This document shows, piece by piece, positions 1 to 64,000 of a stretch of 64,000 nucleotides of DNA. The notes under the pieces are model-generated. The model was not told the DNA's origin. It searched no databases and saw only the letters and a program-made list of their open reading frames with translations. The stretch's first letter is position 1. Every line of letters starts with the position of its first letter. The DNA comes from Actinomadura graeca (GTDB taxonomy: Bacteria; Actinomycetota; Actinomycetes; Streptosporangiales; Streptosporangiaceae): positions 8,370,001 to 8,434,000 of the forward strand of contig NZ_CP059572.1 of assembly GCF_019175365.1 (NCBI RefSeq), read 5' to 3'. The position numbers and the translations under genes are program-made.

Positions 1-2
1 GT

Positions 3-635
3 AGTGGCCGTCCGAGCAAAGGCACGCAGGGCAAGGAGGACGGCAGCCATACGGGGCTGCCGGTCACCGTGGTCAACAACGGTGGTGGCGGTGACGTGCA
101 CATTCATCAGCCTCCGCCGACCGAGGCGCCGAGGCAGGCGGGAGCACCACCGCTGGTGGACGATGCCGCGGGGCACGGCGCCCGACCGGATCCGTTACGG
201 GCCTGCACTCGTGAGGAGTTCGTGACCACACTGCGGGCCTTTTGGCTCTGGGCAGGCGCCTACTCCCCGCGCCAACTCAGTGCCTGGTCTCGCGGGGGGC
301 CGCACGGCAAGGTCTCGCACACCACGCTGAACGCGCTGCTGGCCGAGGCGCCGCACAAAAGGCCACCGATGACGCTGAAGTACGTGCAGACCATCATCCA
401 CTGCTGCGGTGGCGGCGAAGCCGACCTCCAGCACTGGACCACCGCCTGGCGGCGCATCTATGCCGGCATCCCGTACGTCGGCATCCCAGACGGCCAACCG
501 AAGGGACAGCCGGAGAAGTTGGCAGAGGGACAGACTGGTGGACGGGTGGTCCGCCTGCCCACCAGAACCTCAGGTCGTAGCCCGGGGAAGCTGCCGCCTC
601 AGCCTCCTATGGGCCCACCATCACCGTCCCCGTAG
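3..635 (+). CDS. Putative helix-turn-helix protein, possibly 5'-truncated by the window edge
   Basis: The frame is open from the first bases of the window. The first in-frame start seen is GTG at 69, so the true N-terminus may lie outside. The centre of the protein (about residues 48-135 from GTG 69) reads like the small HTH domain that opens many actinomycete XRE or NB-ARC-type regulators: LSAWSRGGPHGKVSHTTLNA, then a conserved-looking stretch ending DLQHWTTAWRRIY. The C-terminal third is rich in Gly, Pro, Arg and Ser and looks disordered. There is no effector, NTPase or sensor domain. It may be a short DNA-binding protein or the N-terminal part of a larger regulator that lost its 3' end. 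HTH assignment is by eye, moderate to low confidence. Confidence 0.45.
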   Translation, partial: SGRPSKGTQGKEDGSHTGLPVTVVNNGGGGDVHIHQPPPTEAPRQAGAPPLVDDAAGHGARPDPLRACTREEFVTTLRAFWLWAGAYSPRQLSAWSRGGPHGKVSHTTLNALLAEAPHKRPPMTLKYVQTIIHCCGGGEADLQHWTTAWRRIYAGIPYVGIPDGQPKGQPEKLAEGQTGGRVVRLPTRTSGRSPGKLPPQPPMGPPSPSP

Positions 636-656
636 GGCTGCAGATCACCTTCGACA

Positions 657-704
657 CGCCGACCGAATACGACCCATACGAATACGGCAGGACACCGGTC
701 GACC
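657..704. repeat. Direct repeat copy A flanking the 886 gene
   Basis: About 48 bp that aligns with 1393-1440. Both start CGCCGA and share the blocks ATACGAC, CGAATACG and CCGGTC in the same order. The two copies bracket the small gene at 886-1368. They could be remnants of a duplicated intergenic or regulatory stretch. Confidence 0.5.
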
Positions 705-885
705 ACGTCGTATTGCATCCGGCGCGAACATGACACGGTCGGCAACTCGTCCCCCAAGCCCCCGCGCCCGTCGTCGCTCAAGCCCTCGGCTACCACCACG
801 GAACCGTGCCCAAGCACCGCACCGCCGCCGGCGGAACCTGGGACCGCTATCCCACGACACGCACGCCGAAATCGAGGAAACGCCC

Positions 886-1368
886 ATGAATTGGTCCGTC
901 GTCGGCCCCGCCGTCTTCTCACTCATCGGTGTCACACTCGGAACCAGCGGAACACTCATCGGTCAGTACCTCACGACACGCACGACCAAGGCGCAGGCCC
1001 TCGCCGAGCGCCGGACCGCCCTCCGCGCCGAGCGAAAGACTGCGATCCTTGAGTTCATGGAGACCGCCAAGCAGGTCGAGCGGTTCATCGAACAACGTGT
1101 CCACTCGGGCGAGCGGCCGGAGGGCTCCGTCGAGCTCACCAACCGCATGTGGTTCCTCCAGCAGTGCGTGGACCTCGTGTCGACCGCCCCTGTGCGTAAC
1201 ACCGTCACCGACTACGCCGAGGGCCTTCACAGCCTCCTCTACCAAGAGCTCCCTACCGAGCGCCACGTCTGGGCGCTGATGAGTGAGAAGCGGCAACCGT
1301 TCGTCGATTCAGCCCGCGTAGAACTCGGCACCGCCACCAAGGAACTCGGGACTCCCGAACGCCCGTAG
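886..1368 (+). CDS. Small membrane-anchored hypothetical protein
   Basis: A 160-residue protein with one hydrophobic N-terminal segment (about residues 4-25, VVGPAVFSLIGVTLGTSGTL), followed by a basic, helix-rich cytoplasmic-type part (QALAERRTALRAERKTAILE). The long open frame continues upstream, but ATG 886 is preceded by GAGGAA at 874-879 with suitable spacing, so I chose this start. This architecture, one anchor plus a helical soluble domain of about 130 residues, is common among uncharacterised actinomycete proteins. No catalytic motif is visible and no function is proposed. It sits between two 48-bp direct repeats and has no operon partner. Confidence 0.65.
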   Translation: MNWSVVGPAVFSLIGVTLGTSGTLIGQYLTTRTTKAQALAERRTALRAERKTAILEFMETAKQVERFIEQRVHSGERPEGSVELTNRMWFLQQCVDLVSTAPVRNTVTDYAEGLHSLLYQELPTERHVWALMSEKRQPFVDSARVELGTATKELGTPERP

Positions 1369-1392
1369 GCGGAGGCCCTTCATCGGCCGATA

Positions 1393-1440
1393 CGCCGAAC
1401 CGATACGACACAGGCGAATACGACAGGGCGCCGGTCTCGG
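1393..1440. repeat. Direct repeat copy B flanking the 886 gene
   Basis: Second copy of the roughly 48-bp repeat at 657-704, in the same orientation, just after the stop of the 886 gene. Confidence 0.5.
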
Positions 1441-1470
1441 CAACCGGTGCCTGGCACGCTGCCCGTGCCC

Positions 1471-1543
1471 GACGTCCGGCCGCGACGTCCGGCCGGGACG
1501 TCCCGGGGAAGCGCTGAGACGTCCTCTAGCGGACCGGGACGTC
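1471..1543. repeat. Cluster of five GACGTC palindromes
   Basis: GACGTC occurs at 1471, 1484, 1497, 1518 and 1538, giving start-to-start spacings of 13, 13, 21 and 20 bp. The last two copies are each followed within a few bases by CTAGCGG, a motif that also occurs at the far side of the adjacent IS. It could be an operator array or merely a repetitive integration hot spot. Confidence 0.45.
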
Positions 1544-1566
1544 CTAGCGGCACGCCCCCGCTAGAC

Positions 1567-2538
1567 CTAGGCCGTGTGTCGAAGTAGGTGGAGCCATTCG
1601 TTGATGGCAGTGATCTCAAGGACGGCCTGGTAGCGGACGCAGAGTTTGTCGTATCTGGTGGCCATGGCCCGGTGCCGCTTGAGACGGTTGATGCCGCACT
1701 CGACGGCGTGGCGGCCGTGGTAGTCGACCGGGTCGAAGGACGGCGGGCGGCCGCCGCGGCTGCCCCGCCGCTTCCGGTGACCGGACTGGTCGGCCGGCTC
1801 CGGAATGGTGCAGGCGATACCACGGCCGCGCAGGTGAGCGCGGATCGCCCGCGACGAGCAGGCCTTATCGGCCCGAACCCGATCCGGGCGGGTGCGGGGA
1901 CGGCCCCGTCCTGGCCGGGCGACCCTGATCTGGGCCATCACCGCCTCGAACTGCGGGGCGGCCCCGCGCTGCCCGGCCGTCACCACCATCGATAAAGGCC
2001 GCTGCCCCTGCTCACAGGCCAGATGCACCTTGGTCGAGAGCCCGCCGCGGGAGCGGCCCAGGGCGTGATCAGCGGGCTCGGTGCCCGCATCTGCGGGTGG
2101 CTCGCGCTGCAGATCGCCGCGGCGGCGGGCACCGGCGGCGTGCTGGTGAGCCCGCACGATCGTGGAATCCACGTTCACCTCCCAGCCGGTCAACCCGGCC
2201 GTATCCGCCCGCGTCTGCAGCCCGGCCAGGACGCCTGCCCAGATGCCGGCGCGCTGCCAGCGGCGAAACAGCGCGTAGACCGCGTGCCAGGAGCCGTAGT
2301 GCTCCGGCACGTCCCGCCGGGGCGCACCGGTCCGCACCCGCCAGCGGATCCCATCGATGAGCTGGCGTTTGGTCCACTTCGACGGCCTACCTGGCCCCTT
2401 GGGCGGTGGGAGCACCGGCTCCAGGAGCGCCCACTGCTCATCGGTCAGGTCGAACCGCCTCGTCACCGCCAGGGTGGCCACGAGGTCTCCGGAACTCAGG
2501 GTCTTCTTGGTCGATGACTCCTGTACCGGAGACCTCAC
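1567..2538 (-). CDS. IS5-family transposase, copy 1 (probably impaired)
   Basis: A 323-residue single-ORF DDE transposase. An N-terminal DUF4096-like part ([17 protein letters not shown]) precedes the catalytic domain. Likely DDE residues are D124 (VNVDST), D224 (RADKACSS) and E280 ([14 protein letters not shown]), followed by the RYD motif. It differs from copy 2 at six residues: R74/W, R110/Q, T113/A, D150/G, A193/D and M292/V (copy 1/copy 2). W74 (tGaPWrD) and D193 (rGDaP) fall in motifs normally conserved in the family, so copy 1 looks like the decaying one. The TAG stop codon is formed by the CTAG target at the element's end. The annotated GTG start is inferred. Confidence 0.85.
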
Positions 2539-2585
2539 TACTTTCGGCGCCGGACACGCCGCTCACTCCACTTTGAGACAGGCCC
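1570..2585 (-). mobile_element. IS5-type (IS427-like) insertion sequence, copy 1
   Basis: An element of about 1,016 bp, delimited by comparison with the second copy at 57472-58487. The ends are imperfect inverted repeats: GG-C-TGT-TC-AAG is shared between the two termini. Each end abuts CTAG (1567-1570 and 2585-2588), the YTAR-type target with TA duplication known for IS427-group IS5 elements. It carries one transposase ORF on the minus strand. It is inverted relative to copy 2. Confidence 0.8.
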
Positions 2586-2588
2586 TAG

Positions 2589-3587
2589 CGGACCGGCACG
2601 CCGACCGGCGAGCTGCGGCTGATGACGGTCGGCGGATGGGTGCCGTGGCTGGCCGACACTCTCGACCCCGACCACGGCCAGCAAGCCTTCCACACCTACG
2701 TCTGCCAGGACTCGGTGCTGCTGCCTCGGCGTGCGGCCGGACGCAACATCGTCGCGCGGTGGCTGCCCTGGATACCACCGGGCACCCGGAAGCGATCGGC
2801 ACGCAAGATCTGCCCGAGTTGCGCAGCCGACCCCGACCGCGGCACCCCCCTCACCGCCACGCTGCTCCTCACCACCAGCTGCCCCGAACACGGGTGCCGA
2901 CTGGAACCCGAAGTGGACGTCCGCGTCGGTATCGCCATTGCAGAACCGGTACCGGCCCGGCACGCGCCGACGCCTCTGGTCACCTTGGACCGCCTCGCCC
3001 ACCAGGGCCTGACCAGCGGCGGGGTCACACTGCCAGGGCGAGCGATCCACGTCGGATTATGGTTCCGGCTGCTGCGCACCCTGGTGGATGAGGTCACTGT
3101 CGCCCCCTCACAGGTTGGCGCCCGATCCGCCGCCACCCTGCACCAGATCTGGGACACTGCGGCTGTCTCGGCGCGGGCCGGTCTGCGGCTCTGGCGGCCC
3201 TACGAACGCCTCGACCCCACGTACCAGGAGGCGATCCTGCGAGCCGCGGGCACCGCGCTGCACCTCGCCGAGACCGGCGCGATCACCGCCCGCGGCACCC
3301 TCGGTGCGCTCCTGGACCCTCCCCGGCACCAGCCCGTCCACGATGGCGACCCGCCCGGCACGCCCGCCGACCCGTGGAGGAACCTGCAGGGCGAGGCCGA
3401 GGAGGTGCTGGAACGCGCACGCACCGACCCGGCCACCGCCCGCCAGATACTCACCCTGTTCACCCGCCGCTGCCGCACCCTGGCGCGCTTTGACCGGGAA
3501 CGCCATTTGCTGATCGCCTCGGGCGTCCCCGCGGCATTCCTTCCAGACGCCCGCGAGTTCGGCCGCTCCGATCTCCTCCAGCCCTGA
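2589..3587 (+). pseudogene. TniQ-family protein, N-terminally truncated next to IS copy 1
   Basis: An open frame of about 330 residues starting directly at the IS junction; the first ATG is at 2622. Early Cys residues form a zinc-finger-like unit (ICPSCAAD, then TTSCPEHGCRLEP), as in TniQ proteins, which recruit Tn7-like transposition machinery to targets. The rest is helical, as in actinomycete TniQ. Known actinomycete TniQ proteins usually begin earlier, with an N-terminal segment before the zinc finger, and are generally longer. No 5' part is seen on the far side of the IS (before 1567), and no tnsB/tnsC partners are nearby. I infer a relic, although translation from 2622 cannot be excluded. 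Confidence 0.6.
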
Positions 3588-4209
3588 CTTCCAGGGCTGC
3601 TACGGCCGTCGCGGTTCCGTGGCATGACGAAGTCTCCACCGTTCGGAAGCTTCGTCTACCTCGGGGGTTACGCGTTGAGAACGTCTCGGAAGCCCTTGAG
3701 TAAGCCTTCCGACTCGTGACGCGACCGCGCCGTCACCGAACCGCAGCAACAAAAGCGACCTTCTGCATCAACCGCTGAGCCCGAAAGCCAGACACTCAAG
3801 CCACGAGGCCCCTGCACCCATCGCTCGCATGTACGCGATAATGCGCTACTAGCGTGACATCGCCGTGGTGAGCCGTGAGCGTAGCCATGGTCGGCTGGCG
3901 TGATGTGGTGTTCCACTCCGGGCCTTGCCTCAGTTTCGCTGCGCGTCACCGCGAGGCCAGTCTCGTGGCGGTTGGCCGCTGTTGTCAGGTCTCCTCATCA
4001 ACGCTGGTGTCCCCGGCGTTCTTCTTCGCTACGCCTTCGCCCATACCGGCTTCACTGCGGGCGGCGGCCCTTCCACGCCGCTGCTGCCTGACCGCAGTCG
4101 GTCCATGACGTTCGCGTGTCTTGCGCTGGTACGCGGGGAGATCGCAGGTTTGCTGGAGGACGCCGAATGTGGGGAGCCAAGGCTAGGGGATGTGCAGGAG
4201 GCCAGGGGC
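3588..4209. other. Intergenic stretch without a supported gene
   Basis: Only short ORFs with atypical composition are present, including the upstream extension of the NTPase frame (3925-4209). I see no convincing gene, terminator or RNA. Confidence 0.5.
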
Positions 4210-7200
4210 ATGGGGCTGTTTGTGGGGCGCAGCGAGGAGCAGGACCGGTTCCGGCTGGTGCTGGCCGAGGCGGCTGCCAGGGGCCGTGGTGGCCCGGATG
4301 AGGCGTACGTGGTGCTGGTGCAGGGTTATGGAGGGATCGGGAAGTCGACGCTGCTGCGCCGCTTCATCGACATCGCCGCCGGTGGCCTGCCGGAGGTCTC
4401 GGCTGGGCGGTTCACGGTGTTCTTGGTGGACTGGGAGCGGGATCGTGAACTGCACGCTGAGGAGTATGTGGAGTTCGCCGGGCCGCCGATCTGGCGGATC
4501 CTGGAACGGATCCGCACCCAGATCGAGAACTCCGCCGCGTCCTGGGGGCCGCTGGAGCGACGCCGCCTGAAGGGGTTCGCCGCCTTCCAGCGGCAGGTGA
4601 CCAAGCTGCCGGAGCTGGAGGCCGATGCCACCCGGCTCGGTCTGGGCAAACAGGCCGCTCACCGGCCGCTGACGCCCGTGCAATTAGCCGCGATCGTCAG
4701 ATCCGGCGGAGAGATCGCCAAGGTCTCCGGTGCGCCGGCCGCGATCGTCGGCGCCGCCAACACCGTCGCGGGCGCGGGCGCGCAGATCGCCACGACCTTC
4801 CAGCAGAACCGGGCCGTCCAGATCGACCCTGCCGCCTACCGTGCCCTGGTCGACCAGATCGATGCGCTGGTGACCGCGTTCACCGACGGCCTGAGGGCAT
4901 TGGCGCGCAGGCGGCCGGTGGTGGTGGTCCTGGACACCTGCGAGCTGCTGGGTGCCTCCGGGCCGTGGCTGCGGGAGGTGATGCGCCGCTCGGGCCGTCG
5001 GGTGGTGTGGGTGATCGGCACCCGGCTGGAGCCCGACTTCGTGGCAGCCGGCGACAGCGAAGCCGTCCGGTACAAACGTGAGATCGACCAGCAACGGCTC
5101 CGGACCATGACCCTGCACCGCTTCGATGACCGCACCGCGGCCGACTACCTGCAGCGGCGCCTGGGCTCGCTGCCGCCCGGCCTGGACCTGGAGCGGGTGA
5201 TCGCCCTGACCCAGGGGGTGCCGCTGGCGCTGCACTTGATGTACAGGATGCTCGCCGACCAGATCCGCGTCGGCCGTCCCTTCGACGGCCTCTACGACGA
5301 GGTCTCCGCAGAGGGCACGGTCTCGGCGGTGGTGGCCCGGATGGCCGACCGCTACCTGCACCACGCCACCTACGATCCCGGCTCCGACCTGCACCAGGAC
5401 CTGACCGCCCTCTACGGCCTGGCTCTGGTCAACGTCGAGCAGACCCCTGCCCGGCCCCGCGCATTCCCGCCCCGCTCCCTCGGCGACCGGTGGGAACCAG
5501 TCCGCCAGGACACCGACACTGCGGTCACGATCGATCGTGACCCTGACCTGCTCGCCGCCCTGTGGGGCATCGAGGTCCACGATGTCGCCGCCCGGCTCGA
5601 TGAACTCGGCCGTCACCACGACTTCGTGCACAGCGGCACCGGCACCCTGCACCGTGACGTCCGCGACGCCATCCGCACCTTCCTGCTGAGCCCCAAACAC
5701 CGCGCCACCGTCACCGACATCAACACCCGCGCCGCCGATCACCTCATCCAGCAACTCAGCGCCCACCAGCACACCGGCATCGACGACCAGCTCACCGACG
5801 CCACCTGGCGCACCACCACCGCTGCCCTGCTCTGGCATACCTGCTGGATCAACCCCGCCGACGGTATCCCCCTGCTCCGCCACCTCTACCTCCCCGCCCG
5901 AGTCCTCCAGCCCTCCTACGCCCAACTCCTCCTGGACATCACCGCCACCTTCGCCCCCTACCTCACCGCCACCGACCAGAAGCTCCTCACCCACCTCACC
6001 GACCTAGACTCCCGGTCCCCTCAACGCCAGGCAGCCCGAGCAGCCATCGACGCCCTCACCACCGCCCCCACCCCCCAACCACCGCTCCTGCACGGCGACA
6101 CCCAGCCATACCTGGACCTCCTCCGAGCCGAAACCGCCCCCGCGCTCGATCTGGACCTCGCCGACCAGGTCATCCACCTGCGCCGCGCTGCCCGCGCCTT
6201 CCCATCCGGCAGCGGTCCCACAGCCACCAAGCTCGGCGACATCGCCCAGTCCTGCACCCTGACCACCCCCAACACCCAGCCCACACGCCTGCAAAAGGCC
6301 CTCATCGACGCAAAGAAGCTCGCCACCCGCTACCATCCCGCCGATGCAACGGCCCACATGAACCTCGGCAGTGCACTATGGGAGCTGGGGCGGTTCGCCG
6401 AGGCCGAGACCGCCGAGCGCAAGGCCATCGAACTGGACCCCGATAACGCCATCGCCCACAACAACTTCGGGATCACGCTGGTGGACCTGGGGCGGTTCGC
6501 CGAGGCCGAGATCGTTTACCGCAAGGCCATCGAACTGGACCCCGATAACGCCGTCGTCCACACCAACGTCGGGAACATGCTGGTGGAGCTGGGGCGGTTC
6601 GCCGAGGCCGAGATCGTTTACCGCAAGGCCATCGAACTGGACCCCGATAACGCCGTCGTCCACAACGGCCTCGGCAACGTGCTGGTGGACCTGGGGCGGT
6701 TCGCCGAGGCCGAGATCGTTTACCGCAAGGCCATCGAATTGGACCCCGATAACGCCGTCGTCCACACCAACGTCGGGAACGTGCTGGTGGAGCTGGGGCG
6801 GTTCGCCGAGGCCGAGATCGTTTACCGCAAGGCCATCGAATTGGACCCCGATAACGCCGTCGTCCACACCAACGTCGGGAACGTGCTGGTGGAGCTGGGG
6901 CGGTTCGCCGAGGCCGAGATCGTTTACCGCAAGGCCATCGAACTGGACCCCGATAACGTCAACGCCCACAACGGCCTCGGCAACGTGCTGTTGGAGCTGG
7001 GGCGGTTCGCCGAGGCCGAGATCGTTTACCGCAAGGCCATCGAATTGGACCCCGATAACGCCGTCGTCCACACCAACGTCGGGAACGTGCTGGTGGAGCT
7101 GGGGCGGTTCGCCGAGGCCGAGATCGTTTACCGCAAGGCCATCGAACTGGACCCCGATAACGTCAACGCCCACAACGGCCTCGGGAACGTGCTGGTGGAG

Positions 7201-8139
7201 CTGGGGCGGTTCGCCGAGGCCGAGATCGTTTACCGCAAGGCCATCGAATTGGACCCCGATAACGCCGTCGTCCACACCAACGTCGGGAACGTGCTGGTGG
7301 AGCTGGGGCGGTTCGCCGAGGCCGAGATCGTTTACCGCAAGGCCATCGAACTGGACCCCGATAACGTCAACGCCCACAACGGCCTCGGGAACGTGCTGGT
7401 GGAGCTGGGGCGGTTCGCCGAGGCCGAGACCGCCTTCCGCAAGGCCATCGAACTGGACCCCGATAACGTCAACGCCCACAACGGCCTCGGGAACGTGCTG
7501 TTGGAGCTGGGGCGGTTCGCCGAGGCCGAGACCGCCTTCCGCAAGGCCATCGAACTGGACCCTGATAACGCCATCGTCCACAACAGCCTCGGGATCACGC
7601 TGGTGGAGCTGGAGCGGTTCGCCGAGACCGAGACCGCCTTCCGCAAGGCCATTGAACTGGACCGCGACTACACCAGTGCCTACGGCTGGTTAGGCAGGTT
7701 CTTGTTGTTCACCGGCGAGTTGGAACGGGCGAGGCTGGGTTTGAAACAGGCCGACGGTCGGCCGCGCACCGAGCTGTTGCGGTGGATTGTCGCCCGGGTC
7801 AACTCTCAAGACGGTGCCTCGATGCATACACCGGATTCGGTGCTGGCCGCCTTTGCCGACCCCTGGCCTCCCCGGATAGTCCGTCCGTCGATGTTCGCGG
7901 TGGCCGAGATCCGTGCACTAGCAGTGGCCGGCAACGGGAACGGGCCGCAGGCCGTAGAGATCCTCCGCTCCGCAATGGACGGCCGGCGCCCGCGCGATCG
8001 GTTCGTGCGGCCGTTATATGACCTGCTGACCCGTCCCGAGCCGGTTGCCGGGCTGGAGGGGTTGCTGGAGGTGTGGCGGGAGATCATCGCTGCGGATCCG
8101 TCGGCGGCGGGCCCGTGGGGCGGCCCCGACCCCGCCTGA
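4210..8139 (+). CDS. STAND-type NTPase with C-terminal TPR array
   Basis: A protein of about 1,309 residues. ATG 4210 is chosen over the more upstream in-frame starts (3925, 4105) because AGGAGG lies at 4196-4201, and because the protein then opens MGLFVGRSEEQDRF, the usual start of this ATPase class. Domains: Walker A GYGGIGKST (39-47); Walker B VVVVLDTCEL (about 236-245); sensor-like VVWVIGTRL (about 264); GxP motif QGVPLAL (about 336); a helical linker; 13 TPR units (about 713-1154); and a 150-residue tail. STAND NTPases act as ligand-triggered switches in signalling and in anti-phage or programmed-death systems, with TPRs as the sensing arm. No separate effector domain is visible, so its output is unknown. 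It stands alone and converges on a WD40 gene across a perfect hairpin. Confidence 0.8.
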   Translation: MGLFVGRSEEQDRFRLVLAEAAARGRGGPDEAYVVLVQGYGGIGKSTLLRRFIDIAAGGLPEVSAGRFTVFLVDWERDRELHAEEYVEFAGPPIWRILERIRTQIENSAASWGPLERRRLKGFAAFQRQVTKLPELEADATRLGLGKQAAHRPLTPVQLAAIVRSGGEIAKVSGAPAAIVGAANTVAGAGAQIATTFQQNRAVQIDPAAYRALVDQIDALVTAFTDGLRALARRRPVVVVLDTCELLGASGPWLREVMRRSGRRVVWVIGTRLEPDFVAAGDSEAVRYKREIDQQRLRTMTLHRFDDRTAADYLQRRLGSLPPGLDLERVIALTQGVPLALHLMYRMLADQIRVGRPFDGLYDEVSAEGTVSAVVARMADRYLHHATYDPGSDLHQDLTALYGLALVNVEQTPARPRAFPPRSLGDRWEPVRQDTDTAVTIDRDPDLLAALWGIEVHDVAARLDELGRHHDFVHSGTGTLHRDVRDAIRTFLLSPKHRATVTDINTRAADHLIQQLSAHQHTGIDDQLTDATWRTTTAALLWHTCWINPADGIPLLRHLYLPARVLQPSYAQLLLDITATFAPYLTATDQKLLTHLTDLDSRSPQRQAARAAIDALTTAPTPQPPLLHGDTQPYLDLLRAETAPALDLDLADQVIHLRRAARAFPSGSGPTATKLGDIAQSCTLTTPNTQPTRLQKALIDAKKLATRYHPADATAHMNLGSALWELGRFAEAETAERKAIELDPDNAIAHNNFGITLVDLGRFAEAEIVYRKAIELDPDNAVVHTNVGNMLVELGRFAEAEIVYRKAIELDPDNAVVHNGLGNVLVDLGRFAEAEIVYRKAIELDPDNAVVHTNVGNVLVELGRFAEAEIVYRKAIELDPDNAVVHTNVGNVLVELGRFAEAEIVYRKAIELDPDNVNAHNGLGNVLLELGRFAEAEIVYRKAIELDPDNAVVHTNVGNVLVELGRFAEAEIVYRKAIELDPDNVNAHNGLGNVLVELGRFAEAEIVYRKAIELDPDNAVVHTNVGNVLVELGRFAEAEIVYRKAIELDPDNVNAHNGLGNVLVELGRFAEAETAFRKAIELDPDNVNAHNGLGNVLLELGRFAEAETAFRKAIELDPDNAIVHNSLGITLVELERFAETETAFRKAIELDRDYTSAYGWLGRFLLFTGELERARLGLKQADGRPRTELLRWIVARVNSQDGASMHTPDSVLAAFADPWPPRIVRPSMFAVAEIRALAVAGNGNGPQAVEILRSAMDGRRPRDRFVRPLYDLLTRPEPVAGLEGLLEVWREIIAADPSAAGPWGGPDPA
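6346..7671 (+). repeat. 13 tandem 102-bp TPR-coding repeats
   Basis: Each 34-codon unit carries LGRFAEAE...YRKAIELDPDN. The middle units are nearly identical in nucleotide sequence, and two alternating sub-types (NAVVHTNVGNVLVE and NVNAHNGLGNVLVE) recur. This indicates recent expansion by unequal exchange or gene conversion. The outermost units are more divergent. Confidence 0.9.
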
Positions 8140-8145
8140 ATCCAC

Positions 8146-8174
8146 GTACGTGATAATTAGCCATTATCACGTAC
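8146..8174. terminator. Perfect 12-bp inverted repeat between convergent genes
   Basis: GTACGTGATAAT, a 5-nt loop, then ATTATCACGTAC. It lies between the stop of the NTPase gene and the end of the convergent WD40 frame. There is no T-run on either side, so it could be a bidirectional terminator or a protein-binding palindrome. It is AT-rich for this genome. Confidence 0.45.
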
Positions 8175-9014
8175 ATCGACGTTGCCTCGGCCGAGAGGAG
8201 GAACGACGACAACAAAAAGTGTCACCGGACCTCCGGATGATGTCGGGGTGGAGAGCGCTGACGGCGCTTCCTGCGGCCAGCTATGGCGGCCTGCCAGCAT
8301 AGGAGGGTGGCCGACAAAGTGGACATGGCGAAGTTGCGGCGGCATCTTGAAGAGCCCGCAGCGATGTTCGTGACAGGTGCAACGCACCAGAACCTTGATG
8401 CGGCCTGTCAGAGCATCGGGCTGCCGCTCGTGCCAGCGGAAGGTCTGCCCGTCGAGGATGTGGCGGGTCTGCCCGGTAGCAAGATCCCAGACCCGCACCG
8501 TGTGGTCGGAAGCCCCAGAGGCAAGCAGCGTCTCCGCGCCGAGTTCGAAGGCACAGACCCGGTAGACGCTGGACCTGTGCCCGGACAAGAGCATGACCTG
8601 CTCGCCGCTATCCGGGTTCCACAGCCGCACGGTCTGATCATTGCTGGCGGAGGCGAGCAGTGTTGTGCCGCCCAACTTCACCTCGCAGACTCCCCTGACC
8701 ACGTCGGAATGCCCGGCAATCACGCCCAACTGCTGTCCGCTGGACGGTTCCCAGATCCGTACCGTCTGATCTCTGCCGACCGAAGCGAGCCGAACCGTGC
8801 CGCCAGTTAGCGGCGTGACGTTGAAAACAGAGTCCGTGTGACCCCGCAAGACCTGCTGCTGCTTGCCGGTCATTGCGTCCCAGACCCGGACCGTACCGTC
8901 GCGCCCCGCCGTCACAAGCATCGAGGAGTCCGTCCCGAGCGTGCATAGCGCGAAGACTTCCCCCACATGGCCTTGCCGCAGCCAACGGACGCGTCCCACA
9001 GTGTCTGACTGCAT
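8157..9014 (-). CDS. WD40-repeat protein, C-terminally degraded
   Basis: Four clear WD40 blades in the first 170 residues (GRDGTVRVWDAMTG, GRDQTVRIWEPSSG, SNDQTVRLWNPDSG, SDHTVRVWDLATG), each with GH and WD signatures. After about residue 185 the sequence becomes Arg/Pro-rich and non-repetitive, so the propeller is incomplete: a full one needs about seven blades. ATG 9014 is preferred over ATG 9020 because AAAGGA at 9023-9028 is 8 nt from it but only 2 nt from the other. WD40 propellers are protein-protein scaffolds. I infer a 3'-truncated remnant of a longer sensor or kinase-linked WD40 protein. A C-terminal WD40 blade relic lies elsewhere, at 43481-43636. Confidence 0.6.
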   Translation of the reverse strand: MQSDTVGRVRWLRQGHVGEVFALCTLGTDSSMLVTAGRDGTVRVWDAMTGKQQQVLRGHTDSVFNVTPLTGGTVRLASVGRDQTVRIWEPSSGQQLGVIAGHSDVVRGVCEVKLGGTTLLASASNDQTVRLWNPDSGEQVMLLSGHRSSVYRVCAFELGAETLLASGASDHTVRVWDLATGQTRHILDGQTFRWHERQPDALTGRIKVLVRCTCHEHRCGLFKMPPQLRHVHFVGHPPMLAGRHSWPQEAPSALSTPTSSGGPVTLFVVVVPPLGRGNVDVRDNG

Positions 9015-9028
9015 AGGCATGGTCCTTT

Positions 9029-9547
9029 CGGGAGACCGGACATGACCGTCGCGTCAGGCCGCGAATTCGACCTGTCGATCGTGGCTGTTGAATCCTGGGA
9101 ACTACCGCGCGGGAGAAGCCGTGGTTGATGACGTGGGTGCCTAATCGATGGGATGGTTCCTTGCCTAGCTCGGCGATACGGGCTGCTAGGGGCAGATTAG
9201 ACCTGGTGCGGGTCTAGTGGTGCTGCGTTCCGCCCTGATGGTGGGAGTAGCCCTCGCTTGGCGCGACCCGGATCACCTTCTGCGCAGTCCTAAGCGCATG
9301 TATGAGGGACACAGCCTCGTAGGCGCCCGGAAATCTCCGGCCATGAGTATCCGATCAAGCAGGAGCCCTGCCTGCCGGATCACCACCCCCCTGTCGGCCT
9401 GGCGGCCGGTCGTCCACGGCTGCAGTCGCCGTTTGCTACCTGTACCCCCTGCGCGCTGGAACCGGTCGTCCCGCCGCGCCGAACTGCTCGCGAACCGGCT
9501 AGCAGCGCGCCTACGGGGCCCGGGCCACGGTATAGGGCCGAGCTCAC
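9029..9547. other. Gene-poor stretch
   Basis: No ORF with convincing composition on either strand. It lies upstream of the WD40 gene and next to transposase debris and may itself be decayed sequence. Confidence 0.5.
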
Positions 9548-9799
9548 GCCGTCGGCAGGTCGGTGAGGTCCAGCCGACGGTCGGTGCGGAGCTGGATCTC
9601 GCCGTACGGGGTCATATTGGTGTGGAACAGCGGGGTGAGCCCACGCCGGTCGGCGTCGGCGGGCCTTGATCCGAATGAGATCGGCCTCGTCCTCCACATT
9701 TTCGATGACCAGGGCGGACAAGCCCGAGAACACCATACCCATCAGATCGTCGATCTCCAGCACACCCCAGACTGGCAGGTGATCACTCAACGCCACCAC
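9548..9799 (-). pseudogene. Degraded transposase fragment, ISL3-like N-terminus
   Basis: Reading from 9799 on the minus strand, the segment MGMVFSGLSALVIENVEDE followed by ADLIRIKARRR matches the start of ISL3-family transposases (GL-V--VE---D-IRI-AR, before the zinc-binding Cys). The Cys motif never follows. A different frame continues with TPYGEIQLRTDRRLDLTD and a stop, which may be the tail of another transposase. No catalytic domain is left. Confidence 0.35.
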
Positions 9800-9973
9800 C
9801 GATTACGGGATAGAGCCGGAAACCGTACAGTCCCTCCAAGAATCGTTGCAGAGCTTCGCGGCTGTTGGGGTATCGATCGCTGAACTGGTCGGGGTCTTGG
9901 GCTGCCAGTTCCCGCGGGACAGTGACCGCTCCCCGCTGCACTCCAGCTCTTCGCTGTGCTGGCCGAGCTGATC

Positions 9974-10090
9974 TCACGTGATCCCGAGGTTGGCCAGGGC
10001 GCGGGCGAGGTCGGGTTGGTGGGCGGGGTTGTCGGCGGCCTCCCGCCTGGACAGCCGCTGTCGATTTCCGAAGTCGACTACACGGATGTC
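9974..10090 (-). pseudogene. TPR-protein remnant
   Basis: The minus-strand frame ends with RREAADNPAHQPDLARALAN followed by LGIT and a stop. This matches the kinesin-light-chain-type TPR unit common in actinomycete TPR proteins (AADNPA--PDLA-AL-NLG). Only one unit is present. The flanking sequence lacks further repeats, so it is a relic. Confidence 0.4.
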
Positions 10091-10464
10091 CGGGGGTCTG
10101 GTGGTGCCGGTTTGTTCAGTCGGCGGAGGGCCTGCTGGCCGGGATGGCGGCGGTACCCGCCGATGGTCTGGTGGCTCCAGTCGTCGCCCGATGATGTCCG
10201 GAGCGGTCCGACGTCGGCGTGGCACAGGCCGGTGACTTCTGTGGCGGTGCAGAGCATGGAGTGGCCGAGCCGGCCGGTGATGACAGAGCCGGATGGCAGG
10301 AACGCCGACGTGTTGATCTGGTGTACGAGAAGGCGGCGGTGCCCGTCGGCCCTCTCGATCACGAGCAGCCTTCCTCGCCGATTCCCGATGCTGACTGCCC
10401 GGAGGGTGATGCGGGGAGCGGCCTCAGCGGGGGCCGGCGCCGGGGTCGATGATGGCGCCGCCAC
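10078..10464 (-). CDS. Hypothetical protein downstream of tetR-like gene (doubtful)
   Basis: A 128-residue frame whose start overlaps the 3' end of the TetR-like gene by about 40 nt. The central part (RITLRAVSIGNRRGRLLVIERADG, then HQINTSAFLPSGSVITGRLG) is protein-like with alternating beta-type hydrophobics, but no family is recognised. The true start may be later than ATG 10464. It could be the last cistron of the long minus-strand operon or part of the decayed TPR region below it. Confidence 0.3.
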   Translation of the reverse strand: MAAPSSTPAPAPAEAAPRITLRAVSIGNRRGRLLVIERADGHRRLLVHQINTSAFLPSGSVITGRLGHSMLCTATEVTGLCHADVGPLRTSSGDDWSHQTIGGYRRHPGQQALRRLNKPAPPDPRTSV

Positions 10465-11134
10465 CGGTGAGCGGGTTCACGATCGTGGCGCACAGATGTG
10501 ATTGGGCCGGTTCGGTGGTCAGGACGGGCAGGAGCTGGCTCAGGGTCGCGGCCGCGGTGTCCTCGGCTGATTCGCCTGGTCTGGTCAGCGCGCGAAGCAG
10601 CAGGGCGCTGGTGTGGTGGAGGCCGGTGTCGGCTGCGGGCAGGGCGGCCTGCAGTTCTCCGGTCTGCTGGCCGTGGAAGATGAGGTCGGTGAGCGGTCTG
10701 GACAGCAGTGCGAGCAGGTGCGCTTGGCCAGGTTCGGTGGTGGTGCCGGCCGGGTGGTGGCCCGGTTCGGGCAGGGCGGTGATGGCGCAGGCGGGCAGGG
10801 TGGAGTGGGTGCGGGCCAGGCGTGACAATTCCAGGAGGTGCCTGGCGATGGCGGTGATGGGTGGGTGCCCGGCCTCGATCGCCCGGTCGGTGGCCTGGGC
10901 CAGCTCGTCCAGCAGCGGGGTGAACGCAGCCAGGAGCAGCTTCGGCTTGGTGGGGAAATGGTTGTAGGCGGTGGTGCAGGTCACGTCGGCGGCCTCGGCG
11001 ATGTCCTGCATCCGGGTGGCGTGCCAGCCGCGTTCGGTGAACAGGTCTAGGGCCGCCTTCAGCAGTGCCTGGCGTGTCCGTTGTTTCTTGGTCTCGCTGC
11101 TGCGCTGGCGGCTGGTGAGATTGGCCGCGGTCAT
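10424..11134 (-). CDS. TetR-family transcriptional regulator
   Basis: A 236-residue regulator. The N-terminal HTH (about residues 18-65) shows RQALLKAALDLFTERGWHAT and then MQDIAEAADVTCTTAYNHFP, typical of TetR repressors. The C-terminal ligand-binding part is all-helical and divergent. The start codon overlaps the stop of the preceding gene (ATGA, 11131-11134), so it is translationally coupled as a late cistron of the block that starts at 21948. It is plausibly a local repressor whose ligand is made or sensed by this operon; the ligand is unknown. Confidence 0.85.
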   Translation of the reverse strand: MTAANLTSRQRSSETKKQRTRQALLKAALDLFTERGWHATRMQDIAEAADVTCTTAYNHFPTKPKLLLAAFTPLLDELAQATDRAIEAGHPPITAIARHLLELSRLARTHSTLPACAITALPEPGHHPAGTTTEPGQAHLLALLSRPLTDLIFHGQQTGELQAALPAADTGLHHTSALLLRALTRPGESAEDTAAATLSQLLPVLTTEPAQSHLCATIVNPLTGGGAIIDPGAGPR

Positions 11135-11883
11135 CCTGGGGGTCCTTGGGGTGGGCTGGGCGGGCCGGTGCGTACGCTGGCCGGGTGTGGTTGGGTGCGC
11201 AGGCCGGTGAGGATGGGGTGGGTGCGGGGGCGGTCGTAGTCCCAGCCGGTGGTGCTCCAGCCGGGCGGGATCAGGGCGGCGGGTCCCTGGGTGGTGCTGT
11301 AGGCGATCCGGGCGGCGTCATCGGGGTGTATCTGGCCCAGGTCGTGGTGCAGTCCGCTGATCTGGTGGTGCTCGATGGCGTCGCGGACGGTGTCGCCGAT
11401 GGTGTGGCCGGCCGATCCGCTCAGGGCGGCGGTGAGCCCGTAGGAGCCCGCCCAGCGCAGATGGGCCACCTGCAGCTCAGCGAACCAGGCCTGCTCGCTT
11501 TCCTGGGCGGCGTGCGGCTCGATCAGGTCGGCCAGCTCGAACACCGCGTCCTGCCAGCGCCGCAGCAGGGGCAGGTAGTCCTCGGTGCCGGTGCCGGTGG
11601 CGGCGGCCAGGTGCCCGGTGGCGCCGGTGAAGGACCGGTGATGGCGGACCCACACCACGGCCATGCCGCCGGCATCGGTCTCGGTGCACACGATCTCATC
11701 GGCGGGCGGGTCGGCGGGGGTGGCCGATGCGGCGGCGTAGGCCCACACGTTGCAGGAGGTGTCCATGGCCGAGGCCAGTAGCCGCCGGGCGGCCTGGTCG
11801 GTGAGGATCGTGCCCTGCGGCGGGGGCTTGAGGTGGGGGTGGGTGCGGCCGCGCTGGCGGCGCAGGCGGTCAAGGCCGCGCAT
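11131..11883 (-). CDS. Uncharacterised protein of the conservon-linked operon
   Basis: 250 residues. ATG 11883 follows a good AGGAGGA a few bases upstream. The core (residues 25-200) has many conserved-looking Trp, His and Asp residues (NVWAYAAAS, GGMAVVWVRHHRSFTG, HLRWAGSYGLTAALSG, HHDLGQIHPDDAARIAYST), consistent with a soluble helical protein. The C-terminal 40 residues are Pro/Thr-rich and probably disordered. I do not recognise the family. It lies between the MerR-like gene and the TetR gene with ATGA coupling to the latter. Confidence 0.65.
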   Translation of the reverse strand: MRGLDRLRRQRGRTHPHLKPPPQGTILTDQAARRLLASAMDTSCNVWAYAAASATPADPPADEIVCTETDAGGMAVVWVRHHRSFTGATGHLAAATGTGTEDYLPLLRRWQDAVFELADLIEPHAAQESEQAWFAELQVAHLRWAGSYGLTAALSGSAGHTIGDTVRDAIEHHQISGLHHDLGQIHPDDAARIAYSTTQGPAALIPPGWSTTGWDYDRPRTHPILTGLRTQPHPASVRTGPPSPPQGPPG

Positions 11884-12088
11884 GGTGTCCTCCTGGGGGT
11901 TGCCGGTGGGTGGCGGGCTCGGCCCGGGCGGGCCGGTGATCGCCAGGGTGGCCGCCGTGCTCGGCGCCGCACCCGGTGATCGTGTCGGCTGCGGTCTGCG
12001 GCCGGGCGTCTGGTGTCGACTGTTTGCTGGCCGCGGTCGCGTGCTGGCGGGGATCGGTGGTGTTCATCGGCCGCTGTTGCCGTTGCGG

Positions 12089-12490
12089 CTACGGCAGGCC
12101 GAGGTGTTCGGCCAGCAGCCTGCGGCCAGCGGTGTGCGGGAGGGCCGCCAGTTCTTGGGCGCGCACGATCTTCGCCAAGGCGTGCAGTTCGGGCTCGTAG
12201 TAGCGCCGTGTGGCGGGCGGGGAGTGCAGGGCGGTGATGAGGCCGTGCTGTGCCCAGTTCCGCAGGTGGGCTGTGCTCACGCCGGCCAGCAGCGCGGATT
12301 GGCGGGGATAGTGCCAGAAGCCGCCGCTGGTGCAGTGCAGCACCGCCACCCACCCCCAGGCCAGCACGCACCTGGTGGCCTGTGCCGGGATCGGCGCCCC
12401 GCAGATGGCGCACGGGGTGCCGTCCGGTTCGCCGGGGTGAGCCGGTGCAGGTTCTGTGCGGGTGCCGGCCGGTCCTGGGGTGGCGGTCAT
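12089..12490 (-). CDS. MerR-like winged-helix protein with a Cys pair
   Basis: 133 residues. The long minus-strand frame continues upstream, but ATG 12490 overlaps the TGA of the previous gene (12487-12490) and removes an Arg-rich shadow N-terminus. Residues about 25-45 hold CAICGAPIP, a CxxC pair with one further Cys at RCVL. The rest resembles a MerR-type HTH: SALLAGVSTAHLRNWAQHGL, then ATRRYYEPELHALAKI. There is no obvious long dimerisation helix, so it is a small DNA-binding protein. Role in the operon unknown; it could be the transcriptional output of the conservon. Confidence 0.65.
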   Translation of the reverse strand: MTATPGPAGTRTEPAPAHPGEPDGTPCAICGAPIPAQATRCVLAWGWVAVLHCTSGGFWHYPRQSALLAGVSTAHLRNWAQHGLITALHSPPATRRYYEPELHALAKIVRAQELAALPHTAGRRLLAEHLGLP

Positions 12491-13839
12491 GGGGTGTGGA
12501 GCTTGCGGTGGATGTTGGTGGCTGTCTCGCGCAGCGCCTGCAGCAGGCCGCGGCCATATCCTGCGAGGTCGGCGGCGTAGAAGATCCAGTAGGACTGCCC
12601 GTCGCCTCCGGCGGCGTGCTCGGCGACCATGTCGCTGGCGGCGTCGAGCATGCGGTGGGCGGCGTTGACTCGGTGCACGGCACGCTCGTGGATGGTGCGG
12701 GCGCCTGGGACGCCGATCCTTCTGCCCGTCATGGTTTCGCCCGCGAGTCTGCCGAGCGCGGGGTCGGCGGGCGGCAGGAACGCCTGGATGTCGGGGAGCC
12801 CGTCGCCGGTCTGGGCGCTCAGGGCGCGGCATCCGGTCACGATCATCGCGGTGAACGCGCCGGCGATCACCGGCGCGATGGTGCCGGGGTGGAACTGGCT
12901 GAGCAGGCGGTGGAGCAGCTCGTCCGATTCCTTGGCGTCGCCGGCGATCATCGCCTCGTATCGGTCGAGGTAGAGCCGGTCCAGCAGCCGGGCGAGCAGT
13001 TCATCGGATGTCTGGTGGTCGCCGTCGGCGGCGGTGGCGATCACCGCCGTGGCGCGGGCGCGGATGGCGGTGATGTCTGTGCGGGTGAGCAGCAGCCAGG
13101 GTTTGATCACTGCCGGGACCGGTGGCGTCTGTGCGCGCGCCGGGGCCGCCTGCGGGCGGGGCGGGGGCTGCGGGGCGGGTGTGCGCGGCCGGGGGTGGAC
13201 CGGGGAGCGGGGCCAGGCGATGCGGTCCCCGGTCACCGTCGCGATGTGCTGCATGCCGGAGGTGCGCGGCAGGCGGCGGCGCACGTTGATCGCGGTCATC
13301 AGCAGCGTGCGCAGCAGCGCCCGGTAATCGCCGGTGAAGGCCCGTGCCTCATCCGGTGCCGTGTGCGCGGTGACCAGGGCGATGACGGCATCGGTCATCG
13401 CCGCGTGCGGGCCTTGTCCGGCGGCGGGCAGGAAACGGCGTGAATCGGGGAGCCCGTCGCTGGTGTGTGCCCCCAGCCGGTGGCATCCGTCCACAATGAT
13501 CATGGTGAAGGCGTTGGCGAGCACCGGCGCGATGGTTGCGAAGTCGTCCCTGCCTGTCATCGCAGCCAGCAGCCGGTGGGAGGTCCAGGGGGCCAGGACG
13601 CCGGTGTCGGCGGTGCCCTGGCACCAGGCCCGCAGGCCCTCGGTCATGTTGCCCGACAGCGGTGATGGCGGCGTGCAGTGGCCGTCGGCGGGCGTCAGCG
13701 GGGCCCGGCGGGGGAGCAGGCGCCCGGCGGGTTCGTAGACGGCCGGTCCGGTGGCCGCGGCGACCATCGTGCGGAAGGGCAGGGCGCCGGTGAGGGGGCC
13801 GGGGCTGATCTGGTGCGGGCCGGATGCTGCAGTGGTCAT
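12487..13839 (-). CDS. Unknown protein with two related halves
   Basis: 450 residues starting at ATG 13839, with GGAGGA upstream. It has an internal duplication: half 1 contains TIAPVLANAFTMIIVDGCHR followed by a TSDGLPDSRRFLP block, and half 2 contains TIAPVIAGAFTAMIVTGCRA followed by TGDGLPDIQAFLP. Each half continues with an amphipathic helical region ending in Arg-rich helices (TAINVRRRLPR and TATNIHRKLHTP). A Pro/Arg-rich linker separates them. No catalytic motif or membrane segment is seen. The paired helical layout suggests a scaffold or ligand-binding protein. Not recognised; no function is claimed. Its stop overlaps the MerR-like start. Confidence 0.65.
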   Translation of the reverse strand: MTTAASGPHQISPGPLTGALPFRTMVAAATGPAVYEPAGRLLPRRAPLTPADGHCTPPSPLSGNMTEGLRAWCQGTADTGVLAPWTSHRLLAAMTGRDDFATIAPVLANAFTMIIVDGCHRLGAHTSDGLPDSRRFLPAAGQGPHAAMTDAVIALVTAHTAPDEARAFTGDYRALLRTLLMTAINVRRRLPRTSGMQHIATVTGDRIAWPRSPVHPRPRTPAPQPPPRPQAAPARAQTPPVPAVIKPWLLLTRTDITAIRARATAVIATAADGDHQTSDELLARLLDRLYLDRYEAMIAGDAKESDELLHRLLSQFHPGTIAPVIAGAFTAMIVTGCRALSAQTGDGLPDIQAFLPPADPALGRLAGETMTGRRIGVPGARTIHERAVHRVNAAHRMLDAASDMVAEHAAGGDGQSYWIFYAADLAGYGRGLLQALRETATNIHRKLHTP

Positions 13840-14015
13840 GATCGGGTGGTGTCCTCCGGATGCGGTGTCGCCGGTGAGCGTGGCCGGCGCGTGCGGGTGG
13901 CCGGGTGGTGTGCCCGGGTGGTCGGTGCCGCGGGGGCGGGCCTGGGTGTGGCCGGGGCCGGTGTGCGCTGGCAGGGTGCGGTGGCCGGTCTGCAGGTCCA
14001 TCACCGTGCTGCGGG

Positions 14016-14921
14016 TCATGGTGTGTGCTGGGCTGTGGCGGGTGTCAGGTGCGGCGCGGCGGCTCGGGCGGGGATCTGGCCGATGCCGCACCACAGGCCG
14101 GTGGTGACCGGGCCGTGCTGGCAGGTCTCGGGCCGCCACAGTGAGGCCGGGACGATCCCGGGCGGCAGCAGCCGGGTGCCGTCCAGGAACCGGCTGGCCG
14201 CGGCCAGCGTGCGGGGCAGCGGCAGGTGCGGGTCGCGTCCGCTGCCCAGGGCCACGCGCAGCGCGGTGTCGTATCCGTCGTCGACCAGGTGGCACGAGGC
14301 CAGGGCGCTGCCGGGCGCCAGCGCGGCGCGCAGCGCGCCCGCCGCCGCGGCGGCGGTGTTGTCGTCGTGGATGCGGTCCAGGCTGTTGAGCATCAGCACC
14401 CCGATGGGGCGCTGCAGGTCCAGGGTGGCGGCGGCACCGGCCAGCAGCGCGGCGGGATCGTCCAGGCCCGCGGTGAGGTACCCGCACGCGGTGTTGCCCT
14501 CGCCTGCGACCAGCAGCGCCTGGGCGGTCCTGATGAGGAACACATCGGGATCGGTGTAGAGCACCCGGGTGTGGGGGTTGATGCGGTGGGCGATCTGGTG
14601 GACCTCGGCCTGCAATGGCAGGTCGGTGCCCACCACCAGCAGCTGGTCGATGCCGTGCCCGGCCACCAGGGCCTGGACTGCTCTGGCCCGGAACAGCAGC
14701 CGGTGCCGTGCCAGGCCGGTGAGCTGGGGGTAGATCTGCTGGGCCCGGTCGCAGATCTCCCGGTCGCCGGGGAAGGCGTCCTTGCCCGCGGCCAGCAGAT
14801 TCCACAACCGTGCCATCAGGCTGGGGCCGGTGTCCCACCCCTCGTCGTGGTCTCCGGGCGCCGTGGCCGTGTCCGGGGGCGGGGCAGGGGCCGGGGCGGG
14901 TTCCCGGGGGTGCCCGGTCAT
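14016..14921 (-). CDS. Divergent DUF574 (SAV2177-like) SAM-dependent methyltransferase paralogue
   Basis: 301 residues. The start ATG 14921 overlaps the stop of the neighbouring DUF574 gene (ATGA). It shares the DUF574 layout: a helix around LLAAGKDAFPGDREICDRA (canonical LLGGKDNY--DR), GIDQLLVVGTDLPLQAEVHQ (canonical FLDIGTGLPT--NVHQ), and TRVLYTDPDVFLIRTAQALL (canonical VVYVDND--V--HARALL). Several hallmark residues are changed: GGKDNY is lost and IGTGLPT has become VGTDLPL. SAM binding or catalysis may therefore be altered. It probably arose by tandem duplication of the adjacent gene; the substrate is unknown for this family. Confidence 0.75.
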   Translation of the reverse strand: MTGHPREPAPAPAPPPDTATAPGDHDEGWDTGPSLMARLWNLLAAGKDAFPGDREICDRAQQIYPQLTGLARHRLLFRARAVQALVAGHGIDQLLVVGTDLPLQAEVHQIAHRINPHTRVLYTDPDVFLIRTAQALLVAGEGNTACGYLTAGLDDPAALLAGAAATLDLQRPIGVLMLNSLDRIHDDNTAAAAAGALRAALAPGSALASCHLVDDGYDTALRVALGSGRDPHLPLPRTLAAASRFLDGTRLLPPGIVPASLWRPETCQHGPVTTGLWCGIGQIPARAAAPHLTPATAQHTP

Positions 14922-15802
14922 CGCGTGCACTCCCGCCCGGGGCCGGGTGCCGGGGCGGCGGGTTTGCGGGCGATGCCGCCCACCACCAGCCCGTCGTGCG
15001 CTTGGGCGGGCCGGGGCCGGTCGGGACGCCAGTGCGCGACACCGACCAGGCCCGGGTCGGCCATCGGCCACCCGCCGAACAGCCCGGCGATCTCCTCCAC
15101 GGTGCGGGGCGTGCCCATGCCCACGTGCTGCCGGTAGGCGGCCGCGACCTCGGCCATCTGGGCGCAGTCCACACCGTGGGAGATCACCACCTGGCTGCCC
15201 GGGGCGACGGCCTGGCGCAGCGGCGCCGCGACCGCCTCGGCGTCGTCGATCAGATGCAGGACGGCCACCAGCAGCACCGCCACCGGCCGGGACAGATCCA
15301 CGCCGGCCTGGGCGGCCCCGTCCACGATCGCGGGGGTGTCGCGGGCGTCGGCGTCGATGTAGGCGGTGCGTCCCTGGGGGGTCGAGGTCAGCAGCGCGCG
15401 GGCATGCGCCAGCACCACCGGATCGTTGTCGACGTAGACGACGCGGGTGCCGGGCGTATGTCGCTGGGCGATCTGGTGGACGTTGTCGCGCGTGGGCAGG
15501 CCGGTGCCGATGTCGATGAACTGCCGGATCCCGGCGCTGGTTGCCAGATGCCGCACCGCGCGGCCCAGGAACGAGCGGTTGTCGTGCGCCAGCCGCCGCA
15601 GCAGCAGCTGCGCCGGTTTGGGCAGCGCGGCGACGAATTCGCGGTCGGGCCCGTAGTTGTCCTTGCCGCCCAGCAGATGGTCATAGACGCGTGCGGGGCT
15701 CGGCGTGCCGGTGCTGATCTGGGTGGACGCTGGCTGGAGGTGGTCCTGTGATGGTCGCGGGCGGGGTGCGGGCATGGCGGTGTCCAGGGATGAGGAGTGC
15801 AC
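14918..15802 (-). CDS. DUF574 (SAV2177-type) SAM-dependent methyltransferase
   Basis: 294 residues with the full set of family motifs: PARVYDHLLGGKDNYGPDRE (about 35-54), NRSFLGRAVRHLATSAGIRQ and FIDIGTGLPTRDNVHQIAQ, then VVYVDNDPVVLAHARALL and RPVAVLLVAVLHLIDD. The Rossmann fold should bind SAM; physiological substrates of these actinomycete-specific enzymes are not established. It lies immediately downstream of the acyl-CoA dehydrogenase-like gene and is ATGA-coupled to the divergent paralogue. A second start at MPAPRP (15775) is possible. Confidence 0.88.
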   Translation of the reverse strand: MHSSSLDTAMPAPRPRPSQDHLQPASTQISTGTPSPARVYDHLLGGKDNYGPDREFVAALPKPAQLLLRRLAHDNRSFLGRAVRHLATSAGIRQFIDIGTGLPTRDNVHQIAQRHTPGTRVVYVDNDPVVLAHARALLTSTPQGRTAYIDADARDTPAIVDGAAQAGVDLSRPVAVLLVAVLHLIDDAEAVAAPLRQAVAPGSQVVISHGVDCAQMAEVAAAYRQHVGMGTPRTVEEIAGLFGGWPMADPGLVGVAHWRPDRPRPAQAHDGLVVGGIARKPAAPAPGPGRECTR

Positions 15803-15890
15803 GGGGTGTAGGGGGCGGGGGCTGGTTGGGGTGGGGGTGGCCCGGCACGGTCGCCGGGTGGGCCGGAGGGGCCGGGTGGCTGTGGGGGCG

Positions 15891-17117
15891 TCAGGCGGCT
15901 CGCGGGGTGGTCAGGTGGGCTAGCAGCTGCGACCACGGCTGGTGGTGCGGGGTGCCGAGGGCGGCCTGGGCCAGGCGGTGCAGCTGGATGTCGCCGGTCC
16001 CGGCCGGTGCCTCCAGGTGCAGGGCGTCGCGCAGCAGCCGCTGCACCGGCTGGCCGGTGCGCAGCGCGGCGGCGCCGTGCACCTCCATCGCCTCGCGGGC
16101 CGAGTCCACGACGGCCCGGGCGCCGTAGTACTTGGCGTTCATCAGCTCCTGGTCGCAGGCCTGGCCGCGGTCGAGCATGGACGCGGCCTGGTAGGCCGCG
16201 CCGCGGGCGGTGATGAGCCGGTGCTGGATCAGCCCGATCCGGTGCTCGATGGCGGGCAGCTCGGCCAGCGGCGCGCCGTAGCGGCGGCGCTGCCGGGCGA
16301 ACTGGACGGTCTCCTCGGCGATGGCCTGGTGGATGCCGAGCGCGACCGCGGCCAGGTTCGGGCGCCCGTACAGGATGCTGGAGGAATAGGCCACCGCCAG
16401 GCCATCGCCCTGCTGGCCGAGCAGGTTGCCGTCGGGGACCCGGCAGCCCTCCAGGGCCAGGTCGCCGAAGCAGAACCCGTGCAATCCCAGGGTGCGCGGG
16501 TGCGGCAGCAGCCGCACGCCGTCGCGGCCGGCCTCGACCAGGAACGCCGACAGCTCCCGGGACCGCTCTTCGCGGCCGCCGGTGCGCGCGATGACCAGGT
16601 GCAGGTCGGCGATGTGGGAGTTGCCGATGTAGCTTTTGCGGCCGTGCAGGACCCAGTGGCCGCCGTCGCGGCGGGCGGTGGCCTGCATCCCCAGCACGTG
16701 GCTGCCGGAGTCTGGTTCGGTGACGGCGATGGTGGGCAGGCACCGGCCCTGGGCGATCGGCGGCAGCCACTGCTGTTTCTGCTCGGCGCTGCCGAAATGC
16801 AGGATCGGGGCGGTGCCCAGCTGGGACGCCTGGGCCATGGCGCCCATCGCGCCGCTGACCCGCGCCAGCTCCTCCACGACGATGGTCTTGGCCAGGTGCC
16901 CGGCGTCCATCCCGCCGTACTGGGCGGGGATGGTCACCCCGATCCAGCCCTGCCGGGCGATCAACGCCGAAACCTCGGCGTCGGCCGGGTCGGCGCCGGT
17001 GGCGGCGCGCTGTGCCATCTGCTGCACGCGCGGGGCGACCTCGGCCAGCGCGAACGCGCGCACCTGCTCGCGCAGGCGGTGGTGGTCGTCGGTCTCGAAC
17101 ACGGGCTTTCCCCTCAT
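15891..17117 (-). CDS. Acyl-CoA dehydrogenase-like flavoprotein with altered active-site motif
   Basis: About 408 residues. ATG 17117 is the longest reasonable start. GTG 17102 (VFETDDHH) is at least as likely because AGGGGA at 17109-17114 lies 6 nt upstream. The three ACAD parts are clear: an N-terminal helical domain (LREQVRAFALAEVAPRVQQM), a central beta domain with FAD-contact motifs (TIAVTEPDSGSHVLGMQATA, LHGRKSYIGN), and a C-terminal helical domain (GRPNLAAVALGIHQAI, FARQRRRYGAPLAE). Where medium-chain enzymes carry the catalytic Glu (yEGT-eIQ), this protein has APAGTGDIQ. The base may be elsewhere or the dehydrogenation may be lost. Linkage to a conservon and two methyltransferases suggests a dedicated, non-catabolic role. 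Confidence 0.85.
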   Translation of the reverse strand: MRGKPVFETDDHHRLREQVRAFALAEVAPRVQQMAQRAATGADPADAEVSALIARQGWIGVTIPAQYGGMDAGHLAKTIVVEELARVSGAMGAMAQASQLGTAPILHFGSAEQKQQWLPPIAQGRCLPTIAVTEPDSGSHVLGMQATARRDGGHWVLHGRKSYIGNSHIADLHLVIARTGGREERSRELSAFLVEAGRDGVRLLPHPRTLGLHGFCFGDLALEGCRVPDGNLLGQQGDGLAVAYSSSILYGRPNLAAVALGIHQAIAEETVQFARQRRRYGAPLAELPAIEHRIGLIQHRLITARGAAYQAASMLDRGQACDQELMNAKYYGARAVVDSAREAMEVHGAAALRTGQPVQRLLRDALHLEAPAGTGDIQLHRLAQAALGTPHHQPWSQLLAHLTTPRAA

Positions 17118-17269
17118 TTCCTGCTGGCCTGCTGCTGCCGGTGGTCGGCCGGCAGCCGTCGCTGCGGCGGGGGGCCTGGATAACGCTCGGCGGGCGGGGC
17201 GGGGCGGGGCGGGTGCTGGCCGGCCCGGGGCGGCGGGGCCGGGGCCGCCAGGCCCCGCCGCCCCCGCTC

Positions 17270-17974
17270 TCAGCAGCCGTCCCGGTCGGGGAAGGGATCG
17301 GCGGCCTGGTCGATGAGGTCCATCAGCGCGGTGCTGCGGGCCTTGAGCAGCTCCAGCGAGGCGGTCCCGGTGGACAGCGGGAGCGGGGTGGTGCCCACCA
17401 CGCACACCGTGCCCAGCACGATGCCGGTGGCCGGGTGGACCAGCGGCGCCCCGGCGTAGGTGCGGATGCCCAGCCCGTCGACCACCGCGTTCGCGGCGAA
17501 CCGGGGATAGGCGCACACGTCCGGCAGGACCAGGCCCAGGCCCCGCGCCGCCACCTCCGGGCAGAACCCGTCCTGGGTGGACATCGTCCGCTCCACCGGC
17601 TCTTGGCCCTGCGGGATGTGCAGGCCGACGAAATGCTGCCGGTCGGTGATCACGTTGACCATCGCGTAAGGAACTGCTGCGGCGGCGTGCAGCTGCCCGG
17701 CGAACGCGCGGGCCAGGTCGGCGGCGAAAGCGTCCCACCGGCCCTCGGCGCCGGTCAGACCCAGCTCGCCCAGCAGCCGCAGCCGCAGGCCGGCGGCCAG
17801 GCCGCCGTCGGGCGCGGCGGCGTCAGCCCTCGAGCCGGGGCCCGGCTCGGCGGCAAGGGCGGCGCCGGGGCCGACGCGGGGGTCAGCGCAGGGGCCTGTG
17901 CCGGGGTTGATGCCGGGGCCGGGGGTGTTGCGGGCGGGCAGCGGCGGGGTGTGCGGGCCGGTGTCGATGGTCAC
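17270..17974 (-). CDS. GAF-domain sensor protein
   Basis: 234 residues from GTG 17974, which overlaps the stop of the GTPase gene (GTGA). After a Pro/Gly/Ala-rich N-terminus of about 50 residues comes a GAF fold: AVPYAMVNVITDRQHFVGLH, DGFCPEVAARGLGLVLPDVC, FAANAVVDGLGIRTYAGAPL, then a PATGIVLGTVCVVGTTPLPL block. This is the pattern of GAF proteins that follow cvn genes and bind small ligands or sense redox. There is no kinase or DNA-binding module, so it probably feeds into the GTPase switch encoded upstream. Confidence 0.8.
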   Translation of the reverse strand: MTIDTGPHTPPLPARNTPGPGINPGTGPCADPRVGPGAALAAEPGPGSRADAAAPDGGLAAGLRLRLLGELGLTGAEGRWDAFAADLARAFAGQLHAAAAVPYAMVNVITDRQHFVGLHIPQGQEPVERTMSTQDGFCPEVAARGLGLVLPDVCAYPRFAANAVVDGLGIRTYAGAPLVHPATGIVLGTVCVVGTTPLPLSTGTASLELLKARSTALMDLIDQAADPFPDRDGC

Positions 17975-18621
17975 GGGCGGGCTCCTGTGTCCGGAGGGGA
18001 CGGGGCGGCATGAACGGGTGATGCGGGCGCGGGAGCGGGGGTGGCGTGGGGGCGGGTCAGGGCGTGTTCGACCAGGGTGATCAGCACGGTGAGGACCGAT
18101 CCGGGGTCGCGGGCGTCGCAGCCCACCACCGGAACCCCGGCGCCCAGCTGCAGGGCCTGGCCGACCTCGGCGGGGGTGTAGGGGTGGGTGCCGGGGAACC
18201 GGTTGACCGCGACCACGAACGGCACGCCACGCCCCTCGAAGTAATCGACCGCGGCGAACCCGGCGGGCAGGCGGCGGGTGTCGACCAGCACCACCGCGCC
18301 GACCGCCCCGAACGCCAGCTCGTCCCACACGAACCGGAACCGGTCCTGGCCGGGCGTGCCGAACAGGAACAACGCCATCGGCGCGGGGTCGGTGAAGCTA
18401 CGGCGGCCAAAGTCCAGCGACACCGTGGTGGTGGTCTTGCCCGCCACCCCGCTCAGGCAGTCCACCCCGCCGCCGGCAGCGGTGAGGTGTTCCTCGGTCG
18501 CCAGCGGCGCGATCTCGCTGACCGCGCCGATCAGAGTCGTCTTGCCCGCGCCCAGCCCACCGGCCACGATGATCTTCAACCGGGCCGGTGCGGGCGCCGG
18601 GCGCACCTCACACGGCTGCAT
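17971..18621 (-). CDS. Conservon-type small GTPase (CvnD-like)
   Basis: 216 residues from ATG 18621, overlapping the DUF742 gene by 14 nt. G1/Walker A is GGLGAGKTTL (21-30), G3 is LFGTPGQ (86-92) preceded by a hydrophobic strand, and VVAVNRFPGT sits where classical GTPases have NKxD. These are hallmarks of the MglA-like ATP/GTP-binding protein that is the fourth gene of conservons. Conservon proteins form a membrane-associated complex thought to resemble eukaryotic GPCR/G-protein signalling. The C-terminal 25 residues are Pro/Ala-rich. It works with the Roadblock protein next door as probable GTPase regulator. Confidence 0.88.
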   Translation of the reverse strand: MQPCEVRPAPAPARLKIIVAGGLGAGKTTLIGAVSEIAPLATEEHLTAAGGGVDCLSGVAGKTTTTVSLDFGRRSFTDPAPMALFLFGTPGQDRFRFVWDELAFGAVGAVVLVDTRRLPAGFAAVDYFEGRGVPFVVAVNRFPGTHPYTPAEVGQALQLGAGVPVVGCDARDPGSVLTVLITLVEHALTRPHATPAPAPASPVHAAPSPPDTGARP

Positions 18622-19051
18622 GATGGTTCCGCAGCCCCGCCAGCAGCGCCTCCAGCACCTGGGGCGCGGGACGGCCGGTGACCGGATCGGTGGCGGCCGC
18701 GGGCACCGCCACCGCCAGCGCACCGCAGTCCAGCAGATCCGACAAGATGATCTTGGTGACCGGGACGGGACGCCCGAGGGTGGCGGCGATCTCGGCGACC
18801 GTGCAGTCGCGCACCCGGCACAGCCCCAGCGCGTGCGCGGCCTCGGGCGCTCCGGCCGCACCCGCACCATCATCGATGCCGGCGGCGTGAGGGCCGGTGG
18901 CGTGGCCGGCGGCGCCGGGGGTCAGCACGGTGTCCAGGCGCATCGCATGCCGGGGGCGCACCCGCCCGCCGGTGAGGGCGAACGACGGCGCGGTCAGCGA
19001 CTCCACCTGGCACCACGGCCCGCCCGCGCCCGGATGCGGCGCGCCGGTCAC
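18608..19051 (-). CDS. DUF742 protein (CvnC-like)
   Basis: 147 residues. ATG 19051 overlaps the Roadblock stop (ATGA). The second half has the DUF742 winged-helix-like core (CTVAEIAATLGRPVPVTKII then LSDLLDCGALAV). The first half contains a short conserved lead (FALTGGRVRP). DUF742 proteins are the third conservon component; DNA or partner binding is plausible but not established. Confidence 0.85.
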   Translation of the reverse strand: MTGAPHPGAGGPWCQVESLTAPSFALTGGRVRPRHAMRLDTVLTPGAAGHATGPHAAGIDDGAGAAGAPEAAHALGLCRVRDCTVAEIAATLGRPVPVTKIILSDLLDCGALAVAVPAAATDPVTGRPAPQVLEALLAGLRNHHAAV

Positions 19052-19725
19052 GGCCGCCCCCCGCCATGACCGCTCCCAGCCCCAGTCCCAGTCCCGGTGC
19101 CGGTGTCGGTGCCGGTGGCGCGGGTCGCGATCAGCAGGTGCTCGGCCACGGCCCGGGTCAGCGCGCTCATCTCATGCCCGATCACGCCGGGGTCGGCATC
19201 GGGTGCGGCCAGCACCGCCAGCGCGCACCCGACCAACTCCGGCGCCGCCTCGGGCACGGTGTCCGGCTCGCCCGGCGCCGCCGCCAGCCCCTGCTGACCC
19301 GGGGTGCCCATCACGAACGTCCATCCCGCGTCGTGCTGGACCAGCACCATCCGCAAGGACCCGCCGGGCCGCCGGTTGATCCGGCCGGTGGCACCGGCGA
19401 CCGAGCACAGCGACGCAGCCGCCGCGGCCGCGATGTCGGCGTCGTCATCGCTCATACCCGCGGCCGCCAGTCTCAGCCCGTCCCGCGAGACCAGCAGCGC
19501 CGCCTCGATCGCCGGGACACGGGTGAGCAGCTCGCCCAGCAGCCACCCCAGGTCACCGCCGGGGCCCGGCACGCCCCCGGCCGCCGCCGCAGCTGGCTCG
19601 GCCGGTAACGCGGCAGGCGCGGCGGGCAACGCGGCGGGCGCGGCGGGCGGCGCATCAGGCAACCCGGCCGGGGATCCGGCAGGGGACGCGGCAGGCGGCC
19701 TGGCGGGCGGCGGGGGAGTGGTCAT
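19048..19725 (-). CDS. Roadblock/LC7 domain protein (CvnB-like)
   Basis: 225 residues with a Roadblock/LC7 domain at about 70-190: WLLGELLTRVPAIEAALLVS, RDGLRLAAAGMSDDDADIAA, then GGSLRMVLVQHDAGWTFVMG. The first 55 residues are an unusually long Ala/Pro tract built of PAALPA-like steps, longer than in typical CvnB proteins (about 140 residues). Roadblock proteins modulate the partner GTPase encoded two genes downstream. The C-terminus carries a Thr/Gly repeat (GTDTGTGTGTGAGS), probably disordered. Confidence 0.85.
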   Translation of the reverse strand: MTTPPPPARPPAASPAGSPAGLPDAPPAAPAALPAAPAALPAEPAAAAAGGVPGPGGDLGWLLGELLTRVPAIEAALLVSRDGLRLAAAGMSDDDADIAAAAAASLCSVAGATGRINRRPGGSLRMVLVQHDAGWTFVMGTPGQQGLAAAPGEPDTVPEAAPELVGCALAVLAAPDADPGVIGHEMSALTRAVAEHLLIATRATGTDTGTGTGTGAGSGHGGGRP

Positions 19726-19795
19726 CGGTGGCTCCTGCGGGTGGCGCCGGACCCGGGACCGGGCACGGCCGGACGGCAGAGGGAGGTGGGGGCGG

Positions 19796-21328
19796 TCATG
19801 GCGCCAGATCCCCCGAAGGTGCAGAGGAGTCCTGCTTCGGGGGGCCTTGCTGCGGGGGGTCCTGCTCGCCGCGCCGCCGGGGAGGACGGGTGGCCGCGAT
19901 GAACGCGGCCATCAACGCCGGGTCGGGATCGCGGACCGGCGCGGCCCCCCGCGCCGGTCCGGAGCCCGGTACGGCTGAGCCCTGCCCGGAACTCTGTGCG
20001 GAACTCCGTCCGGGGGCGGGGTCCTGCGCTGCGCGTCCGCCCGCGCCGCGCTGCGGCAGCACCGGCCGCGCACCGTCGACCTCAGACAAGGCCTCGGGCG
20101 ACGGTGCGGGCGGCGGGGAGCCGGACCCGGCGGGTCCGGCCGCAGCCGCCGGGCGGTGTGGTCGCCCGGTGGCCGCGGGGACTGCCCCCGCCCCGGCGGG
20201 CCAGGCGAGGGAGCGCGGGGGGACGGGGGCCACCAGCAGCGCGGCCGGTATCTCGACCACCGCGCAGGTGCCCCAGGCGTCACCGCGGCGGGGGAGCAGG
20301 GTGATGGTGATGCCGTGGCGTTGCGCGACCAAGGCGGCCACCAGCAGCCCGATCTGCCCGGCCCGGACCTGCTCGTGCACATCGACCAGGTCCGGCAGGG
20401 CCAGCAGCCGGTTCAGCGCGGTCCGCTTGCCCACCGAGATCGGCAGCCCGTGATCGGCGATCTCGATGTTCAGGCCCACCGGCGTGCGGGCCGCGCAGAT
20501 CCTCACCTGGGTGTCGGGGGGCGAGAACACCGTGGCGTTCTCGGCCAGCTCGGCCAGCATCAAGATCACATCGGCGGCGTGACCCGGTAACGCCACGGCA
20601 CTGCCCGCCGGCGCCACCCGGATCCGGGAGAAGTGCTCGACCTCGGCCACCGCCTGACGCAAAACCGTCGCCAGCGGCACCGGCAGCCGCGCGGTCCGCC
20701 CCGCCTGGCCGCTCAGCACCGCCAGCCGCCCGGTCAGCCGCATGATTCGCGTCGCCAGGTGATCGATCCCGAACAGCCGGTGCAGCAGCTCAGGATTTTC
20801 CACGCCATCCTCCACCGCCTTCAGCTGCGACAGCAGCCGGTGGGTCAGCGTCGTCAGCGGCCTGCCCACGCAGGAGAGCATCGGCGCCTCGGCCCCGCCA
20901 CCGCCCGGGCCAGGGGCGGTCCCAGCCGCCGACATCAGCGAGGCGTGCTCCAGGCGGGCGCGGGTGGCCTGTTCGGCCTCGATCGCCGCGGCGATCGCCG
21001 CCGCCGCACCACCGGCATCCTCGGCCGGGCAGAACGGCTGAAACCAGTGCGCCGTCGGCCAGTGCCCGCGCAACCCCCGCAGCCAATGCCAGTACAACCC
21101 AGCCGACGGGCCCGGCCCCGGCAGCAACACCACGCACCGCCCGGCCGAGGGCACCACCTCCGCCTGGTGCGCCGTCACCGTCATCGCATCCAGATCCGCC
21201 AGCGCCGACCCGGCCCGCCGCCCGGCAGCACGCAACCCCAGCCCGGCCAGGCACTCCACCAGCCGGGTGGCGTACCCATCCAGGTCACCACCCGACCGCG
21301 CCCGCGTCGACGGGCCCGCGGCGATCAC
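19796..21328 (-). CDS. Conservon histidine-kinase-like protein (CvnA-like), apparently soluble
   Basis: 510 residues from GTG 21328, overlapping the stop of the HAD-like gene. A HATPase_c module lies around residues 240-370: N-box LMLAELAENATVFSPPDTQV, then IEIADHGLPIS (G1-like) and a terminal strand around GTCAVVEIPAA. The preceding helices (PLTTLTHRLLSQLKAVEDG, LFGIDHLATRIMRLTGRLAV) form the dimerisation part. Conservon CvnA proteins usually have membrane segments and an extracellular sensor; none is visible here. The N-terminal 150 residues are a different soluble domain. The C-terminal 130 residues are Pro/Gly/Ala-rich. It is the lead conservon gene and is separated from Roadblock by 70 bp. 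Confidence 0.8.
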   Translation of the reverse strand: MIAAGPSTRARSGGDLDGYATRLVECLAGLGLRAAGRRAGSALADLDAMTVTAHQAEVVPSAGRCVVLLPGPGPSAGLYWHWLRGLRGHWPTAHWFQPFCPAEDAGGAAAAIAAAIEAEQATRARLEHASLMSAAGTAPGPGGGGAEAPMLSCVGRPLTTLTHRLLSQLKAVEDGVENPELLHRLFGIDHLATRIMRLTGRLAVLSGQAGRTARLPVPLATVLRQAVAEVEHFSRIRVAPAGSAVALPGHAADVILMLAELAENATVFSPPDTQVRICAARTPVGLNIEIADHGLPISVGKRTALNRLLALPDLVDVHEQVRAGQIGLLVAALVAQRHGITITLLPRRGDAWGTCAVVEIPAALLVAPVPPRSLAWPAGAGAVPAATGRPHRPAAAAGPAGSGSPPPAPSPEALSEVDGARPVLPQRGAGGRAAQDPAPGRSSAQSSGQGSAVPGSGPARGAAPVRDPDPALMAAFIAATRPPRRRGEQDPPQQGPPKQDSSAPSGDLAP

Positions 21329-21948
21329 CGGGCCCTCCCCGCCGCCCGCGCGAACAGCCCCGGCAGCTCCGCCACATGCCCGATCACCGGCACACTCGCC
21401 GGAATCTGCAGTGTCGGAGCGGACGGTGTCACCAGCACCGCGCGCATCCCCGCCGCCACCGCCGGACCGATATCGGTCTCCACTCGGTGCCCGACGTAGC
21501 AGACCTCGGCCGCCACGCACCCGCCCGCCGCCGCGACCACCATGTCGAAGAAGACACGATCGGGCTTGGCCACACCGATGTGCTCGCTCTCGACCACGGC
21601 GTCCAGCAGCTCATCGACGCCCGCCGCGGCCAGTTGCTGCTCGCGAGACTGACCGGGCAGCGTATTAGAGGCCACCAGCACCCCCAGGCCCAACCCGGCC
21701 AGGACCTGCACCGCCTCCGCGGCCGCCGGATCTACCGGCAACGACTCCTGCCTGAGCAGCCTGCTCTCAGCAAGAGCAACCGCCACAAAGCCCTCATAGC
21801 CCTGCGGAAAGTCGACCCTGCTGCCGGGGACCTGGGCATCAAGCACCCCGCCATAGCCCAGCGCGACATTACGGATCGGCGGCGACCAACTCGCGGCGCG
21901 CCCGATCGCGGTCGCCCCTTCAACGCGTCCTGGCTGGGACTGTCTCAC
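21325..21948 (-). CDS. HAD-superfamily-like protein lacking the nucleophile aspartate
   Basis: 207 residues from GTG 21948, preceded by GGAGG with 6-nt spacing; the longer frame to 22059 has no such support. HAD motif I should read (F)D-GGVL but reads ALGYGGVLD, so the nucleophile Asp is Gly. Motif II (LVASNT) and motif III (Lys in GVAKPDRVFF) are present. Motif IV reads YVGHRVETDI, with His for the first Asp. The fold looks intact but phosphatase chemistry is doubtful. As first gene of the conservon operon, coupled to the kinase-like gene by GTGA, it may serve as a phospho-ligand binding or regulatory subunit. Confidence 0.75.
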   Translation of the reverse strand: MRQSQPGRVEGATAIGRAASWSPPIRNVALGYGGVLDAQVPGSRVDFPQGYEGFVAVALAESRLLRQESLPVDPAAAEAVQVLAGLGLGVLVASNTLPGQSREQQLAAAGVDELLDAVVESEHIGVAKPDRVFFDMVVAAAGGCVAAEVCYVGHRVETDIGPAVAAGMRAVLVTPSAPTLQIPASVPVIGHVAELPGLFARAAGRAR

Positions 21949-22127
21949 CGAACGCCTCCGATCGGTTGCCGCTGCAAAGTGGGCGTATCGAGCGTGCGGG
22001 AACAGCGGGCGGCAACCAACGCCGGAGCGGCCTACCGCCGCCGACCCCGGATAGGCCACATTGGCCTCATCGACCGAAGAGCAATGGCTACGGTGAGTGC
22101 GACAGCCGTGACCGATGGAGGAGGACC
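21949..22127. promoter_or_regulatory. Divergent promoter region between the conservon operon and the XRE regulator
   Basis: 179 bp between GTG 21948 (minus) and GTG 22128 (plus), each with a strong Shine-Dalgarno sequence (GGAGG and GGAGGAGGA). It must carry promoters for both units. No clear -35/-10 pair could be fixed by eye. The XRE regulator is the natural candidate to bind here. Confidence 0.5.
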
Positions 22128-23579
22128 GTGGCTGAACAAGCGGGCGATCGGGTCTGTCCGGCGTGCCGCATCACAAGATTGAGCCGTTACAACCCCGATC
22201 CGCTCTGCGGGGCATGTCTCGTGGCCGTGCGCAATGGGACCGGGGTGACACCATTGTGGCTCTGGGATTCGGTGCCGCTGCGCAACGCTCTTGCCCGAGT
22301 GGATATGGCAGCCGTGATGGCGATCTTGCGCGGGGCGGCCAGGATGAGCCAGCTCGATTTCGGGCATATCCTGGGTTGGTCCCAGTCGGTGGTCACAAAG
22401 ATCGAACGCCGGAAGCGTGACACCTTCCACGACATCCGGGAGATCGTGCGCGTAGCCGACCTTTTAGACATGCCACGTCAAGCCCTTCTGCCACTCGTCA
22501 CAGGTTGTGCAGACTCCAGGCTGGTGACCGACCAGGATACTGCCTTCTGGGAGGACGCCATGGAGCCGCTCGCGCGGATGGGACGACGAGGGTTCAACGT
22601 AATGATCTCCGGCCTGGCGCTGGCGGCCGTTGTTCCGCCGGACAGGATCGACCGCGGACACATCCGATACCTCCAGGCTAGCCTTGAACGGCTACGCGGC
22701 CAGGCAGCCAGCATTGGCGGCATGCCCCTGCGGACACAGGCGACGCGCTTGTTCTCTCGCGCGCGGGCGATGCTGGATGAATCGGACTACACCGAGCAGG
22801 TCGGCCGCGAATTGCTGGTCGTCACGGCCGACCTCGCCCTAGTCACCGGATGGCTCGCCTACGACTCAGGCGACCAGGCCTGCGCACGGGCCTTCTACAC
22901 CGAGGCCGCAACGCTCGCCGGGGGCGCTGACGATGCCCAGCTACTGGTGCACATTTACGCCAACATGGCCCAGCAGTCCACATACCTGGCCCGTGCCACC
23001 GGTAACCGCGGCGCCGCCCGCGAAGCCCTGCGGTTCCTCGACCGAGCTGCCGACTCCGCCCGATACCTGCCCTCCCCGACTCTGCAGGCCCTCCTCGCGC
23101 TGCGCCGAGCACTTCCCCACGCCCAGCTCGGTGATGCCACTGCCTATAAAACGGCAATCGCCAAGGCGCGGCGGGACATCGACCGCGGCCCGCACGATAG
23201 TGATCAACCCTGGACCGCGTTCATCAGCCACTCCGAGATCACAGGACACGAAGCGATGGCAGCCCAATACGACCGCCCCGGCCACGCCGCCGAGCTCTAC
23301 CGCTCGGTGCTGAAAGACACCGCTCGCACGCCCCACGACCTCGCCTTCTATAGTGCTGCGCTCGCTGGTGCCCTCTGTTCCGCCGGAGATCACCGCGGTG
23401 CCATCACCCAGGGCCTTCACGTCGTCGATGGCTTGGGAAACACGATGAGTTCTATGCGCGTGCTCGACAGACTCCGCCCGATACGCGATATCGTCGGTCC
23501 GCCGATTCCCGACGATGCCCAGGAATTTTGCCGTCAGTTCGACACTGCGGCGCGCACGCTCACTGTGGCGGCGGCATGA
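22128..23579 (+). CDS. XRE-family regulator with Cys motif and TPR-like sensor
   Basis: 483 residues from GTG 22128, after GGAGGAGGA at about 22117-22125. Residues 9-35 hold two Cys pairs (CPACRITRL and LCGACLVAV), a possible zinc ribbon. The HTH follows (MSQLDFGHILGWSQSVVTKI, then ERRKRDTF). The remaining 350 residues are helical TPR-like repeats (TGWLAYDSGDQACARAFYTE, ANMAQQSTYLARATGNRGAA), as in actinomycete regulators that sense a ligand or peptide. It is coupled to the GNAT gene by ATGA overlap and divergent from the conservon operon, so it may control either or both. Confidence 0.85.
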   Translation: MAEQAGDRVCPACRITRLSRYNPDPLCGACLVAVRNGTGVTPLWLWDSVPLRNALARVDMAAVMAILRGAARMSQLDFGHILGWSQSVVTKIERRKRDTFHDIREIVRVADLLDMPRQALLPLVTGCADSRLVTDQDTAFWEDAMEPLARMGRRGFNVMISGLALAAVVPPDRIDRGHIRYLQASLERLRGQAASIGGMPLRTQATRLFSRARAMLDESDYTEQVGRELLVVTADLALVTGWLAYDSGDQACARAFYTEAATLAGGADDAQLLVHIYANMAQQSTYLARATGNRGAAREALRFLDRAADSARYLPSPTLQALLALRRALPHAQLGDATAYKTAIAKARRDIDRGPHDSDQPWTAFISHSEITGHEAMAAQYDRPGHAAELYRSVLKDTARTPHDLAFYSAALAGALCSAGDHRGAITQGLHVVDGLGNTMSSMRVLDRLRPIRDIVGPPIPDDAQEFCRQFDTAARTLTVAAA

Positions 23580-24187
23580 ACACAGATCGTGTCCCCGGAG
23601 CAACGCCCGGCGATGTGACGCTGCGTAGGTTCAACGCCACCGGTGCCCGCGCTCAGCGCGAGGTGGTTTCCCAGATCCACCGCGGCGCCTACGCCGAGCG
23701 CATCGCTGCTGGAAGCCAGTTCGACAGTGTCGAGGCGTTCATGAACCGCTTCGACGTCTACGTTCAGCGCGAAGGCTTCGACCTCGTCATCGCCTACGAC
23801 AACACCGGCCCGGATGCGCGGCCGGTCGGTCAGACATGGGGCTGGCCCCTGGGCCCGCAGACCGCCTGGTGGAAGGGACTGGAGATCCCGCCTGAGCCCT
23901 CCTTTACAGAAGAAGACGGCAGCCGCACCTTCGCACTGTCGGAGATCATGGTCTGCCGCCCCTGGACCGGCCGCGGCATCGCCCACGCCCTCCACGACGC
24001 GCTCCTGCGCCCCCGCACCGAACAGCGCGCCACACTGCTCGTACGACCGGACAATCCCGCCTACGCCATCTACACGCGATGGGGCTGGCGCAAAGCAACC
24101 CAGCTTCGTCCCGGCCTACCCGACGCCCCCCTCATGGACGTTCTGATCATGCAGCTTCCACTTGCCCCGCCCGGTCCCGAACACTGA
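23576..24187 (+). CDS. GNAT-family N-acetyltransferase
   Basis: 203 residues. ATG 23576 overlaps the regulator's TGA. The acetyl-CoA binding signature is visible at about 125-150: SEIMVCRPWTGRGIAHALHD (R/Q-x-x-G-x-G/A), followed by ATLLVRPDNPAYAIYTRWGW, the usual beta5 strand and Y-x-x-x-G region. The substrate is unknown. Coupling with the XRE regulator suggests a self-contained regulatory/resistance or modification pair. Confidence 0.82.
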   Translation: MNTDRVPGATPGDVTLRRFNATGARAQREVVSQIHRGAYAERIAAGSQFDSVEAFMNRFDVYVQREGFDLVIAYDNTGPDARPVGQTWGWPLGPQTAWWKGLEIPPEPSFTEEDGSRTFALSEIMVCRPWTGRGIAHALHDALLRPRTEQRATLLVRPDNPAYAIYTRWGWRKATQLRPGLPDAPLMDVLIMQLPLAPPGPEH

Positions 24188-24697
24188 TCGCATCACCGCA
24201 AGACAGTCACATCCACCGTTGAAGGCACGCGTGGGCCGCAGCCCCGCCCAGTGGATGCTCTTCGCTGGTCACCGATCTCGCAGACCCCGCGCATCGTGGA
24301 GTTCGAGCCTGATGCAAACCCCGGACAGGATCGCTAGCAAGTGTGGGTGAGGGTCGTCGTGGCGCAAGTTGTACAGTGTCGGCGCCAGCCCGGTAACCGC
24401 GACCGCGGCGCCGACCGGCTGCCACACGTCCGGGCCAGCCACACGCCACCGTCCCCCCGACTGCCCTGGGCCACGTGCCCCTTTCGACGCGGCCAGCAGG
24501 ACGGACGGTCGTTAACCCTGCCCGGTGTCGACACCGCTTCTGGCGCCTGCCGACGAGGCCCCGACATAGGCGCCCGTATCAGTGCTTTCGTCGATAACCA
24601 GGCTGCGCCTCAGCGGGACCGGCGGATGCCCTGATGCATGGCGTTCTTCCGCCAGAGAGACGCGCAGACTGCTGCGCGCGCCTTGGGAGTGATTGCA
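24188..24697. other. 510-bp gap before the radical SAM gene
   Basis: Only short ORFs with shadow-like composition. I looked for a small precursor-peptide gene with a ribosome binding site and found none convincing. A 97-residue frame at 24341-24634 has no family signature. Confidence 0.4.
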
Positions 24698-25555
24698 ATG
24701 AAGCCGTTCGAGGATACTGCCGGTGCTGTCCCCCGCATGCTGTGGCTCGAGCTGGGGACCCTCTGCCAGCTTGCGTGCCGTCATTGCTACAACGACTCCG
24801 GTGCCGACGGCGATCATGGTGTGATGACCGTGGACGACTGGCGGCGCGCCATCGGCGAGGCCGCCGATCTCGGTACCTGCTTGGTGCAGTTCATCGGGGG
24901 CGAGCCGACCTTGCATCCCGGCCTGCCCGTCCTCATCGGCGCGACCCGAAGGGCAGGCCTGCAGGTGGAGGTGTACAGCAACCTGGTCCACCTCACCGAG
25001 CCAGTGTGGACGGCCCTGGCCCAGGAGGGGGTCCGGCTCGCCACCAGCTTCTACAGCGATGACCCGGACGAGCACCGCCAGATCACCGGCCGCGACACCC
25101 ACCGGCAGACCCGCATCAACATTGTCCGCGCCGTGGAGCTGGGCATCCCGGTCCGCGCCGGCATCGTGGAGGTCCTGGACGGGCAGCGCACCGCCCAGGC
25201 ACGTGCCATGCTGGCCGCGATGGGGGTGCAGCATGTCGGCTCGGACCGTGTCCGGCCGTTCGGCCGCGCCGCCCCCGCAGGCGGCCACGACCCTGGCGAA
25301 TTATGCGGCCACTGCGGGCGGGGCAACGCGGTGGTCCTGGCCTCCGGCTCTCTCGCGCCGTGCCCGATGTCGCGGTGGATGGCACACGGCGACGTCCGCA
25401 CCAGCCCGCTGGCCGGACTCCTGGAGGAGACCTGGAGGCGCGCCCGGGACCAGATCGCGCCCGCGCACGCCGGGTGCGGCCCGCACGACGGCTGCCAGCC
25501 GCCCTGCGAACCACAAAAGTGCGACCCCGACATCCCCTGCACGCCCGAGGACTGA
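24698..25555 (+). CDS. Radical SAM protein with Cys-rich C-terminus
   Basis: 285 residues from ATG 24698, with GGGAG 8 nt upstream; the longer frame from 24638 lacks this. The 4Fe-4S motif is C23-x3-C27-x2-C30 (LCQLACRHCYN), then the GGEPTLHP motif. The C-terminal part carries further Cys residues (LCGHCGRGN, APCPMSRW, then CGPHDGCQPPCEPQKCDPD), suggesting an auxiliary, SPASM-like cluster. Such enzymes often modify ribosomal peptides or act as maturases. The stop is 5 bp before the PIMT-like methyltransferase, so they form a pair. Two pieces of a second copy of this gene lie at 28291 and 29299. Confidence 0.85.
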   Translation: MKPFEDTAGAVPRMLWLELGTLCQLACRHCYNDSGADGDHGVMTVDDWRRAIGEAADLGTCLVQFIGGEPTLHPGLPVLIGATRRAGLQVEVYSNLVHLTEPVWTALAQEGVRLATSFYSDDPDEHRQITGRDTHRQTRINIVRAVELGIPVRAGIVEVLDGQRTAQARAMLAAMGVQHVGSDRVRPFGRAAPAGGHDPGELCGHCGRGNAVVLASGSLAPCPMSRWMAHGDVRTSPLAGLLEETWRRARDQIAPAHAGCGPHDGCQPPCEPQKCDPDIPCTPED

Positions 25556-25560
25556 ACGAG

Positions 25561-26760
25561 ATGGCCCGCCGTGATCCGATGTTCCACGCCCGCGTGGAGG
25601 CGCTGGCCGACTACCTGGCCGACGCCGGTGTGCTGACCGACCCACGGTGGCGGGCGGCGCTGCATGAGGTCCCACGGGGACGGTTCGTGCCCCCGCGCGC
25701 GTACGCGGCCTCGTTCCTGCCCGATGAGCCCGACCGCGTCATCGACCGGGCCGCCGACCGGGCCGGCTGGCTGAACGCGGTCTACCGCAACTTCTCCATC
25801 GTGACCCAGCGTGACGACGGCGCCACCGACCCGGCCGATACCACCGGCACACCGACGTGCTCGCTGTCGTGCCCGCACATCGCGATGCAGTACCTGGAAC
25901 TGCTCGACCTGGACGACCACCACCGGATGCTAGAGATCGGCACCGGCACCGGGTGGACCGCGGCGATGCTGGCCTGGCGCCTGGGCGGCCGCAACGTCGT
26001 CACCGTCGAGGTCGACAAGGACCTGGCCGAGGCCGCCCGCGAGCACGTGAAACGGGTCGAGCAGGACCCGCAGGTCGTCACCGGCGACGGCGCTGGCGGG
26101 CACCCCCCGCGCGCGCCCTATGACCGGGTCCACGTCACCTGCGGCGTCCGCGACATCCCGCGCGCCTGGATCGCCCAGACCCGGCCCGGCGGGCAGATCG
26201 TGCTGCCCTACATGCCGGTCACCGGCGCCGGCGGACACCAGCTGCGCCTGGACGTCATCGACCCCTGCAACACCACCGCCGTGGGACGCTTCACCGGCGG
26301 CGGCGGGTTCATGATGCTCCGCAGCCAGCGCACCATCCCGCCCGGCGACCCGGACACCGCCCAGGAGACCACCAGGGAGATGGCCCGGGCTGGCGACCAG
26401 GGCACCACCCGCATGGACCCCCGGCTGATCGCCCAGGCCGACGCCGGCGCCCAGCTGGCCATCGCCGCGCTCGTCCCCGGCCTGTCGGTCGGCACCGGCT
26501 GGACCAAGACCCCCGCAGGGGAATGGGCCTACACCGCGACGCTGACCACCGGCGACGCCTGGGCGCACTGCCAGGCCCCGCGCGGCGCCGACGAGTACAC
26601 GGTCCATCAGCACGGGGATCGCAGACTGTGGGACGAGGCGGCCAGCGCCTACCGGTGGTGGCTGGGCAAAGGCCGGCCCGACCGCGGCCGCTACGGCATC
26701 ACCATCACCCACGACCGTCAGACCCTCTGGCTGGACCAGCCCAGCACTACTGTGGGTTGA
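25561..26760 (+). CDS. PIMT-like (protein-L-isoaspartate methyltransferase family) methyltransferase
   Basis: 399 residues. ATG 25561 lies 5 bp after the radical SAM stop. The N-terminal two-thirds resemble the protein-isoaspartyl methyltransferase fold: VPRGRFVPP, CSLSCPHIAMQYLELLDL, SAM motif I MLEIGTGTGWTAAML (123-137), VTVEVDKDLAE, YDRVHVTCGVRDIPRAWIAQ and RPGGQIVLPY. A C-terminal domain of about 130 residues ends RLWDEAASAYRWWLGKGRP, found in the longer actinomycete versions. This family includes the methyltransferases of FxLD-type lanthipeptide loci, but no FxLD peptide or lanthionine synthetase is seen here. Likely role: O-methylation of an Asp/isoAsp in a peptide or protein. Confidence 0.82.
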   Translation: MARRDPMFHARVEALADYLADAGVLTDPRWRAALHEVPRGRFVPPRAYAASFLPDEPDRVIDRAADRAGWLNAVYRNFSIVTQRDDGATDPADTTGTPTCSLSCPHIAMQYLELLDLDDHHRMLEIGTGTGWTAAMLAWRLGGRNVVTVEVDKDLAEAAREHVKRVEQDPQVVTGDGAGGHPPRAPYDRVHVTCGVRDIPRAWIAQTRPGGQIVLPYMPVTGAGGHQLRLDVIDPCNTTAVGRFTGGGGFMMLRSQRTIPPGDPDTAQETTREMARAGDQGTTRMDPRLIAQADAGAQLAIAALVPGLSVGTGWTKTPAGEWAYTATLTTGDAWAHCQAPRGADEYTVHQHGDRRLWDEAASAYRWWLGKGRPDRGRYGITITHDRQTLWLDQPSTTVG

Positions 26761-26970
26761 GCAGCCATCACATGCCGCCCTACCACATCACTCTCGCGCT
26801 TGAATACCTCGACCGGCCGCCACATCAGGCTTCCCCCGACCTGCCCGACAAACCCGGGACCAGGATGAGGCAGGTGAGTACTCCACGTGGGCTGGCCGCT
26901 GCCGGAGTGGCTCTGCGTTCACTGCTAGATCTCTCCCGGCCCGCCCGGGCACTGCATCTCGCCTCCCTAG

Positions 26971-27105
26971 GTCCTGGCCGCCCCGGCCGGAAACGCCCGC
27001 ACCAGCGCCCTAAACATCGCGCTGCTGGCCACCGCGCACGCCCGCGCCGGGAACCTGGACGCCGCCGCCGACGTGGGGCGTCAGGTCCGGCAAGGAGGTT
27101 CTCGG
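26971..27105 (+). pseudogene. Fragment of a TPR-containing regulator
   Basis: The plus frame reads TSALNIALLATAHARAGNLD followed by AAADVGRQV, the typical C-terminal TPR of XRE regulators in these bacteria. It has no start, no HTH and no continuation, so it is a relic. Confidence 0.4.
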
Positions 27106-27189
27106 GCAGAGCGGTCACGTTTTGGGGTGCTGGCGACTGGTACCCGTCGATAGCTTGTGCCGACGAAGGACACGACATCGGAGCCAACA

Positions 27190-27440
27190 AGTGGCACCAA
27201 CGGACCGGGACCAGCACAGCGACGATCTTCAAAAACGCCGCGCCCGGGCCGAGTTCGAGCAGTTCTTCAAGGACAACTACAGAGAGCTTGCCGGATTCAT
27301 CAGCCGCCGCGGCGGGATCCTCCTGGGAAGGGAGGCGTCTACGGATATCGCCGAAGACGTGATGGGAGCCCTCTATGGACGTCTGGTGGACTCCGGCAAG
27401 GACCCCATCGACTGCCCCCGTGCCCACGTTTACAGCTGCG
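27190..27440 (+). pseudogene. Sigma-70 region 2 fragment
   Basis: The plus frame RARAEFEQFFKDNYRELAGF, then DIAEDVMGALYGRLVDSG and CPRAHVY, matches region 2 of ECF sigma factors and resembles the intact sigma at 30928. After about 27440 the frame becomes unrelated and region 4 is missing. It is a 3'-truncated relic. Confidence 0.5.
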
Positions 27441-27653
27441 CCACGTCCAGCCCTTCGAAGTTGATCTCGGTGAGTTGGGCGCCAAAGGCCTTGGGGCGCA
27501 GTCTCAGGAGGTCGGTTGCGCACATGCTGAACCGCAAGACGTGCTCGGTGAGGCGGGCGAGAGTTGAAACCCTCAGCGGCAAACTAGGGCCCTCCATGGT
27601 TGACAATCGAACGATCTAAGTTAATGACCGCATAATCCGACTCTAGGAGTGCA

Positions 27654-28022
27654 ATGGGAAAGCAGGACGACTCGGGACTCGTGTTCCGGCAGGCATGGAT
27701 CCAAGGTGTTCGGAAACACTACCCCGGAGACCCAAATCCGGGTTACGTCGCCCCCTGGAAAGAAATGCCCGATTGGGAGCGGCAGGCCGCAAGTGCTGTC
27801 TTCCATCAGGTTGTTGAATTCATCGGATTGTCCGACGGTGCAGCATCTAAGCTCACCAGGGAGCAAAAGGGCCGCTTTGTGTCGCTGTGCTGGATAGCTC
27901 AGATCTACAAGCACATTCCCGATCCGAAACCCTCCTATGTCGCAGACTGGGCAGACCTGCCCTCATGGCAGCAGGAGACAGACTCCGATATCTTCGAGGC
28001 GATCGAACGGGACGCCTTGTAG
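27654..28022 (+). CDS. Conserved small hypothetical protein with two W-rich motifs
   Basis: 122 residues with AGGAG just upstream of ATG 27654. Two related motifs occur: PNPGYVAPWKEMPDWERQA in the first half and PKPSYVADWADLPSWQQET in the second. Both are of the type PxP-x-Y/W-V-x-x-W-x-x-x-P found in small actinomycete proteins of unknown role. It is acidic, with base composition clearly lower in GC than its neighbours. It is intact although surrounded by gene fragments. Possibly a phage- or plasmid-type accessory protein. Confidence 0.65.
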   Translation: MGKQDDSGLVFRQAWIQGVRKHYPGDPNPGYVAPWKEMPDWERQAASAVFHQVVEFIGLSDGAASKLTREQKGRFVSLCWIAQIYKHIPDPKPSYVADWADLPSWQQETDSDIFEAIERDAL

Positions 28023-28290
28023 GTATTCCGATAAGCGCTGCTCCCGAAGAAATTGCCGGTCTGGGCAGGCCGAGGCCGTTCATGTGCCTCCCAATTGCCG
28101 ACTTGCAACAGGTGGGGACTAGTCAACGTCGCAGACGGGCCAAAGCGCCCTCAACATGGGCGCAATGTGCCTTGGACCCTCGGTGGCCGAGTGGTAGGCG
28201 GGCGGGTGCCCCAGGCGTGGAGTGTGGCAACTGTGTTCAGCTTCGAGCCGATCAGCAGAGCCGAAGCGGATAGGCGTGTCGTCGCGACGA

Positions 28291-28368
28291 GCAGCGCGCC
28301 GTGCAGGCACGTGCCATGCTGGCCGCGATGGGGGTGCAGCACATCGGGTCGGACCGTGTCCGGCCGTT
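28291..28368 (+). pseudogene. Radical SAM gene relic, part 1
   Basis: 78 bp matching 25183-25260 inside the radical SAM gene with only a few mismatches (shared reading ARAMLAAMGVQH-GSDRVRPL). No 4Fe-4S segment is present. Together with 29299-29340 it marks a second, destroyed copy of the gene. Confidence 0.7.
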
Positions 28369-28398
28369 GAACCGGGCAACTGCGAAGCTGGTACGTCG

Positions 28399-28743
28399 GT
28401 GCGCGGGTTTCGCGTCCCGGATGAGGTCTGGAAGGCGGCAAAGGAAAAGGCAGCCGAGGAGGACAAGACGATCTCGGACGTGCTGAACGATTGCCTGCGG
28501 CCTGCCTCCGCAAGAAGGGTTGACCATGACGACGTCGCAGTACCGCACCATCATCACCGAGCAGCTCCCGATCACGGCGCATCACGAGGCCGCGCACGCT
28601 GTCATGTACTGGCACAAAGGCCTGAGCTTCCGATACGTCACCATTCGCAGCACGCACAACGTCGGACAGGTGGCACTCCGGCGTCCTCGGCGCACGAGAG
28701 CGTGGGACCTCGCCGCGATAGCAGCGGCGGGCCCCATCGCTGA
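28399..28743 (+). CDS. Ribbon-helix-helix (CopG/Arc-like) protein, 3' end uncertain
   Basis: The first 35 residues after GTG 28399 read VRGFRVPDEVWKAAKEKAAE followed by EDKTISDVLNDCLR, a standard ribbon-helix-helix DNA-binding unit found in small actinomycete and phage proteins. From 28526 the same frame overlaps the HExxH gene and turns His/Arg-rich, so the natural stop was probably lost by a frameshift. The start may be further upstream, where the frame is open from 28222. It may autoregulate the adjacent gene in antitoxin style. Lower confidence in the end than in the domain. Confidence 0.45.
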   Translation: MRGFRVPDEVWKAAKEKAAEEDKTISDVLNDCLRPASARRVDHDDVAVPHHHHRAAPDHGASRGRARCHVLAQRPELPIRHHSQHAQRRTGGTPASSAHESVGPRRDSSGGPHR

Positions 28744-29032
28744 ACTCCGCTACCTCGGCCGAACAGTCACAGACGAGCAGATCATCGAGGAAATCGAGGA
28801 CGCGGTCGCCCTGGTCGATGACGAGGGCGGCGAGTGGGCGTCGGGAGACTATGTCGCGTATGGTCGCGCACTGCCTCCTGGACAATGGGTGCCTACGTGG
28901 CGTGGAACCGAGCTCATGGTGACCGGAATCCTCTGGCCTGCCATCCTGGCGGTTGCCGGAACGCTGCTGTCCAGTCCACGTGCCCTGACCTATCGCGAGG
29001 TCTCTGAGTTGGCCGACACGGCACTGAGCTGA
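28526..29032 (+). CDS. HExxH-motif putative metallopeptidase
   Basis: 168 residues. ATG 28526 is preferred over TTG 28520, given AGAAGGG at 28513-28519. The N-terminal signature is ITAHHEAAHAVMYWHKGLSF, with HEAAH matching HExxH. It is followed by beta-rich sequence (YVTIRSTHNVGQVAL) and a helix with AAAGPIAELRYLG, a layout reminiscent of M41/FtsH-type peptidase domains without the AAA part. A third zinc ligand is not obvious; E or D residues at EEIEDAVALVDD are candidates. A hydrophobic C-terminal helix (VTGILWPAILAVAGTLL) could anchor it. It sits behind a ribbon-helix-helix ORF and ends before a strong hairpin. Confidence 0.65.
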   Translation: MTTSQYRTIITEQLPITAHHEAAHAVMYWHKGLSFRYVTIRSTHNVGQVALRRPRRTRAWDLAAIAAAGPIAELRYLGRTVTDEQIIEEIEDAVALVDDEGGEWASGDYVAYGRALPPGQWVPTWRGTELMVTGILWPAILAVAGTLLSSPRALTYREVSELADTALS

Positions 29033-29103
29033 TCGGGCGAAACCCGGAACCTTACAGGTCATCCCCGGAACCGGGACGAAACCAGATTCCGGGGTATGCG
29101 AAA

Positions 29104-29148
29104 CCAGAACGCCCCCTTTAAAAACGATCTCCAAGGGGGTTGTTCTGG
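29104..29148 (+). terminator. Terminator-like hairpin after the HExxH gene
   Basis: CCAGAAC and CCCCCTT pair with AAGGGGG and GTTCTGG across a 14-nt loop, with a small asymmetric bulge. It lies about 70 bp after the stop at 29032. There is no clear T-run, as is common in high-GC actinomycetes. Confidence 0.55.
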
Positions 29149-29298
29149 CGTGTATCAGACGGCTTGTGGAGCCTTTCGCGGGCGCTGTCGGTGTCCAGTG
29201 CCTCGCGTACCCGGACGGCCTTCGGGTGGCCGATGCTCAACTTTCGGCGTGGCAACAAGCGATCGAAGACCACTGTTACGGCGCGCCGAAGTCCCGGG

Positions 29299-29340
29299 TC
29301 GCGCCCGCGCACGCCGGGTGCGGCCCGCGTGACGGCTGCC
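29299..29340 (+). pseudogene. Radical SAM gene relic, part 2
   Basis: 42 bp matching 25455-25496, the Cys-rich C-terminal coding part (APAHAGCGP-DGC), with about two mismatches. It is about 930 bp from part 1, whereas the corresponding parts of the intact gene are about 190 bp apart. Confidence 0.65.
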
Positions 29341-29639
29341 CCTAGCCCTAGGTAGAGAACACTCCCAGGGTGGGCCGCCGGTATTGGCGCCGTCGAACCG
29401 CGTCCGCGGGCGGGGATGGGACGCAGCTGGAGGTCGGCTCCCAGCCCCGATGGCGGCGGTCAGGGGCAGATGAAGTGTTGTGACCCTCAGGAATGATGCG
29501 GACTTTCAGCCCGTCGGGCGCACTGTCGGAATCTGCCGCAGCTGCGTGGCGGGGAGCCGCTGCCGCGCAGTGGCATGAACCAGGCGCCCTCACTGGCGGC
29601 GTGACCGGCCGCGACCCGACAACCGCCCCCGCCGTCACC

Positions 29640-30112
29640 GCTGCGGGTAAGGCTGGGTGCCGCTGTCGTTGTAGATGTCGATGGAACCGTTCGGCTGTAC
29701 GTCGGCGCGGCCTGTTCTCGGCCACCGGGGGCAGGTAATCGGAGAACTGGGAGATCGCAGCACGCAGTCATCGGCGAACTGCAGCGCTGACGGGATCGAC
29801 GAACACCGCTCCGGCGGCCTCCGTGTCCTGGGTCTGCCTCGGGCGGACGGCGGCGCGCCGGGCTCGAAGGTCGGCCAGGGCCGCCTGGAAGCCGGAGGTG
29901 TTCCCCGGCCTTGCTGGCGATGGATGCCAAATCCTTGATCAGTTTGTCGGTGTCCCGTTGGGCCTTGGCGACCATCTCCTCGAAGGAGACTCAGGGGACG
30001 AGGATCTGGACGTCCCAATCGTCACTGGCGAGGGCGAGAACCTTCAACCAGGGGTTGTGGAACGGGGTGGCGGTCAGGGCGTTCGCGTCGAAAAGGACGA
30101 TCAAAAACAGGA
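29640..30112 (-). pseudogene. PIN-domain protein, inactivated
   Basis: On the minus strand the frame FLIVLFDANALTATPFHNPW, then KVLALASDDWDVQILVP has the strand and first acidic residue (D) of a PIN nuclease domain. An in-frame TGA at about 29995 follows, then VSFEEMVAKAQRDTDKLIKD in the same frame. A second lesion shifts the frame near 29890 (FQAALADLRARRAAV continues in another frame), and the tail DVQPNGSIDIYNDSGTQPY is in a third. PIN proteins are metal-dependent RNases, often toxins. Here the gene carries at least one stop and one or two frameshifts. Confidence 0.5.
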
Positions 30113-30118
30113 TTGTGC

Positions 30119-30481
30119 TCTGGCTCGCGCGGTGTCGGCCGCCGCCTTAGCGGAGGTGGTCACAGCCTTGCTGCGAAGACCACCGGCTTGGCCGCCGCGC
30201 CGTGGCGGCCAAGCCGCGTACCCCGATCGCCGCGTCCGCCGGTCATGTTGACCTATCTGGGTGACACCCGACGCCGGTACGCGGCGCGGCGTGAGGGGGT
30301 CGGTGGCATCAGCGGCCTGCGGAGTGGCGGCCTCGCCCTGGGCGGCGCGAGCGGCGGCCAGGGCGATCGGGCGGCAGCGGCGGCTAGGACGACACAACGG
30401 AAACCACGAGCGCATTGCACATCAGGTGGTTTGACTGCACCTACCTGGCGTACCTCCCAGATATCGCGAACGGAGGAGATC
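30119..30481. other. Gap before a small membrane-protein gene
   Basis: ORFs here are Arg/Ala/Gly-rich shadows. No gene is supported. A promoter for the small gene at 30482 must lie in the 3' part. Confidence 0.4.
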
Positions 30482-30715
30482 TTGCGCAAGGAGAGCGTCC
30501 ACCCGATGGTGCCAGAACCGGAGAAGGGCAGCACGTCTGAAGCCACGGCGAAACCGACTGACCAGGGAGAGCCGACGACCAGGCTGCTGATTACCACCAA
30601 TGCGGCGCTAATCGGGGTGCCCGCCGCCTACGCCGCTTCCCGGTCGGTGCCGGTGACCGTGATCGCCGCGGTGGCCGCGATCGTGCTCGCCCTCTTGGGC
30701 AGCGGCCGCCGGTAG
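30482..30715 (+). CDS. Small membrane protein
   Basis: 77 residues from TTG 30482, 4 nt after GGAGGA at 30472-30477; ATG 30506 is the alternative. A charged N-terminus of about 35 residues (PEPEKGSTSEATAKPTDQGE) precedes two short hydrophobic stretches (LLITTNAALIGVPAAYAA and VPVTVIAAVAAIVLALLG), either one hairpin or two membrane helices, ending GSGRR. It is followed directly by a 17-bp perfect hairpin. Function unknown. It resembles small actinomycete membrane peptides by type only. Confidence 0.6.
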   Translation: MRKESVHPMVPEPEKGSTSEATAKPTDQGEPTTRLLITTNAALIGVPAAYAASRSVPVTVIAAVAAIVLALLGSGRR

Positions 30716-30724
30716 AGCCCCGCA

Positions 30725-30761
30725 GCAAACCGCCTCCAAGAAGATCTTGGAGGCGGTTTGC
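30725..30761 (+). terminator. 17-bp perfect hairpin terminator
   Basis: A GCAAACCGCCTCCAAGA arm, a 3-nt loop, then the exact reverse complement, 9 bp after the stop codon at 30715. Stem length and position make this the most convincing terminator in the window, although there is no T-run. Confidence 0.8.
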
Positions 30762-30927
30762 ACGCCCGGGCCTGCTGGGAGCACTCAACCGTTGTGTTCG
30801 CCGCTTGACCCGGCGGACCTTCAGTGGCCGGCGAAGGGCGCGGAGCACGACGGAGCTCCACGACCAATGGGAGAGACACCATCCATGAGGGACTTCAGGC
30901 ACCCCCACCAACAGCACGGAGTCATAG

Positions 30928-31449
30928 ATGCCAGAACACATGGCGATCAGCTCCTCGATGGCGGCGTTCGAGCAGTATTACCGGGCCGACATCAAACCGC
31001 TGATCGGCTTTGTGATCTACCTGGGTGCCACCGAGCACGAGGCGCAGGATATCGCGCAAGAGGCGATGAAGGCCGCCCTGCTGAGCTGGCCGGCGATCGA
31101 GCACCCTAAGGCGTTCACCCGAACTGTCGCCCAGCGCCAGTTACGGCGCTCGCGTGCCAAGGTTCAGAACGAGACCCAGGCCCTTGTCTCCCGAACCGGC
31201 CCCGGCGGGCTCGCGGCTGCGGGCACCCACACCGATGAAGGCCTGCGCCAGTACCTGCTGCAGTTGCTGAGCCTGCTGCCCACTGAGCAGCGCACCGTCA
31301 TGGCATGGACGATCGACGGCTTCACACCCGCCGAGATCGCCGAGCTCACCGGCCACAAGCCCGCCACGGTGCGCTCACACCTCCGACACGCCCGCAAGCG
31401 TCTCACCCAGGAGCTTACGGGCCAGGAAGGGGGACGCCATGGACCGTGA
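30928..31449 (+). CDS. ECF-type RNA polymerase sigma factor
   Basis: 173 residues with region 2 at about 10-75 (FEQYYRADIKPLIGFVIYLG, HEAQDIAQEAMKAAL, then HPKAFTRTVAQRQLRRSRAK) and region 4 at about 110-165 (LLPTEQRTVMAWTIDGFTPA, then EIAELTGHKPATVRSHLRHA). GGAG precedes ATG 30928; MAISSS at 30940 is an alternative start. No anti-sigma gene with a zinc motif or membrane anchor follows. Instead a 59-residue ORF overlaps its end by 11 nt. It is likely a dedicated sigma for a local regulon; its target promoters are unknown. Confidence 0.88.
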   Translation: MPEHMAISSSMAAFEQYYRADIKPLIGFVIYLGATEHEAQDIAQEAMKAALLSWPAIEHPKAFTRTVAQRQLRRSRAKVQNETQALVSRTGPGGLAAAGTHTDEGLRQYLLQLLSLLPTEQRTVMAWTIDGFTPAEIAELTGHKPATVRSHLRHARKRLTQELTGQEGGRHGP

Positions 31450-31618
31450 TCATCAGCCGGGCAACGACCACTCCCTGCTTGAGCAGTTCCTCCGGCAAGC
31501 GTTCATCTCCACGCTGAAGACCCTCGACGCAGCCATCGACGTCGACCAGCGACTGCGTGACCTCTACCGCGAAGTTGGACTTGCCCTTCCGCGTGGCCAG
31601 GACAACGGTCACGAGTGA
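31439..31618 (+). CDS. 59-residue protein translationally coupled to the sigma factor
   Basis: ATG 31439 lies inside the last codons of the sigma gene (overlap 31439-31449), with AGGAAGGGGG just upstream. The peptide is acidic and helical: DHSLLEQFLRQAFISTLKTL, then DAAIDVDQRLRDLYREVGLA. It ends in TGA at 31618. Size, coupling and acidic helical character would fit a co-regulator of the sigma factor, but there is no known signature. Confidence 0.55.
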   Translation: MDRDHQPGNDHSLLEQFLRQAFISTLKTLDAAIDVDQRLRDLYREVGLALPRGQDNGHE

Positions 31619-33469
31619 ATACCTCGAACCACGTCGACCGGGGGTGCCAGCAGGCTCCGCGCGGCCGCGGGCTACGGCTCGCGTTGGCTGTGGAGGCCAT
31701 GGGCGACATGCCCCGCCCGCAGCGGCCCGCCGAGCAGGCCACCAGAGGCTGCGGATCCAGCGCGCGCGCCCCCTGGTAGAGGTGTTCGTCATATGGGCCG
31801 GCCCTGATCAGCCGTTCCGGCCGCGCTCGTTCGCACGATCCCGGTCCACCGGGGGAGTGGCCTGGCCGAGGCTGGCTACGACGTCTTCAACCGGTTTCAT
31901 CGGGACGCCTTGCAGCGGCCCCACCGCGAATAGCGACCTCGGTGAAGTCCAGAAGTAGCTCCGTCTGTGAGCTGGGAAGACGCGATCTGCCGCACAACGG
32001 CGCAACCGTTTCGTACTGCCCTGCGCTGCCGGAAGAGGGGCTACGGAGGTCGCCCCGGCGGGGCCAGTTGAAGACGTCATGGCCAGCCGAGGCTGCGCTG
32101 ATCGATGTCCCTACTTTCGTCGACGCGTTCGACCCTGCCGGTACGCCCGATTGCGTAGTAGGTTCCGAAGGTTAGGACCCCGCCGAGAGTCTGCTGATCG
32201 CCTGGTACCGCTGGCACGGATCCAGCGGGTGCGGTCGGCCGATCTGGATGCATCGCCCGGCGCGATGAGTTCCGGCCGCGCCCCGGCGGCCACTGTGTTC
32301 GCGTCGCTGCGGAGTGCGGAGTGCGGTGTGGAAATCGCCGGGGCTGGTGTCGGTTCGGCCAGGTCAGCGAGGGCGTCAAGCATGGAGATGCACCAGCCAT
32401 CGGCATTGGGCAGGGCGAGCCGGCCGTGGCGTGGGCGAAGTCCGTCGGGGAGTGTGGCTGGGCCGTAACCGCTGCCATGGCTGTTTGCGTAAGGCGGCCG
32501 ACGCGGCGCCAGTCGTTGTGCGGAGCCCAGCAGCCGCTTGATCTCCTTGCTGGCGTCCAGGCCGTCGTGCGCGCAGCCGGGTGCTGGGCCAGGGCCTTAT
32601 GCGCATCACCGGCTGGCCGGGGCACATTCGCGGTAGGTGAGCACTCAACGCCGAGCCGGTTCCGGACGATCTTCGCCGTGGGCTCCACGAGTTCTTCAGC
32701 AGCGTGGAACCCAGAGGTCAAATCACGGGCTGAAACAGGGCGGGACGCCTGTGCGACCTTGCGGACCGCTCTCGTCCGCTCCATGACGGGCAGGCTGCTC
32801 ATCGGGGCCGCCGCCGGGAAGCTGCCACTTCCCTATGACATAGAGGTCGTAGCGGCTTTCAGGTCACAGGTTCCCGCGGGTCCCCGTGGTCCAGGCGACG
32901 CAGTGCGTTTTCCCTTCTGGCCGCCAGCGGCGACCTCACCACGGAGTACCAGGACTGCGAGCACCTGCCGCGATCAACACATCCACTATCCAAATTTACG
33001 GCTACATCGGCCCGGCATCCACGTGGAATCCGGGTGAACAGGGATGCGCATGGCACGCGGCGGACACCACGTGGAGCGGAGTTGATCTGTTCATCCAGCA
33101 TCGATAGGCCGATGACGATCGCCAGACCGGCCTGGCGAGGATAGATGACGAAGGCGAATCTGAGAGCGATGGACAGGCACAGACCAGCCGCGTGAGTTCG
33201 CTTACATGGCCGGAAACGGACAGCAAAGATGGGAGTGTCGACCCTTCCGAGCAAGCCGGTGTTGCCGACTTGTGATCTACGCGCCAGCCGGTAGCCGAGA
33301 AGATCTATCCGGATCCGCGGATCTTGGTGTCGCTGCGCAAAATCGTCACCTCTGCCGCTGCAGAGCGCGGATTCGTCATCTCGTGGTCGCTGGCGGCGCC
33401 AGTTCGCGACCGGGTAAAAGCGCTGGCAGGCCCGCACGCAAGTCCGTCGAGGTAAGAAGTTACTGACGG
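31619..33469. other. Degenerate 1.85-kb region
   Basis: Many overlapping ORFs on both strands, none with a recognisable domain or good start. Apart from the possible relic at 32111-32802 I see no gene, RNA or repeat. It separates the mobile/relic region from the folE cluster. Confidence 0.45.
32111..32802 (-). pseudogene. Possible frameshifted gene of unknown family
   Basis: A protein-like frame on the minus strand (FHAAEELVEPTAKIVRNRLG, then PRPAGDAHKALAQHP) appears to switch near 32580 to another frame (HDGLDASKEIKRLLGSAQRL, GPATLPDGLRPRHG, then LALPNADGWCISMLDALADL). The composite looks coding but I do not recognise it. Frames were joined by eye. Confidence 0.25.
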
Positions 33470-33499
33470 TTGACACCAAATAATCAACTCTGTTCTAGT
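33470..33499 (+). promoter_or_regulatory. Candidate promoter upstream of folE
   Basis: TTGACA at 33470-33475, then 18 bp, then TCTAGT at 33494-33499. The -35 is perfect and the -10 is poor. It lies about 120 bp upstream of the folE start in a locally AT-richer stretch. Confidence 0.4.
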
Positions 33500-33617
33500 G
33501 GGCTCGAGTAGACGAAATTGAAGTGCCCGAGGTGCATATCCGTGCCGCGCATGAGTTCTCACCCACGCGATCCTCTACGTTCTCAGCATCCTGCCGGACT
33601 ATCCCAGGGAGTGAAGC

Positions 33618-34322
33618 ATGGACGGGCCCAGCGAAAACGGAGACGCCATCGTGGGCGGCTCCATCGTCGAAGGTTTGGAGTATCGAGCTGGAGCAACAGA
33701 GACCGTTTCGCATGAGCTTCTGCCCGCCGAGGACCCTCTCGAGCCGCGCAAAAGGTCCTTCGACCACCACATGATCGAGACAGGTGTCACCATGATCCTT
33801 GAAGGGCTGGGGCTGGACCCTGACCATCCTAGGATCAAGGACACGCCGACGCGTTATGCCCGGATGTGTGACGAAGTGTTCTCTGGCCTGCTAAGCGACG
33901 GGCGAGAGGCCATGAATAGATTCTTTGACGAGAACCACAATGAGGTGGTGATCGTGCGTAACATACCGTTCGCCTCGGTGTGTGAGCATCATCTCGTTCC
34001 GTTCATCGGCGAAGCCCACATTGCCTACTTGCCGCATCCGGACGGCTTTATCACCGGTCTGTCGAAAATCGCGAGGCTGGTGGACGTCATGGCTCGCCGT
34101 CCGAGCCTGCAGGAGCGGATGACCAGGGAGATCGCGGAGAAGATCGAGGAGGTCCTGCGTCCCCAGGGTGTGCTGGTTGTCGTCGACGCCGAGCATCTGT
34201 GCATGACCATGCGGGGTGTGCGCAAGCCGGGATCGGTCACGGTGACCAGCGCAGCTCGCGGAAAGATGCAGTCGGATCCGGAGACCAGGCGCGAGTACAT
34301 GGGAATGCTCCGCAACCCGTAG
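33618..34322 (+). CDS. folE: GTP cyclohydrolase I
   Basis: 234 residues. It converts GTP to 7,8-dihydroneopterin triphosphate, the entry step to pterins and 7-deazapurines. After an extra N-terminal segment of about 45 residues come the family blocks: DTPTRYARMCDEVFSGL, FASVCEHHLVPFIGEAHIAY with C122 and H125, and VVDAEHLCMTMRG with C195. These are the three zinc ligands, all intact. SVTVTSAARG is the usual C-terminal block. GGGAGTG precedes ATG 33618. It is the first gene of a seven-gene unit. A primary folate-pathway copy would normally sit with other fol genes, so this one is probably pathway-specific. Confidence 0.93.
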   Translation: MDGPSENGDAIVGGSIVEGLEYRAGATETVSHELLPAEDPLEPRKRSFDHHMIETGVTMILEGLGLDPDHPRIKDTPTRYARMCDEVFSGLLSDGREAMNRFFDENHNEVVIVRNIPFASVCEHHLVPFIGEAHIAYLPHPDGFITGLSKIARLVDVMARRPSLQERMTREIAEKIEEVLRPQGVLVVVDAEHLCMTMRGVRKPGSVTVTSAARGKMQSDPETRREYMGMLRNP

Positions 34323-34358
34323 CGGAACTCCAAGGCTGCAACAGAGAGAGGAAAAGGT

Positions 34359-34715
34359 ATGATCGTATTTAAGGAGTTCAGGTTCGAGGCGGCGCACCAG
34401 CTGCCGCGCGTGCCGCCAGGGCACAAGTGCGGCCGGGTGCATGGCCACTCCTACCTGCTGAAGGTGTCCGTGGACGGCGAGGTCGACGGTGAGTTGGGCT
34501 GGGTGATCGACTTCGCTGACATTGGCGGCCCGGTTAAAACGCTGGTTGGAAGACTGGACCACCGGCTTCTGAACGACATTCCAGGCCTGGATAATCCTAC
34601 CTGTGAGGTCCTCGCGCGATGGGTGTGGGAACAGCTCATCGCACAACTCCCGGTACTCAGCGAGGTAGCAGTCTGGGAGACAGCCACGTCCGGCGCCATC
34701 TACCGGGGACAGTGA
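34359..34715 (+). CDS. queD: 6-carboxytetrahydropterin synthase / PTPS-family enzyme (QueD-like)
   Basis: 118 residues, the normal length for QueD. Zinc ligands are H13 (FEAAHQLP), H28 and H30 in the CGRVHGHSY motif. C24 in Cys-x3-HGH is the catalytic Cys typical of QueD/PTPS-type enzymes. It acts on the FolE product dihydroneopterin triphosphate to give 6-carboxytetrahydropterin (QueD) or a related tetrahydropterin. A good AGAGGAAAAGG lies before ATG 34359. No queE or queC follows, so the product probably feeds another pathway encoded by the next four genes. Confidence 0.9.
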   Translation: MIVFKEFRFEAAHQLPRVPPGHKCGRVHGHSYLLKVSVDGEVDGELGWVIDFADIGGPVKTLVGRLDHRLLNDIPGLDNPTCEVLARWVWEQLIAQLPVLSEVAVWETATSGAIYRGQ

Positions 34716-34725
34716 GCCACGCTTC

Positions 34726-36060
34726 ATGCGAGACGAACCTGACTGTGCATGGAGCACCGAGATGTACCCGCCCGGCTCCGGCGAACGCGTTGTGATCTCT
34801 GTCTACCTGGACAGGCCCAACGAGGGCCAAAATCGGAACTTCTTCTACGAGAAGACTGTAAGGCTACTTGCTAAGAAGCCCCTGCAAAGCCTGGTACGCG
34901 AACGAAGCGCCGAGGCGCTAGCCCGGTGGCTGGGCCGCCGCATGGTGCGTTGCAGAATGCCCTCTGCACGGCGGATCGAGGTGGAATTGCACTCCGCTGA
35001 ACTAACATCACATGGAACGTGGCAGAAAGCTAAGTCCCGTCAAAGGGGCACGAAGACCAGGGATCGCACACGCTTCCTCAGGAACGTGTTCGGTGAGCAC
35101 CAGTTACAGATCCCCGGGAAGCGTGCTTCCGAGAAACCGACGACCACCTGGGACTGGAACCGGGCAGAAGACATCCTGGCAGGCACTCCCGGGAATGTCG
35201 TTGCGCTGCTCTGCCCTCCATATACCAAACATGCCGCCGATGGTCGCTTGAGCGGATATAACGGGCTATTCACCGATGCTTTCGCTTCACCGAAAGCCTT
35301 CCAATCCGACTACGATTACCGGAGCCAGTTGGCCGGGCTGCAAAATGCCGCCCGGCTACTTCGAAATCAGGGCGTGCAGAGTCAGCCATGGGCGATCTTG
35401 GGAGACTGGGCGCTGGTGGACCTGCCCGGCGTTCGCCAGACCGCCGGCAACGATGACGAGATCATCCAGAAGCTGGGTTCCTTTACGGCCAGCTTGCGGG
35501 AGTTGTGCGCGCAGGCCTTTCCCCAGCACATGGTGCTGTCGCTCACAGAACTGGGTGTCTCGAAACACCTGCCGCTGGGATTCTCCAAGCACGCACCCGA
35601 GCGCCGCAACTGGCTCGCGAAGCGGATAGCGGAGGGAATAGACTGGATCGGTGACGAGATGCTAGACGCCGTCATGAGGCTACCGGATGACGGGCTGGAA
35701 AAATGGCTGTCTCCAAAAGACTACCGGGACATCCCTGCCGAAGTTCGGCCAGCGGCAACCGTGCTAATGCAGACCTACAGGAGCATCGCCTACGTGCGCT
35801 TCCGAGAGGAATTCCACCGCGCTGCGGGCCCTGGGGAACTCGATTCTGGCGAGCGTCGCGCGCTGCTGGAATCAGCATTCTACGACGCGCTCCTACGCTA
35901 CGTCGAGTACCAGCTCTATGCGCGGCTGATCGTGGATCGCCTGGGGCCCTCCGTGTGCATCTACCAGGACGCGGTATTTACTGTCGCGGGCTCATGCCTG
36001 CGCAATAGCGATTTCCCGGTCCTGTTCCTGGACCCATCGTCGCTCGAGGCGGCGACATGA
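34726..36060 (+). CDS. Unknown 444-residue protein of the pterin cluster
   Basis: It starts 10 bp after queD and overlaps the next ATG by 4 bp. No family is recognised. Visible features: a strand-rich start (GERVVISVYLDRPNEGQNRN), a basic helical region (RSAEALARWLGRRMVRCRMP), a central part with PGNVVALLCPPYTKHAADGR and ILGDWALVDLPG, and a conserved-looking block (SLTELGVSKHLPLGFSKHAP). There are no membrane segments and no P-loop, Rossmann GxGxxG or Cys cluster. Alternation of hydrophobic strands and helices suggests a soluble alpha/beta enzyme. From position it probably carries out the committed step on the pterin produced by FolE/QueD. Confidence 0.7.
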   Translation: MRDEPDCAWSTEMYPPGSGERVVISVYLDRPNEGQNRNFFYEKTVRLLAKKPLQSLVRERSAEALARWLGRRMVRCRMPSARRIEVELHSAELTSHGTWQKAKSRQRGTKTRDRTRFLRNVFGEHQLQIPGKRASEKPTTTWDWNRAEDILAGTPGNVVALLCPPYTKHAADGRLSGYNGLFTDAFASPKAFQSDYDYRSQLAGLQNAARLLRNQGVQSQPWAILGDWALVDLPGVRQTAGNDDEIIQKLGSFTASLRELCAQAFPQHMVLSLTELGVSKHLPLGFSKHAPERRNWLAKRIAEGIDWIGDEMLDAVMRLPDDGLEKWLSPKDYRDIPAEVRPAATVLMQTYRSIAYVRFREEFHRAAGPGELDSGERRALLESAFYDALLRYVEYQLYARLIVDRLGPSVCIYQDAVFTVAGSCLRNSDFPVLFLDPSSLEAAT

Positions 36061-36731
36061 TGATTAAGTCTTCCCAGACACCGGACAGGCTAGTTATCTT
36101 TGATCTCGATGGGGTCCTCGTCGATGCGCAAGGGGCCGAATCCCAAGCTTTGATGAGACTGGGACTCGGCATGGGAGTAGAGCTAACAGACGAACTCGCC
36201 GATGACCTTTTCAGCGGCAAAAGGCTATCTACATGCATCGCCTTACTTGAGGAGCTTGCAGGAACATCTGCCCCGGCCGATGCGGTCGACATCGTGCGCA
36301 GCACTTGTGAGCAGATCCTGCGGACCACTTTGCGGCCGATTCCGGGGGTCGAGCAGGTCTTGGCATGCCTTAGCGTCCACATGTGCGTAGCCTCTAACAG
36401 CCCTAGGGGGATCATCCATTCAAGACTGGAAGCGACTGGCCTGGCCGAATATTTCGGCGACTGTATCTATTCCGCCTACGACATCGGGTTTTGGAAACCG
36501 GATCCTCATCTCTTCCTATGGGCAGCCGAGACATGCGGCTATCCGACCGACCGTTGTGTTGTAATCGAAGACAGCACCGTGGGGGTGCAGGCGTCCCTCA
36601 GCGCGGATATTCCCGTTCTGCGCTACAGCTCACCAGCTCAGCATGCGGAAACCGATGAAGTCACATCCTTCTGTGACATGAGGCATCTCCCCGCCCTGCT
36701 GGAGGCAGGCCCCAGCCACACGCTGTGCTGA
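36057..36731 (+). CDS. HAD-superfamily phosphatase (beta-PGM type)
   Basis: 224 residues, with ATG overlapping the preceding stop. All four motifs are intact: I VIFDLDGVLVD (D16, D18), II VASNSPRG, III Lys in GFWKPDPHLF, IV VVIEDSTVGV. The cap inserted after motif I is helical, as in subfamily I. It probably removes phosphate from a pathway intermediate, such as a pterin or sugar phosphate. This contrasts with the HAD-like protein at 21325, which has lost the nucleophile. Confidence 0.85.
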   Translation: MMIKSSQTPDRLVIFDLDGVLVDAQGAESQALMRLGLGMGVELTDELADDLFSGKRLSTCIALLEELAGTSAPADAVDIVRSTCEQILRTTLRPIPGVEQVLACLSVHMCVASNSPRGIIHSRLEATGLAEYFGDCIYSAYDIGFWKPDPHLFLWAAETCGYPTDRCVVIEDSTVGVQASLSADIPVLRYSSPAQHAETDEVTSFCDMRHLPALLEAGPSHTLC

Positions 36732-37900
36732 AGCCCAGGCTCAAAGTCACGTTTGGAGCACATGTGGAAAAACGCGCCCGGATCATGGTCGTCGGAGCCG
36801 GAACCTTGGGGACCCAAGTTCTTCAAGGCCTTGCCCACTCCTCTTCGCCGCGCACACTCAGCCTAGTCGGCCGGTCGGAAGAATCGGTGGTTCGGGCAGC
36901 CAATCTCGCCTGCCTAAGCGCCGTGCAGCGAGGCTATGCGCCAGAGGTCGGCTATGCGATCTGTTCCCTGGATGACATCGCGCACATGGCCGAGAACATC
37001 TCCCAGTTCGAGCCACACATCATCTTCAGTTCCGCCTCCCTGCAGTCGTGGTGGTTCATCAACAACCTGCCCAAGGACAAGTTCGAAAGGATCTACTCGG
37101 CGAACTTTGGCCCATGGCTGCCGATGCATTTGGCTCCCGTGGCGAAACTGATGCAGGCCGTCCGGATGGCCGGCAGCGGCGCGTTCGTCATTAACGCCGC
37201 CTATCCTGACGCAGTGCACCCCGCCCTCAAAGGCGCAGGATTGAGCCCCCACCTGGGCATCGGCAACGTGGCCAACAACGTCCCGGCGCTGCGTGTCATT
37301 GCCGCGGAACGGCTGGGATGCGGTGTCGAACGCGTTCAGGTCCGCTTCGTCGCCCACCACTACGTGAGCCATCGAATCTCCCGCATGGGGGACGCCAACC
37401 CCCGAACATTCCATTTAACGGTTCAATGCGACGGCCATGATGTTACCCCCGGCGTCGACGTCGGGACCATCTTTAAGCCTTTGCTGGTCAAGTACCGGCG
37501 CGTCGGCGGTCTGGCCGGAACCTTCATGACGACATCATCTGCCCTGAGCGTCTTGGAACCCCTGGCCGATGGCACTGCCAGCGAAGTCCATGCCCCCGGC
37601 TTCGACGGAATGCACGGCGGCTACCCGGTCAGACTCAACGCTGGCCGTGCGGAACTGGATCTTCCCGGCGGCGTTACGCCTTCCGCAGCACGCGAGATCA
37701 ACATTATCGGTCAACGCGAGGACGGCATCGCCGACATCGACGGCAACGGCTACATCACCTTCGAGGAAGCCAGCATGCAGGTCATGCAGGACGAACTCGG
37801 GTACCGCTGCCCCAAGATGCACTGGTCCGAAGCCGACGGGTGGGCCAGGGAACTAGCCGCTCGCTACCGCGCCTACGCACCCCAGACGAGGACGCCATGA
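36725..37900 (+). CDS. NAD(P)-dependent oxidoreductase, saccharopine dehydrogenase-like
   Basis: 391 residues from GTG 36725, which overlaps the HAD stop by 7 nt. A Rossmann motif GAGTLG lies in RIMVVGAGTLGTQVLQGLAH (20-39), followed by LSLVGRSEES. The rest has a catalytic-type domain with FEPHIIFSSASLQSWWFINN, ANFGPWLPMHLAPVAKLMQA, NAAYPDAVHPAL and LGIGNVANNVPALRVIAAER, as in saccharopine or carboxynorspermidine dehydrogenase-like proteins. A C-terminal segment DIDGNGYITFEEASMQVM happens to resemble an EF-hand loop. The substrate is unknown; it is presumably a reductive step of the pterin-derived pathway. Confidence 0.75.
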   Translation: MLKPRLKVTFGAHVEKRARIMVVGAGTLGTQVLQGLAHSSSPRTLSLVGRSEESVVRAANLACLSAVQRGYAPEVGYAICSLDDIAHMAENISQFEPHIIFSSASLQSWWFINNLPKDKFERIYSANFGPWLPMHLAPVAKLMQAVRMAGSGAFVINAAYPDAVHPALKGAGLSPHLGIGNVANNVPALRVIAAERLGCGVERVQVRFVAHHYVSHRISRMGDANPRTFHLTVQCDGHDVTPGVDVGTIFKPLLVKYRRVGGLAGTFMTTSSALSVLEPLADGTASEVHAPGFDGMHGGYPVRLNAGRAELDLPGGVTPSAAREINIIGQREDGIADIDGNGYITFEEASMQVMQDELGYRCPKMHWSEADGWARELAARYRAYAPQTRTP

Positions 37901-39102
37901 TCCGCGCGGGCGTAGCTGGCCCGGTGCCAGTCGTCCTGCTCGACCGCTTCGGCTACCGGTCCTACCACCGCCGGGACGGCACGCCCTTCTTGCCCTGTGA
38001 CCAGTATTCGGTCCGGCTCGTGACGGACGTGGGCAAACTCGATGAGGCCAAGGGCCCCGAAATAGAATCAGTGCTCGGCATCCGGCTCGATGAGGAGACA
38101 TCTCGTTGCGCTGCTGCTTTCCAGTGCAACAACGGTGCTGCCGCAGCCGCCGGTCTGGTGGCGATCTCTGAGGTGCATCTGCTGCTCGGAGCACAGCTGC
38201 GCCAAGAGCTCGGGCTCACCGGACCACACGTGCCCGATGTGCTCCCCTTCCGCGACAAGATTATTATGAAGCAGCATCTGCGCGACCAGGGCATCAGGGT
38301 CCCCGACTTCATGCCGTTCGACCGACGGGCGGCACGCTCACTGCTGCAAACCCACCGGCGGCTATTCGTCAAACCCCGGCTCGGTGCTGGATCGATGGAT
38401 GTCACCGTCCTTGCCAGTCAAGAGGACATCGAGCAGCTTGCCCGCAACCGGCCAGCCGCAGCACAAGAGCTCGACATCGAAGAATACATCGATGGCCAGC
38501 TCTTCCATATCGACAGCGTCGTCGATCACGGCCGTGTCGTCGCAGCAACCGCAGGCCGCACTATCGACCCCACCACCAGCTACCAAGGTCTGCAACCCTG
38601 CCGCGATGTCGGCGTGGCCGAGGGCCCCGAGCTCGACACCTTGCTCGCGTTCAATGAGGCGGTCCTGTCCTGCCACCCAACCTTCAGCGGCGTCACCCAT
38701 CACGAGGTCTTCCTCGCCCGCGGTGAACCAGTATTCTGCGAGATCGCAGCCCGGCCCGGCGGCGGCGGCGTCGTACCAGGCTTTCACTCACGGACCGGCG
38801 CCAACCTCAACGAAATCACCGTCCACGCGCAGCTGGGAGCACCAGTCCCCTCCCAGCTCGAGATTGCCGAACATCTGACCGGCTATGTGATGATCTACTC
38901 CGACAGCGGCGCTCAGCATGCCCTGCCTGCTCTAGCTGGCGAACCATGGGTCATCGACACCCGGATCTCCACTAATCACAACCAGGAACGAAATGCTCCG
39001 GGTGACTGGGGAGACGCCGCGGTCGTCCTGACAGTGCGCGGCGAAACAGAACAACAGGTGACCCTCCGGCTGGATCAGGCCGTCGAACGGCTCGCGCCAT
39101 GA
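37897..39102 (+). CDS. ATP-grasp ligase
   Basis: 401 residues from ATG 37897 (ATGA overlap with the previous stop). ATP-grasp features: [20 protein letters not shown] (about 120-140), [17 protein letters not shown] (nucleotide-binding Lys and small loop), a [20 protein letters not shown] strand, and [12 protein letters not shown] with the metal-binding Glu and Arg. This resembles carbamoyl-phosphate-synthase-like or peptide ligases that join a carboxylate to an amine via acyl phosphate. In this cluster it could couple the 6-carboxyl group of the pterin, or an amino acid, to an amine. Confidence 0.85.
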
Positions 39103-39202
39103 GCGAGCTGACCGCAGTGACGCCGCCATCACGTTGCCGACGGCATCGACTACGGTTGCTCATGGCAGTCAGTCACCATCGAACGTCTGGTTCGGAGGCG
39201 CC

Positions 39203-40684
39203 GTGACCAGACCACAGTCAGACTTAAACGGGCGGGACCGCTCAGCGGTGGTACCCGTCATCTCCTCGCTAGCAGTCAGTCTCCTGCTGGCCGCGCTCGA
39301 TCAGACAATTATGTCCACTGCCCTGCCCACGATCGCTCGCCAACTGGGCGGATACCAGGATCTATCGTGGGTGATCGTCTCGTTCATGCTGGCTTCCAGC
39401 CTAGCGACACCGCTGTTCGGCAAGCTCAGTGACATGTACGGCCGCAGAAAGCTGTACCTATGGTCGCTGGTGTTGTTTCTTCTCGGCTCAGCATTATGTG
39501 GCCTGGCGCCCTCGATCCAGCAGTTGCTGGTCTTCCGCGCTCTTCAAGGGGCCGGTGCCGGCGGCCTGATCGTATTGAGCATGGCCATCGTCGCCGACGT
39601 CGCCCCCGCCGCCGAGCGCGCCCAGTGGCAAGGCGTGTTCGGGGCGGTCTTCGGGATTGCCTCCATCGGCGGGCCGGTCGCGGGCGGCCTCCTGACCGAC
39701 TACGTGTCTTGGCGGTGGATCTTTTTCATCAACCTGCCGCTGGGCGCTGCGGCGATCTTGCTGGCCGCCCGGAACCTGCACCTGCCACGGCGAGTCAGTC
39801 CCCACCGCATCGACTACCCCGGCATGGCCGCGCTTGCTAGTTTGGTGACCACTCTGACCCTGCTGTCCTCCTGGGCTGGCACCACCTACTCATGGGCCTC
39901 CCCGGTCATCATCGGGCTAGCCGCCACAGGCCTGGGTTCACTCATCGCACTTATCCTGCTCGAACGCAAAGCCGCCGAACCAGTGCTGCCGCCCCGGCTG
40001 TTCACCAACCGTACCTTCCTGCTCGCAACGATCACCGTGGCGCTGGTCGGTGTCGCGATGTGGTCAGCCACCACCTTCCTGCCGCTCTTCCTGCAGCTGG
40101 CCTCGGGAACAGATGCCACCGGGTCCGGGCTGCTGATGCTGCCCCTGCTGGGCGGCATGACCCTGTCGTCGGCATTGGGCGGCAGACTGGTCAGCCGGAT
40201 CGGCCGCTACCGTCCCGTCGTCCTGGCTGGCACCGCCCTGGCCACCGCGGCGATGACCGCCCTCGCCGCTATGAACACCGACACCAGCACCCTGCTCACG
40301 AGCGCCGCCATGGTGCTGTTCGGCCTGGGCATCGGCGTGATCTACCAGAATCTGCTCGTCGGTGCGCAGGCCACAACCGCCGCTGGCGACCTGGGGGCGG
40401 CTACCTCCACCATCTCCACCGCCCGGGGCCTCGGCGGGACTGTCGGCATCGCCCTGCTCGGCGCGGTATTCACCACCCGACTCAACACTCGCCTACCAGC
40501 AGCCACCAGCAGCGCCAGCTCCTCGGCCGACTCTCCCTACGCCATCCACCAGGGACTTGACCACGCGACCCGATCTGCATTCGCCGACTCGATCGCGACT
40601 GTTTTCCTACTCACCGCGATCGTGCTGACCACCGCCTTCGCATTATCGTGGCTCCTGCCCAATACTTCACTCTCTGCAAAGTAG
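39203..40684 (+). CDS. MFS transporter, DHA2-type (14 TM) exporter
   Basis: 493 residues from GTG 39203, with GGAGG 4 nt upstream; the upstream ATG at 39134 lacks a ribosome binding site. Hydrophobic segments run along the whole length, consistent with 14 helices. Motif A is [14 protein letters not shown], motif C is [16 protein letters not shown], and [14 protein letters not shown] is typical of DHA2 drug exporters. As last gene of the folE cluster it probably exports the product or gives self-resistance, which supports the view that the cluster makes a small molecule. Confidence 0.88.
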
Positions 40685-40895
40685 CCCAGCGTGATGTACT
40701 TCATTTCGGCGTCGGCGATGACCGTTGTAAACGCCTAGGGTTCTGCTCCCGGAGCAGCCTTTGTATTGCGGCGTGGTGCGCGGTCGAATGCAGTCCATCC
40801 GCTCGAGAGGCCAGCGGGCCTGCGGCTGTCCGCGGGCCCAGGTGGAGGGGCTGGCCGCCAACCTTCACGCCGCATGACGGCGCGGGGGTTCGTCC

Positions 40896-41030
40896 TCAAC
40901 ACCACCAGGCTGTGCCGGTACGAGAACGGGCGATCGCCGCGCCGTGCTCGCGCAGCACGCGGCAGATCGGCTCGACCCCGAACACCTGCTTGAAGGCGTC
41001 GATGAACGCTATGAGAACCGCTGTGGCCGG
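40896..41030 (-). pseudogene. IS3-family transposase OrfB, N-terminal stub
   Basis: The minus-strand frame reads FIDAFKQVFGVEPICRVLRE followed by HGAAIARSRTGTAWW and a stop. It matches the start of IS3-type OrfB (I-FID-----FGVEPIC-VL-E-G--IA-STYY), but the DDE part is missing. It follows OrfA in the -1 frame, as in active IS3 elements, so the element lost its 3' two-thirds. Confidence 0.65.
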
Positions 41031-41335
41031 TCGAGCCCGGCCGCGAAGAAACCCGCCGCGGCCTTGAGGATCTCGTTGGCGCGCTTGAGTTCGGCGTTCT
41101 CTCGGCGCAGCCGCTTGATCTCGGCGGCCTCCTCGGTCGTGGTCCCCGCCCGCTGACCGGTATCGACCTCGGCCTGGCGGACCCAATTCCGCAGCGTTTC
41201 GGGCGAGCGGATGCCCGGCTTCACCGCCACCGCCCGCAACGCGGCGGTCTCGGTGTCGTAGTCCGCACGGACCCCGGTGACCATCCGCACCGCGCGGTTA
41301 CGCAACTCGAGGGGATAGGGGGACAGACGTGCCAT
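41009..41335 (-). CDS. IS3-family transposase OrfA
   Basis: About 108 residues from ATG 41335, with GGAGAGG upstream; a longer start at 41371 is possible. It has an N-terminal HTH (YPLELRNRAVRMVTGVRADY, then GIRSPETLRNWVRQAEVDTG) and a C-terminal leucine-zipper-like coiled coil (EIKRLRRENAELKRANEILK). Followed by a truncated OrfB, so it cannot produce a functional transposase on its own. Confidence 0.75.
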   Translation of the reverse strand: MARLSPYPLELRNRAVRMVTGVRADYDTETAALRAVAVKPGIRSPETLRNWVRQAEVDTGQRAGTTTEEAAEIKRLRRENAELKRANEILKAAAGFFAAGLDRPQRFS

Positions 41336-41370
41336 GACTCGATCCTCTCCAAGCAATCTAGCCTCGAGCA

Positions 41371-41870
41371 AACCCGGGGCGCTTCAGGATGCGGGCGGCG
41401 GTCAGGTGGTGAGTGCTGCCGGGCAGCGTCCCCGAGGTTTACAGGATCGTCCCGTCGGGTCCGGCAATGACCTGTAGGTTCATGCCGTGGCAGCGATGCT
41501 TGGCCGGGTAGCAGGGCCGGTCGGCGCGCACCCGGTCGCAGGTGATGAGCGTCCCGTCCAGTACGGGCACGTGCAGCCCGTCCTTGCGGGCTTTGCGCAA
41601 CGCCGCTGTCAGCTTCGGTGAGCGCGCTGGCAGCAGGGTCACCGCTTCCTCGACGTAGCGCCAGGCGGTGCTGGCCGAGACCTCAAAACCGGCGGCGAGT
41701 TCGGTGAAGGTCTCGCCTTTGCGTAGGTGGACCAGCACCAGCAGGGTGTGCCGTCCGGCGTTCAGCCGTCGCCAAGGCGCCCTGATCGCTTTGCGACTCC
41801 GCCGGAGCAGTCCGGCCAGGCAGTTCAGCGTCGCGCGCGACAAATCGACGGCGGCACGGTACAAAAGCAT
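41371..41870 (-). pseudogene. DDE_Tnp_4-type transposase, truncated with premature stop
   Basis: The 143-residue frame starts at 41870 with an HTH (TFTELAAGFEVSASTAWRYV) and the first catalytic block (VLDGTLITCDRVRADRP, Asp of LDGT). It stops at TAA 41439 after GPDGTIL. In the same frame after the stop comes TSGTLPGSTHHLTAARIL, the expected continuation, and then the IS3-like boundary near 41371. So it has one nonsense lesion plus 3' truncation by the neighbouring IS3 element. Confidence 0.7.
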
Positions 41871-42256
41871 GCAGGGCCCCTGGTTCGGACGTGCTGGTTG
41901 TGGTGATCAAACCGTTTACCAGGGGCTTCTTCGTGTCAGCGGCCGAACGCCCGCATCGCGATCATGCCGTGATCAGCACCTGCCCAGCACGGATGAAAAG
42001 GGTTCAGTGTTCTCGCCTTGCGCTCGTTAGTCACATGAGATGGCAGTCATTTCGAGTGAGAAGCGATCGCGTGCATTGTGCCGGCCCGGCACAGCAGGAG
42101 ACGGGGCTGGCCGTGCCCTGCGTGAGCTGCTTGGCCGTCACGTGGTCGGCGTGGGCGGCTGTTCTTTCTGCCCTGACGACCGGTCACGCCAAGCCGCCCT
42201 GGTGGGTTGGGGCCTGGCAGTGACTGGTCGTCCACACTCCGGGAAAGGGGGTCCGT
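41871..42256. other. Gap between transposase debris and nuclease gene
   Basis: No gene recognised; short frames on both strands lack start signals. Confidence 0.4.
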
Positions 42257-43108
42257 CTACGACTTGCACCCGGCAGCCTGCAACTGCGTGTTGATGCTGT
42301 CTCTGATCTGCTGGCTTTGCTGATTGTCGATCTGGGCGTTGGGGAACTGCTGGGTGATGGTCGAGGCGGCCCCTGCGACGTGGACCCGTGCGGTCCCGGT
42401 GAAGCCATTGGGGATCACGGTGGTGGTGGCGGCGTAGGTGACCCGGACCGAGTAGGTCTCCACCACCGTGCCCGGAGTGGTACTCGTCCTGGCGCAGGCC
42501 CGGATTCCCTTCTCGAAGACCTGGAAGACTCCGCTGTTGATCTGGCCCCACTGCGGTACCAGGTTCGCGCGGAAGGTTGGGCCGTTTGACTCGTAGCCGA
42601 TCAGGTGACCGCCGTGGTATCCCTTGCCGCCGTAATGGCCGACATCACCCCGGCACTTGTTGTCTGCTTGTCCCGGTTCGGCCCGGAAGGAGTAGTTGTT
42701 CGCCAGCCCTTGGTCTGGGCGTCCTTGCGCATCGATGTGGTACCGGTATCCCACCCCCGGGCGCGGGTCGGGTATGTAGGTGTTCGCCTGCGGGCGGTAC
42801 AGCCATTCCTGCCCTTCGCAGGACGGCACGATCGCCGACGCCGAGTACGCGGCCTCCCTGCCACCCGGCCCGCCCTGGAAGGCGACCGCCGGCGCGTGCG
42901 GCGCGGCGTGCCGCGCAGGAGGCGGCGAGGCCGACGCAGGCGCTGCGGCGCCCAGTGCCAATGCCCCCGTCACCAGCACCGCGCTGCCTGTGAGGGCGGC
43001 GGCCCGTGGCATCGCACGCGAGGCCCGGCGACCTCTCAAGAGAAGGGCGCGGGCACGGCCATACCGGGCGGAGGCAGTAGAGCTCGGAGGTGAGCAGAGG
43101 GGGGACAT
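42257..43108 (-). CDS. Secreted DNA/RNA non-specific endonuclease
   Basis: 283 residues. ATG 43108 is preferred over GTG 43111 because GAGGAG is 5 nt away. A Sec-type signal peptide is visible: a basic n-region up to SRAMPRAA, hydrophobic core LTGSAVLVTGALALGAAAPA, and an ASA-type cleavage region. The mature part has the NUC/EndoNS_2 fold: YRYHIDAQGRPDQ, GYHGGHLIGYESNGPTFRAN (GGHLIG corresponds to the catalytic His block) and NLVPQWGQINSGVFQVFEKG. There is no transmembrane anchor. It probably degrades extracellular nucleic acid or competes with other cells. No immunity gene is evident next to it. Confidence 0.85.
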   Translation of the reverse strand: MSPLCSPPSSTASARYGRARALLLRGRRASRAMPRAAALTGSAVLVTGALALGAAAPASASPPPARHAAPHAPAVAFQGGPGGREAAYSASAIVPSCEGQEWLYRPQANTYIPDPRPGVGYRYHIDAQGRPDQGLANNYSFRAEPGQADNKCRGDVGHYGGKGYHGGHLIGYESNGPTFRANLVPQWGQINSGVFQVFEKGIRACARTSTTPGTVVETYSVRVTYAATTTVIPNGFTGTARVHVAGAASTITQQFPNAQIDNQQSQQIRDSINTQLQAAGCKS

Positions 43109-43480
43109 CACGGCTCCTCATGTCGAAGGCCACCATCCTGACACCCTCCGAGTCCGAGTAACTACAATGAGTAGTTGAGTTGTGGCTGTAGAGGCAGAGT
43201 GGTCGTGGTGCGCCCCGCGATCGCCTCCCAAGGGATGGCCGGTGGCGGGCAACCCGAGCCTGAACCCGAGTACGCGCCCGACCGCCGAGGCGGAGGAGGG
43301 TCCTGCGGTGCCTGGTGCCGAAGCTCCCGGACCTGGACGCGGGCACGGCTGGACCGGTCACCGCTTGCGTCACCTGGCCGAGGTGGCCGCCGTCCCGCGC
43401 GCCTGGTAGCCCGGTGACCACCCTGGCCTGGAGAGGCAAGCTCCAGGCAGCCCCCGGGAGGTACGGGACCGAGGAGGGCA
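43109..43480. other. Upstream region of the nuclease gene
   Basis: Contains the nuclease promoter; an AT-rich patch at about 43150-43185 (ACTACAATGAGTAGTTGAG) is the likely core. The ORFs covering it are composition shadows. Confidence 0.4.
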
Positions 43481-43636
43481 GTGGTATCGGTCTGGGACGT
43501 CACGTCCGGTGAACGCGACCGCGCCTTCCTGGCCGCAGGGGGCGAGCCGGTGATCGTGCTGAAGTTCGCTTCCAAGGGCCGGGGACTCGCCGTTGGCGCT
43601 GGAGACGAAACCGTTCGGCTCTGGTCCATTGAATAG
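43481..43636 (+). pseudogene. C-terminal WD40 blade relic
   Basis: The 51-codon frame reads VSVWDVTSGERDRAFLAAGG, then FASKGRGLAVGAGDETVRLW and SIE with a stop, which is one and a half WD40 blades with the terminal WD. GAGGAGG lies just before GTG 43481, but a single blade cannot fold, so it is more likely a remnant of a longer WD40 gene. Confidence 0.55.
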
Positions 43637-43818
43637 GCGGGGACGGCGAATGGGGGCGGGGCGGAAGTGCATTCGGCGACGGCCCGGCGGTCAAGACAGC
43701 GGACTCCAAGCACGCGGGAGTTGATCGTGCAGGCGCGCAAGGTCGAGGGTCAAGCCAGTGGCCTGCCATAAAGGGTCAGAAGCCGCCGGGGCGGCGCAGC
43801 GCCTTCCTGGTGGCCGGG

Positions 43819-44788
43819 TCATAGGCCGTTCTCCGCTGGGGGTGAAGTCGCCCGCTGGGCTCGTGTGCGGACGCTTTCGGCCGGATCCTGCGCGCTCAGC
43901 TGGGCCAGCTTGGCGGAAAGCTCCCGGCTGGCGGGAAGCCGGGGGACCGCGGCGAGGGCCTGATGGCGGACGGCGGCCTCGTCGTCGTCAAGGAGGAGGA
44001 GCACGAGCTCGGGCGGGCCAGTGCGGGCCAGCGCCTGCCCCGCGTGGATCCGGACGCTCGCGTCCGGGTGCTGGGCCGCGGCCGTCAGGAGGGCGGCGGG
44101 GTCGCCCTCGATCTCGCTCGCGACGTCGGTGGCGTCACCGGCGATGCCTGCATCAGCCGAGCGGATCAGTTCCAGCAGCGGTCCCGAGCCCTGCGGCCCG
44201 ATGACGTCTGCGACGTCCCTGCTCAGCAGCGGGCTTTGCAGCAGGCCGCTCACCTCCGCCGAGGTGGGCTCCTCATCCTCCAATCGCGCCGCGACGCTGG
44301 CTGCCAGCAGACGCAGCGCGGGGGCGGCGCGTGCCGTCACCAGATCGATGGCGTCGCGGGTGCGTGCCGGCAGCGGTGTGCCGGGGTGTGCTCTGATGCG
44401 GCGTGCCTGCGAGCGCAGCGCGAAGCGGCGCACCCCCTGGTCGGGGTCCAGGAGCAGCGCCGGGGCGAGGTCGTCGGCGCTGGGGCCGTACCGCCACAGG
44501 GTGGCTGCGGCGGTGAGCCTGATCTCCTCGTGCGGGCTGGTGCTGGCCTCGGTGAGGATCTCCAGGGATTCCGGGCCAGGCACCGAGGCAGCGAGCGCGA
44601 CGGCTTTGCGGGCGATACCGGTGTCGGTGTCCCGCGCCAGCGTCCGCAGATGGGCGAGGTCCTGGGCTTCGAGCCGGGGCGTCGGCTGCCGGTCGCGGTC
44701 GATGCGGGTGACCAGGGCGCGGACCTGATTGCAGCTGGCCGTTAACCAGCCGCCCCAGCCACCAGTTGCTGTCGGCGGGCTGGTACAT
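43819..44788 (-). pseudogene. HEAT-repeat protein with apparent frameshift near its start
   Basis: The main frame (about 310 residues) is built of HEAT-like helical pairs: DLAHLRTLARDTDTGIARKA, EILTEASTSPHEEIRLTAAA, DPDQGVRRFALRSQARRIRA, LLTAAAQHPDASVRIHAGQA and LLLLDDDEAAVRHQALAAVP. It lacks a start. The natural N-terminus (ATG 44788, MYQPADSNWWLGRLVNGQLQ) is in a neighbouring frame, and the join near 44725 (CNQVRALVTRI) needs a one-base shift. It could be a real lesion or a sequencing error. HEAT proteins are scaffolds; the partner here is unknown. Divergent from the 44854 gene. Confidence 0.6.
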
Positions 44789-44853
44789 GAGGACCTCAGA
44801 AGCGTCTCGCAAATCGGTGGAACGAAAACGGCCGCTGGTGTCGTGATGTAGAC

Positions 44854-45624
44854 ATGACCGACACCACCGACCGAGGTCCTGAGCCGATGACCGACGATCG
44901 CGAGCTCACCGCCGCGGAAATCGAAGCCTTCCAGCGCGAGCAGTTCTACGCCGAGCCCGAGGCGGTCACCGCCGAACTCTACCCTCGCGCCACGAACTTG
45001 TCCGCAGCACACATCTACCGACGCGTGATCCGTCCGCTCGTACCCGATCCGCCGGAGTACGTCACGCTGCCGATGCCCCGGATCAGGGATGAGGACGGGG
45101 TGCGGCTGGATGTGATGGTCGCGCAGTGGAACTTGCTCTGGGAAGCGGCGCAGCTCCGGCGCCGCTTCTTCTCCGAGGACGACCTCCCGCCGGTCATGCA
45201 CGAGATCGCCGATCGCGGTGATGTGAACGTCGTGTTCGTGCCACGGACGGCCAGCCGCCACTACGAGTACGCCCCGCTGTTCCACCTACTGTCTCACTCG
45301 ACGCTCCAGCGGTACGAGATGCCAGCGCTGCGCTGTGGGCAGTGGCCGTATGTGGCGAAGACCGAGCCGGTCGACCGGTTCCTGCCCGCTGACTTCGAAC
45401 AGCGTCTATCGCGGGCCTGGGCGGCGACGGTGTGGCGGCAGCTGGTCTCCGGCTCGCCGCTGCGTGCTTTTTCTGACTCTGATCCGATCCGGCTGCTGGC
45501 TCACAATCTGGACTTCTGGATTCCGCCGGTGACCGCGGCCATCCAGGACATTCTCGGCGGTCTCCCAAGGGTGGATGCCACCGTTAAGGGGGGCCGGTTC
45601 CGCTGGAGGACGGATCGTTCCTGA
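44854..45624 (+). CDS. Uncharacterised protein paired with a sigma-r4-like protein
   Basis: 256 residues from ATG 44854 (MTDTTDRGPE; a second ATG is at residue 12). It begins with an acidic helical region (ELTAAEIEAFQREQFYAEPE), then YVTLPMPRIRDEDGVRLDVM, HEIADRGDVNVVFVPRTASR, a His-rich YEYAPLFHLLSHSTLQRYEM and a Trp-rich C-terminal half (WAATVWRQLVSGSPLRAFSD). No family is recognised. It is separated by 8 bp from the next gene and clearly co-transcribed with it. Divergent from the HEAT relic. Confidence 0.65.
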   Translation: MTDTTDRGPEPMTDDRELTAAEIEAFQREQFYAEPEAVTAELYPRATNLSAAHIYRRVIRPLVPDPPEYVTLPMPRIRDEDGVRLDVMVAQWNLLWEAAQLRRRFFSEDDLPPVMHEIADRGDVNVVFVPRTASRHYEYAPLFHLLSHSTLQRYEMPALRCGQWPYVAKTEPVDRFLPADFEQRLSRAWAATVWRQLVSGSPLRAFSDSDPIRLLAHNLDFWIPPVTAAIQDILGGLPRVDATVKGGRFRWRTDRS

Positions 45625-45632
45625 AGGGCGCG

Positions 45633-46106
45633 GTGGCGGCCAGCCCTCGGATGGGCAGCGATCTCTGGCGGGGCGAAGCCGAGGCCGCCGAGGTGGTGCG
45701 GGCGACCGTTGAGCACGCCGACGCCGACGGCCAACTGCGCGGCATCCTGGAAGCGGTACGGTCGCACCGCGTGCAGGACGACTTCTCCGACTACTGGTCG
45801 TTCGCGCGGGAGGACTTCGAACGCAAGCTGTACAGCAAACGGTCCAAGATCGGCGTGCGGTTCGTCGAGCTGACCGACACCATCCCCGTGCAGGGGCCCG
45901 AGAGCGAGATCCTTGACGGCCTGGTGTACGGCGACTTCCTGGCTCTGCTGAATCCGCGCGAGCGGCAGGTGGTGGTCCTGCTGCACAGCGGGATCACCAA
46001 GCTCACCGAGATCGCAGATCTCTTGGGCTACAGGAACCACAGCCCCGTGTCCAAACGTCTGACCCAGATCCGCAAGAAGGCCGCCGCGTACTTCCGGGAC
46101 GAGTAG
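45633..46106 (+). CDS. Sigma-70 region-4-like DNA-binding protein without region 2
   Basis: 157 residues from GTG 45633, with AAGGGCG just upstream. The C-terminal half is an HTH of the sigma-70 region 4 kind: LLNPRERQVVVLLHSGITKL, TEIADLLGYRNHSPVSKRLT, then QIRKKAAAYF. The N-terminal half (AEVVRATVEHADADGQLRGI, DFSDYWSFAREDFERKLYSK) is helical but is not region 2, so it cannot act as a classical sigma factor. It probably acts as a transcription factor, or as a split sigma working with the protein encoded 8 bp upstream. Confidence 0.65.
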   Translation: MAASPRMGSDLWRGEAEAAEVVRATVEHADADGQLRGILEAVRSHRVQDDFSDYWSFAREDFERKLYSKRSKIGVRFVELTDTIPVQGPESEILDGLVYGDFLALLNPRERQVVVLLHSGITKLTEIADLLGYRNHSPVSKRLTQIRKKAAAYFRDE

Positions 46107-46425
46107 CCACTCGTTCCTCTGATGACCTGGCCACGGGCGATGGTTGGGGACTCCGATCGCGCAGGGGCGTCTCAGCAGGTCATTCGCGCAGCCCTGTGGA
46201 GACGGCGTTACAACGATGTCACCGTGGAGCCAGCCCACTTGGCCACGACGGGCTCGGTTCGGTCGACACCCCCGGCCACGCCTGCCGACCACACAAGAGG
46301 AAGATTCAGGTCCGGCAGCCCACTGCATGAAGGTCAGCGGAGCGGGAGCCCTCGACCAGCTGGTCTAGCCCGGAAGCGTGGCGGGCTGGACCAGCTTGAG
46401 AGTCGGCCAGAGCCGCCGAGATGGG
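46107..46425. other. Convergent intergenic gap
   Basis: About 320 bp between convergent genes. No hairpin with a long stem or other gene recognised. Confidence 0.4.
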
Positions 46426-46986
46426 TTACTGGTCGCGGCCGAGGAGCATGTGCGGGTAGCCGCGGTGGATCCGTTCCCCGAGCGGGACGTCCAGCCCGTC
46501 GATGAAGGCGGTCAGCTCGGTGATGGCGGCCGGGATGGAATCGGCGTCGCCCTTGAACTCGAACTCCACGAACGCGCCGACGTCGGCGAGGGTGTCGAAG
46601 GCGATCAGGACCTGGCCGTCGGGCAGGGTCCACTCCTCGCGGACCTTGTCCACTTTGATCATCTGGGTGAAGTCCAGGGCGTGCAGGGTGCGGTGGACGG
46701 CCTCAGGATCGGTGACGCCGCTCTCGTACTCGTCGCAGTGGGTGGCCTTGCCGTCGTCGCCGAGGTACCACTTCTTGAAGTTCAGGGAGGAGCCGTCGCC
46801 GGTGTGGCGGACGCGCAGCCAGTCGGTGACCACCGGGGTGTCGAGGAAGTCGCGGTGCGGGGCGTTGTAGTAGGTGTCGACCTGGCGTACGGGCGTGCTC
46901 GGCTTGCCGCCGCGGTCGGCCAGAACGGCCCGCAGGGCGTCGGGGTCGGCGACCTGGTACTTCTGCTCGATCTCGACGTATTTCAC
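46426..46986 (-). CDS. CYTH-domain protein (class IV adenylate cyclase / triphosphatase family)
   Basis: 186 residues. The N-terminal ExExK signature is YVEIEQKYQV (E5, E7, K9). Later strands carry the charged residues of the triphosphate tunnel: QVDTYYNAP, WLRVRHTGDGSSLNFKKWYL, VDKVREEWTLPDGQVLIAFD and GAFVEFEF. CYTH enzymes hydrolyse or cyclise triphosphates such as ATP or inorganic triphosphate. The CyaB-like length and DTYYD-like block fit the CyaB/class IV subgroup. It is monocistronic, with a short leader of about 60 bp. The product is uncertain: cAMP synthesis is possible but triphosphatase activity is equally likely. Confidence 0.85.
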   Translation of the reverse strand: MKYVEIEQKYQVADPDALRAVLADRGGKPSTPVRQVDTYYNAPHRDFLDTPVVTDWLRVRHTGDGSSLNFKKWYLGDDGKATHCDEYESGVTDPEAVHRTLHALDFTQMIKVDKVREEWTLPDGQVLIAFDTLADVGAFVEFEFKGDADSIPAAITELTAFIDGLDVPLGERIHRGYPHMLLGRDQ

Positions 46987-47275
46987 GGTTGTGCCTTCCT
47001 GTACTCGGGTGGATGGGTGAACCAGGCGCGGACCGGCCCGAGGCCGTGCCCCGCACCCTAGAGCGTCGTGGTGACGGCGGGTATGAATCCGCTGGCATGT
47101 TGCGGAGGTGACCGGCGCAAATAGCGAAAGCGATCATCGGTTCCGAGCGCCGACCCGGTCAGCTCCAGGTGACGATCTGCTGGTGGTGCGGGCGTCGGAC
47201 CACGGTGCGCCGATGCGTCGGGTGCCGATGGGCGGCTACCGGTGATGCACCAGCGCAGGCCGGTACGGGCTCTGG

Positions 47276-48367
47276 CTAGGGCGGGCGGCGACCTACCTCG
47301 GGGCTGTCGGCCGAGCCGCCGCGCAGAAGCCGTCGCGCGGTCTCGGCCGTTGCCCGCAGGGCGGCCAGTTCCTGGCCGGTGAGCGGGTCGCCGAGGCAGG
47401 TGACGGTCTGCTGGATCTGGGCCGCGTTGCGGAACCCGACCAGTACGGCCGCGTCCGGGTGCTGGTCGATGGCGTACCGTAGGACGGCCCGGTGCAGGCC
47501 CGCGGGGCCGAACTGGTCGCGGAGCCTCAGGACGATGTGGCCGATGCCGGCGCGGGCGGGAGGCCGGAACAGCGGGTCGCGGCTGCGGTGGTCGCCGTTG
47601 CTGAAGGCGACGGCGGGCCGGTCAAGGTCGGTGACCAGCAGCCCCTGGGCGAGGGCCTGCTTGATGAGCACGCCGAACCGGTGGTGGCGGGCGAAGGCGA
47701 AAATGTCGGTCTCGCCGTCGCGGTAGGTCGGGGACAGCAGGCTGTAGCGGGCGGTCACCACGTCCGGCCGGATCTGGGTGAACAGGTGCAGGAACCGGGC
47801 AGCCTGCACGCCGCGCCAGCCCGTTTCGGGGCTGTCGGCCCATTCGGCGGCGAATTCGTGCGGCGCCCGCATCCCGATCGTGCCGACGAGGCCCTGATCG
47901 CGGAAGGCGCGCATCTGCCCGATGGCGGCCTGCAGATGCGTGTCATCATCGCCGAAGTCGTCGCTGTGCAGGAAGTACAGGTCCAGACGGTCGGTGCCGA
48001 GGTTGGCCAGGGTGGTGTCGAGCTGGCGGCGCATCTGGTCGGGCTGGTAGGGGTGCGCGGCGGTGCCGGCGAAGTAGCCGACCTTGCTGGACACCACGAC
48101 CTGATGGCGCGGGATGGCCTGCAGGAGGCGGCCGAGAAGTCGTTCGCTTCGGCCCAGCCCGTACACGTCGGCGGTGTCGTACAGGGTGACGCCGAGCTGG
48201 TGGGCGCGGACCAGCCCGGCCAGCGCCTGGTCGGCGTCGACGTGGTCCCAGCCGATCGGGATCCCTTGGTTGGTGGCGGCGCCGCCGATGGTCCAGCAGC
48301 CCGCGCCGATCACCGATACCGGACGGGACAGCCCCGGCACGCGGCGCTGGTCCAGCGTGGTCGTCAC
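47276..48367 (-). CDS. Aldo/keto reductase
   Basis: 363 residues from GTG 48367, with GGAGGA 7 nt upstream. The catalytic tetrad is visible: D and Y in VTLYDTADVYGLGRSERLLG, K in VVVSSKVGYFAG, H in RLDLYFLHSDDFGDDD. The NADPH-binding C-terminal part includes DAAVLVGFRNAAQIQQTV, matching the usual IPG-xxxxQ block. The C-terminal tail is Arg/Pro-rich. It begins 29 bp after the stop of the B12-type radical SAM gene, so the two probably act on the same substrate. Confidence 0.88.
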   Translation of the reverse strand: MTTTLDQRRVPGLSRPVSVIGAGCWTIGGAATNQGIPIGWDHVDADQALAGLVRAHQLGVTLYDTADVYGLGRSERLLGRLLQAIPRHQVVVSSKVGYFAGTAAHPYQPDQMRRQLDTTLANLGTDRLDLYFLHSDDFGDDDTHLQAAIGQMRAFRDQGLVGTIGMRAPHEFAAEWADSPETGWRGVQAARFLHLFTQIRPDVVTARYSLLSPTYRDGETDIFAFARHHRFGVLIKQALAQGLLVTDLDRPAVAFSNGDHRSRDPLFRPPARAGIGHIVLRLRDQFGPAGLHRAVLRYAIDQHPDAAVLVGFRNAAQIQQTVTCLGDPLTGQELAALRATAETARRLLRGGSADSPEVGRRPP

Positions 48368-48396
48368 TGTTGGGTCCTCCGGCCTCGGGTGCGGGG

Positions 48397-50622
48397 TCAT
48401 GTGCTGCAGGGGTCGGCGGCGTTGATGAGCCGCCACCGGCTTGGCGTGGCCCACCGGTGGTGCTCGCGGGCCAGGACGGCGGCCCGATCGTCGGGCAGGG
48501 CCCGGCACAGCTCGGGGACGGCCGGGGTCATCTGACCGATCAGGTCGGTGAGCCGACGGTGGGCGAGCCGCTGGAGGGCCCGGTCGAGCTCGTCCAGTGC
48601 CGCCGCGTCCGGGCTGGTGAGAAGGGCCAGCATGTCGCCCAGCAGGCCGGAGGCCGCGTGTTTGAGGATGCTGCGCATCTGGTGCACGTGGCGGCGCGGC
48701 GAGCCGGTGAGGACCTTCTCCAGGGACTTGAGGGTGTAGTCGAAGGGGAAGCTGCGGTCCACCCACAGTTGCGCCCACCGGCTGGCGACCCCGATGCGCG
48801 GGTCGGCGAAGCGGGCCTGGACGCGGCCCATCATCGGATCGGCGTCGCCGGTCAATCCATGGGCGGCGGCCTGGCGGGTGTAGGCGGCGCCGACCAGGCA
48901 CTCCATGCTGACGAGCATGTAGCTGATCGCGGTGTGGAAGGGCTCACCGGTAGCGTGCTCGGCGACGAACGCCTCGTCGCGGACCCCGTCGACGATGGCG
49001 GCGACGTCCAGGTGCGGCAGCGGCCGCAGCAGCAGATCGGTGCGGCCCTGGAAGGCGTGGCTGGCGGCCAGCTCGTCCAGGCTCATGAGCTGGTCGAAGG
49101 TGATGTAGGTGAAGCGGGTCGGCACACCCAGCGCGGACAAGGTGCGGATGGCCAGGGCGTTCTGCTCGCCGGTGGTCTCCTTGTTGAACCGTTGCAGGAT
49201 CGAGGTCACCCCCGACTCCACACCGAACAGGCAGCGCCGCAGCCCACGGGCGATCAGGGCGCGCCATAGGGCGGCGCGCCCCAGGTGCCAGTCCCGGTCC
49301 CGGTCCGTCCGGGCGACCTGGTCGATGCGGCAGGAGGTTTCCCACTCCAGCTTGGCCTGCTGCAGCACCGAGGCCAGGCGCAGCGCCCGAGGCATGGCGT
49401 CGGCGTCGCGGCCAATGAACTCCTCATCGACCAGGTAGAGGATCGGCGGGATGTCGGGAAACTGGTCGAACACCGCGCGGTAGGCGCCCAGCACCCACGT
49501 CAGATCGTCGGGGTCGGCACCGGCCCAGGAGCCCTTGTGGCCGCGGGGGCAGAACGAGCAGAAGCTCACGCAGCCGCGGGAGGATTCCAGTTGGGCGACC
49601 CCGCCGTGGCGGAATGTCTCGGGGAGCAGGTCCAGCTCAGGCCAGATGTCGGTCTGGAGCCGGTTGGCGACCGTGGCGGTCCGGCGGGCGCCCTGCCCGC
49701 TCTTGCCGATCTGCAGCACCCCACCGCACGAGGTGGACGATTCCGGGGGCGCGTCGTGGTAGCCGATGCCGCGGACATGGTCGAGGGGCAGGTCGCCATG
49801 CCAGAGCGCGAGGACGTCCTGGATGGTGGGTTCGCCGGCGCCGCGGGCGATCAGCAGGCGTGGGTAGCGGTCCAGGAGCAGGCGCTCGTTGCGGACGGTC
49901 AGGCTGCCGCCAGCGACCAGCATCGGCCCGTTCTGACCGTTGGCGAGCCGGGTGGTGAGCTGGTCGAGCAGGGCGGTCATCAGGTCGTGCTGGCCGAAGG
50001 TCGCCGACACCCCGACGATGTCGGGTTCGGTGGCGGCGATGCGCTCCAGGACATCGTCCAGGCTGTGGCCGAGCTGCATGTCCATCAGGTCGACCTGGCC
50101 GAGCAGCGTGGCACGGGCGGCGCGGGCCAGGCCGGAGATGCCTAGGGGGAAGCGCGGCAGCGGGAAGTACTCGGGGTGGTAGAGCGCCACCAGCAGCAGC
50201 TTGGGTGACAGCAGCCGGGCCGCGCCCCCGGCGGTCACCGTCGCCGCTGACAGCCATCCGGCCGGGTCGTCGAGGGTCAGCCGACCAGCGGTCCACGATG
50301 GCCAGGCTCGCGTTCGGTGTGGCTGCCCGGACAGGTCCACCACCGTCCAGGTGGAGGCGGCATCGGCCCGTGCATCCCGGGCGTGGCCGATGTCGTGGTC
50401 GGCGTCGTGCTCGATGAGGGCCAGGCGGCGGTCCAGGGTTCCGGTTACCACGACCTCCCAGCCCCCGCTGTCGTCGCTGAGGTGGCCGCTGATGGCCTCG
50501 GCGAGGCAGGCCGGTTCGGTAAGCGGTATCGCCTCGAAGGCGGCTTCTTGGAGGCGGAGACCGGTGGCGTGCTCGATGCCGAGGATCAGTCTGCCGATCG
50601 CGGTGCGCGGTGCTTCAGGCAT
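48397..50622 (-). CDS. Radical SAM protein with B12-binding-like N-terminal domain
   Basis: 741 residues. The CxxxCxxC motif is SSRGCVSFCSFCPRGHKGSW (about 345-364). Upstream is a Rossmann-like domain of the cobalamin-binding type (LLLVALYHPEYFPLPRFPLG, EPDIVGVSATFGQHDLMTAL, LIARGAGEPTIQDVLALW). The order B12 domain then radical SAM and the size match class B methylases and other cobalamin-dependent radical SAM enzymes. The TIM-barrel part continues with YLVDEEFIGRDADAMPRALR and GLRRCLFGVESGVTSILQRF. The C-terminal 200 residues are helical and specific to this subfamily. The N-terminal 150 residues are an additional domain. Likely partner: the aldo/keto reductase. Substrate unknown. Confidence 0.85.
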   Translation of the reverse strand: MPEAPRTAIGRLILGIEHATGLRLQEAAFEAIPLTEPACLAEAISGHLSDDSGGWEVVVTGTLDRRLALIEHDADHDIGHARDARADAASTWTVVDLSGQPHRTRAWPSWTAGRLTLDDPAGWLSAATVTAGGAARLLSPKLLLVALYHPEYFPLPRFPLGISGLARAARATLLGQVDLMDMQLGHSLDDVLERIAATEPDIVGVSATFGQHDLMTALLDQLTTRLANGQNGPMLVAGGSLTVRNERLLLDRYPRLLIARGAGEPTIQDVLALWHGDLPLDHVRGIGYHDAPPESSTSCGGVLQIGKSGQGARRTATVANRLQTDIWPELDLLPETFRHGGVAQLESSRGCVSFCSFCPRGHKGSWAGADPDDLTWVLGAYRAVFDQFPDIPPILYLVDEEFIGRDADAMPRALRLASVLQQAKLEWETSCRIDQVARTDRDRDWHLGRAALWRALIARGLRRCLFGVESGVTSILQRFNKETTGEQNALAIRTLSALGVPTRFTYITFDQLMSLDELAASHAFQGRTDLLLRPLPHLDVAAIVDGVRDEAFVAEHATGEPFHTAISYMLVSMECLVGAAYTRQAAAHGLTGDADPMMGRVQARFADPRIGVASRWAQLWVDRSFPFDYTLKSLEKVLTGSPRRHVHQMRSILKHAASGLLGDMLALLTSPDAAALDELDRALQRLAHRRLTDLIGQMTPAVPELCRALPDDRAAVLAREHHRWATPSRWRLINAADPCST

Positions 50623-50712
50623 GGCGATCTCCCATCGCGAACCAGGAAAAGGGGAGCAGCAAGGGGTATGAGCAGTGAGGCGGCCGTTCGGGCGCTGGCC
50701 CCGGTGACGCCT

Positions 50713-51048
50713 TCAGGGACGCGCGCGCTTGTCGGCCGTGTCGATCGCCAACCGCAGCGCGACCGGCGCGCACCGGATCAAGGTCAGGTCGTGGCCGCGC
50801 GCGGCGATCCACCGGCCGGATGGGGCGTCGTGCTGGAACGTCCAGTCCGGGTGGGCGGCCTGGAACCGCCGCAAGAGCGTGGCCGGGTTCGGTGGCCGTT
50901 CTTCCGCGGCCGACTCGCCGTGCTGGTCGGTCAAGGACGGGCTCTTGCCCGCAGGGATCGTGGGTTCTGGGCTGCGCCGGTGCGGGGTGCTGGCGGCCGA
51001 CCGAATGCGTCCGGGCGCCGGTGGTGTGCCGTGGCGACGGTGACGCAT
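50713..51048 (-). CDS. Small hypothetical protein
   Basis: 111 residues from ATG 51048, whose A overlaps the last base of the preceding stop (TGATG), so it is translationally coupled. The C-terminal half is compact and protein-like: NPATLLRRFQAAHPDWTFQH, DAPSGRWIAARGHDLTLIRC, then APVALRLAIDTADKR. This pattern is common in short actinomycete proteins encoded near XRE/DUF5753 regulators. The N-terminus is basic and low-complexity. No function is assigned. Confidence 0.55.
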   Translation of the reverse strand: MRHRRHGTPPAPGRIRSAASTPHRRSPEPTIPAGKSPSLTDQHGESAAEERPPNPATLLRRFQAAHPDWTFQHDAPSGRWIAARGHDLTLIRCAPVALRLAIDTADKRARP

Positions 51049-51461
51049 CACTGGTCCTGGGGATGCGTCGCCAGCACCTTGCGCAGCGACGCGGCGGAGC
51101 CGTCCAGGTCGCTCACCGGGCCGATGACCTGGCCCCACGACCACAAGAAGTTGCTCGGGTCGCAGGCCGTCGCACCGGCCCGGACCGAGACGTCCTCGGC
51201 GAGGTCCCCGGCCGCGCGGTTGAGGAGCCGCAGGAACGGCGGCTTGCCCGCAGGGCGGACCAGCTTGGCGTACAGCTCCGGATCCTGTCGTCCCACGGTG
51301 ACCCGAAGGTTCTCCAGCTGCTGCGCCTCGTCCGGGTCACGCCCGGACGCTGGCGGCACAACGGTCTGGTCGGTCTGGTCGACAGCCCGGCGGTCGGCCC
51401 GGTGACCGTCCGGGTGGCCGACTCGGCGTGCTGCGGAAGTGTGGCGGCCTCGGGTGCCCAT
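51048..51461 (-). CDS. Small hypothetical protein
   Basis: 137 residues. The core begins around residue 40 (DPDEAQQLENLRVTVGRQDP, ELYAKLVRPAGKPPFLRLLN) and continues with SVRAGATACDPSNFLWSWGQ. The first 35 residues are Arg-rich and may be untranslated if a later start is used. It is coupled to the downstream 111-residue gene. No family is recognised. It lies 95 bp from the end of the XRE/DUF5753 gene, with the same orientation. Confidence 0.5.
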   Translation of the reverse strand: MGTRGRHTSAARRVGHPDGHRADRRAVDQTDQTVVPPASGRDPDEAQQLENLRVTVGRQDPELYAKLVRPAGKPPFLRLLNRAAGDLAEDVSVRAGATACDPSNFLWSWGQVIGPVSDLDGSAASLRKVLATHPQDQ

Positions 51462-51556
51462 GGCGGCCCTCCGAACGCATCGTCAGGAAAGTGTCACCTG
51501 ACACTTACGCTGGAGACAGGGCATGGTCCACGTATGTGCCCGAATGTGGCGAGCAC

Positions 51557-52414
51557 CTAGTCGAGCGCGTCGATTGCTGTCGTGATGAGCCCTCGAGCGG
51601 TGGCCCCGTAGACGGCCATCTCGGCGAGCCGGGTGTGCGCCTTGACGTAGACGCCGACCTCGGTGGGCGCGGTGATGGTCACCGTCGCCGACAGCAGCTC
51701 GATGTGCACGCGCTTGTCGTCGAAGACGTCGAAGGTCGGCACCGGCCAGATCTGGCGCGCGGGCCCGGCGAACGGGATGACGCCCAGCGACACCGCCGGC
51801 AGCGACATCACCGCCAGCAGGTGGCCCAGTTGCCCGGCCATCGTGTCGGCGTCGCCGATGCGGTGCCGCAGCACCTCTTCCTCGATGACCACCGAGAACC
51901 GGTGCCCGGCCTTGTAGATGACGTGCGAGCGGTCCAGCCGGGCCTGCACCGCGGCGTCCACGTCGTTGGGGGTGCCCTGGAACTCGGTCACGGCATGCAG
52001 GAGCGCGGTCGCGTACGCGGGGGTCTGGAACAGGCCGGGGACGACGTTGCAGCAGTACACCCGCATAAGCTCGGTCTGCTCGAACAGCGGCTGGCGCCAA
52101 GCCTGCAGGCGGCGCAGCCCGGTGCGGTGCGCCCGCCGCCACTCCAGGTACATCGAGTCGGCCTCGCGGGCTTTGGCGATCAGGTCGGCGGCTTGGTCCT
52201 CGGCACCGCAGATCCGGCACCAGGTCGCGATGTCGTCGGCGGAGGCGGCGCGGACGGCGTGCTCGAGTTTGCTGACCTTCGTGCGGTCCCAGCCCGCCCG
52301 ATCTGCCAGCACGATCGCCTTCATCCCCGCACCTGTGCGGATGTCACGAAGCTGGTCGGCGACGGCCTGGCGGGCTGCCTGGGCGGACGGGGACGGGGAC
52401 GGGGATACGGGCAT
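51557..52414 (-). CDS. XRE-family regulator with DUF5753 sensor domain
   Basis: 285 residues. N-terminal HTH about 17-65: VADQLRDIRTGAGMKAIVLA, then DRAGWDRTKVSKLEHAVRAA. The C-terminal DUF5753 region shows VYCCNVVPGLFQTPAYATAL, FSVVIEEEVLRHRIGDADTM, VSLGVIPF and FDVFDDKRVHIELLSATVTI. This is one of the commonest actinomycete regulator types, usually paired with small DUF397 or DUF6879 partners. It is followed upstream on the same strand by the DUF6879-like gene, as expected. Confidence 0.9.
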   Translation of the reverse strand: MPVSPSPSPSAQAARQAVADQLRDIRTGAGMKAIVLADRAGWDRTKVSKLEHAVRAASADDIATWCRICGAEDQAADLIAKAREADSMYLEWRRAHRTGLRRLQAWRQPLFEQTELMRVYCCNVVPGLFQTPAYATALLHAVTEFQGTPNDVDAAVQARLDRSHVIYKAGHRFSVVIEEEVLRHRIGDADTMAGQLGHLLAVMSLPAVSLGVIPFAGPARQIWPVPTFDVFDDKRVHIELLSATVTITAPTEVGVYVKAHTRLAEMAVYGATARGLITTAIDALD

Positions 52415-52436
52415 CGCGGGCGGGCGCTATCGCTGC

Positions 52437-52979
52437 TCAGTGCGGGGTGTAGGCCGAATGCGGGATCGCCAGGCCCCAGACGGCCTCGAACGACTCGGCG
52501 CACAGCTTGATGGCGGCCGCGTCGTGGTCCAGTTCGTCCTCCAGCCAGGTCCCGTCACCGGCGAAGTAGTGCCAGCGGATGGTGTGGTCATCGAACAACC
52601 AGAAGTCGTTGCCGGGCAGCGCCAGCCGGGACGCGCGGCGGCGGGGCAGCCACCGCACGCCCTCACCCGAGGCCAGGTTCTGGAAGGTGGTGTCGTACTC
52701 GAAGCGGACATACTCGGTGATCGGCTCGGACACGATCCGGGCCCGTTGCACACTGACGCCGCGGGCGATGGTGTCAGCGATGTCCTGATGGAAGGGCCGC
52801 CACCAGGACGCGGGGTCGGCGGGGTCGTCGCGGTGCCCGGCCCGCCACGCGGCCACCCGCTCGTCTTCGACCGGGTCGGCGTAGGTGTCGCGCATCTCCA
52901 GATGCACCACCGAGCGCTCGCACCGGGCCAGCAGCTCACCGAACGGCGGCAGGTCCGCCGTCTGCTCCGTCGTCATCAC
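52437..52979 (-). CDS. DUF6879-like protein
   Basis: 180 residues starting MMTTEQTADLPPFGELLARC. The rest has the pattern SVVHLEMRDTYADP, VAAWRAGHRDDPADPASWWR, then RARIVSEPITEYVRFEYDTT, LPGNDFWLFDDHTIRWHYFA and GDGTWLE typical of DUF6879 proteins that accompany XRE/DUF5753 regulators. It overlaps the upstream small gene by about 44 nt. Function unknown; probably a partner or effector of the regulator. Confidence 0.82.
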   Translation of the reverse strand: MMTTEQTADLPPFGELLARCERSVVHLEMRDTYADPVEDERVAAWRAGHRDDPADPASWWRPFHQDIADTIARGVSVQRARIVSEPITEYVRFEYDTTFQNLASGEGVRWLPRRRASRLALPGNDFWLFDDHTIRWHYFAGDGTWLEDELDHDAAAIKLCAESFEAVWGLAIPHSAYTPH

Positions 52980-53211
52980 CGTGCTCCTCTCCCAGAAGGG
53001 CCTTCAAGATGATGTCCCGCATCCGCGCCGGCATCCTGACCACCCTCTCGTCCTCGCCGATCGGCGTGTGCTCCAGGATCTGCGCGTGGTCACCCGGGTC
53101 GGTGACCTTCTTGGCCACCAGGACCAGGTCGCCGCTGTCGTGGTCGAGGAACACGGCCGGGCAGTGGCCGTCACCGGTGTTGGGGTCGATGCCGATAAAC
53201 CGTAGGTCCAC
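52936..53211 (-). CDS. Small hypothetical protein upstream of the DUF6879-like gene
   Basis: 91 residues from GTG 53211, with GAGGAG upstream; the longer frame to 53250 is less likely. VDLRFIGIDPNTGDGHCPAV, FLDHDSGDLVLVAKKVTDPG, then RVVRMPARMRDIILKALLG form a compact beta-rich protein often found as first gene of XRE/DUF6879 loci. Its 3' end overlaps the DUF6879-like start. Confidence 0.65.
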   Translation of the reverse strand: MDLRFIGIDPNTGDGHCPAVFLDHDSGDLVLVAKKVTDPGDHAQILEHTPIGEDERVVRMPARMRDIILKALLGEEHGDDDGADGGPAAVR

Positions 53212-53417
53212 GGGGGGCTCCTCTGCCGACAGTGTGCCCGAATGTGGCACGTATGCGCCTCATTAGGCGCGACAATGCACCCCAAGGGGAGTCTTTCGAC
53301 TGCGATTCGCACGCCGTTTGCAGGTTCTGCAAGCGCTCTGGTCGACGGGACTGCCGCGCCGTACGGTAGTGGCGAGTCCGCTGTGTCCGCCCTCTCCGAC
53401 CTCCCGGGGGCTCCGCG

Positions 53418-54722
53418 ATGGCAGCACGCGACGCCCTGTGGAGTTCGCGCCGTGCCCGCGCCATCATCAAAGCCCGCGACGTCGGCGGCGCGATTCGCCT
53501 GGCGCGCCAGGAGCGTGGCTGGCGCCTGTCCGACCTGGGCGAGGAATGCGGCTACTCGGCCTCCACCATCTCCCGCATGGAGACCGGGCGGCGTGCCGGA
53601 ACCGACCTGGACATGCTCCGCCGGGTGGCCACCGCGGCAGGCGTTCCCCTCGATCTGCTTGGCGAGCTTGTGGGCATCACCACCGCCCCGCCCGTTACCG
53701 TGGCTCCAACCGTCAGCCGTCCAGCAGAAACCGATGATGCGATGCGCCGCCGCACGCTGATGACCGCCGGGCTCGCCGTCCCGCTCACCCTGCTCACCGG
53801 CCTGGACGACGCCCTGGCCATACTCCCTGAACCCAAGACCCCGCCCAGCCAGGCGCAGCTCACCGCACGGCTAGCCAGAGCCCGCCGTCAGTTCGACACC
53901 GGCAGCCTCACCCGTCTCATCGCCGAACTGCCCGACCTGCTGGCATCCGCCAACCACGCCGCCGAAAGCAGCCGCGCCCCAGAAGCGTTCGCCTTGTTGG
54001 CCGGTTGCTACGACGTGGCCACCGAGACCCTCAACAAGATCGGCAGCTATCCGGCCAGCCGGATCACCGCGGACCGCGCCACCACAGCGGCGGCGCTGTC
54101 TGGGTCACCCATCGCGATGGCGGCCTCGGCGCGCTGCCTGGGCATAGTCCTCCGTCACGAAGACCGGCGCGCTCTCGCCGACCGCGTCACCCTCACCGCT
54201 GCCGACCGGCTGGACGCCACCGGCCTGACGACGCAGGCCCAGGCCGCCGCGTACGCGCAGATGCTCGCCACCTGCGCCTATAACGCCGCCCAGGCCGGCG
54301 ACCGCGCCCGTGCCCTCGAGCTCATCGCCGACGCAGGCAAAGCCGCCGCCCGCCTCCCTGACCACCCCGTCGCCGGCCAGCCGTTCACCATCACCCCGGC
54401 CCAGGTCACCCTCTACAAGGTTGGAGTCCACTGGTCCCTCGGCGACGCAGGTACCGCCATCGACGCCGGAACCGACCTGCACCCCAGCCAGTTCCCCACT
54501 CCCGAACGCCGCGGGCGCCTGCACACCGACATGGCCCGCGCCTGGTGGCAGTGGGGCAGGCCCGACCAGGCCGCCCACGCCCTGCTCGCCGCCTATCACC
54601 AGGCCCCCGGCGAGGTCACCGCCCGCCCCAGCATCCGCCAGATCGCCGTCGACCTCGTGCAGTGCCACCCGCGCGCCGACGGCGCCCACCGCCTCGCCGC
54701 GATACTGCGGAACACCAGATGA
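53418..54722 (+). CDS. XRE-family regulator with TPR-like sensor
   Basis: 434 residues. HTH at about 23-70: DVGGAIRLARQERGWRLSDL, then GEECGYSASTISRMETGRRA. After a Pro/Thr linker comes an Arg-rich, then hydrophobic segment (MRRRTLMTAGLAVPLTLLTG) that is characteristic of this family and could be mistaken for a signal peptide. The rest is helical TPR-like: ATCAYNAAQAGDRARALELI, DMARAWWQWGRPDQAAHALL. It is divergent from the DUF6879 locus across about 200 bp and may regulate it. Confidence 0.85.
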   Translation: MAARDALWSSRRARAIIKARDVGGAIRLARQERGWRLSDLGEECGYSASTISRMETGRRAGTDLDMLRRVATAAGVPLDLLGELVGITTAPPVTVAPTVSRPAETDDAMRRRTLMTAGLAVPLTLLTGLDDALAILPEPKTPPSQAQLTARLARARRQFDTGSLTRLIAELPDLLASANHAAESSRAPEAFALLAGCYDVATETLNKIGSYPASRITADRATTAAALSGSPIAMAASARCLGIVLRHEDRRALADRVTLTAADRLDATGLTTQAQAAAYAQMLATCAYNAAQAGDRARALELIADAGKAAARLPDHPVAGQPFTITPAQVTLYKVGVHWSLGDAGTAIDAGTDLHPSQFPTPERRGRLHTDMARAWWQWGRPDQAAHALLAAYHQAPGEVTARPSIRQIAVDLVQCHPRADGAHRLAAILRNTR

Positions 54723-54799
54723 GGGTCAGCGGGGCCGGAGCCGACGGAGGCCCCGCGGGCAGCGTCACCAACACACGGGACGGCTTGTTCCGGGTGCCC

Positions 54800-54927
54800 T
54801 GAGGCTGGGCGACTCCCACGTTCTGGCCACCCACCGGCCCACCGGGACCGAGACCGAGGTCAAGCAGTCGGGTCTGCGGAATCTCTGGGACGGGCTGGTG
54901 AGCGCCTACCAGCGCTGGTGCCGGTAG
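54800..54927 (+). pseudogene. Remnant of a PIMT-like methyltransferase C-terminus
   Basis: The plus frame GTETEVKQSGLRNLWDGLVS then AYQRWCR and a stop resembles the end of the PIMT-like protein at 25561 (RLWDEAASAYRWWL). There is no start and no SAM motif nearby. Confidence 0.35.
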
Positions 54928-55152
54928 GGACACCTGAACGCGGCCGATTCGGGTCGACCGTGAACAGGCCGTTCGTGGACGTTGTCCACGAGGAATGCGG
55001 CGCCGGTTCCAAGATAGCGAGCAACCCAGCGCCGGCGTGCAACACGAGCCCTTTGACAGCAATCAATCCTCATGTTGGCAGCTCAGCCACAATAAGAAGC
55101 CTGCGACGGAGGTCACCGGGGATCCATTGCGTGATGCCCGTTCCGTGTTCCA

Positions 55153-55824
55153 TCACGCAGGTGCGGTGTAGCACCAGCATTCCTGGTCGCCGCAACGCAA
55201 CACCTCGGCGAACGCCGAGGCGCCATCTTCGAGGTCGCCTGCGTAGATGCGGTTGCCGTACTCGCTCATGCTCATGTCGATGTGATCAGGTTTCCACCAC
55301 CACCAGTGCGACCGTGGTGCCCAGGAGGGGATCTGTCGCCGGTGCACGGGGGTGGCGTCGTCGGCCGCATCACGCAGTTCCTCATCGAGGTCTTCGAGTT
55401 CTTCCTGGGTGAACTGGTCGATGATGACCTCTTCGAAGTCGTCTATTAGCAGTTTGATCGCGGAACGGTGTTCGCAGGCCTGCCGGTAGCCGTCGACCCG
55501 GCCTCGCAGTGCGTAGCTCTGGCCTTCGCCGGCGTAGCACATGAGCGTGCCCTGGGCGCGCTGGCCGTGTAGGAGGTCGATCAGCTCCGGTCGCCGGACC
55601 CGGGCCTGGAGCACTGCCGCCTCGGCCGGGTCGGCATAGCTCCACTCCGCCAACCCGTTGTACACATACAGCAGCGCCTCCATCGCCGCCCGGCCCCCAT
55701 CGTGCTGGCTGCATGGATCAAGTGTTTCTATCCACCTCGCATGCTCGCGCATCTTGTTGTATCGAAAGAGCCAGGTGCTGCTAGAGATCTCACTGATCTT
55801 TTTGAAAGCGGTCACAGCGATCAC
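55153..55824 (-). CDS. Hypothetical helical protein, start uncertain
   Basis: 223 residues from GTG 55824 (alternative GTG 55815; the frame is open further up to about 56442, but that part is Pro/Thr-rich and looks non-coding). The sequence is acidic and helical: KMREHARWIETLDPCSQHDG, RAAMEALLYVYNGLAEWSYA, DPAEAAVLQARVRRPELIDL, then KLLIDDFEEVIIDQFTQEEL. The C-terminus has a Trp run (SHWWWWKPDHIDMSMSEYGN) and Cys residues (CGDQECWCY). It is unrecognised. It lies downstream of the SARP gene on the same strand. Confidence 0.55.
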   Translation of the reverse strand: MIAVTAFKKISEISSSTWLFRYNKMREHARWIETLDPCSQHDGGRAAMEALLYVYNGLAEWSYADPAEAAVLQARVRRPELIDLLHGQRAQGTLMCYAGEGQSYALRGRVDGYRQACEHRSAIKLLIDDFEEVIIDQFTQEELEDLDEELRDAADDATPVHRRQIPSWAPRSHWWWWKPDHIDMSMSEYGNRIYAGDLEDGASAFAEVLRCGDQECWCYTAPA

Positions 55825-56170
55825 CCAATCATCCCGCCGCCTGCTTGCGCAGGTTCGACCTTCGATTCCATGTGGTGGCGGTTCGTATGCTGAGAGGCCG
55901 CCGCTCGCATATTCCTGATTCGGCGACTGACTGCCGCGGCCAGGGGTGTGCACAGGCCTTGACGTTGCCGTTCCGGCAGGTGCCGGGGGTGGTGTGCAGG
56001 GCGCGCCCTCGGGGGCTGGGGGCCAGGTAGGCGGCGATGCCGCAAGAGGAGCGCGGCTGGTCGTGGGCGGTTCGTAGGTCGGGCTTGAGTCCTCGAGCCA
56101 GCCGCCGGTCGCTGTCGCTGGCCCCGGTGCGCTTGACCGGTCTCGTTGCCAGGTCATGGCGTTGCGGTCA

Positions 56171-56959
56171 TCAGGGTTGGCTGTGTTGCTGCCAGGCCAG
56201 TGCAGGGTCATCGGCGACGATCCTGTCGCGCAGCCGTTCGAGATCTGATCCGGGCAGCTGCTGTAGCGCCTGTGCCGCCTCGCGGTAGGCCAGAAGAGCC
56301 TCCGCTGGCCGCCCGGATCGATGCAGAGTGAGGATCCGCAGGTGGTGCAGACGGGTGTTGGCCGGCTGGTTGCGGATGAGGGCGCTGATCTCCTCGGCGA
56401 GGGCGGTGGTGTGCTGGCCGAGCGCGAGCCGGGTCTCGGCATAGGCTTCGCTGGCGTGGCGGCGCTGTGCCAGTAGCTTCTCGCGGTGGCCGCTCATGGC
56501 CTCGGGGAGGTCTCCCAGAGGCGTGGGCTGGTCGGTGTGCCACAGGGCCAGCGCCTTCCCGTAATGTCGCGCCGCTGTGTCGAGGTCACCGGTGCGGCAT
56601 GCCTGCTGCGCCAGCTCGTACGCGGTCCTGAACTGGTCGACGTCGACGCGGTCGCCTGATCGCCGCTGGATCCGGTAGCGGCGTGTGCCGTCAGCGCCTG
56701 AGGTGGTGATCAGGCGATCGGGTGGCAGTAGCCGGCGTGCGTCGTAGATCAGGCTGGTGAGTGCGGAGGTGAGGTCGCGGTAGTCTTCGTGCGCCCAGAC
56801 CAGTGCCTTGAGCTGCCGTGCCGTCATCGCCCAGTCCTCAAAAGACAAGGCGCACAGCAGGCCGCGCAGGCGTTGTTGCCTTCGCCTGGTTTGTGGAAGC
56901 ACGTTGCGGCCGTGGTCGTCCTTGATGACGAGGCTCTCGCCGAGCATTGAGATCTGCAT
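56171..56959 (-). CDS. SARP-type regulator (winged helix plus BTAD)
   Basis: 262 residues. An OmpR-like winged helix lies in the first about 95 residues (MQISMLGESLVIKDDHGRNV, RGLLCALSFEDWAMTARQLK, LTSALTSLIYDARRLLPPDR). BTAD helices cover about 105-250 (DVDQFRTAYELAQQACRTGD, REKLLAQRRHASEAYAETRL, RILTLHRSGRPAEALLAYRE). This is the classic short SARP activator architecture of streptomycete-type antibiotic clusters. No biosynthetic genes lie immediately downstream, so its target is elsewhere or lost. Confidence 0.88.
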   Translation of the reverse strand: MQISMLGESLVIKDDHGRNVLPQTRRRQQRLRGLLCALSFEDWAMTARQLKALVWAHEDYRDLTSALTSLIYDARRLLPPDRLITTSGADGTRRYRIQRRSGDRVDVDQFRTAYELAQQACRTGDLDTAARHYGKALALWHTDQPTPLGDLPEAMSGHREKLLAQRRHASEAYAETRLALGQHTTALAEEISALIRNQPANTRLHHLRILTLHRSGRPAEALLAYREAAQALQQLPGSDLERLRDRIVADDPALAWQQHSQP

Positions 56960-57471
56960 CGTCTCTCCCAGGCATCGGTGCCCTCTGGTTCCTCAACCAC
57001 TCATGTCATGACTGTCAATAGCGCTGTCACTTTAAGGGGCTGCGGTTTTCGGTCGGTTCCTTCCCGGTTTCCATCTGGTTGCCGCGGAAGCGACTGCTGT
57101 GTCACGGGCGCGTCGCGTCCTTGGCTGCGAGAAAGGAAATCGACCGGAAGCGGTCAAGGGGAGCATCTGTCCCGGGTGATCTCCGGGCCCGCGCTTGGGC
57201 ATTGAAGATAATTTCCAGCAGCGCGCGCCGGAAAGTTAAGTGCCGAGCAGTCGCAGTGGTTGTGAAACGGCGCCATTGCGCGAGCCGCTCTCCTGACCGC
57301 AGTGCGGTTCGCCTGCCCCTTTGCGGGGCGAATGCTGCGCTCACGCGATGGTTCGCGGACCGGGCCGTGGGCGTACTTCGGTCGACCTGGCCCGTCACAC
57401 CACGTCGCCTCATCTGCAGCGCGGGAGCACGCTCCCAGGCAACCGTGCTGGCGTGATCTGGCCTTCGACTA
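56960..57471. other. Region between the SARP gene and IS copy 2
   Basis: Holds the SARP promoter at its left end. No convincing gene; a minus-strand 103-residue frame is Arg/Ala-rich without a family signature. Confidence 0.4.
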
Positions 57472-58487
57472 GGTCCTGTCTCAAAGTGGAGTGAGCGGCG
57501 TGTCCGGCGCCGAAAGTAGTGAGGTCTCCGGTACAGGAGTCATCGACCAAGAAGACCCTGAGTTCCGGAGACCTCGTGGCCACCCTAGCGGTGACGAGGC
57601 GGTTCGACCTGACCGATGAGCAGTGGGCGCTCCTGGAGCCGGTGCTCCCACCGCCCAAGGGGCCAGGTAGGCCGTCGAAGTGGACCAAACGCCAGCTCAT
57701 CGATGGGATCCGCTGGCGGGTGCGGACCGGTGCGCCCTGGCGGGACGTGCCGGAGCACTACGGCTCCTGGCACGCGGTCTACGCGCTGTTTCGCCGTTGG
57801 CAGCGCGCCGGCATCTGGGCAGGCGTCCTGGCCGGGCTGCAGACGCAGGCGGATGCGGCCGGGTTGACCGGCTGGGAGGTGAACGTGGATTCCACGATCG
57901 TGCGGGCTCACCAGCACGCCGCCGGTGCCCGCCGCCGCGGCGATCTGCAGCGCGAGCCACCCGCAGGTGCGGGCACCGAGCCGGCCGATCACGCCCTGGG
58001 CCGCTCCCGCGGCGGGTTGTCGACCAAGGTGCATCTGGCCTGTGAGCAGGGGCAGCGGCCTTTATCGATGGTGGTGACGGCCGGGCAGCGCGGGGACGCC
58101 CCGCAGTTCGAGGCGGTGATGGCCCAGATCAGGGTCGCCCGGCCAGGACGGGGCCGTCCCCGCACCCGCCCGGATCGGGTTCGGGCCGATAAGGCCTGCT
58201 CGTCGCGGGCGATCCGCGCTCACCTGCGCGGCCGTGGTATCGCCTGCACCATTCCGGAGCCGGCCGACCAGTCCGGTCACCGGAAGCGGCGGGGCAGCCG
58301 CGGCGGCCGCCCGCCGTCCTTCGACCCGGTCGACTACCACGGCCGCCACGCCGTCGAGTGCGGCATCAACCGTCTCAAGCGGCACCGGGCTGTGGCCACC
58401 AGATACGACAAGCTCTGCGTCCGTTACCAGGCCGTCCTTGAGATCACTGCCATCAACGAATGGCTCCACCTACTTCGACACACGGCC
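57472..58487 (+). mobile_element. IS5-type (IS427-like) insertion sequence, copy 2
   Basis: About 1,016 bp, almost identical to copy 1 (1570-2585) but in the opposite orientation, with the same imperfect terminal inverted repeats. CTAG is present at both junctions (57469-57472 and 58487-58490), consistent with target-site TA duplication. Confidence 0.85.
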
Positions 58488-58490
58488 TAG
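57519..58490 (+). CDS. IS5-family transposase, copy 2 (consensus-like)
   Basis: 323 residues with an intact DDE triad (D124 in VNVDST, D224 in RADKACSS, E280 in [13 protein letters not shown]) and the conserved [12 protein letters not shown] and [10 protein letters not shown] motifs that are altered in copy 1. It is therefore the more likely active copy. The single ORF starts at GTG 57519; a later GTG (57576, before [12 protein letters not shown]) is possible. The stop codon TAG is completed by the target site CTAG. The IS3-like frameshift seen in other IS families is not needed here. Confidence 0.9.
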
Positions 58491-58540
58491 GCCCGCGCCG
58501 GGGCCCCGGCGCCGGAAGAAGTGAGCGGGCGGGTGGCTCT

Positions 58541-60115
58541 CTAGGGCTTGCGGGCCATGCCCACCAGGGCGCGCATCGGCCCGGCGGCGGATCCGCCGTC
58601 GCGGCCGGCTCGCCATTGGTGTGGCTCCACCACCCCCGGCTCCAGCGGGGGCAGGCCGGCGAACATCTGCATGATGGCCTCACGCGACCACAGCACCAGT
58701 CGTTTGGCCAGCGGTCGGTGCAGGGCCAGCGCGGCGATCTGCCGCTGCAGCACCCTCGAGCACTGGTCGCTGGTGGCGACCGAGAGGATCAGGAGGCTTC
58801 CCGGGCAGATCGCCCCGGCCAGCGCTCTGGTGACCCCCCACGGGTCATCGTCTGCGCCCGCGAAGTTCAACACGTCACGAACGATCACCGCGGTCGGGCG
58901 GGTGAAGTCCAGCAGCCGCCGGTGCGCGGCGGCCCGTAGCAGGGCGCTGGGATCCCAGACGTTGGCATGGACGATGCCGGTGCGCTCGTCGCCGATCCGC
59001 GGCCCCAGATGGGTGGCCACGCTGGCCTCGGTGCAGACGTACAGGACCCGGGCCTGCGGAGCGGTCCAACGGGCGACCTGGTGGATCGGCTCGCGCACCG
59101 GCAGCCCGGAGCTGATCTCCAGGAACTGATCGATACCGGCGGCAGCGGCCGCGTGGGCGGCGCGGCGGCAGAAGTCGCCGGTCTCGTTGGGCAGCATCCA
59201 CACATCGGGGACGGCCGCCAGCACGATCTCGGTCACCGCCCGGTCCACTGGCAGGTGGTAGGAGCCGCCGGTCATGTAGTTCATCATCCGGGCCACCGAG
59301 TGCGCGGCGGCGTCCGCGCCCGAGGCCAGCACCAGGGCATCGCCGGCGCGCGGTGCAGCCGCAGGCGACTGCAGGGCGGGCGAGTTGTCCATGAGCTGCC
59401 GGCGGATGTCCTGCAGTGCGGGGCCGGGGCGGGTGCCGGTGGCCTCCAGCAGCAGCGTCTCGGCCTCGTGGTACTCCTGCAGCGCCCGGCCCTTGCGGCC
59501 GGTGCAGGCCAGCGCCCGCATCCGCAGCACCCGCAGATGCTCGTTGAGCGGATGGGCGGCCACCAGCGCCGGGGTGGTCGTGGCGACCTCCCGGTGCTGG
59601 CCCAGCTCCAGCTGGGTCTCCAGTAGCGCCTCGACGATCGCCATGCGCTCCTCGGCGAGCGTCTGCAGGTGGCCCATCACCTCCGGGGTCTGGGGGAGCC
59701 CGGCCAGCGGCTCCTCGGCCCACATCTGCAGCACATGCTGGTAGAGCCGTACCGAGGTCGCCGGGTCCTCGCCGCGCAGCTGGCCGGCCCGGTCCCGCAA
59801 TGACCGCATGACCTGCAGGTCGAGGTAGTCCTGGCCGTCGCGGGCTGCGAAACGGTAGACGCCGTCGCCGAAGAGCACCCGGTCCTTGCCCACCAGCCTG
59901 CGCAGCTTGCTCATCGCGGTCTTCAGCGCACTGCCGCGGTCGACGATGCCGCTGTCGTCCCACAGCATCGCCTTCAGCCGGTCGCGGGCCACGCCGCGGC
60001 TGCCCCCCACCACCACCAGCACACCCAGCGCGGCGCCCAGCAGGGGCTGCAGGGAGACCGGGGTACCGTCGTCGGCAATCACCTCCACCGTCGCCGACAG
60101 GACCCGCACCTGCAT
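58541..60115 (-). CDS. SARP/BTAD-DUF574 methyltransferase fusion protein
   Basis: 524 residues from ATG 60115, with GGAGGG upstream; upstream codons to 60262 are dropped. Residues 1-100: winged helix (MQVRVLSATVEVIADDG, DRGSALKTAMSKLRRLVGKD). About 100-265: BTAD helices (DLQVMRSLRDRAGQLRGEDP, RMAIVEALLETQLELGQHRE, LRMRALACTGRKGRALQEYH). After a Pro/Ala linker, about 290-520 is a DUF574-like domain: MMNYMTGGSYHLPVDRAVTE, AGIDQFLEISSGLPVREPIH, ARVLYVCTEASVATHLGPRI, LLDFTRPTAVIVRDVLNFAG. The SAM motif has become LEISSGLP and VCTEA replaces VDND, so the methyltransferase half may bind a ligand rather than catalyse. Divergent from a stand-alone DUF574 gene. Confidence 0.8.
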   Translation of the reverse strand: MQVRVLSATVEVIADDGTPVSLQPLLGAALGVLVVVGGSRGVARDRLKAMLWDDSGIVDRGSALKTAMSKLRRLVGKDRVLFGDGVYRFAARDGQDYLDLQVMRSLRDRAGQLRGEDPATSVRLYQHVLQMWAEEPLAGLPQTPEVMGHLQTLAEERMAIVEALLETQLELGQHREVATTTPALVAAHPLNEHLRVLRMRALACTGRKGRALQEYHEAETLLLEATGTRPGPALQDIRRQLMDNSPALQSPAAAPRAGDALVLASGADAAAHSVARMMNYMTGGSYHLPVDRAVTEIVLAAVPDVWMLPNETGDFCRRAAHAAAAAGIDQFLEISSGLPVREPIHQVARWTAPQARVLYVCTEASVATHLGPRIGDERTGIVHANVWDPSALLRAAAHRRLLDFTRPTAVIVRDVLNFAGADDDPWGVTRALAGAICPGSLLILSVATSDQCSRVLQRQIAALALHRPLAKRLVLWSREAIMQMFAGLPPLEPGVVEPHQWRAGRDGGSAAGPMRALVGMARKP

Positions 60116-60452
60116 GAGACTCCCTCCTGCCGCCATTGACCGGCGGCAGCTCCCGCAGTGCCTGCGCATCACCGCGGCTGGCCGGTCACAGCCGACGAAG
60201 CCGTCGGTGATCCCCGCTCGCCGCAAGCGCTCCATCATGGTCCAGCACCCAGAAACTTGCAATACCGAGGATTTTTCTCGTCTTTGCGGAGTTGCTGACT
60301 GCGGCGATCACAAAGCCCGGCGTAAACGCTTTTCGGTTTGTTCTGAGTGGTTCTCTTTTCTGGCAGGTGTGTGGCGCCGACCGCGCCGATGCTGGCGGGG
60401 ACGCCGCAGCGGAACATCGCCTGCGGCAGAAACCGGGGACTGCCAGGCTCAG
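60116..60452. promoter_or_regulatory. Divergent intergenic region between the fusion gene and DUF574 gene
   Basis: 337 bp, partly AT-richer (around 60240-60360, for example GAACAAACCGAAAAGCG on the minus strand). It must hold promoters for both genes. No -35/-10 pair could be fixed with confidence. Confidence 0.45.
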
Positions 60453-61268
60453 ATGGCGTCTGTCACCATCAATGCCATGAGCGAGCGACCGATCCCCGCG
60501 GTCTCTAATGTGACCGGGGCCTCCCCGGCACGGGTCTATGACTATCTGCTGGGCGGCCACCACAACTACCTGGTGGACCGGCAGGCCGCCGAGACCATCA
60601 TGAGCCGCGACCCCAGCATCCGTGACGGCGCCCGGCACAACCGGGCCTTCCTGGGACGGGTGGTCATGCACCTGGCCCGCGACCAGGGCATCGACCAGTT
60701 CCTGGACCTGGGATCAGGACTGCCCACCGCCGCCAACGTCCATCAGGTCGCCCAGAAGCACAACCCTGAGGCACGCGTGGTGTACGTCGACAACGACGCC
60801 AGCGTCCGCGCGCACGCACGCGCCCTGCTCTCAGGCGACCGGCGCACCGCGTTCGCCTGTGCCGACGTCCGCGACCCCGGCCTGCTGGAGACCCCCGAAC
60901 TGCAGCTGCTCGACTGGTCACGGCCGGTGGCGATCCTGCTGATCGCGGTCCTGCACTTCCTGTCCGAGGCCGACCAGCCCGCCGACGTCGTGGCATGGCT
61001 GACCTCCCACACCGTGCCCGGAAGCTTTGTGGCCATCTCGCACGTCACCGACGCCGGCGCCACCCCCTCGGTCCTGCAGGCCATCCGCGATCAGCACACC
61101 GAGACCCCGGTGCCGGTATACGTTCGCGCCCCGGCCGCGATCGCCGCGTTGTTCGCTGGCCACGAGCCGCTCGCTCCGGGCTTGGTCGACATCACCCGGT
61201 GGCACGCGCACGAGCTTGCGCCTTCCTATGCGCTTCCTGCTCTGGGGGGTGTGGCAGCCGTCCGATGA
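60453..61268 (+). CDS. DUF574 (SAV2177-type) SAM-dependent methyltransferase
   Basis: 271 residues from ATG 60453 (ATG 60477, MSERPIPAV, is an alternative). The full motif set is present: ASPARVYDYLLGGHHNYLVD, NRAFLGRVVMHLARDQGIDQ, FLDLGSGLPTAANVHQVAQK, ARVVYVDNDASVRAHARALL, and RPVAILLIAVLHFLSEADQP. GGHHNY replaces the usual GGKDNY. It is likely SAM-binding; the substrate is unknown. Paired divergently with a SARP-DUF574 fusion, so the two may form a regulator-enzyme circuit. Confidence 0.88.
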   Translation: MASVTINAMSERPIPAVSNVTGASPARVYDYLLGGHHNYLVDRQAAETIMSRDPSIRDGARHNRAFLGRVVMHLARDQGIDQFLDLGSGLPTAANVHQVAQKHNPEARVVYVDNDASVRAHARALLSGDRRTAFACADVRDPGLLETPELQLLDWSRPVAILLIAVLHFLSEADQPADVVAWLTSHTVPGSFVAISHVTDAGATPSVLQAIRDQHTETPVPVYVRAPAAIAALFAGHEPLAPGLVDITRWHAHELAPSYALPALGGVAAVR

Positions 61269-61340
61269 GCCGGCCCGAGGTCCCGGGAGCTGGAGCGACT
61301 CGGCGCGCTGCTGGCTCCTGGACGCCGTGATCGGGCCGGA

Positions 61341-62303
61341 TCACTCCGCCGGGGGGCGGGATAGAAGATCACAGCTCTGCCTGCGGGTCAGCGCCAGGTC
61401 GACCATCAACACCCAGATCTCGTGCAGGTGAGCGACATCGGTGGGATCATCGACCATCCGGGATCCCAGCACGGTCTCCATCCACCCGGCCTCGGGATCC
61501 AACGGATGCCGGAAGCGCAGCACAGTGAAGGGATTGGGCGTCGGAGGCACGCCCGCCGACCAGGGAATCACCTGAATGTCGACGTTGGGCCGCTGCGCCA
61601 TGACGTGCAAGTGCTCTAGCTGGCGTGCCAGGACACCCTCGGCGTCGCCGTCGGGAGGACGCAACGCCTGCTGCCCGATCACCGCCCACAGATGCACCGG
61701 ATCGGGCCTGGTGATGAGGCGCTTCCTCTGATGCAGGACCCGCAGGTGCTGCTCCACCAAAGCCCCCTCACCGGCGCAGGCGTCACCGCGCAGCTGCGGA
61801 TACCGGCCGACCAGCGCGGCGCGGGAGTACTCCTCGGTCTGCAGCAGGTGCGGGACCATCTGCGGATCGCACACGCAGATCCTCGAGGCGCCCTCCTCCA
61901 ACCCCAGATACTTCTTGTAGGTCTCGGTGATGGCCCGGTAGGAGTTCCACCACCCGCGTTCCCGTCCCTCCCATGCCAGCTGCAGCAACATCCGGTGCAG
62001 CTGCCGGTCGGTGACACCCAGCGCATCCAGCAGCCGGCCGACATACTCGGGATCAGGGCGGCTCCACTCGCCCCGCTCGCCCCGGGTCACCGTCGAGGTC
62101 TGCACCCCGAGACGCCGGGCGACTTCGGTGGCGGTGAGCCCCGACCCTTCCCGCAGCAACCGCAACAGGGTGGACAACCGACGACGGCTGAGAGCTGGAC
62201 TGTGCTCGGCGGCCCTGCCCGACTCCGCCGAACGCTCACTCAGCACCCGCACCACGCTGAATAACCGTTGACGGTCGGCGTCCAGGCTTCGTCCATGGGG
62301 CAC
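61341..62303 (-). CDS. XRE-family regulator with DUF5753 sensor domain
   Basis: 320 residues from GTG 62303; the first 35 residues are poorly conserved, so a later start is possible. HTH: LSTLLRLLREGSGLTATEVA then RRLGVQTSTVTRGERGEWSR. DUF5753 region: ICVCDPQMVPHLLQTEEYSR, HLWAVIGQQALRPPDGDAEG, VDIQVIPWSAGVPPTPNPFT and GSRMVDDPTDVAHLHEIWVL. It is convergent with the DUF574 gene at 60453, ending 72 bp from it. Confidence 0.88.
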   Translation of the reverse strand: MPHGRSLDADRQRLFSVVRVLSERSAESGRAAEHSPALSRRRLSTLLRLLREGSGLTATEVARRLGVQTSTVTRGERGEWSRPDPEYVGRLLDALGVTDRQLHRMLLQLAWEGRERGWWNSYRAITETYKKYLGLEEGASRICVCDPQMVPHLLQTEEYSRAALVGRYPQLRGDACAGEGALVEQHLRVLHQRKRLITRPDPVHLWAVIGQQALRPPDGDAEGVLARQLEHLHVMAQRPNVDIQVIPWSAGVPPTPNPFTVLRFRHPLDPEAGWMETVLGSRMVDDPTDVAHLHEIWVLMVDLALTRRQSCDLLSRPPAE

Positions 62304-62859
62304 ACATGCACCCTAGTGACCACTACCAGGATTCAGCATCCCCGTCACGGCCGCGCCTGGCTGCCCGAAGCCGCGTTTATCGATCCGGCCACCACCCAGC
62401 AAAGACAGTGACGAATTCCTGTCGCTGTCGCGCAAGACGCTGGCGCACGTGCATTACACGCCCATGAACGCGAACGCGACCCAGCGGGCTTGAAAAGGGG
62501 CACGAATCCCTGTGCCTCGGCCAGCTCCCGCACAACGGCGTAGGGTACGGCAGCCGTCGCCACGCACATCGACCACCGCAAGAGAGTCAGCGAGTCATCC
62601 ACCGACCCTTCCGGGCCAGAAAGGTGACGCCGAGAACCCTAGATCGGTCAGCTGAACCGTCCGTCCGAGGAGTACGTCCGGCGGGTGTGGGAGTCCTGGT
62701 GCCGCTCCTTGGAGGCGGGCCCAGTACCTCTGCCAGGTCTGGGGGAAGTCTGGTCTCCCGGGCACTCCCTCCCGGCTCGGCTCAGGCCGACACTGGAGAG
62801 GTGAGCGCCCCGGCCCACCCCAGCCTCGCCCGCCATCTCAGCCAGGGTCCAGCCGTTCT
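62304..62859. other. Region with no supported intact gene
   Basis: A minus-strand frame at 62345-62602 (CVATAAVPYAVVRELAEAQG, then FVPLFKP) may code for a short protein, but it has no good start or family match. Confidence 0.35.
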
Positions 62860-62998
62860 TGCGCTCCAGCTCGCTGAGGAGTCCGCGCAGGTAGGAGGCC
62901 GCCTGTCGGCGTGACTCCACCCGGGGAAAACGATGAGCAAAGACCGCCAAGAAGTCAGAGAATTCTCGCGACCAGGCTTCGGCATCGATTGTGACCAC
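62860..62998 (-). pseudogene. IS701-like transposase, N-terminal fragment
   Basis: The minus-strand frame from ATG 62998 reads FSDFLAVFAHRFPRVESRRQ, then AASYLRGLLSELERKNGWTL and AEMAGEAG, which fits the conserved start of IS701-type transposases. The frame then becomes unrelated, so it is a 5' stub. Confidence 0.55.
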
Positions 62999-63049
62999 AG
63001 ACCACTACCTATCGGCCCGGGGCCAGTGATCACAACCTGTCGTTGTAGT

Positions 63050-63232
63050 ACTAGGGGGTGTCTGATAATTGGTGGTGGCGAAGCCTCAGGATGAGGCTGG
63101 CCCGCGGCATGTCGGAGCGGTAGCGGGCTGGTCGATTTCTCGAGCTGGTGGCGATCGCGCGGAATTGGTCCGCCGCGATCAGTTGTTGTGGCCGCGCGGT
63201 GCCGCCGCCTTTTTGGGGCCACGCAGTCATGC
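63050..63232 (-). pseudogene. Transposase C-terminal remnant (IS5-like)
   Basis: The minus-strand frame QLIAADQFRAIATSSRNRPA then RYRSDMPRASLILRLRHHQL resembles the decayed end of IS5-type transposases (rFRaIATRYDKta-sY---l-LA-l--WL). It ends at GGGTGTCTGATAATT, which could be an IS terminus. Confidence 0.35.
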
Positions 63233-63251
63233 TCAGCTCGTCTAGCCACAG

Positions 63252-63854
63252 TTGGCTGAGCGCTGTGGTCAGGGCGTCGGCGAGTGTCTGGTGCTAAAGG
63301 CTGGACCGCAACGGTGGGTCCCCTGGACCGATGATCTTGCTGTGGAGCAGGTGCTCAGCGCGGACGGGGACGAGTGGGTGCCGGTGTTCACGGGCCTGTC
63401 GGTACGGCAATTCCGCCGCCTGGTGCGGATCGTCGCAGGTCGCGGTGGTGAGCAGACCGGCACCGGACGCCGGTGGAGTCTGCCGCTGGCCGATCGGGTA
63501 CTGCTGATCGCGGTGTATTACCGCACCAACCTGACGCTGCGGCAGGTCGCGCTGCTGTGCGGGGTGTCCAAGTCGGCCGCGCATCGGATGGTGGACCACC
63601 TGGCGCCGTTGCTGGCGCTGGCCCCGGTCACCTGCCGGCACAGCCCCGACACGGTGCTGATCGTGGACGGGACTCTGGTACCCGCCCACGACCGGACGGT
63701 GACGGCACCGTCCAAGAACTACCGGTACTCGGTGAACAACATGCAGGTCGTCATCAACGCCGACACCCGACTGGTGGCCGCGGTCGGACGGCCGGTGCCG
63801 GGCAACCACAACGACTGTGAGGATGATCTAGTGCTGTCCCGCCCGATGGTCTGA
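63252..63854 (+). pseudogene. DDE_Tnp_4-type transposase, 3'-truncated
   Basis: 200 residues: an HTH part (SVRQFRRLVRIVAGRG, LTLRQVALLCGVSKSAAHRM) and the first catalytic block (TVLIVDGTLVPAHDRTVTAP, then NYRYSVNNMQVVINADTRLV and VGRPVPGNHNDC). After NHNDC the expected sequence with the remaining catalytic residues is replaced by EDDLVLSRPMV and a stop. It is thus cut at about 63825. It is related in type, not in sequence, to the fragment at 41371-41870. Confidence 0.7.
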
Positions 63855-64000
63855 CCCGCACAACGATCGGCTTTCGATGCCTGGGTGCAGATCTGTCGGC
63901 CTCGGTCGGGACGGCGCTTGCTGGCGCTGGGCTGGGTGAGGGGTGTCCCGATAGGGGCTTGCCCATTTGGGGCGTCGTCACAGTCCTGACCCCCTCGCTG
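63855..64000. other. Window end, nothing recognised
   Basis: Short frames only. It follows the truncated transposase; it may be the flank of another insertion. Confidence 0.4.

Follow-up and report, generated by a model that had tools for sequence, protein, structure and literature searches.

A candidate pterin-entry biosynthetic operon with an orphan enzyme in Actinomadura graeca

We describe a run of seven open reading frames on the + strand, at positions 33618-40684 of the window (the whole stretch of 64,000 nucleotides analysed, 8.37-8.43 Mb of the 8.98-Mb genome, whose assembly has three contigs and is 96.9% complete), and class it as a candidate operon dedicated to biosynthesis from a pterin entry, in which one enzyme is an orphan. 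The genes encode GTP cyclohydrolase I (FolE), 6-carboxytetrahydropterin (CPH4) synthase (QueD), a protein of 444 residues named U444 here, a HAD-family phosphatase (HAD), an oxidoreductase (RED), an ATP-grasp ligase and an MFS exporter (Table 1). The best reading of the operon is that it makes an exported, pterin-derived metabolite, a predicted product that may be a small molecule of a kind not yet described. A sequence-only reading had already proposed a pterin-metabolite cluster here; its pterin entry, its lack of queC and queE and its orphan, whose N-terminal part looks like a pterin-enzyme fold, held up, but HAD, RED and the ATP-grasp ligase are not specific to pterins.

All seven open reading frames of that reading are present at the coordinates it gave. 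Its overlaps of 4-7 nt apply to three of the six junctions: 4 nt between U444 and HAD, 7 nt between HAD and RED, and 4 nt between RED and the ligase, provided that the latter begins at ATG 37897. The other three are gaps of 36 nt (folE-queD), 10 nt (queD-U444) and 31 nt (ligase-MFS). The GC content of the operon is indeed below that of its surroundings, at 62.2% versus 69.8% in the left flank and 69.1% in the right flank, and the minimum among 228 segments of 7,067 bases, starting at 32501, overlaps the operon, which was probably acquired laterally. Neither a tRNA nor an RNA family at gathering score was found in the window.

Table 1. Features of the operon, with positions in the window
Feature	Position	Strand	Evidence
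folE, GTP cyclohydrolase I	33618..34322	+	PF01227 228.2 bits; TIGR00063 214.8, cut-off 181.6
queD, 6-carboxytetrahydropterin synthase	34359..34715	+	TIGR03367 98.4 bits, cut-off 89.25; 118 aa
U444, orphan protein, 444 residues	34726..36060	+	no family, no relative; coding by codon statistics
U444 residues 1-112, probable zinc-less T-fold domain	34726..35061	+	model, fold comparison, PTPS profile signal, Glu63 motif
U444 residues 120-444, domain(s) of unknown fold	35083..36060	+	only itself among 6598 candidates, E ≤ 10
HAD-family phosphatase	36057..36731	+	PF00702 68.8 bits; TIGR01509 67.9, cut-off 29.4
RED, Rossmann-type oxidoreductase, no curated family	36725..37900	+	217 proteins at E ≤ 0.001, including itself
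ATP-grasp ligase, L-amino acid ligase kind	37897..39102 (ORF open from 37840)	+	PF02655 25.4 bits, cut-off 23.2
MFS exporter, EmrB/DHA2 type	39134..40684	+	TIGR00711 256.7 bits, cut-off 230.2

The pterin entry is assigned from strong family membership. FolE contains VCEHH ... EHLCM and QueD contains FEAAH, KCGRVHGH, LDH and WET, which we take to be the ligand motif of FolE and the motifs of QueD, respectively, in agreement with the earlier claim that both enzymes have all their zinc ligands. QueD scores above the equivalog cut-off for CPH4 synthases, its best matches among solved structures are CPH4 synthases (E 1.8e-46), its alignment to 4ntm spans AAH, CGR-HGH, LDH and ET, and it is 57.8% identical to E. 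coli records. FolE would therefore convert GTP to 7,8-dihydroneopterin triphosphate, and QueD would convert the latter to CPH4, both activities being family assignments. This folE is the second copy in the genome, the other lying at 5.26 Mb; at 1.45 Mb there is also a PTPS-family gene that is less closely related.

QueD matches were found in 36 of the 394 genomes sampled from the class, the own genome included, and the four closest relatives (54-59% identity) all lie within QueC-QueE-QueD operons. We examined 29 further QueD-like loci together with ~1.5 kb of flanking sequence, or less at contig ends; a QueE match was present in 22 and missing from seven, one of which also gave no QueD match at the limit used. 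By these counts a QueD without QueE is uncommon, and the operon's QueD appears to derive from the deazapurine branch, since its closest relatives and most of the other loci are accompanied by QueE. In the genome itself, no QueC was matched at E ≤ 0.001, in a search that was positive in 12 of 14 control genomes, and no credible QueE was found, the best match covering 48 residues at E 0.008. The operon thus has the GTP cyclohydrolase I and QueD of the 7-deazapurine pathways and lacks their QueE and QueC, and no radical SAM CDG synthase is encoded among its seven genes. As the ~97%-complete genome yielded neither QueC nor a credible QueE, preQ0 or another 7-deazapurine is an unlikely product. This agrees with the earlier claim that queE and queC are missing and that preQ0 is not the end product; queC or a credible queE, which that reading had expected to overturn it if present just outside, did not appear genome-wide.

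In the best reading, U444 would take the place of QueE. It has no family in Pfam, NCBIfam, PHROGs or PADLOC at the limits used, five pieces of it gave only sub-threshold matches to Pfam, and its matches to solved structures were at chance level. A search of 5.8 billion proteins, with the best 8000 candidates scored, returned only U444 itself, and residues 120-444 searched against the same proteins gave the same outcome (Table 1). Relatives were absent from 64 other genomes of the genus and also from plasmids; of 395 other genomes sampled from the phylum, 42 gave scattered matches, all at E 0.009 or weaker. The description of U444 as a protein of no recognised family therefore stands, and no homologue with a known unrelated function emerged; for the proposed survey of its co-occurrence with folE, queD and ATP-grasp genes across genomes, the search found no relative but itself. 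As a radical SAM substitute for QueE, U444 was ruled out because it lacks a CxxxCxxC motif. We also compared its later part with relatives of the PvcA/DIT1 isonitrile synthases (PF05141) by hhalign and found no support for such an identity (P 0.13 over 16 columns and 0.54 over 19 columns).

The start of U444 is uncertain. A gene call in the database, P0001, starts at codon 121, which would leave the T-fold domain described below out of the protein. Codon statistics favour coding from 34726, with +28.7 bits for codons 1-60 and negative scores in the other frames, and codons 61-120 score only +1.2 bits; an alternative start, ATG 34762, is preceded by GGAG.

The full-length model of U444 is too poor to read for residues 120-444. 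Residues 1-122, modelled alone from the single sequence, gave a model (pLDDT 59.8) whose elements are arranged and shaped like those of the T-fold to which FolE, QueD, FolB and QueF belong; as a sign of the strand-strand-helix-helix-strand-strand fold, this is moderate evidence. In a comparison with the PTPS profile, Glu63 of U444 pairs with the PTxE of QueD, in a column occupied by E in all 31 PTPS rows; the corresponding FolB column likewise has E in 31 of 31 rows. A Glu at the start of the second T-fold helix is the pterin anchor in some members of the fold. The HGH zinc-binding motif of PTPS and QueD is absent from residues 1-130. The score of the PTPS profile against the N-terminus was reached by none of five shuffles, a count that flatters the match because the PTPS test was picked after the first U444 model was seen. 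The FolB profile scored 9.9, a value also reached in 415 out of 600 natural segments and in 187 out of 300 shuffled ones, and the T-fold reading is therefore kept independent of FolB sequence similarity. Taken with this moderate evidence, residues 1-112 are probably a zinc-less T-fold domain.

The ATP-grasp ligase aligns with the L-amino acid ligase 4wd3 (E 1.6e-10), with ten of its residues (letters not shown) set against EIAMRIGGGG. It carries the EIAxRxGGG motif, which places it with the L-amino acid ligase and NikS-like enzymes, and it is 33% identical to proteins named NikS. Given its relation to L-amino acid ligases, it would make an amide between a carboxylate and an amine, the evident candidate for the carboxylate being the 6-carboxyl group of CPH4. 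NRPS and pyruvate dehydrogenase families are absent from the seven operon genes.

HAD and RED were followed into other genomes. RED was considered as a lactate/malate-type dehydrogenase, but its N-terminal part gave only weak profile matches, to polyketide ketoreductase (2.5e-06), carboxyspermidine dehydrogenase (0.0024) and malate dehydrogenase (0.0092); among 24 RED relatives, 12 had a weak match to Sacchrp_dh_NADP and one had Ldh_1_N, of the lactate/malate dehydrogenase type. The azaserine cluster has saccharopine dehydrogenases (PMC10445470). In a scan of genome contigs, RED alone found no relative and alignment A1 found 99 loci, of which we kept 80; neighbours were counted in these 80 loci from named genomes, within ≤10 kb on each side and less at contig ends. 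In 18 of the 80, no more than 150 nt separate HAD from RED, and 15 of these 18 have an ATP-grasp protein of the type seen in the Sphaerisporangium album locus L029 and 15 have an NRPS. A HAD match is missing in 27 of the 80, and HAD is on the opposite strand in one. RED is at least 50% identical in 13 loci, and HAD is adjacent in 12 of them, the exception being the Streptomyces pacificus locus L044. In another 46 of the 80, RED occurs together with a transaldolase-like protein, a sulfotransferase and a methyltransferase, as in Pseudomonas (L067) and Streptomyces (L060). The operon ligase differs in type from the L029-type ATP-grasp protein and matches, among the RED loci, only L044 and, weakly, L063. 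FolE, QueD and U444 had matches in none of the 80. Because HAD-RED loci recur without folE and queD, the chemistry that HAD and RED bring is not specific to pterins; we guess that their substrate is a phosphorylated polyol or hydroxy acid. The pair, in many cases together with an ATP-grasp protein, looks like a portable gene set in actinobacterial clusters.

Put together, CPH4 made by FolE and QueD would be diverted from the QueE route, and U444 may transform CPH4 or a close relative, its zinc-less T-fold being a candidate to hold the pterin through Glu63. HAD and RED could supply a further building block or complete a side chain, the ligase would join a carboxylate, possibly the pterin 6-carboxyl, to an amine, and the MFS protein would export the product. 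To this whole chain, from GTP to CPH4, a U444 step replacing that of QueE, the formation of an amide and export, we give a little less than an even chance. A narrower proposal, that U444 is the first member of a new family, a T-fold fused to a region of new fold, and diverts CPH4 to pterin-6-carboxamides through the ATP-grasp ligase and not an NRPS, is doubtful.

The chief rival to a single pterin pathway is that two independent units stand side by side, folE-queD-U444 and HAD-RED-ligase-MFS, with separate products. The recurrence of adjacent HAD and RED in loci that have no folE, queD or U444, the frequent ATP-grasp protein beside them, and the RED and related ligase that stand with a PEP mutase in L044 all fit this view, but the 4-nt overlap of U444 with HAD couples the two halves and the low GC spans both, and we regard the separation as unlikely. 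FolE and QueD might also supply a tetrahydropterin cofactor, with U444 acting on a non-pterin substrate from HAD and RED. The probable pterin-type domain of U444 and the work of HAD and RED in non-pterin clusters would suit such a role; against it, QueD strips off the side chain that known tetrahydropterin cofactors keep, and U444 matched no pterin-dependent hydroxylase family in Pfam, which makes the proposal quite improbable.

A further reading treats folE and queD as leftovers from a QueC-QueE-QueD operon, no longer relevant after the loss of queC and queE, in keeping with the operons in which the four closest QueDs lie. Neither gene is broken, though: both keep their motifs, are preceded by ribosome-binding-like sequences and sit in a tight operon, and we think this reading very improbable. 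A 7-deazapurine nucleoside pathway, with the QueE step encoded elsewhere or done by U444, would account for a QueD whose usual neighbour is QueE, and at 96.9% completeness a gene could be absent from the assembly; set against the lack of QueC, the short QueE match and a U444 without the radical SAM motif, it earns hardly any credence.

An exported pterin-derived metabolite thus remains our preferred reading, and it can be compared with known systems. Among the RED loci, Sphaerisporangium album (L043/L029) resembles the operon in its adjacent HAD and RED (50%, 56% identical) with an ATP-grasp gene and an MFS gene nearby, but has NRPS genes, an ATP-grasp protein of another type and no folE, queD or U444. 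In L044 of Streptomyces pacificus, RED (53%) is followed directly by an ATP-grasp protein 45% identical to the operon ligase; this locus has a PEP mutase fused to an FMN dehydrogenase, together with amidohydrolase and inositol phosphatase families, and no HAD, folE or queD match. GTP cyclohydrolase I, CPH4 synthase and an MFS transporter are found in the toyocamycin 7-deazapurine cluster and, reportedly, in that of huimycin. The tubercidin cluster tubA-I shares these three with the operon, but in the excerpts of its description it also has a radical SAM ring-contraction enzyme, a phosphoribosyltransferase, a GMP reductase, a UbiD decarboxylase and a Nudix hydrolase, none of which is in the operon (PMC6112128). 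Searches of the open-access PMC literature turned up no folE-queD cluster that lacks queE and uses an ATP-grasp enzyme and, as a dedicated pterin cluster, only the pepteridine cluster. That cluster, Photorhabdus plu2792-plu2799, has, according to excerpts of its description, a GTP cyclohydrolase I and a PTPS-family enzyme, like the operon, and is dedicated to an acylated tetrahydropterin; it uses a pyruvate-dehydrogenase-like E1 and an E2-NRPS fusion that joins the acyl group to the pterin, whereas the operon has no such fusion and no NRPS, and has an orphan enzyme and an ATP-grasp ligase (PMC5384830). If the operon does make a pterin product, it would be another branch off the queuosine/deazapurine trunk at 6-carboxytetrahydropterin, one that uses no radical SAM chemistry, and would give a compact and testable setting to U444, for which none of the databases searched gave a relative.

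The seven-gene operon of A. graeca, which runs from folE to the MFS gene, lies within a 55-kb stretch that is bounded on both sides by inverted copies of a transposase gene, and the two copies are 98.4% identical over 1,023 bases. Fragments of two further transposase genes directly downstream of the operon may mark the edge of an acquired stretch. Elsewhere in the window, a 102-base repeat forms a long run inside a 1404-residue ORF.

Features of the window and of the compared loci
Sequence	Coordinates	Strand	Feature
Window	1566-2588		transposase gene, copy 1
Window	3925-8139		1404-residue ORF
Window	6381-7667		run of 102-base repeats
Window	41009-41870		transposase-gene fragments
Window	42257-43111	-	DNA/RNA non-specific endonuclease family protein
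Window	57469-58491		transposase gene, copy 2
L044 (Streptomyces pacificus)	3069-5120		684-residue ORF
L067 (Pseudomonas)	6495-13152		consecutive genes: HAD, transaldolase-like, sulfotransferase, SDR, RED, methyltransferase, MFS
L178	8262-16055		QueC-QueE-QueD and following genes
L179	9818-15996		DGQQR-motif protein and QueC-QueE-QueD genes
L180	2263-8461		DGQQR-motif protein and QueC-QueE-QueD genes
L181	6981-10140		914-residue protein gene, QueD-like gene
L182	7268-10402		914-residue protein gene, QueD-like gene
L215	9152-10835		folE, queD, queC-like gene

Relatives of RED, the Rossmann-type oxidoreductase of the operon, were examined at 80 loci. Transaldolase, sulfotransferase and methyltransferase genes occur together in 46 of these, and at L044 a single ORF combines the PEP mutase and FMN-dependent dehydrogenase families.

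QueD-like genes of other genomes were found in several settings. At L181 and L182, from two genomes, the gene immediately upstream encodes a protein with a P-loop-like motif, and the 20 kb searched contained no match to FolE, QueE or QueC. At L215, folE (46% identical to that of the window) and queD precede a gene that we read by eye as queC-like; a search of the flanks, 1.5 kb long, gave no match to QueE. QueC-QueE-QueD sets, whose genes belong to the preQ0/7-deazapurine pathway, have neighbors encoding DGQQR-motif proteins in two genomes, at L179 and L180 (motif recognized by eye). At L178 the set is followed by an apparent ATP-grasp and an apparent AMP-binding protein, both read by eye, and this locus is possibly a preQ0-based cluster.
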